The notes under the pieces: model-generated
The model's input: the letters and a program-made list of their open reading frames with translations, nothing else
The model's database searches: none
What the model was told of the DNA's origin: nothing
Translations under genes and position numbers: made by a program
Part shown: in pieces, positions 1-42,898 of the stretch
How positions within the stretch are numbered: the first letter of the stretch is position 1
Layout of the letters: each line of letters opens with the position of its first letter
Assembly (NCBI GenBank): GCA_030630935.1
Contig: DAOVMD010000001.1
Coordinates: 1 to 42,898, forward strand
Reading direction: 5' to 3'
DNA length: 42,898 nucleotides
Source: Candidatus Mcinerneyibacteriota bacterium
GTDB taxonomy: Bacteria > AUK180 > JAQVHJ01

Positions 1-238
1 CAAAGGAACGAATATATTTATCCCAGTTTTTTTCATCTTGATAATAGTAGACTTTCTCGTTTTTTTCAATAATTTTCTTCAAATTACTTAATTTATTTCT
101 CATAATGTCCAAGTCAAAAGGAACATTATATTCGTTTCTATAATTATCAGAAAATATTAGAATATAAAAACCTAAATACACCATTGAAAATATAATTAAA
201 ACTACATATAGGGCATTTTTTAATTTAATCTTATTCAT
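1..238 (-). CDS. Membrane-anchored protein of unknown function, 3' end cut by window
   Basis: An open frame runs from an ATG at 238-236 off the left edge of the window, so only the first 79 residues are visible. Residues about 9-30 form one hydrophobic segment after a Lys-rich start (MNKIKLKN), as in a signal anchor. The remaining visible part is charged and rich in Lys, Asn and Tyr and would lie outside the membrane. An AAGGA lies only one or two bases before the ATG, too close for a normal ribosome site, so the start could be different. I recognise no family. The neighbourhood of membrane-anchored polysaccharide proteins makes a cell-envelope role plausible, but this is context only. Confidence 0.6.
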   Translation of the reverse strand, partial: MNKIKLKNALYVVLIIFSMVYLGFYILIFSDNYRNEYNVPFDLDIMRNKLSNLKKIIEKNEKVYYYQDEKNWDKYIRSF

Positions 239-690
239 ATCCTTAATTATTAGATTTTAACTTTCAAAAGAACCTTCAATAAGGTAAAATCTACGTGAGT
301 AATGGGATAAATCAATTGTTATAATGGTTTACCCCACTTAACCAACTGGGTTAAGTTAATAACTCTTAAAAAGGTTATATTATGATAACAAAAAATTCAA
401 CAGAAGTCAAGAAGAAAAAAAGTGTTAGTAGTGTGTATGAACTGTCCAAAAAATTTTGAATAGAGCCGACCTATGAGATGCTGACGGTAATAGCTGGCCT
501 TAAAATGCTCAACAGATTCGTAAACAAGGTTAATTTCTACAGGTTAAGGGAATTTATTCCTAATATAGTATAAATAACCCAATTAAGGGGGATTAAAATC
601 GGGACTAAAGTTCACTTCTGTTAAATTTGTTAACTTTATAGAGAACTAAGAGCAGATACCAGAAAAGAATTGTTTCCAAAGCAAAGTAGA

Positions 691-717
691 GACGCATCGA
701 AGATCTAGCGAAGCGTC
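691..717. repeat. Imperfect palindrome (GACGC...GCGTC)
   Basis: GACGCATCG and CGAAGCGTC flank a central AGATCT, giving an interrupted inverted repeat of about 13-15 bp per arm. No T-run follows on either strand, so it is not a standard intrinsic terminator. The preceding GTAGAGACGCA resembles GTAGACGCAA in the third hairpin of the cluster at 42747-42861, so the two could belong to one family of short interspersed palindromes; this is inference. Confidence 0.4.
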
Positions 718-892
718 AAAGGCTTTCGACCTGACAGTAAGAGTTTAACCCCCCCAAAAAAATTAATAAGGTTTCCACATCTTTTCACTTTTAAAACTCA
801 ATTAATAAAAGATATTACAATATTTATATAGTTTTAGGTAGAATTTTTAGGGGAACTTCCAAAAGAAAAATCATAGTATCACTTTTATTTAC

Positions 893-921
893 TTGAAAAA
901 TCTGTAAAGATTTGTTATAAT
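893..921 (+). promoter_or_regulatory. Sigma70-type promoter of the GT2 gene at 959
   Basis: TTGAAA at 893-898 and a perfect TATAAT at 916-921 are separated by 17 bp. Transcription would start near 928, giving a leader of about 30 nt that contains AGGAAGG before the ATG at 959. Confidence 0.7.
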
Positions 922-958
922 CTATTTTATTAATATAAAGAGGAAGGAACTTTTTAAA

Positions 959-1651
959 ATGAAATTATCAATTGTTATACCTGTTTATAATGAAGAAGAA
1001 ACTGTTGAAGCCGTTATTGATAAGATATCGTCCATTGATAACCTTGGTCTTGAAATCGAAATAGTCGTGATTGACGACGCGTCTGTCGACAATAGTTTAA
1101 ATATTCTAAAAAGGCTTGCTGAGAGACATGACAAGGTTAAGGTTATTGCTCATGCCGTAAATTTTGGGAAAACAGCTGCATTAAACACAGGGTTCAAAGA
1201 TGCGTCAGGAGATATTATAATTATTCAAGATGCAGACTTGGAATATAACCCTGAAGACTACAAATCTCTTATCCAGCCAATCCTTGATGGAAAAACAAAT
1301 GTTGTTTATGGTTCAAGATTCCTTAACCCAAATTTAAAAATGCCATTCTGGTTCAAAGTCGGAAATAAGTTCTTAACTTTCATAACAAATATTCTCTTTG
1401 GATTACACCTAACTGATATGGAAACATGTTATAAGGTTTTTAAAGCACCTGTTTTAGAGGGAATTGAAATAAAATCTAAGGGGTTTGGTTTTGAACCCGA
1501 ATTTACAGCTAAGATTGCAAAAAATAAACATAAGATATTAGAAATACCAATTAGCTATAATAGAAGAGATTATTCAGAAGGGAAAAAGATTATAGTATTT
1601 GATGGAATTGTAGCATTTTTTTCAATCGTTTGGTATAGATTTTTTAATTAA
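959..1651 (+). CDS. GT2 glycosyltransferase, polyprenyl-phosphate sugar synthase type
   Basis: A 230-residue family 2 glycosyltransferase of the dolichyl-phosphate-mannose-synthase/GtrB-like group, which moves a sugar from a nucleotide donor to polyprenyl phosphate on the cytoplasmic membrane face. Visible motifs are MKLSIVIPVYNE at the N-terminus, the nucleotide-binding VIDDAS (Asp39, Asp40), NFGKTAALNTGF at 68-79, and the metal-binding QDADLEY (Asp91-Ala-Asp93). The later DMETCYK and GFGFEPEFTAKIAK motifs are typical of the group. No C-terminal membrane helices are present, as in the short soluble members. It has its own promoter (893-921) and an AGGAAGG ribosome site about 10-12 nt before the ATG. 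A decayed paralogue lies inverted at 2273-2962, so this is probably the surviving copy. A lipid-linked sugar made here could feed the GT-C-like proteins nearby (inference). Confidence 0.88.
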   Translation: MKLSIVIPVYNEEETVEAVIDKISSIDNLGLEIEIVVIDDASVDNSLNILKRLAERHDKVKVIAHAVNFGKTAALNTGFKDASGDIIIIQDADLEYNPEDYKSLIQPILDGKTNVVYGSRFLNPNLKMPFWFKVGNKFLTFITNILFGLHLTDMETCYKVFKAPVLEGIEIKSKGFGFEPEFTAKIAKNKHKILEIPISYNRRDYSEGKKIIVFDGIVAFFSIVWYRFFN

Positions 1652-1766
1652 TCTTTCTTTTTAAAATATCTGTACTTATATATCGTAATCCTAATTTATC
1701 GCTTTCTGAAATACTTAATGAACGCGAAGTTATAGTACCATAAATATAGCAAGTAAAAATAAGAAA
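1644..1766 (-). pseudogene. Short gene fragment, family not recognised
   Basis: A 41-codon open frame without a start codon ends at TAA 1646-1644, overlapping the last bases of the plus-strand glycosyltransferase gene. The reading (TITSRSLSISESDKLGLRYI in its middle) looks protein-like rather than random. It lies downstream of other decayed genes on the same strand and could be the C-terminal scrap of one. I cannot assign a family, and chance is not excluded. Confidence 0.3.
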
Positions 1767-1806
1767 TCAAAGATTAAGTTAGGCGGAAATTTTATTAATA
1801 TTTTTA

Positions 1807-2121
1807 TTAATAGAATTGCTCCTGGGATTTTAGAACCCCAATAAACCAATTAACAAGATTCTCATATCTTGTTTTTTGGGATCAATTTAATATACTATTT
1901 TGATAAACAGTTCTATAGTCAGAAATTGATATCTTTTTATTTAAATAGCCGTTTTCGATACAAAAATCAAAAATCTTTGTTCCTTTATACAGTTAAAATA
2001 ACATGAAATGAGGATAATTTGTCCCAAGCCTGGCATTAAAGATAACAGTATTTAATTCATCTTTAATTTTTTCCAGCCAATTCTTTTCTTCAAAAGGAAT
2101 TAACATTTCTACAATATTCAT
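1807..2121 (-). pseudogene. Remnant of a cobalamin-type radical SAM protein (C-terminal part)
   Basis: One continuous frame of 105 codons from an ATG at 2121 to TAA at 1807 is interrupted by two internal stops: a TAA after MLF (codon 43) and a TGA after NSILN. Read through, it gives the C-terminal half typical of B12-binding radical SAM enzymes: an IPFEEKNWLEKI segment like the usual GLP.ET.E..., then LYKGTKIFDFCIENGYL, matching the family's YPGTK(L/I)YD.C.ENGYL, then a tail like the conserved L(N/K)....R region. The N-terminal cobalamin-binding domain and the CxxxCxxC cluster motif are absent. The gene is therefore dead and truncated. The family call rests on these motifs alone. Confidence 0.6.
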
Positions 2122-2129
2122 AGGGTGTT

Positions 2130-2272
2130 TCCATTAAAAAATAAATTTTCATATTTTGGCTTTAACCTTTCTAATCATATTTTTTCTTATTTATAGGGTA
2201 TCTTGATTAAAGATATCCATTGTCTATTAAAGATCTGGAAATAAATCCTGCTATCAATTCATTTCCACACAT
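2130..2272 (-). pseudogene. Short decayed frame abutting the GT2 pseudogene
   Basis: An ATG at 2272-2270 directly follows the TAA of the GT2 pseudogene and opens a 21-residue reading (MCGNELIAGFISRSLIDNGY...) that ends in TAA, with further in-frame stops afterwards. The tight TAA-ATG junction looks like an old operon boundary, so this is probably the beginning of another decayed gene. No family is recognised. Confidence 0.3.
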
Positions 2273-2962
2273 TTAATACCACCCAAATCTAACTTTTATT
2301 AGAACCCACAGTGCAACGAATCCGCCCTTCCAATTTATTTTTTTACCATCAGCATTTTTCCTGGGATTATATGTAATTGGTACCTCATATATTTTTAAAC
2401 CATTTTTCAATATCTTTGCTGTAATTTCCGATTCTATATCGAAACGGTTACTTTTTAATTTCAGTTTTTCTAAAACTTCACTTGTCAAGACTTTATAACA
2501 AGTCTCCATATCTGATATCCTTCCTCTGAACAGTATATTCGTAACCAGCACCAGAAACTTATTCCCCAGATAAAACAGCAGAGCCCCCTAATTTTTATTC
2601 CCTTTATGGAACCGATTCCCATAAACCACCTTTTTATTCTCTTCTAAAATTGGTATTAATAGATTCTTAATATCTTCTGGATTCAGTTCCAGGTCCGCGT
2701 CCTGAATCAATAAAATATCTCCGGATGCTTTTGAATAACCTTCTCGAACTGCTGCGCCCTTACCGCGATTCCTTTTAAATAACGATATTTTAATATTTGA
2801 TTCTGGGAATTTCCTGACAACACCTGCTGTTCCATCAGTTGAACCATCGTCTACAACAGTTATTTCTTTCTCGATAGGAAGTTGAAGAGATTAAACCATT
2901 TCAACAATTTGTTTAATTGTTTTAATTTCATTATAAACTGGAATTATTATAGATAGCTTAAT
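2273..2962 (-). pseudogene. GT2 glycosyltransferase pseudogene (paralogue of the gene at 959)
   Basis: Reading one frame without indels over 230 codons gives a full-length relative of the intact glycosyltransferase at 959-1651. It has KLSIIIPVYNE, VVDDGSTDGTAG, NRGKGAAVREGY, the catalytic QDADLELNPED and ISDMETCYKVL. Three lesions kill it. The position of the start ATG reads ATT (2962-2960), codon 24 is TAA (2893-2891), and codon 125 is TAG (2590-2588). Only the last 92 codons remain open. The absence of frameshifts suggests recent inactivation by point mutation. It lies in inverted orientation to its functional paralogue, so the pair forms a diverged inverted repeat around the decay zone. 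Confidence 0.85.
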
Positions 2963-2977
2963 ATTTTTTTTAATAAC

Positions 2978-4459
2978 TCATTCATAATTTTCTAATGTTT
3001 TAATCTTAAATTTTCCTTTCTCAAAATATTCTTTACCATATACAGATTCTTCAATATTTATTAAATTAATTTTGTTAATATTGCGCCCCACATTAAGTCC
3101 CATTTCTATTGCATGATCTTGATTATTATAACGGAACAATCCGTTTCTACCGATAACAATTAAGTTTTTGATATTACTTAAATATTCTTTGATGACCTTT
3201 AAGTTCTCTAAATAATTTAATTTATAAATTGGATATGCATCTTTTTCTTTATGAATAAAATAATTCATCACTTCTTTATATTCTATATATTTTAATCGCT
3301 CTAAATGTGGATATACTAAGTGAAATAGTTTATCTTTATCCATATTCCAAATATTATCATGATCGTCACAAAAGAATTCTACAACTAAAGATGTCTTTTG
3401 GGGGGGAGATAAAGAAGAACTAAAATTCTTCGGCTCCATAATCCTACCAAACGGAATTTCTTTATTTGGAAAATAAATCCATTGATCATCAAATATTCGA
3501 GGTTTATCTAATAAAATAATTAAAGAAATATGTGATCTGAATTTTAGGCACTTAAATGCATTGAGTACGGATTGAGGAGGAGGGGGTTCTAATTTTGACA
3601 AGAGTATTGTAATTGGAATTGAAGAAATTACATCTCCATTTATATTTACTTCAAAATGTTTCTTTCCATTAAACAGAATTTTATATATTTTGCAATGATT
3701 ATGATAAATAACCTCGGGAAATGTATTAAATTCAATTTCTCCTCTGTTGCTTTTGAGTATCATCTTTTTCATATATTCATATAACATACTAGAACCAAAT
3801 CTGGGATAATAAAAATAATCGATTAGGGTTTTAGTATTGTTTTTATTTAAAAAGAGATTTTTTAATATTTCGATAATCGATAATTTTTTAATTCTTTGTT
3901 GTGCCCAATCTGCAGATATATGCTTCGGAGATATTCCCCATATTTTCTCAGAATAATTTATCATATTTAAATTTGACAAAGTTTTCCCAAATTCAGAAAT
4001 AAAAAATTCTTCTAGAGAATTTACCTTTTTCTCTCTAGTTAATCTCTTGATTCTTTCATAAATATATTCCAGAATAATTCTACCACTTTTTAAAAATCCA
4101 ATGTTTTTTAATACATTTCCAAGCTTAATAGGATAAAAATAATATTTTCTATCTATATAAAATCGAGTTATTCTCTTAACAGTCAATAATTCATCACCTA
4201 ATAAGTCTTTAACAAAATTTAATATTTCTTTATTCTTTGTAAAAAATCGATGTGGTCCGATATCAGTCTTAAACTCACCATATTCTAAGGTTTTAGATAA
4301 ACCTCCAACATTTGATTCTTTCTCAATTATAAAGACTTTCTTAGATTGATCTTCTAATGTTTTACATGCAGCAGATAAACCTGAAGGTCCAGCTCCTATA
4401 ATTATAACTTTTTTGTCGGGGTTATTCACTTTTAGTTTTATTGTTCTCCAATATCTCAT
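2978..4459 (-). CDS. FAD-dependent amine-oxidase-like oxidoreductase of a polysaccharide locus
   Basis: A 493-residue flavoprotein with an N-terminal Rossmann FAD-binding motif: KVIIIGAGPSGLSAA (GAGPSG at 22-27), the ribose-binding acid in IIEKES, then NVGGLSKT at 51-57. The following DIGPHRFFTK and the central WAQQRIKKLS are typical of a protoporphyrinogen-oxidase/UDP-galactopyranose-mutase-like group often found in sugar clusters beside polyprenyl-phosphate sugar synthases. The C-terminal RNGLFRYNNQDHAIEMG fits the flavin-closing motif of the superfamily. Substrate is unknown; action on a sugar or lipid-linked sugar is inference. The ATG start overlaps the upstream gene by 38 bp and has no clear ribosome site. 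A GTG at 4429 (8-bp overlap, GGAG about 14 nt upstream) is an alternative. It is the last intact gene of the minus-strand group running from 7248. Confidence 0.8.
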   Translation of the reverse strand: MRYWRTIKLKVNNPDKKVIIIGAGPSGLSAACKTLEDQSKKVFIIEKESNVGGLSKTLEYGEFKTDIGPHRFFTKNKEILNFVKDLLGDELLTVKRITRFYIDRKYYFYPIKLGNVLKNIGFLKSGRIILEYIYERIKRLTREKKVNSLEEFFISEFGKTLSNLNMINYSEKIWGISPKHISADWAQQRIKKLSIIEILKNLFLNKNNTKTLIDYFYYPRFGSSMLYEYMKKMILKSNRGEIEFNTFPEVIYHNHCKIYKILFNGKKHFEVNINGDVISSIPITILLSKLEPPPPQSVLNAFKCLKFRSHISLIILLDKPRIFDDQWIYFPNKEIPFGRIMEPKNFSSSLSPPQKTSLVVEFFCDDHDNIWNMDKDKLFHLVYPHLERLKYIEYKEVMNYFIHKEKDAYPIYKLNYLENLKVIKEYLSNIKNLIVIGRNGLFRYNNQDHAIEMGLNVGRNINKINLINIEESVYGKEYFEKGKFKIKTLENYE

Positions 4460-5600
4460 TTTCTAACAATGTTTGATAAATAATTTCAGCGATAATTTGG
4501 TTCCCTTGTTTATTAGTATGAGTATCATCAATAAACAATGTTTTATTTGAATAAATAAATCTTGGGTCTTTATTTATATCTACAAACATAATTTCTTTAT
4601 TATTTAATTTTTCTTTTATTTTCCCAAAATAAGAAGAATATAAATATTTCGCATTTGAATAATAAATTGACCAATCTTTATCCTGGGTTATTTTTATTTC
4701 CAATTTAGATGGGGTTTCTTTCATAACTACCGTTGGTTGTAAAAAAACAATATATTTAAAACTAAATGAGGATGATATTTTTTTCATCTTATAACAATTG
4801 TTTACAAAATATTGGATAATAGTTTCAGCTTTTTTATCTATGTTTTCTTTCGAATACTTTAGATCCATCTCTTTTTCTCTTTGAATTAATTTTTTATTCT
4901 TGAGCTTTATTGATACCTGTCTAAAGATATTGCTTTTGTTTAATAGATTAATAAAACCAAGAATAATATTTTGAAATATTTTTTGATCATTACTTATAAA
5001 TCTTTCAAGAGAATCATCAAGCTCATTATAAAGAGGTGATAAGCCTTGGTAGTTCTCAGTTATAATCCCCCAATTAATATCATTCCAACCCGTTAAAGAA
5101 ATAACAATATCCGGATTATAATCAATCATTTCATGTATTAGCAAAGCAAGTTCTTGCGAAGAGGTATATCCTGGAATTCCACAATTCAGAACCTCAATTA
5201 TGTTGTCTTTTTTTCCAAGCTCTTTAACAATGGTAGTAGAATCATCTTCCCATCCTAAATTAAACATTGATGAGCCTCCTAAAAATATAATTCTAATTTT
5301 ACCCGGGGGTTTAATTTTTGAAAACTCTTCTCCGCGAAACCCCTTTGAATTAATTTTGTATTTTGTTACTCCAGCGATTTTTTCTGTTGAATATCCTTTA
5401 TAAAAAACCAGGGGTTGACTTTGGAGAATGTATTCTCCATAACCTCCATATAATAAATTACCATTGAGTGAAACCATTGCAAATTGTTGTATATTTAAAT
5501 CTTTTATTGGAAATTTTCCAATGACATAATCAATAATCGTAAAAAAGATTAAGATTAAAAGTATTGTCGCTATCTTAAATATAGTTTGTTTAATCTTCAT
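4422..5600 (-). CDS. Membrane-anchored SGNH/GDSL-fold hydrolase or acyltransferase (first of three)
   Basis: A 392-residue protein with one N-terminal membrane anchor (about residues 8-28) and a large outer SGNH domain. The SGNH blocks are visible: IIFLGGSSM with the nucleophile at Ser110, the oxyanion-hole Gly in NCGIPGY, SLTGWND with Asn173, and the C-terminal FIDDTHTNKQG carrying the Asp358/His361 dyad. Such proteins cut or transfer acyl groups on extracellular glycans; the substrate cannot be read here. I chose ATG 5600. A GTG at 5639 would add 13 residues, but that stretch contains a promoter (-10 at 5608-5613), so translation from 5600 on a leaderless mRNA is more likely. The gene sits 43 bp after the GT-C-like gene (5644-7248) and repeats the SGNH/multi-spanning pairing seen twice more in this window. 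Confidence 0.8.
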   Translation of the reverse strand: MKIKQTIFKIATILLILIFFTIIDYVIGKFPIKDLNIQQFAMVSLNGNLLYGGYGEYILQSQPLVFYKGYSTEKIAGVTKYKINSKGFRGEEFSKIKPPGKIRIIFLGGSSMFNLGWEDDSTTIVKELGKKDNIIEVLNCGIPGYTSSQELALLIHEMIDYNPDIVISLTGWNDINWGIITENYQGLSPLYNELDDSLERFISNDQKIFQNIILGFINLLNKSNIFRQVSIKLKNKKLIQREKEMDLKYSKENIDKKAETIIQYFVNNCYKMKKISSSFSFKYIVFLQPTVVMKETPSKLEIKITQDKDWSIYYSNAKYLYSSYFGKIKEKLNNKEIMFVDINKDPRFIYSNKTLFIDDTHTNKQGNQIIAEIIYQTLLENEILENNKTKSE

Positions 5601-5607
5601 AATATAA

Positions 5608-5636
5608 AGTATATCACAAATTAAAAAAAAAGTCAA
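5608..5636 (-). promoter_or_regulatory. Promoter giving a probably leaderless SGNH mRNA
   Basis: On the minus strand TTGACT (5636-5631) and TATACT (5613-5608) are 17 bp apart with a T-rich spacer. The ATG begins at 5600, seven bases after the -10 box, so the predicted transcription start coincides with the start codon. Confidence 0.65.
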
Positions 5637-5643
5637 CACACTA

Positions 5644-7248
5644 CTAGGAATCTTTCTTTCTTAAATATACCTTATATTCCCCGATTGATTTAACACAAAA
5701 ATATTTATGTTTAATGTAAAAATTTAATTGCTTACAATTTCTTATTAATTTTCGAGAATTATATCCATCAAATTTTTCTTCTTCCAGCCAAATGATTAGT
5801 TTTACATTGTTTTTTTCAAGACTTTCTATTATCCTAAGTTGCTTCTCTGTAGTTGGTCTTAAAACCACGTCAATTAATGAATCATAATATGTTGGATTTC
5901 TCCGATTTGTCATGAAATATAATGGAGGAGCACCCCAGGGAACAACAAAAATGTAATCTTCTTCATTTGTATTTGTTAAAATTGTATCCACTAAATCTTG
6001 TGTAATTTTATAGCTCTTTTTTTCTGATGTATAATATTTTGAATGTTGGGATCTTACTATATATATTGGCTTAATTAAAAACTCTAAATCGATTAATGTT
6101 TGTAACACTCCTGTGATACTTATAAGCATAAGAATTGAAATCAACACTCCTTTAATTAATCTAATCGGTTTTTCTTTCTTTTCTAAAAGAATTATCAAAA
6201 AAGCCTGAAAATAAAAAACCGTATTAACTCTAAGGATGTGGTAATAATCAGAGCGACCAAATATCCTTGGTAACATTAAGATTCCCCAAATAATAAACAG
6301 TATAAGAAAGTGTTTTTTGGGTTTTTCTTTTAATAGTAATGACAATGTTAAAACTCCAAAAAACGTAGATATTAAAGGAAATAGATATGTAATTAACATA
6401 AATAGGTAATGTAATAAATGCCTGAGATATTCTGTTGAATTATGATGAAAGGTATGACTTAATAAATATTCCATATGAATTGTTGCTGAATCCATATATG
6501 GCAAACTTGAAACATTGAGGTGTTTTACCGATTCAATTAATGTCTCATTTAAAAATTTACTGAAATAATTTCCCAGATAAAGAAATTCAATAAATAAAAT
6601 TAAAATCATCGGCACAAGAAAAACAATTGTTATTTTAAGTATTCGTGAAAACATTTGTTTTTTATCGTTATAAATATATATCATATATATATATGAGGCA
6701 ATAAAAAATGGTACTATATCATAGAAACTAAAACACATAGAGAAACCGATAAAGATTGAAAAAAGAATTAGATATTTAGTTGTTTGTTGTTTTGAATATT
6801 GAAATAAAAAATAAATAGATACAATTATACAAAGTAAGTGCATTTCTATAAATCCCATCAAACAAAAAATGGAAGATATCCAGGCAGAAAACAGTGAATT
6901 TTTTGAGATATTATTCACCAAAACAAATATTAATACTCCTGCAACTATATATGAAAACCATTCTAAGACTAAAAGCGAAAAGCCATTACCTTGAAATATT
7001 TTCAATATTAATGCTGGAAGTAAAACTTCTCCAGGGGGAAAAAGCAGCCAATAATCAATATATGGCTTTTCGCCAAGTAATATTCTAAATGCATTGTTAA
7101 CATACTCTGCATCATCACCAAAGGGGATATAAAGGCAGACCTGTTTGAATCTTAATAAACTAAATAAGACGAAGAGAAATAAGACTATCAAATGTGGTGA
7201 TATTTTATTTATTGATCTAAACAAATTTTCAAATTCTTTGTTATTCAT
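5644..7248 (-). CDS. Multi-spanning GT-C-like glycosyltransferase (PMT/ArnT type)
   Basis: A 534-residue protein with roughly ten to twelve hydrophobic segments and a soluble C-terminal part (about 420-534). After the first helix (about 21-34) comes YIPFGDDAEYVNNAFRIL, with acidic residues Asp45, Asp46 and Glu48 in the first outer loop, then YWLLFPPGEVLLPA. This is the layout of GT-C enzymes such as ArnT/PMT, which move a sugar from a polyprenyl phosphate carrier to an acceptor outside the cytoplasmic membrane. The acceptor is unknown. A consensus promoter lies directly upstream (7255-7283), with the ATG six bases after the -10 box and no Shine-Dalgarno. The gene is followed at 43 bp by an SGNH protein. 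Individual GT-C families diverge strongly, so the class is likelier than any precise name. Confidence 0.72.
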   Translation of the reverse strand: MNNKEFENLFRSINKISPHLIVLFLFVLFSLLRFKQVCLYIPFGDDAEYVNNAFRILLGEKPYIDYWLLFPPGEVLLPALILKIFQGNGFSLLVLEWFSYIVAGVLIFVLVNNISKNSLFSAWISSIFCLMGFIEMHLLCIIVSIYFLFQYSKQQTTKYLILFSIFIGFSMCFSFYDIVPFFIASYIYMIYIYNDKKQMFSRILKITIVFLVPMILILFIEFLYLGNYFSKFLNETLIESVKHLNVSSLPYMDSATIHMEYLLSHTFHHNSTEYLRHLLHYLFMLITYLFPLISTFFGVLTLSLLLKEKPKKHFLILFIIWGILMLPRIFGRSDYYHILRVNTVFYFQAFLIILLEKKEKPIRLIKGVLISILMLISITGVLQTLIDLEFLIKPIYIVRSQHSKYYTSEKKSYKITQDLVDTILTNTNEEDYIFVVPWGAPPLYFMTNRRNPTYYDSLIDVVLRPTTEKQLRIIESLEKNNVKLIIWLEEEKFDGYNSRKLIRNCKQLNFYIKHKYFCVKSIGEYKVYLRKKDS

Positions 7249-7254
7249 TTCTTA

Positions 7255-7283
7255 ATTATACAGAAATTTAAAAAAAATGTCAA
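7255..7283 (-). promoter_or_regulatory. Consensus promoter, leaderless start for the GT-C gene
   Basis: A perfect TTGACA (7283-7278), a 17-bp spacer and a perfect TATAAT (7260-7255) lie on the minus strand. Only six bases (TAAGAA) separate the -10 from the ATG at 7248, too few for a normal leader with a ribosome site. It is divergent from the promoter at 7369-7397. Confidence 0.78.
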
Positions 7284-7368
7284 CTAGTATTTGGATTTAA
7301 TTTTGCAAATTTTTTAAAAATATATTATAATAAAGTCTTATTTATCTTATATATATTAAAAATTTTCA

Positions 7369-7397
7369 TTGCATTTTTTATTAGAATATTATATAAT
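7369..7397 (+). promoter_or_regulatory. Promoter of the amidotransferase-SGNH operon
   Basis: TTGCAT (7369-7374), a 17-bp spacer and a perfect TATAAT (7392-7397). Transcription near 7404 leaves a leader of only about 11 nt, almost all of it the strong ribosome site AAAGGAGA (7402-7409) before the ATG at 7415. Confidence 0.7.
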
Positions 7398-7414
7398 CAA
7401 CAAAGGAGATTTTA

Positions 7415-8605
7415 ATGATAAATCTAACTGCTGGAGCCAATTTTTCTTTTGATAATATGAAAAGATGCTCAAAATGCATCCTTCCAGAAACATACCCAAA
7501 GATTACTTTCAATGAAAATGGGGTTTGCAACTATTGCATCAATCATACTCCAATAACTTCAAAAGGTGAGGAAGCTCTGCTTAAGGTTCTGGATAAATAT
7601 CGGAAAAATGATGGTTCATATGAATGTATTGTTCCCATTAGTGGAGGAAGAGACAGTTCCTTTGTTCTTTATTATTTGGTAAAAAAAATTAAGATAAAGG
7701 TCTTAGCTTTAACTGTTGATCATGGGTTTTTGCTCCCTTTAGCATTTAAAAATATCGAAAACATTACTAAATCTCTCAACCTTGATCATCAATTTATTAA
7801 AATACCAGAAAAAAAAATTCTTACTTCAAAAAATAATACAAAAATAAAATTTCGGGGGTGGGTAAAGAAGCCATCTATTAACACAATTATTCCTGTAATA
7901 AATGCTGGTGACAAAACCATGAATCACCTTATGGCTAAGTTTGCTTATAAGCGCGATATCCATGTAATTTTCGGTGGAAACATTGTTGGAACAACTGAAT
8001 TTGAGCATGATTATTTTAAGTTAGGATACATGGGTATTTTTCCGAATTATAAATGGAAATTTTCTTTTACCGAGAAATTAAATATTAACTTACATTATTT
8101 TTTGGAATTTATTAAAAATCCTTATAATTTTCACTATTCAATTTTTATAGAATATTTTTTAGGTGCATTAGTCTTTTTTTATGAAGATTTAATAAAACCT
8201 CCGAGTGTAGATTTTATTGGATTTTGGGATTATATCTATTGGAATGAAAAGAATATTATAAATACCATCACAGAAGAACTTAATTGGCAAAAAGCTTCCG
8301 ATACAACAACAACCTGGAGAATTGACGATGCTGCATATCCATTAATTAATTATTTATATTTAACTATTGTTGGATTTACTGAACACGATGAATTGTATAG
8401 TAAAATGATTCGGGAGGGGCAAATCGATAGAGAAACGGCACTGAAAAAGTGTTTATGTGACCATAAGCCTCGTCTTGATATAATAGAAGACAATTTAAAA
8501 TTTTTTAACATTAACAAAAAAGATTTAGATCATTCTTTAGAAATATACCGGAATAAATTTCTTCAAGAATTATTAAAAAACAATTCAAAGAATATATCTA
8601 AATGA
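7415..8605 (+). CDS. PP-loop N-acetyl-sugar amidotransferase-like protein (WbpG type)
   Basis: A 396-residue PP-loop ATPase related to sugar amidotransferases of surface-polysaccharide loci. A zinc-knuckle-like N-terminus has CSKC (Cys18, Cys21) and CNYC (Cys38, Cys41). It is followed by the ATP pyrophosphatase loop PISGGRDSSF (Ser76-Ser81) and ALTVDHGF. Family members use ammonia from a HisH/HisF-like partner to turn an N-acetyl group of a nucleotide sugar into an acetamidino group. No HisH/HisF-like gene is in this window, so a partner must lie elsewhere or the reaction differs. Residues about 200-280 are aromatic-rich and less typical. The start is well supported by AAAGGAGA five nt upstream. 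The stop overlaps the next start (ATGA), so it is co-translated with the SGNH protein, consistent with modification of the same sugar. Confidence 0.82.
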   Translation: MINLTAGANFSFDNMKRCSKCILPETYPKITFNENGVCNYCINHTPITSKGEEALLKVLDKYRKNDGSYECIVPISGGRDSSFVLYYLVKKIKIKVLALTVDHGFLLPLAFKNIENITKSLNLDHQFIKIPEKKILTSKNNTKIKFRGWVKKPSINTIIPVINAGDKTMNHLMAKFAYKRDIHVIFGGNIVGTTEFEHDYFKLGYMGIFPNYKWKFSFTEKLNINLHYFLEFIKNPYNFHYSIFIEYFLGALVFFYEDLIKPPSVDFIGFWDYIYWNEKNIINTITEELNWQKASDTTTTWRIDDAAYPLINYLYLTIVGFTEHDELYSKMIREGQIDRETALKKCLCDHKPRLDIIEDNLKFFNINKKDLDHSLEIYRNKFLQELLKNNSKNISK

Positions 8606-9717
8606 AAAAAACAATAAAAATAAGAATATTTAAAATAAGCCTTATTATTATTTTTGTATTATTATTTCTTATTTGTTCAGAATTCATACTTAGAAAATTT
8701 TCTCCTTTACCTATATTTTCTCCTTATCTTGATTATCCTCCATATAAAATAATCTCATTTAAATCAAACTTAAATGGCATTACATCACCAACAACATTTT
8801 CCACGAATAAGTGGGGATTTCGTGGAATAGATCCCCCAAAAGATTGGGATAATTATCATACAATTATAACCATTGGGGGAAGCACAACGCAATGTTTATT
8901 TCTCGATGATTCAAAAGCATGGCCCTTTATTCTTGAAAAAGAATTAACTGAAAAGAAAAATTCAAAGTTTTGGGTTGGAAACGCTGGCATTGATGGTCAC
9001 TCATCAACAGGACATTTATTTGTAATGAAAGAAGTAATTTTAAAAATTAAGCCCAAAACCGTGATTATGCTTGTGGGAACAAATGATCTTGCATGTTCTT
9101 TGACTGGTGAGATTTATAAACCGGAAAAGATCTTTTTAAAAAAACTAAATAAAAAAGGAATCTGTTACTTTCTTTTTTCCAATTTAAAAATATTACAAAT
9201 TTTAAATCTTTGGAAAGAAATTGTTTTTAATCGCAATGTGGTTATTAGTAAAGAAGTTGATTGGAATTTTATTCCTAAAAAACTTGAAACAGAAACCCTC
9301 CTACCTGAAGATTTAAGAAAGATTTTACCTTCTTTAAAAACTTTTCGATTAAATATAGAAGATATTATCCAATTATCTAAAGAAAATAACATTCGCATTA
9401 TTTTCCTTACTCAGCCCTCTGTTTATTCTGACAATAAGTTTTGGTTAAATAAAGAAACCCCTATTTTTTGGATTCCAAAACAAAAATACCATATTTCAGG
9501 AAATACAAAATTTAAACTATTAACTATTTTTAATAATGAATTAATTAAAATATGCAAAGAAAACAATGTTGAGCATTTTGATTTAGCATCAAATATTCCT
9601 CACAATTTTGAATATTTTTATGATGATGTTCATTTCAATGATAAAGGATCAATTTTAGTTGGAAAAGAAGTTGCAAATTATATGATTAAAACAATGGAGA
9701 AAACAGATACAAAATAA
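8602..9717 (+). CDS. Membrane-anchored SGNH/GDSL-fold protein (second of three)
   Basis: A 371-residue protein with a basic N-terminus and one strong membrane segment (about residues 10-30), then an SGNH domain. Motifs are TIGGSTTQ with nucleophile Ser94, GNAGIDGHSS, MLVGTNDL with Asn161, and the C-terminal FYDDVHFNDKG with the Asp341/His344 dyad. All catalytic blocks are present, so it is predicted to be an active esterase or O-acyltransferase facing the periplasm. It overlaps the amidotransferase-like gene by four bases and is followed by a multi-spanning protein at 9800 with its own promoter. The likely role is acylation or deacylation of the glycan built by this locus; the substrate is not determinable. 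Confidence 0.82.
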   Translation: MKKTIKIRIFKISLIIIFVLLFLICSEFILRKFSPLPIFSPYLDYPPYKIISFKSNLNGITSPTTFSTNKWGFRGIDPPKDWDNYHTIITIGGSTTQCLFLDDSKAWPFILEKELTEKKNSKFWVGNAGIDGHSSTGHLFVMKEVILKIKPKTVIMLVGTNDLACSLTGEIYKPEKIFLKKLNKKGICYFLFSNLKILQILNLWKEIVFNRNVVISKEVDWNFIPKKLETETLLPEDLRKILPSLKTFRLNIEDIIQLSKENNIRIIFLTQPSVYSDNKFWLNKETPIFWIPKQKYHISGNTKFKLLTIFNNELIKICKENNVEHFDLASNIPHNFEYFYDDVHFNDKGSILVGKEVANYMIKTMEKTDTK

Positions 9718-9734
9718 TTCCTTTAATATTGCTA

Positions 9735-9762
9735 TTGACTTTTTTTACAAATATGCTATAAT
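9735..9762 (+). promoter_or_regulatory. Promoter before the multi-spanning gene; candidate leaderless start at 9769
   Basis: TTGACT (9735-9740), a 16-bp spacer and a perfect TATAAT (9757-9762). An ATG lies at 9769, exactly six bases after the -10, matching the leaderless layout at 7248 and 5600. That ATG is one base out of phase with the long downstream frame (see the gene at 9800). Confidence 0.65.
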
Positions 9763-9799
9763 GTTTATATGCATAGAAATATATTTTTTTTAATTTTTT

Positions 9800-11767
9800 T
9801 TGGTAAATCGGAAAATTAAACTTATGTTATTAATTTTTTTTATATTCTTCTTCGCAATCGTTTTCCCAGGATATATATTTTATCTTAAGATAAAGCAACA
9901 TCTTAATTTCGAAGAAAGTTACTCTACTGTTTTATTCTTTTCTATTAATCTTGGTTTATTTATAAACGTAATATTATTTCTTATCTTATCAGTTACTAAA
10001 ATAAAGCTAAATGTTTTATATTTTTTATATCCTATTTTATTTATCTCTTTACTTGGATTTCATCTGAAAAAGATTAAGGCTCATATAGAAAATTTAAAGA
10101 TTAAAAAAGAAGAATGGTTTCTTCTTTTAATTCTTTTATTATCTTTCATTATCTTATTATTTAAAAAAGGTGAAATACCTATAGATATAAATTATCTTGT
10201 CCCTGTTTCAAGAAGCTTGGACGAAGGCTATCTTGTAAATAAACAGTTTGTCTTTACATCTGAAATTTTCGATCCAAGGTTTTCATTCAATCCTTATTGT
10301 TATATAATACTATTAATTAAATTATTTTCAAATTACTCCTTAATTTATATCTGGAGAAACATACCTTTTATTTGGGTTTTTTGTTCTTTAATTTCTTTAT
10401 ATTCTTTTTCAAATATTTACTTTAACAACCAAAAAGTTGGATTATATGTAATTTTAATTTTTTTTCTGCATTTCGGTGGCGTTTTTTTTAATATGATTGG
10501 TTTCACAACTTTTAGTAAACCTCTGCCTGTTCATTTATATGTTTATATTCCATTTCTATGGCTTATTGTCATGAAGTTTTTCAAAAATAATAATTTTATT
10601 TTATATCTTGTTTTATTCACCGCTTTTACTAATCTAATTTCATATAATCCGTTTTATTTAATTCTTGCCCTTTTTTCATTATTCCCTCTTTTTGTATATG
10701 AAACGATATATCGTCCCCAAGACACAATAAAAAAGACACACAAAATTTTATTTATATTTTTATTATGTTTTCCATTCTTAATTTTTAAGCTCATTATTTT
10801 TTCCAGTTCAAATCCAGGATTTTATGATCTGGTTTTTGTAAACACTTCATATTCTTTTAGAAATGTAATTATTTTCTTAAGTAAAAACGCATATATATTA
10901 AATCCCTATTATTTATTTAGAGTTGATTATAGTTTAAATTCGTATAGTTATTTTGCTTATCCAATTTCATCTATTATTGCTCTTTTTATAACACCATTTT
11001 TTTTCTTTTCAAAAGAATGGAAAAAGATTGAAATACGTCTATTGTTATTATGTATATTTTTTATCATCTTTATCGCTGAGAATCCCATTTTGTTTCCACT
11101 TCTTTCGAAATTTATTTCCCTAATTTATGCCCAGGCAATTGGAATTATAATACCCCATTTTATAATCACAGGATATGCTTGTTACTTAATCTTTAATTAT
11201 ATAGGTAAAAAATTTAAAAAATCAAAGAATATTATTCTATTATTATCCCTGCTAGTAATATTCCTTTGGTCTTTTAATCACATAAAAAATAATTATCATG
11301 TTCTAAAAAATGATTTTGTCAATAGAGAAAAATTATATGAACTACCTGAACCAATAAATTATATTAAATCAATGGGAATAGAAAATAAAATGTTTTTTTC
11401 AGATCCAACGTTAAATGATTTTATCTGCAGCTTCTCTAATAATTTTGTTTTTTATGTATATTCAACTGACAGCAATCCAAACGATCCTTTCTCAGTAGAA
11501 AGAGAGAATAAATTTAATGCAATCATAAAAGAGAATAATATTGATATAATCAAAAGTTTCTTTTTTATCAACAATATAGACTTCCTAGTAATTACGAAAA
11601 ATTATCCATCAAAAGAAAAATTAAACTTGATAAATTTAGAACAAATTTATTTTTGCAAAAAAGAATATAATATGTTTCCTCTTTATTTAAAGATAAAAGA
11701 AAATGATCTCTTTCCAATAGAATGGGAAGATGAAAATTATATTATGTTTAAAATATCTCAGAATTAA
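9800..11767 (+). CDS. Multi-spanning membrane protein, putative GT-C-like enzyme; start uncertain
   Basis: The longest open frame (655 residues) begins at a TTG without a ribosome site; the first ATG is at 9824. About twelve hydrophobic segments are followed by a soluble C-terminal domain (about 520-655). An outer loop near 126-145 carries acidic residues (IPIDINYLVPVSRSLDEG), as in GT-C proteins, but no diagnostic motif is clear. It resembles the protein at 18416-20428 in overall plan: an early F/L-rich PGY helix, an acidic loop after helix four or five, and a C-terminal domain ending in ..IDFLVITK versus ..IDYLVLEK. A leaderless-type ATG at 9769 would join this frame if one T were missing from the T8 run at 9794-9801, so the annotated start may be displaced by an indel. 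It stands next to an SGNH gene, as do its two counterparts. Confidence 0.7.
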   Translation: MVNRKIKLMLLIFFIFFFAIVFPGYIFYLKIKQHLNFEESYSTVLFFSINLGLFINVILFLILSVTKIKLNVLYFLYPILFISLLGFHLKKIKAHIENLKIKKEEWFLLLILLLSFIILLFKKGEIPIDINYLVPVSRSLDEGYLVNKQFVFTSEIFDPRFSFNPYCYIILLIKLFSNYSLIYIWRNIPFIWVFCSLISLYSFSNIYFNNQKVGLYVILIFFLHFGGVFFNMIGFTTFSKPLPVHLYVYIPFLWLIVMKFFKNNNFILYLVLFTAFTNLISYNPFYLILALFSLFPLFVYETIYRPQDTIKKTHKILFIFLLCFPFLIFKLIIFSSSNPGFYDLVFVNTSYSFRNVIIFLSKNAYILNPYYLFRVDYSLNSYSYFAYPISSIIALFITPFFFFSKEWKKIEIRLLLLCIFFIIFIAENPILFPLLSKFISLIYAQAIGIIIPHFIITGYACYLIFNYIGKKFKKSKNIILLLSLLVIFLWSFNHIKNNYHVLKNDFVNREKLYELPEPINYIKSMGIENKMFFSDPTLNDFICSFSNNFVFYVYSTDSNPNDPFSVERENKFNAIIKENNIDIIKSFFFINNIDFLVITKNYPSKEKLNLINLEQIYFCKKEYNMFPLYLKIKENDLFPIEWEDENYIMFKISQN

Positions 11768-11860
11768 ATTATTCATATTTGTTTTAACGTTTCCAGAAAT
11801 TTTTACAATAGAAAAGTTATAATATTCTAAAGATATAAGCTCCTTATAAATTATTCTTCG

Positions 11861-12046
11861 TCAAAATAACCTCTCTATGTACTTTCTGTTTAATTTTTTT
11901 ATAACTTCCAAACTAAAGTAATTAAAAGTTTTGGGGTGTAACCCATGTCCGTGCATTTGCAAGTCAATGATATTCTTTTCTGTTATTACTAAGTCAAAAT
12001 GTTCCTTTTTTCTATAGGATAATGTTAATATTTTGATGTTTATGAT
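11861..12046 (-). pseudogene. C-terminal gene fragment, family uncertain
   Basis: A 61-residue open frame without a start codon ends at TGA 11863-11861. Its reading is clearly protein-like: a FDLVITEKNIID stretch, then MHGHGLHPKTFNYFSLEVI and a basic tail. The DLVIT strand followed by a loop and a late F..FSLE.I helix is compatible with the end of a small alpha/beta enzyme such as a methyltransferase, but no signature motif is present. It appears to be the end of a gene whose front has been lost. Confidence 0.4.
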
Positions 12047-12314
12047 TTAAGATTGACCCAGAACCACTCAATACAGTCGAGTATCTGGACGCAGGAATTG
12101 GGGTTATTGGCAATATTAAAGGAGACTATTTTTTTCTATCGTTTGTTTCTTCGTGTATTTGTTGTATTGATATTCATTTTTTATATTTATTTTTATCTTT
12201 ATTAATGCTATTGCTGACCTCTAACTACAGAGGTAAATTATACCATTTTAAAGAATTATTCAGCAACCCAAAAGTTAACATTTTGATATTTTAACATCAA
12301 GTAATATTTTTTTC

Positions 12315-12342
12315 TTGACAAACCACCTAAATATGATATAAT
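12315..12342 (+). promoter_or_regulatory. Promoter of the O-antigen ligase operon
   Basis: A perfect TTGACA (12315-12320), a 16-bp spacer and a perfect TATAAT (12337-12342). The predicted leader is about 16 nt and contains the ribosome site AAGGA (12354-12358) six nt before the ATG at 12365. Confidence 0.78.
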
Positions 12343-12364
12343 ATTTATTCAATAAGGATTACTT

Positions 12365-15300
12365 ATGAATAATTTTATATATAATTTAAATCATATAAAA
12401 CGATTTTCTCTTTACTTCCTGGTGTTTATGCTTCCTTTAATCTTTTCACCTGTGAATTTCTTAGTATTTGAGATTCCCAAGATCCTGTTTATCTCATTTA
12501 TGGCATTGGTCTTTGCTATAATCTCCTTTATTGAACTCTGGTCTAAAACCGAGACTGAACAATCAAAACTCCTTAATCATTATATTTTAATATTTATCAT
12601 CATATCCTTAATATTAGTTGGATATGGTCTCGTGTTTAATAACTCTGGAAACATTCGTTTCTTAGAATTAACTACCCCTGTTCTTTTTCTCTTTGTGATA
12701 TTTACATCCATCACAGACTCTGTCAGATTTACAATGCTAAAAGTAGGGTTATTCTCTCTATTGATTGTCTCTATCTACGGTATACTACAAAGCCAAGGAA
12801 TTGATCTTGATATCTGGGCAGGAAATATTGGGAAGAAAACTGTATTCTCAACCATTGGAAATCCAAACACTGCTGCAGAGTTCTCCTTCCTGCTCTTTCC
12901 GGTTATTGCTTATTTCTTCCTATCCTCAACTCGAAAGGGAGTAAAGTTCTGGTACGCTTTACTGGGAATCGTTTCTTTACTTTTCAGTTTCATCTGCCAA
13001 TCCAAAGGAGCTATACTTTCTTTTATCATTGCTTCATTTATTATTGTTTTTTTTATGATAAAGTCTAAAAAAAAGAAAATAGCCGTTTCTCTTGTTATTA
13101 CCGGTTTAATTACCATTGGCATATTCTTTTCAAGTTTTATCTTTTTAAGGGATACAAGTGCAGGGAATTTTATCTCTCAATATTTTCCAAACAAACTTCC
13201 GTTTCAAAACCGAATTGCGGTGTTTACTAATACTCTAAAAACCATCCGGAATAATTCAATACTGGGCGTTGGACCTGGAAATTTCCAGTATTACTATACA
13301 TCTGAATTTTTAAACAACGAGTACATTGTAAATAAGCCCCTGGATCCACATGCGGTTCTGGTTAAAAGAGCCCATAATGAATTCTTGCATATCTCTACCG
13401 AATTTGGAATATTGGGATTGGGATTCTTGGTTCTATTCTGGATATTGACATTCAAAGGAGGACTCATACTTTGTAGAAAAAACATTTGGTATTATTTTGT
13501 TCTTTGGGCAGTTGTTTTTATTTTCCTCGAAAGTTTTATTAATTTCCCCCTACAAAATCCAACTGTCCTAATTTACTTTATTTTGATTCTTTCTTTTATT
13601 TTCAAAAAGTTTAATTTCCCCAAAAAATTACCACACAAATATACTCCTATATTAATTTCTATTTCTGGAATTATTCTTCTGGGAATATGTATTTTATCTA
13701 TAAAAACATTCATTTCTGATACTTATCTTCTTAAATCCAATCAGCTTATCTCTAACGGAGATCTGGTCCGAGCAAGAGTGTATTTAAAGAAATCAATAAA
13801 AGCAGACCCAAAGAATTTCATTGCCAGAACTAACCTTGGTGTGGTGGAATACAACCTGAAAAACTATTCAGAAGCTGAAAAAATCCTGCTTAAAAGTAAA
13901 AGGGGAATTATTGATTTCAACCTTTTCTTTAATTTGGGAATGCTTTATCAAAATACCGGTGATTTAAATAACGCTTCTGTAAATTTACAAAAAGCTTTAT
14001 CTTTGAATCCATATCATGAAGACCTGAAATTCAAGTTAATTAATATATATTTATTCAGATTTCAACTTAAAAGAGCCTTTGAAATAATTACAAGATTCAA
14101 GCTCTCTCCTCATACCTCAGAACAATTCATGACATTTGGTTTTTTACATAAACTAAACGGAAACTTTTGGCAAGCACAATGTGATTTTAAGCAAGCCTTT
14201 AATGATTCAAGATTTCAAATAATAATTTTAAAAAATGCACCCATACCAAGAGATTTTTACCAAGATTATTCTTTATTCAATAAAACTTCCAACCCTCTCT
14301 TAGAAATTGGTATATTATATTACTTACAACAACCAAAAAAACAAATCCTGTTTAAAATTGACCAATATTTAAAGGTTATTGACCAGGAAGAAGTTAAAAA
14401 TTATATATTGGGTATTAAAGCGGAACTAAATAATGATTTTATCTCCGCAGTTAAATATTACAAAAAAAACCGCGGTAAAAACCTTAACCTTGATTTAGCT
14501 AGAGTTTATTTAAAACAAGGAAACCTTGATAATTTCCTTATTTCTATCAAAGATGTATTTAATCAATTTCAACTTCATGATAATGTAGATGAATATTCTC
14601 TACCGTTCTTCAATGAAGATATTAATGTTTTAGAATTATACCGAAAGTTCTTTAGTGGTTCAAGTTTAAAAGATCTTATTAAATCGTATAAAATCTGTTC
14701 TCTTTCTTCTTCTTCATCGTCCTTATTTCTTTATTTTCCAGTTTATTTTAATTTCATAAACGATCAATTCGATGAACTTTATCGTGAATTGAAAAGAGAT
14801 GAATTATTATACAAACATTCATTACATCAAGTAAATGAAAATTATTTAGCAATTTTACCAATTTTTGCTCCCGCTTATCTTAAATTTGAAGAGCTTCCAA
14901 AAGAAAACCACCTATTTTTTGAGTTTTTTCTGTTTACAGAGTTAGAAAATAATTTGATTTTAAATGATGAGGGCTTAATTCCCGTATTCCGAAATTATTT
15001 ATCTTCAAAATATGACATTTCAATCAACAATATCCCATTAAAAATTAAAGATCTAGAAATTTATTTAATTAAATTGTCATGTTTGGATATTGATGAACAT
15101 AAAATTGATTTAGCTTTTTTCTACTTATTAAAAGGAAAACATTCCAAGTGTATACAAATTCTTGAAACGTTAAAGAAAAAAGACTCTAAAAGATATCAGT
15201 TATTAAAAATTTTAACACATTTTCATTTAACAAACGATGAAATAGATGTTGAACTCTTTTACTCTTCAGATGAAATGAAAGAGTTTGGTAATCAAAATGA

Positions 15301-15415
15301 TTTCCCTTTAAATATCTATGAAATTTATGCAAAAATTCTTACAACTCCATATTTACAATTAAAAAATAAGGATAAAACCTTTGAAGCCAACTTTAACAAA
15401 TATTCTCAAATGTAA
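12365..15415 (+). CDS. O-antigen ligase/polymerase-like protein with long TPR-containing C-terminal half
   Basis: A 1016-residue protein. Residues about 15-450 hold some ten to twelve membrane helices of the Wzy_C/O-antigen ligase family. The conserved outer loop near 300-350 has GVGPGNF and then RAHNEFLHISTEFGILG, whose HN..L.. E.G pattern is the family signature. After the last helix (about 430-450) comes a soluble region with tetratricopeptide-like repeats at about 460-570 (NQLISNGDLVRARVYLKKSI and related units). About 450 further helical residues follow, less clearly repeated. Members ligate or polymerise lipid-linked glycans, or transfer them to protein, in the periplasm; the sequence does not separate these. 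The TPR tail suggests an acceptor or partner protein. It is the first gene of an overlapping operon, with a strong promoter and ribosome site. Its end overlaps the next gene by 35 bp. Confidence 0.85.
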   Translation: MNNFIYNLNHIKRFSLYFLVFMLPLIFSPVNFLVFEIPKILFISFMALVFAIISFIELWSKTETEQSKLLNHYILIFIIISLILVGYGLVFNNSGNIRFLELTTPVLFLFVIFTSITDSVRFTMLKVGLFSLLIVSIYGILQSQGIDLDIWAGNIGKKTVFSTIGNPNTAAEFSFLLFPVIAYFFLSSTRKGVKFWYALLGIVSLLFSFICQSKGAILSFIIASFIIVFFMIKSKKKKIAVSLVITGLITIGIFFSSFIFLRDTSAGNFISQYFPNKLPFQNRIAVFTNTLKTIRNNSILGVGPGNFQYYYTSEFLNNEYIVNKPLDPHAVLVKRAHNEFLHISTEFGILGLGFLVLFWILTFKGGLILCRKNIWYYFVLWAVVFIFLESFINFPLQNPTVLIYFILILSFIFKKFNFPKKLPHKYTPILISISGIILLGICILSIKTFISDTYLLKSNQLISNGDLVRARVYLKKSIKADPKNFIARTNLGVVEYNLKNYSEAEKILLKSKRGIIDFNLFFNLGMLYQNTGDLNNASVNLQKALSLNPYHEDLKFKLINIYLFRFQLKRAFEIITRFKLSPHTSEQFMTFGFLHKLNGNFWQAQCDFKQAFNDSRFQIIILKNAPIPRDFYQDYSLFNKTSNPLLEIGILYYLQQPKKQILFKIDQYLKVIDQEEVKNYILGIKAELNNDFISAVKYYKKNRGKNLNLDLARVYLKQGNLDNFLISIKDVFNQFQLHDNVDEYSLPFFNEDINVLELYRKFFSGSSLKDLIKSYKICSLSSSSSSLFLYFPVYFNFINDQFDELYRELKRDELLYKHSLHQVNENYLAILPIFAPAYLKFEELPKENHLFFEFFLFTELENNLILNDEGLIPVFRNYLSSKYDISINNIPLKIKDLEIYLIKLSCLDIDEHKIDLAFFYLLKGKHSKCIQILETLKKKDSKRYQLLKILTHFHLTNDEIDVELFYSSDEMKEFGNQNDFPLNIYEIYAKILTTPYLQLKNKDKTFEANFNKYSQM

Positions 15416-16799
15416 TACATGCGGATCATATAAGCTTTCAGAAGAAAAACGTTTTCTAATTTGTAATAATTGTGGGAATAAATACAAGATTATAAATGAA
15501 AATACAATTAAATCCATTAAAGATGAATCAAAAAAGTATTACTTTGATGATATTGATATTTCTGATTTCTCCCAAGAACATAACACTCCCTTCTTCCTAT
15601 TCTCTGAGAAAATAATAAATAAAAACTACACCAAGTTAAAAACAATTCTCTCCGAATTAAAAATTGATCATCAAATTTATTATTCTTTGAAAACAAATTT
15701 TAATAACTTTCTTCTTGAAATAATTAATAAGAAGTTTAATTATGCTTCAGCAGCCTCAATTCTTGAGTTATCAGCTGCAATGAAAGCAGGATTCAAAGGT
15801 TCAGACATAAGCTATGACGGACCTGTTATGCGAAGATACGAGGTTGAATATGCAATTGAAAACGGTGTTAAATTATTTAATATTGACTCAATTGAATCTG
15901 CTGTTATTTTAAATGAAACTGCTGTTAAATTGAATAAAAAACTTAAAATTTCGCTAAGGTTAAATTTTAACTTCGGCAGCAAATTTTTCAGACTAATTCA
16001 TGTTTTTAATGAGCGGTTTGGTTTTTCTTATATTTATTTTAATTATTTTATGAAGAAATTTAAAACTTTTAAAAATTTGAATATAATAGGACTAGGGTTT
16101 CATTTAGGGTCTCAGATATCAAATGTTGAAATTTATTTGAAGGCTTTTAAAAAGTTAATTAAATTAATATATGAAATTGATAAAAAGTACCGAATAAGTA
16201 TTTCTCATATAAATATCGGTGGCGGATTTCCAGCATTAAATATTAAAAAGAATACTTTTTTTAAACTTGGTTTAAGATATTTAAAAATCTCTAATAAATC
16301 AAATAATAATAGAAACATGCTTATCCGGAAGTTATTAAACGGTATATCTATAATCCTTAAAAAGAAAAACCTTCCCATTAAAATCTTTCTTCAGCCTGGA
16401 AGAAGTATTGTTGGAGATGCAGGAATCCTGATAACAAAAATTTATTCGATAAAAAAAGAGTGGGTTTTTCTCGATGCAAGCAATAATTTTCTTCCCGAAA
16501 CTTTCTTAACTGTTAACCGGGATATAATTAATATCTCAAAACTTGGGGCAAGAAAAGATTTCAAATATTCCTTTGCAGGAAGAACACTCTGTGCAGATAT
16601 TTTTAATATAAACGTAAACCATCCCCGTGCAGATATTGGTGATATAATAGTTATAAACTCATCGGGTGCTTACAGTTTATCAAGAGCAAATAATTTTACA
16701 ACACTAACTCCACCAATCTGGTTAATTACAGAAAGTGGTCAAATAAACTGTGTCTCATCCGGAGAAGAGGTAGAAGATGTCATCAGGCGATTTAAATGA
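15381..16799 (+). CDS. Zinc-ribbon/PLP-dependent decarboxylase fusion (fold III, LysA/ODC-like)
   Basis: A 472-residue two-part protein. Residues 11-34 form a small zinc ribbon (Cys11, Cys14, Cys28, Cys31) like Trm112-type ribbons. Residues about 50-472 are an alanine-racemase-fold PLP decarboxylase: Schiff-base Lys104 in YSLKTN, GLGFHLGSQ with His241, phosphate-binding GGGF (280-283), and QPGRS at 338-342, where most relatives have EPGR. Near the C-terminus are RTLCADIF with Cys404 and the SSGAYS motif with Tyr431. Relatives decarboxylate diaminopimelate, ornithine or related amino acids; here the Glu-to-Gln change and the glycan operon argue for another substrate. The TTG start has AAGGA seven nt upstream and overlaps the ligase gene by 35 bp. 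The 3' end overlaps the first methyltransferase gene by 23 bp. Confidence 0.85.
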   Translation: MKPTLTNILKCNTCGSYKLSEEKRFLICNNCGNKYKIINENTIKSIKDESKKYYFDDIDISDFSQEHNTPFFLFSEKIINKNYTKLKTILSELKIDHQIYYSLKTNFNNFLLEIINKKFNYASAASILELSAAMKAGFKGSDISYDGPVMRRYEVEYAIENGVKLFNIDSIESAVILNETAVKLNKKLKISLRLNFNFGSKFFRLIHVFNERFGFSYIYFNYFMKKFKTFKNLNIIGLGFHLGSQISNVEIYLKAFKKLIKLIYEIDKKYRISISHINIGGGFPALNIKKNTFFKLGLRYLKISNKSNNNRNMLIRKLLNGISIILKKKNLPIKIFLQPGRSIVGDAGILITKIYSIKKEWVFLDASNNFLPETFLTVNRDIINISKLGARKDFKYSFAGRTLCADIFNINVNHPRADIGDIIVINSSGAYSLSRANNFTTLTPPIWLITESGQINCVSSGEEVEDVIRRFK

Positions 16800-17571
16800 A
16801 GGATTTGAGTTTTGGGATAAGGTAGGGAAATCATTTATTGACTATTCCACTGCTCCTACAACAAAGTATTATTTTGATGAAGAAATTACCGCAATAAAGA
16901 AACACTTTGAATTATCTCCTGAAAAAACTTTTTTAAAATTAGACCTATGGAATGAAGCAATTAATACTAATATTCTATTTGAAGTAGCAAAATCGGGGAT
17001 TGAATGTTTTGGACTCGATATATCTGAAGGTATTGTTCAGCGTGCCTATAATAAATCCCGTTTTGAGGGAGTAGATATAAACTTTGTAATTGGAGATATT
17101 TTTAATCTTCCATTTAAGAAAAATTCTTTTGATTATTTATATACAATGGGAACAATTGAACATTCAAAAAACATGGAATCGATTGTTTCTCAAATCTATC
17201 AAGTACTCAAGCCCGGTGGGAAAGCAATTATAGGATTACCAAATAGGCTGGATCCTTTTTTCCGCCCGCTATTAAAAAATATAATGGAGCTCTTTAATAT
17301 ATATTCGTTTGGATTAGAAAAGTCATTAGATGTTGCAGAATTAAGAAATCTGTTTTTTAAGAATAAATTCAGAATTTTAAATTCCGGAAGCATGTTGTTT
17401 CTTCCCGGAATATTACGAATAATAGATCTTTTCTTTTTTAAATATTTTAGGTTTCTAACAAAAGTTACGGAAATACTATATAAGCCTTTTCAATTTTTAA
17501 AAAGAAAAATCCCATTTCTTAGACTTTCCGGTTATTTAATTTATATTGTAGTGGAGAAGAAGCAATGGTAA
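16777..17571 (+). CDS. Class I SAM-methyltransferase-fold protein with altered motif I
   Basis: A 264-residue Rossmann methyltransferase fold. The acidic ribose-binding residue is clear (FGLDIS, Asp81), as are FVIGDIFNLPF with Asp107, FDYLYTMGTIEH at 118-129 and the LKPGGKAIIGLP strand at 144-155. However, the glycine-rich SAM-binding motif I is replaced by KLDLWNEA (54-61), with no GxGxG. Either SAM binds differently or the protein has another role. A C-terminal basic/hydrophobic stretch (about 195-260) may contact the membrane. It overlaps the decarboxylase gene by 23 bp and the next methyltransferase gene by 7 bp, so the three are probably co-translated and act on one substrate, for example methylation of an amino or sugar residue of the glycan (inference). 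Confidence 0.75.
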   Translation: MSSGDLNEGFEFWDKVGKSFIDYSTAPTTKYYFDEEITAIKKHFELSPEKTFLKLDLWNEAINTNILFEVAKSGIECFGLDISEGIVQRAYNKSRFEGVDINFVIGDIFNLPFKKNSFDYLYTMGTIEHSKNMESIVSQIYQVLKPGGKAIIGLPNRLDPFFRPLLKNIMELFNIYSFGLEKSLDVAELRNLFFKNKFRILNSGSMLFLPGILRIIDLFFFKYFRFLTKVTEILYKPFQFLKRKIPFLRLSGYLIYIVVEKKQW

Positions 17572-18419
17572 TTCAAGAAAATATTGACTTTTGGAATGAA
17601 GCTGTAAGTCGCAATAAAGAAATATCCGTTATTGGATTCAATGCCCTTGATAACTACCCCATGGCTGAAGATCATGGAGAACTTAGAGAAGCTAAACATT
17701 TCTTCAAACCAATCTCCGGGGGAAAAAAACTTGACATCAGCTGTGGATATAGTAGATTTCTTTTTGAATATGCTGAGAAAGGATTGGAATGTCAAGGTTT
17801 TGATTTCTCTCCTGAAATGATAAAAATAGGAAAAATTTCTGCAGAATCTAAAAAATTAAAAATTGCTTTTTATGAAAATACTATTGACAACTTTAATCTT
17901 CCAAATATTAAATTCTATTATATCTGGTGCCACGATGCAACAATGTATCTTTCCCGTTATGAAATATCTAAATTATTCAATTTAATAAACCGGTATTTGA
18001 AAAAGGATGGAATCGCTTTTGTTGAGTTTCGAAATAAATTTTATGTTTTTGCTCTCTTTACAGAATTATCCAAATTTTTTCTGAAAACTATTTATCCTGG
18101 ATTTCGACATGCGTATTCTATATTAGATGCAAAAGCTTTTTCAAAAAATGCTAATTTGATAATTAAGGATATTTATGCAATAAGCTCAATTCTCTTTCCT
18201 CTTTATATACCTAAAAACTCTTTTGGTGGGTTAAAATTTTCAACAAAAGGAATGCCCGATGAAATAAAAACAAAATTTATTCCATTGTTTCCCGTTTTCA
18301 TTATAAAGTTATTCCAATTTTTATTTTTTTCTTCTTTAAAAAAAATATCTAAAGCCGGCTTTATATTCCCTGCTTATATTTCAAAAGAATTTATTTTTAA
18401 TTCTGGAAAAGAAAAATGA
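17565..18419 (+). CDS. Class I SAM-dependent methyltransferase
   Basis: A 284-residue methyltransferase-fold protein. Motif I is KLDISCGYSRF (55-65), close to the usual LD.GCG.GR, followed by the acidic QGFDFS with Asp80. Later strands have WCHDATMYLSR, where the usual D....l position carries a His/Asp pair, and LKKDGIAFVEF. The C-terminal third is rich in Phe and Lys and may be membrane-associated. It overlaps both neighbours (7 bp upstream, ATGA downstream), so its expression is tied to the decarboxylase operon. Together with the preceding protein it gives two tandem, clearly different methyltransferase-like enzymes. The substrate is unknown; the target may be the decarboxylase product or a terminal sugar. 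Confidence 0.8.
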   Translation: MVIQENIDFWNEAVSRNKEISVIGFNALDNYPMAEDHGELREAKHFFKPISGGKKLDISCGYSRFLFEYAEKGLECQGFDFSPEMIKIGKISAESKKLKIAFYENTIDNFNLPNIKFYYIWCHDATMYLSRYEISKLFNLINRYLKKDGIAFVEFRNKFYVFALFTELSKFFLKTIYPGFRHAYSILDAKAFSKNANLIIKDIYAISSILFPLYIPKNSFGGLKFSTKGMPDEIKTKFIPLFPVFIIKLFQFLFFSSLKKISKAGFIFPAYISKEFIFNSGKEK

Positions 18420-20428
18420 CTTTTCATAAAAAGAATATTGGTTTAATGTTTGACTTTATTTACCTTTTCTCCGGAATTTTTATCTTACTGGCTCTCATTA
18501 TAAAAGTTACGTTTAATCCTCTCATTTCAGCTTTTGCAATTTTTTATTTTTTCCTCTTGATGCCTGGATATTCCCTAGTTAAGATTTTTAAAATAAACAT
18601 TTCATATCCTCATGAATATTTCAATCTTTCCTTTGTGATAGGATTGGCTGTTTTCTCAGTTTTCAGTACATTTTTTCTCGTTACTGAAATAACTTTTACA
18701 AAAGCGATCGTTCTTCTTACAATTTTTTCTATCTCCATATTTATATTTTACAAAATAAAAAGCAGGGAGGGGTTCTCATATAAAAAAAATTATGAACAGA
18801 ACTTTTTAAATTTATTCCTTATTACATTAATGGCAATATTCTGGATATTAATTATTATTTTTAAAGCTCCCGGAACGATGGATAGTTTGACTACAACTTC
18901 TTATATTTCTAAACTTGCTAATAGCACTAGAATAATCTTAATAGATGGATTCTATTCAAATAGACCCTATGATATAATCTGGTTTAACCCATGGGTTGTA
19001 TTCAATGCAATTGCTGCTAAAATCTCTAAGGTTGAATATATTTCATTATTTTCTGTTTTTCCTATACTTTTAATGCCGTTAACTGTTTTTAGTTTTTTTT
19101 ATTTTACCGAAAAGGTTTCTGGAAGTTCAAAAATTGCTTCTATTTCAGTAATTATTTTTCTCCTATTTCACGGTTTAAATGAGGGTTTATGGATATGGAG
19201 AACAAGTTCTTACCCAATGATACTCACTAATTTTATTATTATTCCCACACTTTTAGGAATATTGTTTTCAAAAAAAAATAAAAACATTATGCTTTGGGTG
19301 GCAGGTTTAATTATTTTTCTAATATGTGCAATTCACCTTATTTCTTTTTTCAATATAATTGTTATTCTCTTTAGCATATTAATTATAAATTTAATTTTCA
19401 ATAGTAAGAAAAGTCCTAATAATTCAAAATCATTTTTCATCGTTATAGTTATTGGATTGGTTTTATCAACTATATTGATTTTTTTATTACAACGTTATAA
19501 TCAACACATAGGTCTTTCAAATCAATTTCATCATGTTAAATATGGAATTTTAGAAATATCAACCAATGCTTTCATTGTAGAACCATTAAAATTATTCGTT
19601 CCTCATTATCATGTAAAACCTTGTTTTTCAACCAGGTACTTTTACTGGTTCTGCACAATTTCAGTATTCCTTTTAATTCCTTATTTTAAAAAATCAAATT
19701 CTGCAAAATATTCCTTAACCATTACTTTCGCTGCTTTGTTCATAATGTTAAACCCAATAATAACAGGTATATTAAGTAATATTACTAGTTATGCTGCAAT
19801 TGGTAGAATTAACCAAATTATTCCTTATGAGTTTATTTTAGGAATTGTTATTGTTTTTTATCTTAATTCATTTATTAATCATAAAAATAAACGAGTTTTC
19901 CTGGAAAAAATCATTGTCTTGTTAATTTTCCTAACACTTTTCTTCGGATCACTATTCGTAAATAAAAGATTAGTCAGGTTTTTCCAATCTGAAAAGTCAA
20001 CAAGCTCCTCAATCTGGAAGATGGATTACGTTATTAATGGCTGCCTTCCTCTATATCTCCATAATCCTAAGGCTTATTACCCCGTACTAAAGTTTTTAAG
20101 AAATATTAAGGAACAATCTATAATTGCTGCTGAGCCGGAACTCTCTCTATTTATCTCATCATATACAAAACATTTCGTTTTCCTAACTGTTCCAAACCAA
20201 AGTCCAATTGGAGCGTATGATCAAATTGATAGAATGGAGGCATATCAATCTCTCAAATCTAAGAATAGTAACTCGGATATAATAAAAAAGATTCTTGTGG
20301 AATATGAGATAGATTATTTGGTTCTTGAAAAAGAGAATTCTTATCTAATAAATAAGTTTGAAAACATCAATTATTTAAAAATCATTTATAATCAAGACGG
20401 ATATCTTGTTTTTAAAATTATTTATTAA
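18416..20428 (+). CDS. Multi-spanning membrane protein, putative GT-C-like glycosyltransferase
   Basis: A 670-residue protein with about thirteen hydrophobic segments and a soluble C-terminal domain of roughly 130 residues. The early helix has FFLLMPGYSL. After helix four or five the loop FKAPGTMDSLTTTSYI places Asp156 outside the membrane, in the position where GT-C enzymes keep a catalytic acid; YDIIWFNPW follows. The C-terminal domain (IAAEPELSLFIS, then IDYLVLEK) resembles that of the protein at 9800-11767, so the two are probably paralogues. A role in sugar transfer from a polyprenyl carrier on the periplasmic side is inferred from the fold plan only. It starts with an ATGA overlap on the methyltransferase gene, and its 3' end overlaps the convergent SGNH gene by 11 bp. 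Confidence 0.72.
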   Translation: MTFHKKNIGLMFDFIYLFSGIFILLALIIKVTFNPLISAFAIFYFFLLMPGYSLVKIFKINISYPHEYFNLSFVIGLAVFSVFSTFFLVTEITFTKAIVLLTIFSISIFIFYKIKSREGFSYKKNYEQNFLNLFLITLMAIFWILIIIFKAPGTMDSLTTTSYISKLANSTRIILIDGFYSNRPYDIIWFNPWVVFNAIAAKISKVEYISLFSVFPILLMPLTVFSFFYFTEKVSGSSKIASISVIIFLLFHGLNEGLWIWRTSSYPMILTNFIIIPTLLGILFSKKNKNIMLWVAGLIIFLICAIHLISFFNIIVILFSILIINLIFNSKKSPNNSKSFFIVIVIGLVLSTILIFLLQRYNQHIGLSNQFHHVKYGILEISTNAFIVEPLKLFVPHYHVKPCFSTRYFYWFCTISVFLLIPYFKKSNSAKYSLTITFAALFIMLNPIITGILSNITSYAAIGRINQIIPYEFILGIVIVFYLNSFINHKNKRVFLEKIIVLLIFLTLFFGSLFVNKRLVRFFQSEKSTSSSIWKMDYVINGCLPLYLHNPKAYYPVLKFLRNIKEQSIIAAEPELSLFISSYTKHFVFLTVPNQSPIGAYDQIDRMEAYQSLKSKNSNSDIIKKILVEYEIDYLVLEKENSYLINKFENINYLKIIYNQDGYLVFKIIY

Positions 20429-21389
20429 TATTTGGAATGATTACTTCTTTAATTAAACCTATTAGACTTTTATATCCTGAAAGCGAATAATGACTTTCAT
20501 CAATGAAATCATCTTTATCCTTAATGTGTTGGTTCGCTCTGATCACAGAAATCTCTTTTTCTTTGCCGATTTGAACAACAATGTCATTGTAAGCTAGAAC
20601 ATTAAAACGCCAATTGTCCTCTGGAATTATTGCATGAGGATTAATCGCTCTGGTTAATAATATTATTTTTATTCTTTCTTCCGAACAAATTTTTATCATC
20701 TCGTTATAGTTTGCTTCGAATTCTGTTTTTGAAACGCGTGGAATTTTCTTCAAATTACTTTTCTTTCTTATAATTGAATAAAAGTAATGATAAGTTCTAC
20801 TATTTAATAAAAATCTTTTCATAACAATATTTATCTTTGACGTTTTTTTTATTATTTCGGAATCAGTATAGCTTTTTACAGGAACAGCATCATTCCAACC
20901 AAAATTAATTATCACTATATCCGGATGATGTTTAATAACCTGCTTCAACAAAATAAGACCCTGAGTTGATGAATAACCATAAATGCCTAAATTATAAACT
21001 TCATATTCATGTCTACTTTTATTTTTATTCAATGATTCTTCTAATAGTTCCGGATACGAATATTTTAGGTTACCAAGGGTGTTTGAATCACCAATGCAAA
21101 ATATTCTAAGCTTTCCCTTTTTCTTTTCTTCTGGGAATTCTCTTGTATGAAAGCCATAAGAATTAAAAGCAGGTGAATTAGGATTACCTCTCCATAAGAG
21201 ATTTTCATCTTCTGTAAAATGACCATCATTATACATATGATGTAATCTCCAGTCGTCTTCAATTACTAATGCCTTTTCCATTGTCTTCACACCAAAAAAT
21301 GCAAAAGTATATTCGAGGATGAAAAACAATACTATAGGAATGGAAATAGCAAATATTATTTTTGCTAAAAGATTTTTCTTTATTTTCAT
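20418..21389 (-). CDS. Membrane-anchored SGNH/GDSL-fold protein (third of three)
   Basis: A 323-residue protein with one N-terminal helix (about 9-30) and a compact SGNH domain. FCIGDSNTLG carries the classical GDS with Ser102. LGIYGYSS supplies the oxyanion Gly, NFGWND has Asn166, and the C-terminal IDESHYSLSG carries the Asp297/His300 dyad. This is the most canonical GDSL protein of the three. It is the last gene of the nine-gene Wzm/Wzt operon (its start overlaps the GT4 stop by one base) and converges with the multi-spanning gene at 18416. It could be an O-acetyl esterase or acyltransferase acting on exported glycan; direction and substrate are not visible. Confidence 0.82.
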   Translation of the reverse strand: MKIKKNLLAKIIFAISIPIVLFFILEYTFAFFGVKTMEKALVIEDDWRLHHMYNDGHFTEDENLLWRGNPNSPAFNSYGFHTREFPEEKKKGKLRIFCIGDSNTLGNLKYSYPELLEESLNKNKSRHEYEVYNLGIYGYSSTQGLILLKQVIKHHPDIVIINFGWNDAVPVKSYTDSEIIKKTSKINIVMKRFLLNSRTYHYFYSIIRKKSNLKKIPRVSKTEFEANYNEMIKICSEERIKIILLTRAINPHAIIPEDNWRFNVLAYNDIVVQIGKEKEISVIRANQHIKDKDDFIDESHYSLSGYKSLIGLIKEVIIPNINK

Positions 21390-22483
21390 TACAACTTCAA
21401 CGTCATTATAATTTTTTCTAATGACTTTTCCATTTTAAATTGTTTTACTATTTTGCTTGCTGAATCAGACAACTGATTTGTTTTCCCTTTATTATTTAAT
21501 AAGCTTTCGAGTTTTCTTGAAAGGGTTTCAGCATTGCCATATTTAAAAAACAAAATATCCTTACCATCCTTAAAATATTTCACCAGTTCCTGAATTGGTG
21601 TTGCAATTATCGCACACTCATTTGCTGCGGCTTCAAGAATAACAAAAGGAAAGCCTTCATAAAAGGAAGATAGTATGAATATATCTGCATGTGAAAATAA
21701 TTTTGCAGGATTTTCAACAAAACCAGGAAATTCTATAAATCCTTCTTCTATTAATTCACCCGCAAGTTCAATAAACTTCTTTTTATCAGGGCCATCTCCG
21801 GCAATAATTAATTTAAAATTAACAACTTCCTTTTTTCGTAATATCTTTATCGCTTCTATTAAAACAGAAAAACCTTTCTTCTCATCTTCAAACCTACCAG
21901 CAGAAATAAGAATTGTTTTTTCACTCGACTGCTGTGGTCCCTTATAAATCAATTCTTCTGAAATACCCGGATTAAACATAACAAGCTTATCTTTTGGAAT
22001 GTCTTTTAATTCATCAAAGATTTCATCAGAAATACAAAATACTCTTTCAAATAAAGAGAATGTTTTTATATCCAATTTTTTATATAGTTTCTTTTTTCTA
22101 CGTAAGTTCGATGTCATAAAGGGAGATTCATATACATCAAATCGAAACGCATATAACTTAAGTTCTGGTTTTCTTTTCTTAAGGGCTCCACCTATTCTAT
22201 TTGCAAAGGAGTCAAAACAAAAAACTTTTTCTATTCGTCTTTCTTCAATTATCCTGTTTATCTCTTTTAATTGAAATTTTAAAAACAAACGACTAAATCT
22301 TTGTGTCGTGATTCCGATTCCTTTCTTTTCGAGGATCTTTGTAATAATAGAATTTTCCCTGACTAAAAAATGTTGTTCTGTATTCAGTTCTATAAATTTA
22401 TCAACTAATGCAAACAGCATGCGTTCCTGTCCACCAAAAACCTCACCATACCTTTGCGCTATGTCAATGTATAGAATACTCAT
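21389..22483 (-). CDS. GT4 (GT-B fold) glycosyltransferase
   Basis: A 364-residue retaining glycosyltransferase of the GT4 group. The N-terminal half has the usual acceptor-side glycine loop EVFGGQERML. The linker has LISAGRFEDEKKGFSVLIEA, followed by IAGDGPDKKKF, and the donor-binding EX7E signature appears as YEGFPFVILEAA near residue 290. The enzyme would add a sugar from a nucleotide donor to the growing lipid-linked glycan in the cytoplasm. Acceptor and sugar cannot be read. It sits between the tandem GT pair and the SGNH gene in the exporter operon, three bases after the preceding stop, and overlaps the SGNH start by one base. Confidence 0.87.
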   Translation of the reverse strand: MSILYIDIAQRYGEVFGGQERMLFALVDKFIELNTEQHFLVRENSIITKILEKKGIGITTQRFSRLFLKFQLKEINRIIEERRIEKVFCFDSFANRIGGALKKRKPELKLYAFRFDVYESPFMTSNLRRKKKLYKKLDIKTFSLFERVFCISDEIFDELKDIPKDKLVMFNPGISEELIYKGPQQSSEKTILISAGRFEDEKKGFSVLIEAIKILRKKEVVNFKLIIAGDGPDKKKFIELAGELIEEGFIEFPGFVENPAKLFSHADIFILSSFYEGFPFVILEAAANECAIIATPIQELVKYFKDGKDILFFKYGNAETLSRKLESLLNNKGKTNQLSDSASKIVKQFKMEKSLEKIIMTLKL

Positions 22484-22486
22484 AAT

Positions 22487-23854
22487 TTATCCATTTAAAA
22501 ATGCTGCAAGTTTTCGTTTTAAAATTCTAAAAAAGTCTGCCGGGTGATAAATTAACTTAAAAAAAGTATGTAGTTTCTTTATTACTGCCTTGGTTCGATT
22601 ATAATTTGCTACTTGATTGTGGTCTGGGCTGCAAGCCGGATTATTAATCCAAGTTTTTAGTGGTTTTAATAAAACTTTCGGAGAAAATTGCTGATTAACA
22701 AAATCCTTGCATTTAGAAGAAAGCTTTTTATACTCTTCTCTATTCAACTTAGAAGCAGTAAGAATATTTTCCACAAAACGTTCAGTATCACCAATAGGGC
22801 TTACAAGCCCAAGTCCTTGTTTATTTACAATCTCTGTTATTTCCGAGCCTTTTGTAGAAAGAATCGGAAGTCCTAATCTTAACATCTCTATAATACGATA
22901 GCGAGCTCCAATTAAGGTTTCATAACTATTATTGTCAATGTTAATTCCGAAGTTACAAGCTAAAACATACTTCTCAACCTCATCTGTTTTAACCCAACCA
23001 ATAATTTTGAAATTATCTTTAAAACTTGATTGGTTAATCAAAGTTATCAACTTTTCTTGCTTTTGAGTCTTTTGACCAAAAATATTACCTCCAATTGAAA
23101 GAAACTTGATTTTTGGATTTTTTATCATTGCTCTTTCGAGAACTTTAAAAAGAAAATCTACATCTGTCCAATAGTTAAATCCTCCCATCCAAAATATTAC
23201 AAAATCATCCGGTTTAAATAAATCCAGGTTTTCTCTCCTGAAAACAGGTTTTATATAATCGAGGACTGGTTCAGGGATTATTTCAATAAACTCATATCCG
23301 CTATTTAATTTATTTAATCTTCCAATCCCACCTAATTCTCCGATCAATTCAAATTTCTGGGGTCGGGATACTACGGAAAATTTATCCGCCCTCTGCAAAA
23401 TTGCCTTTTCAATTTTCCAAAATTTAGAAGTAAGGTCTGGGATATTTTCTTTATACGCCTTTAACTGCCCTTCCATCATCATTGATCCATTTAAATCTAC
23501 CCAAACCGGAACATCTATCCCTAAGGTTGCTGCATAAAATGAGGGAAATGAATTAATCCCTAAAATTACATCAGGATTAAAGTCTCTTGCAATTTTCCTG
23601 ACCATTTCATGTTTTCTAAAATGAATCTTATTTAAAGAATAATACTTAAATCCGAATTCTTCCGTATAGAATTTATCTATGATTTCCCCATTTTCGATCA
23701 TGGGAAATTCTCTGATTGCAATTAAACATATTTCAAAATCATGCTTTAAATAATTGACAAAAATACCGGTCCTAATTTCGGGACAGGTTAATCTATCCGG
23801 ATTCTCTTCTGGTAAGGGAGATGTTCCAAATATTAATATTCGTTTTTTACCCAT
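22487..23854 (-). CDS. GT4-like glycosyltransferase, tandem copy 2
   Basis: A 455-residue GT-B-type protein opening with KRILIFGTSPLPEENPDRL. The central DKFSVVSRPQKFELIGEL and FWMGGFNYWTDVDFL mark the second Rossmann half, and INIDNNSYETLIGARYRIIEM fills the donor-binding region where GT4 enzymes have their acidic pair. It is a clear paralogue of the next upstream gene (23847-25211), sharing all these blocks, the length and an F(L)(D/N)G C-terminus, so the two arose by tandem duplication and then diverged. The start overlaps the upstream gene by 8 bp. The acceptor is probably the lipid-linked glycan exported by the Wzm/Wzt pair in this operon. Confidence 0.82.
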   Translation of the reverse strand: MGKKRILIFGTSPLPEENPDRLTCPEIRTGIFVNYLKHDFEICLIAIREFPMIENGEIIDKFYTEEFGFKYYSLNKIHFRKHEMVRKIARDFNPDVILGINSFPSFYAATLGIDVPVWVDLNGSMMMEGQLKAYKENIPDLTSKFWKIEKAILQRADKFSVVSRPQKFELIGELGGIGRLNKLNSGYEFIEIIPEPVLDYIKPVFRRENLDLFKPDDFVIFWMGGFNYWTDVDFLFKVLERAMIKNPKIKFLSIGGNIFGQKTQKQEKLITLINQSSFKDNFKIIGWVKTDEVEKYVLACNFGINIDNNSYETLIGARYRIIEMLRLGLPILSTKGSEITEIVNKQGLGLVSPIGDTERFVENILTASKLNREEYKKLSSKCKDFVNQQFSPKVLLKPLKTWINNPACSPDHNQVANYNRTKAVIKKLHTFFKLIYHPADFFRILKRKLAAFLNG

Positions 23855-25211
23855 CTAAAAATGCCTTGAATCTTCGATTTAATACTTTTTTAAATTGCCT
23901 TGGGTTACTTATTTCCTTAATCAGGTTCAATAATTTCTGAGAACGAGTAATCCGCTTTAAATACTTTCTTTTATATATATTGTCCGGACTGGGTTGGGGA
24001 TCTTGAACCCAACTTAAAAACTCTTTTAGCACCATCTTCGATTTCCAGTGTTTAACTGCATAATCTCGACCTTTCGCACCCATAGATTTTAATTGCTGAA
24101 TAGGTGTGTTCGAGAGTTCCAGAATTCGATTTCTGAAACTATCTTGATCCCCGATACTAATCGTGAACCCAAGATTATATTCCTTAATTATTTGAGAAAT
24201 CGACGTTCCTAAGGTTGTTAATACCGGTAATCCAGCCTTCATCATATCATTAAGTCGATTTCTTCCCCCCGTAAGAGTCTCATAACTATATGAGTCAATA
24301 TTTATTCCGATATCACTCTCAAAATAGTAATTCGGAACATTTGTTGTCTCCACCCAACCAGGAAAGATGAAATTTTTCCTTAACATAGAATTATTAACTA
24401 ATTGTTTAAACTTATTAAAGGTCTGGTTATTATGCCCGGGAATCGCTCCTCCCAGGGATACAAATTTAATTTTCGGATTTACTTCCATTGCAGAACTTAA
24501 TCCCTTATATAGAAAATCAATATCAGTCCAGTAATTATACCCACCAGTCCAAAGAACAACAAAATCTTCTTCTGCTACCAATTTTTTTCTTAATACCTGT
24601 TTGTTATGTTTATATTCTCCGGAAATAATCGGATTCTGAATAACACTCACAAAATCATAGAATATATTCAAGTGACTTACTCTATTAATAGATGCAAGTT
24701 CACCGATTAATTCAAATTTCTGGGGAAGAGATACTACTGAAAACTTATCCGCTTTAGTGGTAATTGTATATTCAATTTCCAAGAACTGCCAGACGTAATA
24801 ATCATCTTTCTCTGCCGCAGCTTTGAGTTGAAATTCACAAACTAAAGAACCATTTAGGTCTGCCCAGAAAGGAATTTTTAAATCTAATAATGTTGCATAA
24901 TAAGAAGGGATTGAATTAACCCCAATCAAAACCTCTGGCTTAAATCCTCTTACGAGTTTCTTTAAATAATCAATATCGCTGAATTTATTATCATCAATAG
25001 AATAATAGATAAGGTTTTCAAATTTGTGTTTAATCTCCGAGGATTGATCTGGAGTATAGGAATCCTTGAATCGCATTCCTAAGAGTAAAACTTCTCCGAT
25101 TTTTTGTAACTCCTCAACAAAAGCTGCGGTTCTAATAGAACCGGCATAAAGTCTTTTTGGGTTTTCGAAAGGCAATGGGGCATTCCCAATTACCAAAAAT
25201 CTTTTACTCAA
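23847..25211 (-). CDS. GT4-like glycosyltransferase, tandem copy 1
   Basis: A 454-residue paralogue of the protein encoded at 22487-23854. It opens with KRFLVIGNAPLPFENPKRL. The shared DKFSVVSLPQKFELIGEL, LWTGGYNYWTDIDFL and INIDSYSYETLTGGRNRLNDM blocks give a GT-B fold with a GT4-like donor site. The start is TTG, with GAGG about ten nt upstream and no better in-frame codon nearby. Keeping two full-length, differing copies suggests two successive transfers of similar sugars rather than redundancy (inference). Genes are packed: seven bases separate it from the GT2 gene upstream and it overlaps the next by eight. Confidence 0.82.
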   Translation of the reverse strand: MSKRFLVIGNAPLPFENPKRLYAGSIRTAAFVEELQKIGEVLLLGMRFKDSYTPDQSSEIKHKFENLIYYSIDDNKFSDIDYLKKLVRGFKPEVLIGVNSIPSYYATLLDLKIPFWADLNGSLVCEFQLKAAAEKDDYYVWQFLEIEYTITTKADKFSVVSLPQKFELIGELASINRVSHLNIFYDFVSVIQNPIISGEYKHNKQVLRKKLVAEEDFVVLWTGGYNYWTDIDFLYKGLSSAMEVNPKIKFVSLGGAIPGHNNQTFNKFKQLVNNSMLRKNFIFPGWVETTNVPNYYFESDIGINIDSYSYETLTGGRNRLNDMMKAGLPVLTTLGTSISQIIKEYNLGFTISIGDQDSFRNRILELSNTPIQQLKSMGAKGRDYAVKHWKSKMVLKEFLSWVQDPQPSPDNIYKRKYLKRITRSQKLLNLIKEISNPRQFKKVLNRRFKAFLDG

Positions 25212-25218
25212 AACAAAT

Positions 25219-26091
25219 CTACCTCATTATTTTTTTAATAACCCACTTAACAATATATGGAATTAAATTTAAATAAGCAAGAATTAACGGAATGTAGTTA
25301 CTTCTCGGACAATTAATAAACCACCATTTGATCTCAAACTTTAATGCTTTGAATAAGATATGAGTTATAGTAAAATTTTTCCAAACAAACCTTAAGCGAT
25401 TACGATGATATGTATTTAGATATCTAAAACTATTAGAGCCCAGAGTGGTTGCTTCATGATGATAAATCACACAATCTGGTTTATAAATAACTTTCTGGCC
25501 TGATAATCTTGACCTGTAACAAAGATCTGTTTCTTCGTAGTAGCCCGGGAAAAAATCTCTATCGAAGTATCCTAACGTTTCAATAACTCTTCGCTTTATC
25601 GCAAAGGCCGCGCCGGTAACGTAATCTACTTCTTTCGTTTTATTGTATTGCCCTCTATCTATTTCTTTATACCCGATATGATTTGTTAGTCCATTCGGGT
25701 GAATTATTCCGCCGGTGTGCTGAAGAGTTTTTGTTCCTGGGAAATAAATCTTGCAGCCAATTATTCCTACTTCCTCACTAAAGCCACTGTTGATATTTTT
25801 AATAAGATTTTTATCAACTATAATATCCTGGTTTAATATTAATACGATGCTCGCTGATGTTCTTTTTATTCCAAAATTCATTCCACCAGAGAATCCAAGA
25901 TTCTTTTTTAGTTTAATTGTGTTAAATTCCGGAAAATCTTGCTTGATTAATCTATAAGTCGAGTCCTTGCTGTTGTTATCAATTAAAAGAACTTCCTCAT
26001 CACCTGTTAAGGCGTCCCTCAGAGAAGATAAACAATCTTGATAAAATCTCTCTCCATTATAAAACAGAATTATTATTGAAATCTTTTTCAT
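25219..26091 (-). CDS. GT2 glycosyltransferase (rhamnosyltransferase-like)
   Basis: A 290-residue inverting GT-A glycosyltransferase. It shows ISIIILFYNGERFY, the nucleotide-binding LLIDNNSKDST, NLGFSGGMNFGI, a DXD variant in LILNQDIIVD, VTGAAFAIKR and the acceptor-side YYEETDLCYRSR. These blocks resemble the rhamnosyltransferase/WcaA-like group. The C-terminal about 50 residues are hydrophobic (IPLILAYLNLIPYIVKWVI) and should bind the membrane. The start overlaps the upstream GT2 gene by 35 bp. The enzyme probably extends the lipid-linked chain before export; the sugar is not determinable. Confidence 0.85.
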   Translation of the reverse strand: MKKISIIILFYNGERFYQDCLSSLRDALTGDEEVLLIDNNSKDSTYRLIKQDFPEFNTIKLKKNLGFSGGMNFGIKRTSASIVLILNQDIIVDKNLIKNINSGFSEEVGIIGCKIYFPGTKTLQHTGGIIHPNGLTNHIGYKEIDRGQYNKTKEVDYVTGAAFAIKRRVIETLGYFDRDFFPGYYEETDLCYRSRLSGQKVIYKPDCVIYHHEATTLGSNSFRYLNTYHRNRLRFVWKNFTITHILFKALKFEIKWWFINCPRSNYIPLILAYLNLIPYIVKWVIKKIMR

Positions 26092-27028
26092 ATTTATCTA
26101 AACTATAATCCTTAATTATCTTTTCCATACTGATTTTATGTTTAATCCTCTTACGTTTCAGCGCGATCTCATTCAACATCTCAAAAGCAAGATTTAGACC
26201 TATTAAAATGTTTTTATCTTTTAATACTCGACCTTTTTCGTAAAGATAAGTCAGGTATATAAAATGTTTCTTAATCAGCTTATCAGAATCCAGGTGAGAC
26301 CATGTACATAATAATCGATTCCTTAAATTCACAATGAATCGGCGGGTAAATTTATAATATTTTTTTACTGTCTTGGACTTTTTATGCATTACTTTTACAC
26401 TCGGGTCATATATAATTTTCCAGCCGAGTTTTAACGCTTTTAAAGAAAGATCAACGTCTTCCCAAAAATAAGGAGAGAACATTTCATCAAACATTCCTAA
26501 CTTCAATATTTTTTGGCGATCATAAACTGCACATGCTGCAACAGCATGCGGAATAAAAGTTGGTTCTTTAATTTTAAATTCTAATCCCTTTTCGTTAGGC
26601 ATTTTGATACTGAGGTCTCCATTAGAAAAACTTATTACAGTAAACCCTTCTTCCTCACATTTTTCCCCCGGCAATTTTATTGACGGAACAACAGCAAATA
26701 TTTGTTTGTTAAAGTGCTGAAGCAAATTATTAATGAATGCTTCCTTTATAACAACATCATTGTTTATTAATAAAACATAGTCACCGGAAGCTGTCTCAAT
26801 TCCAATATTACATGCTTTCGAAAAACCTGAATTTATTTTTAATTTTAAAACTCGTATTTCATTTTTAAAATTTTCCTTCAAATATTTGACACTATCATCA
26901 GTTGATGAATCATCCACAATGATAACCTCGTAGCTTTCTACACTCTGAAGTTCTGATAATAAAAGAGGCAACGTTTTTTCAAAGAGTTTTTTACCATTAA
27001 AATTGGGAATAATTACTGAAAGTTGCAT
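26057..27028 (-). CDS. GT2 glycosyltransferase
   Basis: A 323-residue GT-A enzyme: LSVIIPNFNGKKLF, the nucleotide-binding IIVDDSSTDDS, NSGFSKACNIGI, the metal-binding LLINNDVVI, an AACAVYDRQ loop, and SPYFWEDVDLSLKAL as the catalytic-base/acceptor motif. These are the five standard blocks of polymer-extending GT2 proteins. The C-terminal about 90 residues are basic and helical, without membrane helices. The start overlaps the stop of the small coiled-coil gene by one base. With the following GT2 it forms a pair of related but clearly different enzymes; it is less hydrophobic at the C-terminus. Confidence 0.86.
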   Translation of the reverse strand: MQLSVIIPNFNGKKLFEKTLPLLLSELQSVESYEVIIVDDSSTDDSVKYLKENFKNEIRVLKLKINSGFSKACNIGIETASGDYVLLINNDVVIKEAFINNLLQHFNKQIFAVVPSIKLPGEKCEEEGFTVISFSNGDLSIKMPNEKGLEFKIKEPTFIPHAVAACAVYDRQKILKLGMFDEMFSPYFWEDVDLSLKALKLGWKIIYDPSVKVMHKKSKTVKKYYKFTRRFIVNLRNRLLCTWSHLDSDKLIKKHFIYLTYLYEKGRVLKDKNILIGLNLAFEMLNEIALKRKRIKHKISMEKIIKDYSLDKYEKDFNNNSVL

Positions 27029-27357
27029 TATTTGTCCTTTAAAAATTTCTTAAATTTTTGATATAATTTATAAGACTTGGTCTTCGATATCTTTTCAAGA
27101 CGATTCTTATATAAGAGCATGTGGTGTTCTAATTTTTTATTTTCTTTCTTTTGTAACTTTAGTTCTTTCACTAAATCATCAAGGTCATTTTCAAGCATTG
27201 AAAATATATCTAAATATTGATTAAACAGCTCCTTATCTTCAAAAATATTAATTTTAAAACTCTCTTGGAATTCAAACAATCCCTTTTTGTTCTCTTCTAT
27301 AAAAAAAAATATTTCCTTTTTCTGTAATTCTTTGATCTTTTCTCTTATATTTTTCAT
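27028..27357 (-). CDS. Small coiled-coil protein between Wzt and the glycosyltransferases
   Basis: A 109-residue, strongly charged protein with no membrane segment. Residues about 45-95 read as heptad-like helix (LDDLVKELKLQKKENKKLEH and onward). The C-terminus ends in SKTKSYKLYQKFKKFLK, a motif often found as a tail or linker in bacterial glycosyltransferases and Wzt-associated proteins. It may be a scaffold or chain-length coiled coil, comparable in idea to the WbdD coiled coil that measures chain length, but no catalytic domain is attached. It overlaps wzt by four bases (ATGA) and the next GT2 gene by one, so it belongs to the operon. The function is not established. Confidence 0.7.
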   Translation of the reverse strand: MKNIREKIKELQKKEIFFFIEENKKGLFEFQESFKINIFEDKELFNQYLDIFSMLENDLDDLVKELKLQKKENKKLEHHMLLYKNRLEKISKTKSYKLYQKFKKFLKDK

Positions 27358-28967
27358 ATATGAATTTCAAATTTATTTTTAAGAAGGGTTTTTATTTTAT
27401 TTTCAAGGGAATTTAATTTTGTTAATTTTCTCTTCTCAATATTTGTTATTAGTTCTTCCTGCTTTATACCTGAAATACTTAAGAAAAGTTTCTCAAATAT
27501 AGTCTCCTGATTCAGGTTATTCTCTTCTATTTTAAAAGGAATTTCATTATGTGAAAAGATTATAACCTTTTGATACATTCCTTTTGAAGAAAGAGATGTT
27601 GAATAACCCGCTTTGTTGATAACGGAATTAAGCTTCCGAAACAAAATGGACCTTTCAAAAATATCATATGTAACATTAATAATAATTGAGTATAATAACC
27701 ATTCATAAATTGAAAGAATATAAAATTCTCTGTAATTAATATTATTTTTCTTCAAGAAGTTTATTATGTTGGAATCATCGTTAAACTCAAGTTCTGATTT
27801 TGATTTAATAATTTTATCTTGAATGGAATAGTTTTCTTCACAAAACTTATACGAAAAAAGTTCTGCTTCAACTCTTTTTTTACTTGGAGTTAGGTAACTT
27901 AAAATTCCTAAAGTTTTTGGTGTTTCAAAAAATTGCATAAGAAAAGATTTTGTTTTTTCAATTTCCAAAAATGGAATAATATTAAAACCTATTGATATAT
28001 CAAAATAGTTTAAAAAAGGAAGGGCCTCCGGAGTAAATTTTAAATCCATTGTCTTCATTCCTGGATTCATTATAAAATGTTCATATTTTTTTAAGAAAAA
28101 TTCTGGACTATATGAATCTAAACTTAAATATAATAATTTTGGATTGGATAACCCTAAAAATTCAATCATTCTATACAGCATATCCATCTTGGTAAAAACT
28201 TCAAAATGAAATTCTTCTTTGAAAGTTGGTTTAACCTCTTCAATTTTTTCTTCTTTCTCTTCAATTTTTTCTTCACTTTTATCTTCTTTCAAAGCAATGG
28301 GAGATAATTTCCCCTCTGCCATATTGTAAACCTTATTAGATAAGCGGGTTAATAACCCCAGATTATGAGAAACAATTATTATCGTTTTGCCTTCTTCCTG
28401 GAAATCTCTTAACCTTTGAAGACACTTAGCCTGGAAACCAACATCACCAACTGCTAATATTTCATCAATGAGCAGAATATCAAAATCCGCGTGAATCGCA
28501 ATTGAGAAACCAAGCCTGAGATACATCCCCGAGGAGAAGGTTTTAACTTTCGTATCGATAAAACCTCCAATGTCCGCAAACTTAACTATTGAATCGTATT
28601 TCTTCTCTATCTCATCTTTTTTAAAGCCAAGAAGCAGGGCATTAAGGTAAATGTTTTCTCTACCGGTAAGTTCCGGATGAAAGCCTGCGCCTAATTCGAG
28701 TATTGAAGAGACCTTACCTTGAATGTCAACTATTCCAGAAGTTGGGTATAGTGTTCCACTTAATATTTTTAATAATGTTGTCTTCCCAGAACCATTAGGA
28801 CCGGTAATCCCGATGGTTTTTCCTTTCTCAATATTCATGTTTATCCCTTTTAATGCAGAAAACCTGGTCTTTTTGCCACCGGAAAAGATAAGGCCAATCA
28901 GGCTGGCTGTCTCGTGATAAATATCAAATTCTTTAACTAGGTTTTTTATTTCTACTGCGTTTTCCAT
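27354..28967 (-). CDS. wzt: ABC exporter ATPase of O-antigen type with atypical C-terminal domain
   Basis: A 537-residue ATPase of a polysaccharide ABC-2 exporter. Walker A is GPNGSGKT (56-63), LELGAGFHPELTGREN is characteristic of Wzt/TagH proteins, the signature is FSSGM (144-148), Walker B is ILLIDE (164-169), and the switch is His201. A Glu/Lys-rich linker (about 229-246) contains a repeated EKIEE, mirrored in DNA by a direct repeat near 28237-28275. The C-terminal part (about 250-537) does not look like the usual Wzt beta-sandwich that reads chain ends. Its LLYLSLDSYSPEF and FDISIGFNIIPF strands suggest a degraded methyltransferase-like alpha/beta fold, with no SAM motif, followed by a helical tail. 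It pairs with the permease gene two bases upstream. Confidence 0.85.
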   Translation of the reverse strand: MENAVEIKNLVKEFDIYHETASLIGLIFSGGKKTRFSALKGINMNIEKGKTIGITGPNGSGKTTLLKILSGTLYPTSGIVDIQGKVSSILELGAGFHPELTGRENIYLNALLLGFKKDEIEKKYDSIVKFADIGGFIDTKVKTFSSGMYLRLGFSIAIHADFDILLIDEILAVGDVGFQAKCLQRLRDFQEEGKTIIIVSHNLGLLTRLSNKVYNMAEGKLSPIALKEDKSEEKIEEKEEKIEEVKPTFKEEFHFEVFTKMDMLYRMIEFLGLSNPKLLYLSLDSYSPEFFLKKYEHFIMNPGMKTMDLKFTPEALPFLNYFDISIGFNIIPFLEIEKTKSFLMQFFETPKTLGILSYLTPSKKRVEAELFSYKFCEENYSIQDKIIKSKSELEFNDDSNIINFLKKNNINYREFYILSIYEWLLYSIIINVTYDIFERSILFRKLNSVINKAGYSTSLSSKGMYQKVIIFSHNEIPFKIEENNLNQETIFEKLFLSISGIKQEELITNIEKRKLTKLNSLENKIKTLLKNKFEIHI

Positions 28968-28969
28968 AA

Positions 28970-29779
28970 CTATATTAAATCCATTATTTTTTTCTTCATT
29001 GAATTATGAATAATCTGAGCAAAGATAAAGATTCCAATTGAAAATACAAAGGAATATATCTCTGCGTACGAAGGTATAATTCTACCATAGAATACGAGGT
29101 CCTGTAAATATGTAATGATTCCAAAAAGCGGGTTAAGTTTCAATAGATAAAACAACATCGGCATTTTTGAATGCATCGCCCCATAGACCAGTTTTACAGG
29201 ATATATTATAGGTGTAATATAAAACAAAGCAAGTAATGCAACTTCCACAATATATTTAATATCTCTAAACCTGACATTTAAACTTGAAAAAAGTAATGAT
29301 ATCCCTGTTGTTTGAATAAAGAAGATAAAATACACAATTGGAACCATTAATATCGTCCACCTTATCTGAACCCCTAAAATCAAATAAATCACTAACAAAA
29401 CGATAAAGTCTATCATCAACAGGTAAAAATTTGATAAAGAGATCGAGATTGGTAAAATCTGTATAGGGAGTTTAACTTTCTTCAAAACATTGGCCTGGTC
29501 CACAAAAGCATTTGTTGAAGTCGCTAATGTTCCTGAAAAATAAATCCAGGGGAACAATCCGGTTAACAGGTAAGCTGTATATGATATCCCCTCAACCGAA
29601 AATTTTGCAAAGAAATAAGAAAAGATTATCTTAAAAATTATAGCCATGATCACAGGGACAAGAATTGACCATAGAAAACCTAAGACTGTACTCTTATACT
29701 TTATCTTCAGTTCTTTAACCGCGAGATTAAAGAGTAGTGACCTGTAACTTGTGATAACCTGGAAAAAATCTTTAAACAT
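28970..29779 (-). CDS. wzm: ABC-2 polysaccharide export permease
   Basis: A 269-residue permease with six hydrophobic segments. The N-terminal AVKELKIKYKSTVLGFLWSI is the family's conserved amphipathic start (R/KELK.RYK...LG..W). ANVLKKVKLP and LNVRFRDIKYIV are the other recognised blocks, and PIIYPV precedes the last outer loop. It forms the membrane channel through which the Wzt partner (next gene) drives a lipid-linked glycan across the cytoplasmic membrane. It is the promoter-proximal gene of the nine-gene operon down to 20418. A strong promoter lies at 29804-29832, and AAGGA stands four to five nt before the ATG. Confidence 0.9.
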   Translation of the reverse strand: MFKDFFQVITSYRSLLFNLAVKELKIKYKSTVLGFLWSILVPVIMAIIFKIIFSYFFAKFSVEGISYTAYLLTGLFPWIYFSGTLATSTNAFVDQANVLKKVKLPIQILPISISLSNFYLLMIDFIVLLVIYLILGVQIRWTILMVPIVYFIFFIQTTGISLLFSSLNVRFRDIKYIVEVALLALFYITPIIYPVKLVYGAMHSKMPMLFYLLKLNPLFGIITYLQDLVFYGRIIPSYAEIYSFVFSIGIFIFAQIIHNSMKKKIMDLI

Positions 29780-29803
29780 AAAAATCCTTATATCTTAATG
29801 CTA

Positions 29804-29832
29804 ATTATATCATAAAAGAGAAAATTTATCAA
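29804..29832 (-). promoter_or_regulatory. Promoter of the Wzm/Wzt-glycosyltransferase operon
   Basis: TTGATA (29832-29827), a 17-bp spacer and a perfect TATAAT (29809-29804) on the minus strand. The leader would be about 18 nt, with AAGGA just before the ATG at 29779. Confidence 0.75.
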
Positions 29833-29850
29833 GGTTAGACATTGCTTAAG

Positions 29851-30186
29851 CTATTTTTTATTTTTTACTAAATCCGCAGTCCATGAGATTAAATATATCA
29901 ATACTAAATAAAACATTATGGTAATTATAAAACCAAATAAGTTTTTTGGTGCAGCTCCGATTCCAAATTCGAAAAAGTATAATTTAAACCAAGCCCCAAG
30001 AATAATAGCAGGAAAAGAAAAGAAAAACATGATAATAATAAAACAAAAATCGTTTATAAACGACATGGTTCCGAGCTGTTTTTCAATAAGAATATCCAAT
30101 ACTGCGAAAGAGGGTAGACCAAAAATGAAAAGAAGCAATATGATAAATAATTTCTTTCTATTATTTGTAAATTTAAATAGTTTCAT
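29851..30186 (-). CDS. Small three-helix membrane protein of unknown function
   Basis: A 111-residue protein with three hydrophobic segments (about 13-32, 44-64 and 82-104) joined by short loops. The basic N-terminus (KLFKFTNNRKK) favours an inside location, and the C-terminus ends in VKNKK. The second loop has GAWFKLYFFEFGIGAAPKN. There is no clear Shine-Dalgarno. It lies between the radical SAM gene (54 bp upstream) and the exporter promoter, so it ends the origin-proximal transcription direction before the glycan operon. I recognise no family; a small accessory envelope protein is possible. Confidence 0.65.
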   Translation of the reverse strand: MKLFKFTNNRKKLFIILLLFIFGLPSFAVLDILIEKQLGTMSFINDFCFIIIMFFFSFPAIILGAWFKLYFFEFGIGAAPKNLFGFIITIMFYLVLIYLISWTADLVKNKK

Positions 30187-30240
30187 AAAAAGTTATTTGA
30201 TATTTAATTTTCTCAACTATTATTTTCTTGCTTAGATTTT

Positions 30241-31791
30241 TCATTTCACATTAACATACCCGATTTTTCTAAATAATTCAGAAATGTTCTCTTTAACTAT
30301 TTCTTTCTTATAATATAAATCCGGGAAAAGAATATTCTTAAGCTCAACTCCAGTAAATATTTTTTCAGGAAGTTTTTTCGAATTATTCCAGCTCGTAACC
30401 GGATAGATCCTATTTTTATCCAGGAAAAATTTTAAGTTTGGAAAGGAACCTTTAATCTTTAAAATATTATTACCAGTCTTTAATCTTAAAGGAATCTGCG
30501 AATAAGCAAACTTTTTCAACTCATTAATTCCTGAAGCATCATAAAGAACCAATAAAAAAAAGATATCTATACTCTCAGAATTTCCCTTCTTATAATTAAT
30601 AAAGATTGAATCATCAGATATTTTAATATCATAAAACTTAGAAAGTTTCTCATCAAGTCCTTTCGGTTGAAACATTGACCTTTGTTTTATTTCCTGATTT
30701 AAATAATCCATCCCTTTAAATTCATTAAATTGATGATCAATCAGGTTACAGTTTTTACATTGCCAGGGAACTTCGCCTGTTTTAAATAGTTTTCTAAGTC
30801 TATTATAGGTTTCTCCATTCCAAATATTCTCTAATGAATCTAATGCAAGGTTCCCCATCCTGATAGGCACAGGATGACAACAAGAGAGAATATCTCCTTT
30901 AATATCGATCCATGTTTTATACCATAAATACGGACAACTTCTAAACTTTGGTTTGGTTGGTTCGATTTTATCGGTCTCCCGAACTTTTGTTCCGGAAGCA
31001 ACTTCATTTTTCGCCACTGACACTGCTTCATCAATAACAAATAGCCCGGGTAATAAAACCTTTAAATGCATTTTAGTCGAAAGCTGCTTAACTTTATTAT
31101 GCCACTCATTATATTCTTCTTTATGTTTGAACATTGATTCATAATTTAGGTCATCATTAAATATCACAAGGTGCGACGCTTCAAAGTATTGTATTCCCTT
31201 TGAACCCAAATCTTTTAAAATTTCTAAAAACTCAGTATAATTTGAATGCATTATAACAAAGTCAATTACTATCTTTAATTTACTTCTCTTCTCTTTGGTT
31301 TTCTTAATTAATTTCAAAATATTTTCATATATCTTTTTAAATTCTGCTCCTGCTCTGATACTGTTATATATGTTTTCGGAAAAGCCATCGAGAGATATAT
31401 GAATCTCTGAAAAATGTTCTGAAATAAACTCGACATTATTATCTGTTAATGTTGTCCCATTTGTATATGACGAAATCCTTGTTTTTGAATCTGAAAAAAC
31501 TTCCTTTAACCTGTTCCAGCCTGAATATAAAAAGGGTTCACCGGAAACAGATAACTCTAATTGTTCAATTTTGTTAATTATTGGAATTAATTTCTCTTCA
31601 AAATAATCATTGTCAAACTCTACAAAATCAATCTTTTTCCCAAACCGGTAACAGATTTTGCATTCCAGGTTACAGCGGTTTGTGTTTTCCCAAACCACAA
31701 CTCTTGGTAACCGTGTAGATTTAGGGATAAGGTATTTTCTTCTTAGCTTCTCGTTTACTCTACGATAAATATGTTTTATTAATCTAAACAC
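30241..31791 (-). CDS. Radical SAM/SPASM protein with extra C-terminal domain
   Basis: A 516-residue protein. The radical SAM cluster motif is NRCNLECKIC (Cys40, Cys44, Cys47), preceded by the strand VVVWENT. LSVSGEPFLY is the GGEP-like SAM motif and ISLDGFSENIYNSIR a later barrel strand. A SPASM-type auxiliary iron-sulfur region runs from CPYLWYKTWIDIKGDILSC to CKNC (about 287-347), with the usual GNL...SLENIWNGE between. Residues about 365-516 form an additional domain with no motif I know. SPASM enzymes modify peptides, proteins or small molecules; no precursor peptide gene is visible nearby, and some polysaccharide loci carry such enzymes. The start is GTG with AGGA eight nt upstream. It follows the nucleotidyltransferase-like gene by 21 bp. 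Confidence 0.82.
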   Translation of the reverse strand: MFRLIKHIYRRVNEKLRRKYLIPKSTRLPRVVVWENTNRCNLECKICYRFGKKIDFVEFDNDYFEEKLIPIINKIEQLELSVSGEPFLYSGWNRLKEVFSDSKTRISSYTNGTTLTDNNVEFISEHFSEIHISLDGFSENIYNSIRAGAEFKKIYENILKLIKKTKEKRSKLKIVIDFVIMHSNYTEFLEILKDLGSKGIQYFEASHLVIFNDDLNYESMFKHKEEYNEWHNKVKQLSTKMHLKVLLPGLFVIDEAVSVAKNEVASGTKVRETDKIEPTKPKFRSCPYLWYKTWIDIKGDILSCCHPVPIRMGNLALDSLENIWNGETYNRLRKLFKTGEVPWQCKNCNLIDHQFNEFKGMDYLNQEIKQRSMFQPKGLDEKLSKFYDIKISDDSIFINYKKGNSESIDIFFLLVLYDASGINELKKFAYSQIPLRLKTGNNILKIKGSFPNLKFFLDKNRIYPVTSWNNSKKLPEKIFTGVELKNILFPDLYYKKEIVKENISELFRKIGYVNVK

Positions 31792-31812
31792 AGAGGTTGT
31801 CCTGGATTGAAA

Positions 31813-32514
31813 TTAAATTTTTAATTTTTCAAGGTATGAAAGAAGCCCGTCCCTTTTTAATTTCCTTTTAAAATATTCCACATCAATAAAGTTTTGGTAG
31901 GATTTGAATAAACGGTGAGCCCAATCATATTCTTCGGGATATTCCTTTTTATCAAAAATATTAATCCTGTCAACTATTAAATCTTCAATTCCAATTAATA
32001 AAACTTCCTTGTCGCCATATATCATTTTATTTAAGTATTTTTTATCCCCATTAAAATGACCTGAATGCGGCTCAACTGCAATTTTTTTATCAAGTGAATA
32101 ATAATACTTTCCTCTCTTATAAAACTTTTTCTTCCGTAGGAATTTAATTAATTTATCTAAGACATCCTCTTCCAGATAAAAATCAATGGCACCGGTTGGA
32201 TATTGTGCTCCTGAATAATATTCCAGTGCACTTCCTCCAACAATAATTGGTGGATTTTCAGTATAAATTTTAAATAAATAAGACGAAAAATAAAAACGCT
32301 TCTGAAAGATATCTTTATATGTTAATAATTGCTGAAACTCTTCTTCGTCTCTATCAAAACACTCTGTATTTAAGTGATGTATATAGTTTGAGAAAAATAT
32401 TTTCCCCGTCTTTAATTCTAAATACGGAAAAGCATTCTCGTCACGAAGGCTATTAAAATTTCCTTCTTTGGTTTCAAAATTCTTTTCCAGTTCATCAATA
32501 TTCAAAAACCTCAT
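31813..32514 (-). CDS. Nucleotidyltransferase-fold protein with altered active site
   Basis: About 233 residues. The core IIVGGSALEYYSGAQYPTGAIDFYLE matches the minimal nucleotidyltransferase pattern GG.A....G....T.D(I/V)D, but the first metal-binding Asp is Ala (numbered from the longer GTG start: Gly95-Gly96, Thr109, Ala111, Asp113). A second acidic strand (IAVEPHSGHF) follows. Loss of one carboxylate makes normal nucleotidyl transfer doubtful. The family includes poorly described proteins encoded beside radical SAM and other modification enzymes. I prefer ATG 32514, with GAGG five nt upstream, to a GTG at 32520. It lies between mutS2 and the radical SAM gene in the same direction; a shared job with the latter is plausible but unproven. 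Confidence 0.68.
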   Translation of the reverse strand: MRFLNIDELEKNFETKEGNFNSLRDENAFPYLELKTGKIFFSNYIHHLNTECFDRDEEEFQQLLTYKDIFQKRFYFSSYLFKIYTENPPIIVGGSALEYYSGAQYPTGAIDFYLEEDVLDKLIKFLRKKKFYKRGKYYYSLDKKIAVEPHSGHFNGDKKYLNKMIYGDKEVLLIGIEDLIVDRINIFDKKEYPEEYDWAHRLFKSYQNFIDVEYFKRKLKRDGLLSYLEKLKI

Positions 32515-32523
32515 ATCCACCTC

Positions 32524-34890
32524 TTATTTATCGAGAATAACAACAGTGGTTCCAGGACCACCCGAGCTATATACTGCGTCACGATAGCTTTTAACCAGGG
32601 AGTTCTCACTTAAGAATTCACGCACACCTCTTTTTAACCGCCCGGAACCGATGCCATGGGTAATATATACTTCTCGAATATTATTTAAAAATGCGTCATT
32701 AATAAAGATGTCAACTTCTGAAACTGCGTCTTCAACGATTAACCCGAAAATTTCAAGTTTTAAACTTTTAAATTCCCTTTTATTTGAAACCTTAATTTCT
32801 GTTGTAGATTCTTCAGGCAAAGTTGCTCTCAACTCAATAATATTTTTAAACCTCTCTTGAATATTAATATTACCAATTTGACACTTGAGAATCTCCTTCT
32901 CAAAATTTAATTCTACAATCTTAGCCCAATCACTAAACCCTTGAATCTTTACCCAAAGCCCTTCTTTTAAATCATTAATTTTAAAACTGGATTTTTTTAT
33001 ACTTTCCGACTCAAAAGTTCTTTTCTCCTGATTTATTGCTTTACTATGCGTTTCAATTGTTTTCTTGGCTTCTTTAATAACTTCTTTGGATGCATTCTTT
33101 TCTTTCACCTGCTTAACAATCTTTTCAAAATCTTTTCTGAATTGATTAAGTAATTTTTCGGATTTTTTTATTGTATCCTCGTAAATTTCTCTTTCTTTAG
33201 ATAATAACTCTTCCAATCTCTTTTCGTATTTATCTTTGACTTCAAACGCTTTAACTTTCTCTAATTTTGTTAAACGCCGGTCTTCTTCTATTAAAATACT
33301 TGAGTTCTGGATATCTCGAAGAAGCTTATCTAACTTTAAAGATGAATCAGAAAGAAATCCTTTTGCTGAGTTAAGGACTTCAGTCGGTAATCTCAAACGC
33401 TCGGCAATTGATAATGCATAACTTGAACCGGGAATACCAAGAATTATCCGGAAAGTAGGTTTCAGTGTCCTTAAGTCAAACTCCATTGATGCATTCATGC
33501 AATTATCTGAATTGTGAGCGAAAATTTTTATTGAGTTCAAGTGAGTTGTTGTGAAAACGGTTGTTTTTTTCTTCTCCAAAAACGTCAGAATCCCGCAACC
33601 GAGCGCACCACCTTCTGAAGGGTCAGTACCAGCTCCTAATTCATCTAATAAAACAAGTGAATCTTTTGTACATTTATTAAGCGTGTTTTTAATAACTTCA
33701 AGATGTCCTGAAAATGTTGAAAGGCTCTGCTCAATACTCTGCTCATCACCAATGTCTGCAAATATTTTCTTAAATATTGGGAGCTGGGTTCCTATCTCAG
33801 CCGGAACAAACATCCCAGCCTGAAAAAGAATTTGAATTAAACCTATCAACTTCAAAGTGATTGTCTTACCACCTGTATTAGGACCGGTTATTACTAAAAT
33901 CCTGGTATTCTCGGTGTTCTTAATCGAAACTGGAATTACTGTTTTCTCAGGCTGCTCAATTAATAAAGGATGACGACCATCTATAATCTTTAAAATATTG
34001 TTGCTTAATCTTGGTCTATTTAATTTCCTCTTTAAAGAATATCTGCCCTTTGCAAGTAAAAAATCAAAGTAAGTTAAGGTTTTATAATTTTTTCTAATAT
34101 CATTAATATGTTCCCGGATTTTATCTGATAATAAAATTAAAATTTTCTTAACCTCTTCCTTCTCATTATTTTTTAGTTCAACTATCCTGTTATCAAGCTC
34201 AACTATTTTCTCCGGTTCAATATAAACAGTTTGCTTTGATGAAGAAAAGCCATGGATGATTCCCTTAATCTTGTTCTTGTACTCAACTCGAAGAGGAATT
34301 ACAAAACGGTTATCTTTAATTGTAAAATAATTATCCATTAACATTTTTTGTAAATCATCGTCTGCTACAATCTTCTCAATCTCACGTTTGACTTTTCTTT
34401 GAATCTCGTTTAATGTCTTCCTAATCTTTGAGAGTTCCGGGGATGCAGAATCCTTAACCATTACATTCTTTATATCTATTACCCTCTCAATTTTACTCTC
34501 GAGATCTTTAAGATTCACAATCTTTAGATAATATTCTTTAATGTTGGGAAGATCGTTTATAACTTTCGAAATCCTTTTCTTAATACTCCTGGAAAGCTGT
34601 AGATTAAAATAAATACTCAATACTTCTTCAGGCTTTAAAAAACTATTTTCAGGAACTATCTTTTTTAAAATATCCTCATTGTCCTTAAGACCTGATAAAG
34701 AGAGATCGGGTATATGATTTATTAAAGTTATTATTTCATCCAGTTCATCTAATAAAAGTAATATCCGTTCCTGGTCGGTAAACCAGCGTAGATTTTGACA
34801 ATAATTCTCTCCGCCAGGTGTTTCGGCATAATTAGATAATATATTCTTCACTTCTTTAAAATCAAGAAGTTCCTCAATAGTTCTTAACAA
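32524..34890 (-). CDS. mutS2: MutS2 ATPase/nuclease
   Basis: A 788-residue MutS2 protein, which acts on stalled or collided ribosomes and on recombination intermediates; it is not the mismatch-repair MutS. After a helical core (about 1-310) comes the Walker A GPNTGGKTITLK near residue 338, then FADIGDEQSIEQSLSTFS, the Walker B DELGAGTDPSEGGALG and the switch TTHLNSIK. A long charged coiled coil (about 500-610) leads to a KOW-like segment and the C-terminal Smr domain, with VDIFINDAFLNN, THGIGSGRLKRGVREFL and the terminal SSGGPGTTVVIL. Length is normal. The start is TTG with GAGG five nt upstream, two bases after the lipoprotein stop. Confidence 0.94.
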   Translation of the reverse strand: MLRTIEELLDFKEVKNILSNYAETPGGENYCQNLRWFTDQERILLLLDELDEIITLINHIPDLSLSGLKDNEDILKKIVPENSFLKPEEVLSIYFNLQLSRSIKKRISKVINDLPNIKEYYLKIVNLKDLESKIERVIDIKNVMVKDSASPELSKIRKTLNEIQRKVKREIEKIVADDDLQKMLMDNYFTIKDNRFVIPLRVEYKNKIKGIIHGFSSSKQTVYIEPEKIVELDNRIVELKNNEKEEVKKILILLSDKIREHINDIRKNYKTLTYFDFLLAKGRYSLKRKLNRPRLSNNILKIIDGRHPLLIEQPEKTVIPVSIKNTENTRILVITGPNTGGKTITLKLIGLIQILFQAGMFVPAEIGTQLPIFKKIFADIGDEQSIEQSLSTFSGHLEVIKNTLNKCTKDSLVLLDELGAGTDPSEGGALGCGILTFLEKKKTTVFTTTHLNSIKIFAHNSDNCMNASMEFDLRTLKPTFRIILGIPGSSYALSIAERLRLPTEVLNSAKGFLSDSSLKLDKLLRDIQNSSILIEEDRRLTKLEKVKAFEVKDKYEKRLEELLSKEREIYEDTIKKSEKLLNQFRKDFEKIVKQVKEKNASKEVIKEAKKTIETHSKAINQEKRTFESESIKKSSFKINDLKEGLWVKIQGFSDWAKIVELNFEKEILKCQIGNINIQERFKNIIELRATLPEESTTEIKVSNKREFKSLKLEIFGLIVEDAVSEVDIFINDAFLNNIREVYITHGIGSGRLKRGVREFLSENSLVKSYRDAVYSSGGPGTTVVILDK

Positions 34891-34892
34891 AA

Positions 34893-35732
34893 TTACCTCG
34901 TTTTCTTTTTCTTCTCTTCCTTAATTATATCTTGAACCTTTTTAATCTTTTCTTTGATAATATCTTCCTTGTAGCTTTTCTCTAATAAAGTATTATAATT
35001 TTCAAGGGCTTCCTTATAAAACTTCAGCTCTTCTAAAGTTTGAGCATGCCAGTATAGAACCTTAAGATAATACTTCGATTCAGGGTATTTTCTTAAAAAA
35101 CCTTCAAAGATATCTTTAGCTGATTTAAAATCAGATTTCTGATAAAAGATTAAACCTTTCTTGAATAAGATATATTCCTTATCCTTATACTCCGGAAACT
35201 CTTTCTGTAATATTCCCAATTCATAAATTGCTTTTTCATATTTCTTAAGAAAAACATAACAGTCTATTATCCTCAAATGTATCTTTGGAAATTCGTTCTT
35301 CATTGATTTATATTTAAATAATCTTTCGTATTCAATAATTGCCAGGTATTTCTGATCAAACTTCTTATTATATATCTCCGAAATTTCAAACTGAGCTTGA
35401 AAAGAATATTCAGAGTCCGGGTAATATGAAACTGCTTTTTGATAGGCAATAACTGCTTCATGATATCTGTTCAGATTATAATTATAAATATTACCTATTT
35501 CAAATTGTGCAAAAGGCGCATGCTTGGATTTGGAGTTTTTATCGAGAAGTTTTAAGTAAGTAATAATTGCAGTTTCGTAGTTTTTTTCTTTATAATAATT
35601 ATGTGCTTCCCTGAGAAGTTTTTCTTCTGCTCTCTCACAACCTAAGATGAAAAAGCATAAAAAAATTGTTAGAAATAAATTTAAAAATTTTTTACTTTTC
35701 AGTATTCTCTTCTTTGTTAGTATCTTCTCCAT
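34893..35732 (-). CDS. TPR lipoprotein, BamD/YbgF-like
   Basis: A 279-residue predicted lipoprotein. A basic start (KKRILKSKK) and a hydrophobic stretch end in the lipobox FILGC with Cys32. The mature part is a run of about six tetratricopeptide-like units (for example HNYYKEKNYETAIITYLKLL, FEIGNIYNYNLNRYHEAV and FEISEIYNKKFDQKYLAI). The architecture fits the BamD/YbgF (Tol-Pal) type of envelope proteins, but the number of repeats and context do not decide between them. The ATG lies 41 bp inside the end of gyrA and has only a weak ribosome site; no better start exists before the signal peptide. It is followed two bases later by mutS2. Confidence 0.82.
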   Translation of the reverse strand: MEKILTKKRILKSKKFLNLFLTIFLCFFILGCERAEEKLLREAHNYYKEKNYETAIITYLKLLDKNSKSKHAPFAQFEIGNIYNYNLNRYHEAVIAYQKAVSYYPDSEYSFQAQFEISEIYNKKFDQKYLAIIEYERLFKYKSMKNEFPKIHLRIIDCYVFLKKYEKAIYELGILQKEFPEYKDKEYILFKKGLIFYQKSDFKSAKDIFEGFLRKYPESKYYLKVLYWHAQTLEELKFYKEALENYNTLLEKSYKEDIIKEKIKKVQDIIKEEKKKKTR

Positions 35733-38229
35733 TTATATCAGCTTCTCCATTCTCTTCTTTACTATCGTCTTCTCCACTTGCAGCTGCTTCACCAATCTCT
35801 TCTTCTTTCTTTGAAACAACTCTCGCAACAGAAACAACGTTATCACTATCTCTTAAGTTCATTAACCTCACTCCCATTGTATTCCTGCCGATCGTTCTTA
35901 TGTTCATAACAGAAACCCTGATTACTGTCCCGGTTTTTGTAATAATTACAACTTCGTCATCATCAAGAACTTTCTTTACTCCTACTACTTTTCCGTTTCT
36001 TCCTTCAGTTTTAATGTTTATTACTCCCTGACCACCGCGGTTTTGAATCCTGTACTCGGCTAATTTTGTTCTCTTGCCATAACCATTCTCTGTAACTGTT
36101 AGAAGAGTTGATTTATCATCGACTATCTCCATTCCAACTACCATGTCTTTATCTGAAAGTCTAATCCCGCGTACTCCCCTGGTTACTCTACCCATCTCAC
36201 GGGCATCGCTTTCTTTGAACCGGATTGCTTTACCGGCAGTTGTGGCGATCAGAATGTAGTCATCCGGTTCGGTAATTAATGCTGATACCAAATTGTCATT
36301 GTCGTCAAGCTTAATTGCATTTATCCCGCCTACTCGAGGATGTGAATATGATATTAAGTTTGTCTTTTTTACCGTACCTTTTTCTGTTACCATCATTATT
36401 GAATGACTCTCATCAAATTCTTTAACAGGTAGGAAGGCTCTTATTTTTTCTTCACTTGAAACGTTTAATAAATTGACCACTGCCCGACCCCTTGACCGTC
36501 GACCGGCCGGGGGAATATCATAGACCTTTAACCAATAACATCTTCCCTTATTAGTGAAGAAGAGTAGATAATTATGCGTAGAAGCAATAAAGAGGTGTTC
36601 AACAAAATCCTCTTCTTTTACATCCATTCCATACACTCCTATCCCTCCTCGACCTTGACGTTTATATGCGTGAACTGGCTGACGTTTAATATATCCTTCA
36701 TGGGAAATTGTAATAATCATGTCCTCATCAGCAATTAAGTCCTCAATATTAATATCATCTTCCGCAGGAATAATTTCGGTTAATCTCTCGTCACCATATT
36801 TCTCTTTAATCTCTAAAAGCTCATCCTTAACAATCATAAAGACTTTTCTTTCACTTCCTAAAATATTCTTTAATTTTGTGATATCTTTTATTTTCTCAAT
36901 GTACTCATCATCAATCTCTTTTCTTTCAAGTCCGGTTAATCTGTGAAGCCGCATATCAAGAATTGCTGTCGCTTGAAGTTCTGACAACTTGAAGTTGGTA
37001 ATAAGCCCGGCTTTGGCTTCATGTTTATCTTTTGCGCCGCGAATCAACTTTATAATCCTATCAATATTATCAAGTGCAATTTTTAAGCCTTCTAAAATGT
37101 GGGCTCGGGCTTCTGCTTTATTTAATAAAAATTGAGTTCTTCTTGTAATAACTATTTTACGGTGTTTAATATATTCACTGAGAATCTGTTCTAAAGTTAA
37201 TAATTTGGGCTGGTTATTCACAATTGCAATTAAAATAATTCCAAAAGTAACCTGAAGTTGTGTATGTTTAAATAATTGATTTAAAATAATCTTTGGTATT
37301 GAACCTTTCTTTAATTCAATAACAATTCGCATCCCATCACGATCTGATTCATCTCTTAAATCTGTAATGTCAACCACTCGTTTTGATATGACTAAAGCAG
37401 CAATTTGTTCTAAAACTCTGGATTTATTAACCTGGTAAGGGATTTCTGTAATAACAATCTTATCCTTACCCTTATCTTTTCTTTCTATAACTGCTCTTGC
37501 ACGTAATTGTAATTTTCCTTTACCCGTTGTATATGCTTGTCTAATCCCTGCAGTTCCAAGTATTAAACCTGCAGTTGGAAAATCTGGACCACTAATATAC
37601 TGCATTAGATCCAATGACGTTAATTTGGGATTTTCTATCTTTGCAATTGTAGCATCAATAAGTTCCCTCAAATTATGCGGTGGAATATTAGTTGCCATTC
37701 CGACTGCGATTCCACTTGAACCATTTAAAAGAAGGTTTGGTATTCCGGCCGGAAGAACAATTGGCTCAGATGTTGTCTCATCAAAGTTTGTACTGAAATC
37801 TATCGTATCCTTGTCTATATCTTTCATCAGCTCAACTGCAATCTTAGACATTTTTACTTCTGTATAACGATATGCTGCGGCAGAATCTCCATCAACTGAT
37901 CCAAAGTTTCCCTGGCCAATTGCAAGAGGGTACCGTAATGAAAAGGTCTGTACTAACCTGACAAGAGTATCATAAACTGCACCGTCACCATGAGGGTGGT
38001 ACTTTTTAATAACTTCTCCAACAACTCCTGCTGATTTTGAGAATCTTTTATTTGGTAAAAGCCCTTCCCTGAACATAGCTATTAGAATTCGACGGTGAAC
38101 CGGCTTCAACCCATCACGGACATCAGGAAGAGCACGCCCTATAATAACACTCATTGCATAATCAATATAGGACTTTTCCATCTCCTCTTCTATATTAACA
38201 TTAACAATCTTCTCACCTTTTGTATACAT
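35692..38229 (-). CDS. gyrA: DNA gyrase subunit A
   Basis: An 845-residue GyrA, the DNA-cutting subunit of gyrase that introduces negative supercoils. N-terminal landmarks are SYIDYAMSVIIGRALPDVRDG and the catalytic Tyr122 in AAAYRYTE, the same number as in Escherichia coli. The C-terminal beta-pinwheel (about 500-805) holds the GyrA box as QGRGGIG, which separates gyrase from topoisomerase IV. In the quinolone region KKYHPHGDGAVYD, residue 83 is Gly (GGT at 37983-37981) where Escherichia coli has Ser; Asp87 is kept. The last about 35 residues form an acidic tail with two similar units (GEAAASGEDDSKEEN and GEADINGEDTNKEEN). It lies 26 bp after gyrB. Confidence 0.96.
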   Translation of the reverse strand: MYTKGEKIVNVNIEEEMEKSYIDYAMSVIIGRALPDVRDGLKPVHRRILIAMFREGLLPNKRFSKSAGVVGEVIKKYHPHGDGAVYDTLVRLVQTFSLRYPLAIGQGNFGSVDGDSAAAYRYTEVKMSKIAVELMKDIDKDTIDFSTNFDETTSEPIVLPAGIPNLLLNGSSGIAVGMATNIPPHNLRELIDATIAKIENPKLTSLDLMQYISGPDFPTAGLILGTAGIRQAYTTGKGKLQLRARAVIERKDKGKDKIVITEIPYQVNKSRVLEQIAALVISKRVVDITDLRDESDRDGMRIVIELKKGSIPKIILNQLFKHTQLQVTFGIILIAIVNNQPKLLTLEQILSEYIKHRKIVITRRTQFLLNKAEARAHILEGLKIALDNIDRIIKLIRGAKDKHEAKAGLITNFKLSELQATAILDMRLHRLTGLERKEIDDEYIEKIKDITKLKNILGSERKVFMIVKDELLEIKEKYGDERLTEIIPAEDDINIEDLIADEDMIITISHEGYIKRQPVHAYKRQGRGGIGVYGMDVKEEDFVEHLFIASTHNYLLFFTNKGRCYWLKVYDIPPAGRRSRGRAVVNLLNVSSEEKIRAFLPVKEFDESHSIMMVTEKGTVKKTNLISYSHPRVGGINAIKLDDNDNLVSALITEPDDYILIATTAGKAIRFKESDAREMGRVTRGVRGIRLSDKDMVVGMEIVDDKSTLLTVTENGYGKRTKLAEYRIQNRGGQGVINIKTEGRNGKVVGVKKVLDDDEVVIITKTGTVIRVSVMNIRTIGRNTMGVRLMNLRDSDNVVSVARVVSKKEEEIGEAAASGEDDSKEENGEADINGEDTNKEENTEK

Positions 38230-38255
38230 TTTTATTAATCCTCCGGATTAGCTAT

Positions 38256-40679
<2,424 letters not shown>

Positions 40680-41156
40680 CTATTCTTTCTTTTTCCGCTG
40701 AATATAATAAAATTTTAACATCTTTCTCGCTGTTCCTTGAAATTTTAAATCATATTTCTGAATCGTTTCTTCTATTAAACGCTCTTCCGTTTTCGTTAAC
40801 TTAATCACTTTCGTCTTCTCAGGAAGAATTGATTCGTATGTAAAACTCTTTATATTACCCTGTTTGAACTCAATATCAGTTATTATATCTTCACCAAAAT
40901 TCTTGTTTATCTGTTCAATTAAACCCAAGCGGTTGAATCTGAGCTCTGTCACCCATTGAAATGTAGACCCTAATACCAATAACTTACCTGAATCAAAATA
41001 TATTGGCTTGGTCTTATCCGCAATTCTGGCGGGAACTAATTTATTCCAATTTGTAAATATTTGAAATGATATAAAATATTCTTTTCCTAAATATCTTGAT
41101 AATGCTAAATTTATTCCGGAAGTGAAACTTTTTATCTTTGAATCGAAACTTCTCAT
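40680..41156 (-). CDS. dciA: DciA-like (DUF721) helicase-associated protein
   Basis: A 158-residue protein with the DUF721 layout: an amphipathic N-terminus, FTNWNKLVPARIADKTKPIYF (the W..LV...IA..T.P...), LVLGSTFQWVTEL, INKNFGEDII and DIEFKQG. DciA proteins help load or stimulate the replicative helicase DnaB in bacteria lacking the phage-derived DnaC/DnaI loaders. The C-terminal about 50 residues (about 108-158) are basic and helical and extend beyond the minimal domain. It overlaps dnaN by four bases and precedes gyrB by nine, a placement typical of DUF721 genes. The family call is firm from spacing and motifs; function is transferred from characterised homologues. Confidence 0.85.
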   Translation of the reverse strand: MRSFDSKIKSFTSGINLALSRYLGKEYFISFQIFTNWNKLVPARIADKTKPIYFDSGKLLVLGSTFQWVTELRFNRLGLIEQINKNFGEDIITDIEFKQGNIKSFTYESILPEKTKVIKLTKTEERLIEETIQKYDLKFQGTARKMLKFYYIQRKKKE

Positions 41157-42265
41157 AAACGCATAGGCATCAAAACAAATTTATACTTACCTTCATCAGG
41201 GTTCGGCATGAATACAATTGGTGAAGTTGAATTTATAACCTTTAAAAGAACTGTTTCTGTCTCTATATTTTTTAAAATATCTGTAATATATCTGGAATTA
41301 AATAACAGGTTCAGCTCATCACCTTTATATTCCAAACTTAAAACTTCTTTACCTTCTCCAACCTCAGGGGTAATTGTGTTTACTATTAATTCATCATCCT
41401 GAAATTCGTACTTGATAGAATTACGCTTCGAATCGGCCATTAATGCTACTCGCTGTGTGGCATCAAATAAAGAAGATGTATTAATAATAATATCTAAATC
41501 AAAGGATTCCGGTATGACACTCTTATAGTTCGGATATTCTCCAGTGATTAAGCGGGATATTAATGTGCTGTTCTCTAATGTAAATAAAATTTGATTATCT
41601 TTAGTAGTAAGATTTATCTGAACAACCTTATCTTCACTGTCTTCAAGTAGATCTTTTAAATTACTGAATGTCTTATAAGGTACTATCATACTCTTTTCTA
41701 AATCTATTTTTAACTTCTCGTTGCTTTGTGCAAATGATAGACGGTGACCATCTGTTGATACAAAAGTTAAATAACCACCTTCTGAACAAAGATAAATACC
41801 CATTAAAGTAAACCTGGTCTCATCTGTAGAAACAGAGAAAATCGTCTTCGCAATCATCTTCTTCATCTCACCCTGTGGAATCTCAATGTTCTTCTCAATA
41901 TCATAATTGGGGGTTTGAGGAAATTCATCCTTTAACTGACCATTTAATTTATAAGTGAGGTTACCACCTTTAATTTGAACATTCTTCGTGTCAACCTGTG
42001 TAAACTCAATCTCGTCAACAGGAATATTCTTCGAGATATCATAAAGCTTTTTAGCAGGTAAAGCAATTGAACCCTCTTCAATTATGTCTGCAGGAATCTC
42101 TTTTATTAGTGTTATCTCAAGATCTGTAGTCGTAATCTTTAGCTTGTTGTCGTAAGCTTCAAGTAAAGCGTTAAACAAAATACTAATTGTGCTTTTCTGT
42201 AAAATTACTCCACTCAACTGATGCATGGCTTTGGAAAAGATTTCCTTGTCAACAGTAAACTTCAT
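41153..42265 (-). CDS. dnaN: DNA polymerase III sliding clamp (beta)
   Basis: A 370-residue clamp of normal length with three clamp domains. It opens MKFTVDKEIFSKAMHQLSGV. The middle domain has FTLMGIYLCSEGGYLTFVSTDGHRLSFA, and the C-terminus ends KYKFVLMPMRL, the characteristic (Y/F)VLMPMRL tail that forms part of the partner-binding pocket. The dimer ring tethers polymerase III to DNA. A ribosome site (GGAG) lies about six nt before the ATG and a promoter at 42320-42348. The expected dnaA would be beyond the window, on the far side of the origin. No recF follows; dciA does. Confidence 0.97.
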   Translation of the reverse strand: MKFTVDKEIFSKAMHQLSGVILQKSTISILFNALLEAYDNKLKITTTDLEITLIKEIPADIIEEGSIALPAKKLYDISKNIPVDEIEFTQVDTKNVQIKGGNLTYKLNGQLKDEFPQTPNYDIEKNIEIPQGEMKKMIAKTIFSVSTDETRFTLMGIYLCSEGGYLTFVSTDGHRLSFAQSNEKLKIDLEKSMIVPYKTFSNLKDLLEDSEDKVVQINLTTKDNQILFTLENSTLISRLITGEYPNYKSVIPESFDLDIIINTSSLFDATQRVALMADSKRNSIKYEFQDDELIVNTITPEVGEGKEVLSLEYKGDELNLLFNSRYITDILKNIETETVLLKVINSTSPIVFMPNPDEGKYKFVLMPMRL

Positions 42266-42319
42266 AAATGCTCCTATCCTTTATTTATTATATTAGTTAA
42301 TAATATTAATAAGTTATAT

Positions 42320-42348
42320 ATTATAACATAAAAATGCAAAAAATTCAA
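42320..42348 (-). promoter_or_regulatory. Promoter of the dnaN operon
   Basis: On the minus strand TTGAAT (42348-42343) and a perfect TATAAT (42325-42320) are 17 bp apart, about 55 nt before the dnaN ATG. The promoter lies inside the AT-rich unwinding side of the origin. Confidence 0.65.
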
Positions 42349-42349
42349 T

Positions 42350-42616
42350 AAAAAAATTATTTTTTTATAATTTATTTTTCCTTTTTTTTCTTTATATTCT
42401 TTTAATGTTTTTAAATTTATTAATAATAATAATATACTGCTGTGGATAATAGGGATATGTATATAAATTGCCCAATAATCCGATAATTATACTGTGGATA
42501 ATACTGTGGATAAAAAAATAATAACTTAGAGGTTATTAAACTTTTTTTCGTTGTTCACATTATTGAAAATATACTAACATCTTTTCAATAACTTATCAAC
42601 AAGGGGTTGTGGATAA
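42350..42616. other. oriC: Chromosomal replication origin (oriC) with DnaA boxes and unwinding region
   Basis: Four perfect DnaA boxes (TTATCCACA on the minus strand) lie at 42441-42449, 42493-42501, 42505-42513 and 42608-42616, all in one orientation. A near match, TTATCAACA, lies in the opposite orientation at 42593-42601. Reading the minus strand past the leftmost box, a short GC patch (GCAG, 42440-42437) is followed by repeated TAT triplets (about 42436-42419), the complement of DnaA-trio elements, then a long AT-only tract toward dnaN. This order (box, GC patch, trios, AT-rich) is that of a basal unwinding system. The position upstream of dnaN is classical. Confidence 0.88.
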
Positions 42617-42898
42617 ATTCTTGTCCATATTCGTTATTTTTTACATGCTTTTCTTATTTTTACATGAATAGAGATTGTGAAATTTTTAGAAAACCGAGGG
42701 CAGAGAATAGAGTTATATGAGCTTTCGAAATTTTTAATTTCAATATTTGTCCTGTAAGGACAATTGATAATAGCCCAGCAACTCATTGCTGGGTAGAGAT
42801 CTCCCAAAACACACACTGTGCCGTAGGGACAGCTGTAGACGCAACTCCATTGCATCTGCAGAAAACAGATATTAGAGAGCAGAAAGCAGAATTATGAG
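42617..42898. other. Region beyond the DnaA boxes, no gene seen
   Basis: No convincing gene is visible up to the window end. The stretch contains the hairpin cluster at 42747-42861 and purine-rich near-repeats (GGCAGAGAATAGAG near 42704 and AGAGCAGAAAGCAGAA near 42877). If dnaA lies beyond 42898 on the minus strand, this would be its 3' flank. Confidence 0.5.
42747..42861. repeat. Cluster of three hairpins, REP-like element
   Basis: Three inverted repeats follow closely: TTGTCCT/AGGACAA with a 3-base loop (42747-42763), CCCAGCAA/TTGCTGGG with a 4-base loop (42774-42793), and CTGTAGACGCAA/TTGCATCTGCAG with two mismatches (42833-42861). GTAGGGAC between them is GC-richer than its surroundings. 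This looks like an interspersed palindromic (REP/RAYT-type) or small non-autonomous element rather than a gene. No transposase is in the window. Confidence 0.6.

Follow-up and report, generated by a model that had tools for sequence, protein, structure and literature searches.

Gene organisation of the ribbon-PLP locus

The window (the whole stretch of DNA that was analysed, 42,898 nucleotides) contains a sugar-polymer (glycan) gene cluster. Within it, a gene encoding a zinc ribbon joined to a PLP enzyme, here called the ribbon-PLP gene, lies directly ahead of two methyltransferase (MT) genes, MT1 and MT2. The genes and features of the locus are:

959..1651, + strand: GT2 glycosyltransferase, polyprenyl-phosphate-sugar-synthase-like
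2978..4459, - strand: PRK07208-type FAD oxidoreductase
7415..8605, + strand: WbuX-like PP-loop N-acetyl-sugar amidotransferase homologue (TIGR03573, 152 bits; cut-off 203)
9800..11767, + strand: large membrane protein without Pfam match, GT-C-like as inferred from size and topology
12365..15415, + strand: Wzy_C/O-antigen ligase with TPR domain (Pfam Wzy_C, 54 bits)
15381-16799, + strand: ribbon-PLP gene, one continuous ORF of 472 aa
15381..15530, + strand: N-terminal Trm112-like zinc ribbon (Cys11, 14, 28, 31; CxxC-x13-CxxC)
15537..16796, + strand: alanine-racemase-fold (type III) PLP decarboxylase domain (Pfam PF02784, 1twi match, AF2/Foldseek)
15690-15692, + strand: Lys104 (Schiff-base)
16392-16394, + strand: Gln338 of QPGR
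16590-16592, + strand: Cys404
16777..17571, + strand: MT1, class I SAM-methyltransferase-fold protein (Pfam Methyltransf_11, 65 bits)
17565..18419, + strand: MT2, class I SAM-dependent methyltransferase (Pfam Methyltransf_25, 50 bits)
18416..20428, + strand: second large membrane protein, without Pfam match and not on the orthologous contig

Translation of the ribbon-PLP gene starts at a TTG codon, 8 nt downstream of an AAGGA ribosome-binding site. In its product the four-Cys ribbon comes first, followed by the PLP domain. A preliminary description of this DNA had reported such a fusion, flanked by gene overlaps of 35, 23 and 7 bp. Both points were correct: the protein is continuous, and the overlaps lie between the Wzy_C and ribbon-PLP genes, the ribbon-PLP gene and MT1, and MT1 and MT2, respectively. 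MT2 also overlaps the second membrane protein gene by 4 bp, and the operon thereby runs on to 20428. No adenylation domain, ATP-grasp or acyl carrier for amino-acid attachment was detected by Pfam among the window genes scanned.

Conservation and distribution

An orthologue of the ribbon-PLP protein, 48% identical, is present in a different genus of the same family. It has the same domain order and keeps the ribbon, Q338, the altered Cys loop (see below) and both downstream MTs in the same order. The MT1 orthologue is 48-50% identical and the MT2 orthologue 47%. The orthologous PLP and MT1 genes overlap by 17 bp (ATG 7696, stop 7712), followed by a 2-bp gap to MT2, an arrangement for coupled translation. 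Also common to the two loci are the WbuX-like amidotransferase (59% identity by blastp), the GT-C-like membrane protein (53%) and the GT2 glycosyltransferase (49%). The FAD oxidoreductase is represented only by a 30%-identical paralogue upstream of the orthologous PLP gene. The orthologous contig (11.6 kb) carries no Wzy_C ligase, and the proposed linkage to an O-antigen ligase was thus not borne out. The PLP-MT1-MT2 order, in contrast, holds in both genera despite reshuffling among the other neighbours. A lack of decarboxylase-MT linkage in related genomes had been named beforehand as a refutation; the proposal passed this test, since MT1 and MT2 lie downstream of the orthologue too. Because a 48%-identical orthologue in a different genus has the same domain order and two downstream MT genes, the ribbon-PLP fusion and its linkage to the MTs are not due to chance. 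The known orthologues number two, both in incomplete MAGs.

No further ribbon-PLP protein was found in about 390 genomes across the domain. A peptide-pattern search of genome contigs, which diverged members may escape, recovered only the same orthologue and two distant relatives. Viral contigs contained no ribbon-PLP protein. Neither did plasmid and phage sequences, where the best matches were 19-27% identical and mostly aligned only downstream of the ribbon. Ribbon-PLP proteins are therefore apparently rare, with the caveat that such pattern scans can miss diverged members. A literature search for a decarboxylase-methyltransferase glycan pathway gave nothing useful. The host lineage is itself poorly known.

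The PLP domain keeps the family fold with an altered active site

The PLP domain scored above cut-off with Orn_Arg_deC_N (PF02784, 100 bits) and Orn_DAP_Arg_deC (PF00278, 23 bits), and matched the DAP decarboxylase (DAPDC) 1twi at 4.9e-35 (phmmer). Its AF2 model (pLDDT 87) matched D-Orn/Lys decarboxylase and DAPDC in Foldseek at 1e-33 to 1e-32. Lys104, His241, the GGG loop, Q338PGR including Arg341, Cys404 and Tyr431 all align with the PLP-enzyme family. An alignment of 49 sequences from across bacteria upheld the change from EPGR to QPGR noted previously: Gln occupies the pyridine-nitrogen position in 2/49 sequences, both of them the orthologues, and Glu in the other 47/47. The Cys loop, whose alteration had been missed in the preliminary description, reads LC-A/S-D in place of CESGD and is two residues shorter. 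Among the 49 sequences the ribbon, the pyridine-nitrogen Gln and the shortened Cys loop each occur only in the two orthologues. Family membership by fold is kept despite the Glu-to-Gln change. As Gln replaces Glu at the pyridine-nitrogen position, decarboxylase chemistry is not assumed and is treated as putative. In this family the Glu facing the pyridine nitrogen stabilises the carbanion (PMC7857480), and alanine racemase has Arg at this position (PMC6411801). The Cys loop and the 3-10 specificity helix were named as substrate-setting regions in the FigC structure paper (PMC7857480).

LysA is the closest named family by score, and we considered whether the protein could be a diverged LysA supplying lysine. 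It shares with LysA (TIGR01048; 1twi, 2p3e) the fold, the Schiff-base Lys, the His stacking residue, the GGG phosphate loop, the PGR Arg, the Cys and the Tyr, and neither orthologue's genome yielded a second PF02784 protein. However, the window protein scored 210 bits and its orthologue 192 bits with TIGR01048, far below the cut-off of 297.9. The DAP-recognition residues are gone, the Glu of CES being replaced by Ala/Ser and the Arg of the LIRP helix by PE. The window protein further differs from LysA in its added ribbon, Gln for Glu at the pyridine nitrogen, loss of the specificity-helix Arg, a Cys loop that is shortened by two residues and lacks the Glu, and its glycan operon; both orthologues lie in glycan loci. 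DAP epimerase is encoded in five genomes of the class that are 91-96% complete, yet none of the five has a PF02784 protein, so LysA is not an inherited trait of the lineage. Lysine biosynthesis was rejected on these grounds, a diverged LysA being very improbable. This agrees with the earlier view that the protein is no standard enzyme of lysine or polyamine synthesis.

The zinc ribbon resembles methyltransferase-linked Trm112 domains

Against the Pfam Trm112p profile (cut-off 22), the ribbon scored 20.0 bits within the whole protein, 24.9 bits when its 60-aa segment was scored alone and 24.5 bits in a genome search. Cys11, 14, 28 and 31 are all invariant in the orthologue, whose ribbon gave no Trm112p match. 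In the AF2 model the segment forms a beta-ribbon at moderate confidence (pLDDT about 60-75). It has in common with Trm112/YcaR zinc-knuckle proteins (PF03966) the CxxC-x13-CxxC pattern within about 45 residues. Those proteins, however, are free-standing or MT-fused, whereas the window ribbon is fused to a PLP enzyme. The phylum has two other Trm112p matches above the cut-off, both N-terminal to class I MTs and one of them beside a GT4 gene. One of these MT-linked ribbons is 35% identical to the window ribbon over 37 aa, and 0/1000 shuffles scored as well. A LysW-like carrier ribbon was rejected (LysW score 14.2; cut-off 27). Trm112 helps MTs to bind SAM and thereby activates them; in bacteria, Trm112 domains occur fused to MTs, in a role that a 2017 review called unknown (PMC5372719). 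Since the ribbon matches Trm112p and the phylum's other such ribbons sit on MTs, a role as a Trm112-type MT partner appears better supported than the carrier-holding role suggested previously.

MT1 has a degenerate SAM motif

In MT1, motif I is replaced by KLDLWNEA (16936-16959), conserved as K[LI]DLWNEA in both orthologues, which lack the usual SAM-binding glycine motif (DxGxGxG / GxG). Its predicted fold is nevertheless the Rossmann MT fold (AF2 model, Foldseek). The archaeal Trm112-partner MT 6f5z was among its Foldseek matches, at rank 10 among many MTs. No strong MT1 relative besides the orthologue was found in 366 genomes. In MT2 the SAM motif is LDISCGYSR, and LDIGCGYGR in the orthologue. 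Profiles of the MTs run against the PDB placed phosphoethanolamine N-methyltransferases among the best-scoring characterised sequence relatives, a kinship that amounts to generic class I similarity. PMT-1/PMT-2 and AtPMT have low identity to the window MTs and differ from MT1, which lacks motif I. In the serine-to-phosphocholine pathway, a decarboxylation step is followed by the action of paired methyltransferases.

Possible function of the ribbon-PLP protein and its methyltransferases

Several relatives of the PLP domain decarboxylate conjugated amino acids, namely BtrK (ACP-Glu), AcsE (O-citrylserine), SbnH and MccE (PMC7857480). BtrK (7ru7), FigC (7kh2), SbnH (6knh), AcsE and MccE belong to the same superfamily clade as LysA, and decarboxylation after conjugation is the likely functional analogy. 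Where readable, they keep the pyridine-nitrogen Glu (BtrK ESGR, FigC E287, MccE-like EPGR), whereas the window protein has Gln. To our knowledge, none of BtrK, FigC, SbnH, AcsE and MccE has a ribbon or is encoded beside two methyltransferases in a cluster for glycan synthesis. A BtrK-type carrier was rejected, as no acyl-carrier domain occurs among the scanned genes of the window and the orthologous contig.

These results suggest an enzyme team, undescribed so far, for methylated amines on surface sugars. We infer its catalysis, substrate, order of steps and ribbon-methyltransferase contact as follows. A DAP-decarboxylase-related alanine-racemase-fold enzyme would have been repurposed to convert an alpha-amino acid already on a glycan, lipid or nucleotide precursor to an amine. 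The Trm112-type ribbon would dock onto one or both co-translated MTs, probably activating them, and its most likely partner would be MT1 with its degenerate motif I. The amine or a neighbouring position would then be methylated in the same complex, ahead of polymer assembly. We regard this as the best explanation of the locus, with a probability of roughly 40%. The conserved PLP-MT1-MT2 linkage, the lost LysA specificity, the mostly intact PLP machinery (Lys104, His241, GGG, Arg341, Cys404 and Tyr431) with its confident fold, the Trm112p match of the isolated ribbon, the missing glycine motif of MT1 and the N-methyltransferase relatives of the MTs count in its favour. Against it, the Gln could weaken decarboxylation, the orthologues are only two and lie in incomplete MAGs, the orthologue's ribbon lacks a Trm112p match, the N-methyltransferase kinship is generic and the scanned window genes include no amino-acid-activating enzyme. 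The co-translation of the PLP and MT genes is only suggestive of the ribbon binding or activating an MT. A more far-reaching and unlikely reading is a decarboxylase-MT complex whose ribbon moved from an MT to the PLP enzyme and activates the degenerate-SAM-site MT in trans, so that an amino acid on a glycan would be decarboxylated and its amine methylated in coupled steps. If this reading is true, a Trm112-type ribbon would for the first time have an assigned enzymatic partner in the glycan pathway of a bacterium, a PLP decarboxylase would be at work with Gln facing its pyridine nitrogen, and bacterial surface glycans would gain a kind of amine decoration that is so far undescribed. The location of the ribbon on a partner enzyme instead of an MT allows a simple co-purification and SAM-binding test of the role of bacterial Trm112.

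Alternatively, the PLP domain may make a small free amine (from serine or a different amino acid, for instance) for other glycan-pathway enzymes, while the MTs act independently on sugar hydroxyls and the ribbon is merely structural. O-methylation of glycans is common, the kinship of the MTs is generic and the operon holds other unrelated functions. However, the tight PLP-MT1-MT2 order outlasts the reshuffling of its neighbours and ribbons of this type elsewhere in the phylum are linked to MTs, leaving this explanation an unlikely one. A microcin-C-like aminopropylation would have one MT move the SAM 3-amino-3-carboxypropyl group to a glycan or phosphate (as MccD) and the PLP enzyme decarboxylate it (as MccE), and the other MT may methylate the product. 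Microcin C is a direct precedent for pairing a class I MT-fold protein with an alanine-racemase-fold PLP decarboxylase (PMC10491745; PMC7857480), the SAM site of MT1 is unusual, and the absence of an amino-acid-activating enzyme would be explained. The window locus differs from MccD/MccE in its glycan setting, two MT genes, weak MccD similarity and a decarboxylase without a GNAT domain. The MT profiles matched the MccD structure 5fcd weakly among many MTs (E 4e-4 to 1e-4), with N-methyltransferases scoring far better. In a tree, an MccE-like protein lay no nearer to the PLP domain than other families did. This MccE-like plasmid protein has no MccD beside it. An MccD/MccE-type pair by sequence kinship was therefore rejected, and aminopropylation is quite improbable.

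The PLP protein may also no longer decarboxylate, instead catalysing another fold-III reaction (racemisation, retro-aldol) or scaffolding the MTs as a PLP-binding pseudoenzyme. The restriction of Gln to the two orthologues, the carbanion-stabilising role of the Glu and the Arg of alanine racemase all point in this direction. However, the protein retains the remaining catalytic residues, among them the Cys, and their conservation at <50% identity between orthologues implies selection for function; we regard loss of decarboxylation as unlikely. The replacement also offers a natural Glu-to-Gln variant for probing cofactor use by alanine-racemase-fold decarboxylases.

Conservation of the PLP gene and its two methyltransferase genes

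The window corresponds to contig C138 in an 80% complete MAG of 3.16 Mb. It carries the PLP gene in the following position:

15381-16799, + strand, PLP gene with a TTG start and AAGGA upstream at 15368-15372

The PLP gene shares 35 bp with the upstream Wzy_C/TPR ligase gene and overlaps MT1 by 23 bp. The overlap between MT1 and MT2 is 7 bp, and a second membrane-protein gene follows MT2 with a 4-bp overlap. The sole further member found was in a Sandtown metagenome MAG (G001, contig C98, JAQVHJ010000031.1) that belongs to the same family as the window MAG but to a different genus. Two orthologues are known, both from incomplete MAGs, in a phylum sample of seven genomes only and, outside the phylum, about 390 genomes searched by profile together with pattern scans of large collections, which can miss diverged members.

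The G001 orthologue is 48% identical to the window protein, and alignment showed that most of its active site is retained, as are the four ribbon Cys residues, QPGR and the GRTLC-A/S-DIFNINV loop. MT1 (about 49%) and then MT2 (47%) have orthologues downstream. On this 11.6-kb contig (L022), PLP and MT1 overlap by 17 bp (ATG at L022:7696, stop ending at 7712), followed by a 2-bp gap to MT2. The contig also carries orthologues of the WbuX-like amidotransferase (59%), the membrane protein at 9800-11767 (53%) and the GT2 at 959-1651 (49%). PLP, MT1 and MT2 were kept together in both genomes, while the other shared genes differ in order and strand. A lack of conserved methyltransferase linkage, which the preliminary description had named as grounds for rejecting its reading, is therefore not borne out. 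The proposed link to an O-antigen ligase is not conserved, since Wzy_C is absent from the orthologous contig. A B12-binding radical SAM protein is encoded at L022:3210-4631; none of the window genes compared is orthologous to it.

A Trm112-like ribbon on a decarboxylase-like protein

In Pfam searches, the PLP protein matched Orn_Arg_deC_N at 100 bits and the C-terminal sheet domain barely above cut-off, with Trm112p slightly below cut-off in the whole protein. Trm112p rose above cut-off with the isolated N-terminal 60 residues (24.9 bits) and in the genome search (24.5 bits). AlphaFold2 predicted an alanine-racemase-fold decarboxylase with confidence (mean pLDDT 87) and modelled residues 17-45 as a beta-ribbon at pLDDT about 60-75. 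Foldseek matched D-ornithine/D-lysine decarboxylase, DAPDC, BtrK, FigC and SbnH. The phylum's two other above-cut-off Trm112p matches are N-terminal to class I methyltransferases:

L061:1495-2565 (G000:C203), ribbon-methyltransferase fusion directly 3' of a GT4-like glycosyltransferase gene
L062:769-1617 (G006:C86), ribbon-methyltransferase fusion with a Trm112-like ribbon at the N-terminus

Over 37 residues, the ribbons of G006 and the PLP protein share 35% identity; 0 of 1000 shuffles reached the alignment score, to which the four shared Cys contribute. Trm112 proteins activate methyltransferases, HEMK2 gaining SAM binding through TRMT112, and bacterial Trm112 domains are known as methyltransferase fusions of unknown function (PMC5372719). 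In contrast to the phylum's other cases, the ribbon here is on the decarboxylase. MT1 has a class I fold by predicted structure and Foldseek, but in both orthologues K[LI]DLWNEA takes the place of the SAM-binding glycine motif, motif I (window 16936-16959; orthologue gene L022:7696-8484). No strong MT1 relative was detected in 366 genomes. A ribbon on the decarboxylase and an MT1 without the glycine motif are consistent with action of the ribbon on MT1 in trans, but do not prove it.

Possible reaction of the PLP protein

LysA identity was rejected. The protein scored 210 bits against the 297.9 required by NCBIfam LysA. When the window protein was aligned with 48 homologues, Glu occupied position 338 in 47 of them, and Gln was present only in the window protein and its orthologue. 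This Glu faces the pyridine nitrogen in FigC, and substrate is set by the Cys loop and specificity helix (PMC7857480). Both are changed in the pair: the CESGD-type loop is shorter by two residues between its Cys and Asp, which are kept, and the LIRP specificity-helix Arg is missing. DAP epimerase is present, and a PF02784 protein absent, in five genomes from the class (G002-G006) that are 91-96% complete, so the PLP gene was not inherited as a LysA. In a quick tree without bootstraps, in which long-branch placement is unsure, the window protein and its orthologue group with full support on a long branch that lies outside the LysA (CES) and CMNID groups.

By analogy with BtrK, AcsE, SbnH, FigC and MccE, precedents for decarboxylating an amino acid on a larger molecule, the PLP protein may perform PLP-dependent decarboxylation of an attached amino acid, and the resulting amine would then be methylated by MT1/MT2. 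Phosphoethanolamine N-methyltransferases are among the best-scoring characterised sequence relatives of MT1/MT2, a generic similarity. As no amino-acid-attaching enzyme was found near the PLP gene, the route could instead be microcin-C-like, with SAM as the source of an aminocarboxypropyl group, although MT1/MT2 show no special kinship to MccD. Given Gln338, the enzyme may also catalyse a reaction other than decarboxylation.

Other features

An MccE-like decarboxylase/acetyltransferase without an MccD neighbour is encoded on a Salmonella plasmid (L066:3929-5695). In the window, ~600 bp without a long ORF or Rfam match (11768-12364) separate the conserved membrane-protein gene from the Wzy_C gene. 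The glycan cluster is adjoined by gyrA, gyrB, a DciA-like gene and dnaN (35692-42265), and it contains three divergent SGNH/GDSL hydrolase-like paralogues (4422-5639, 8602-9717 and 20418-21389), possibly O-acyl transferases or esterases.
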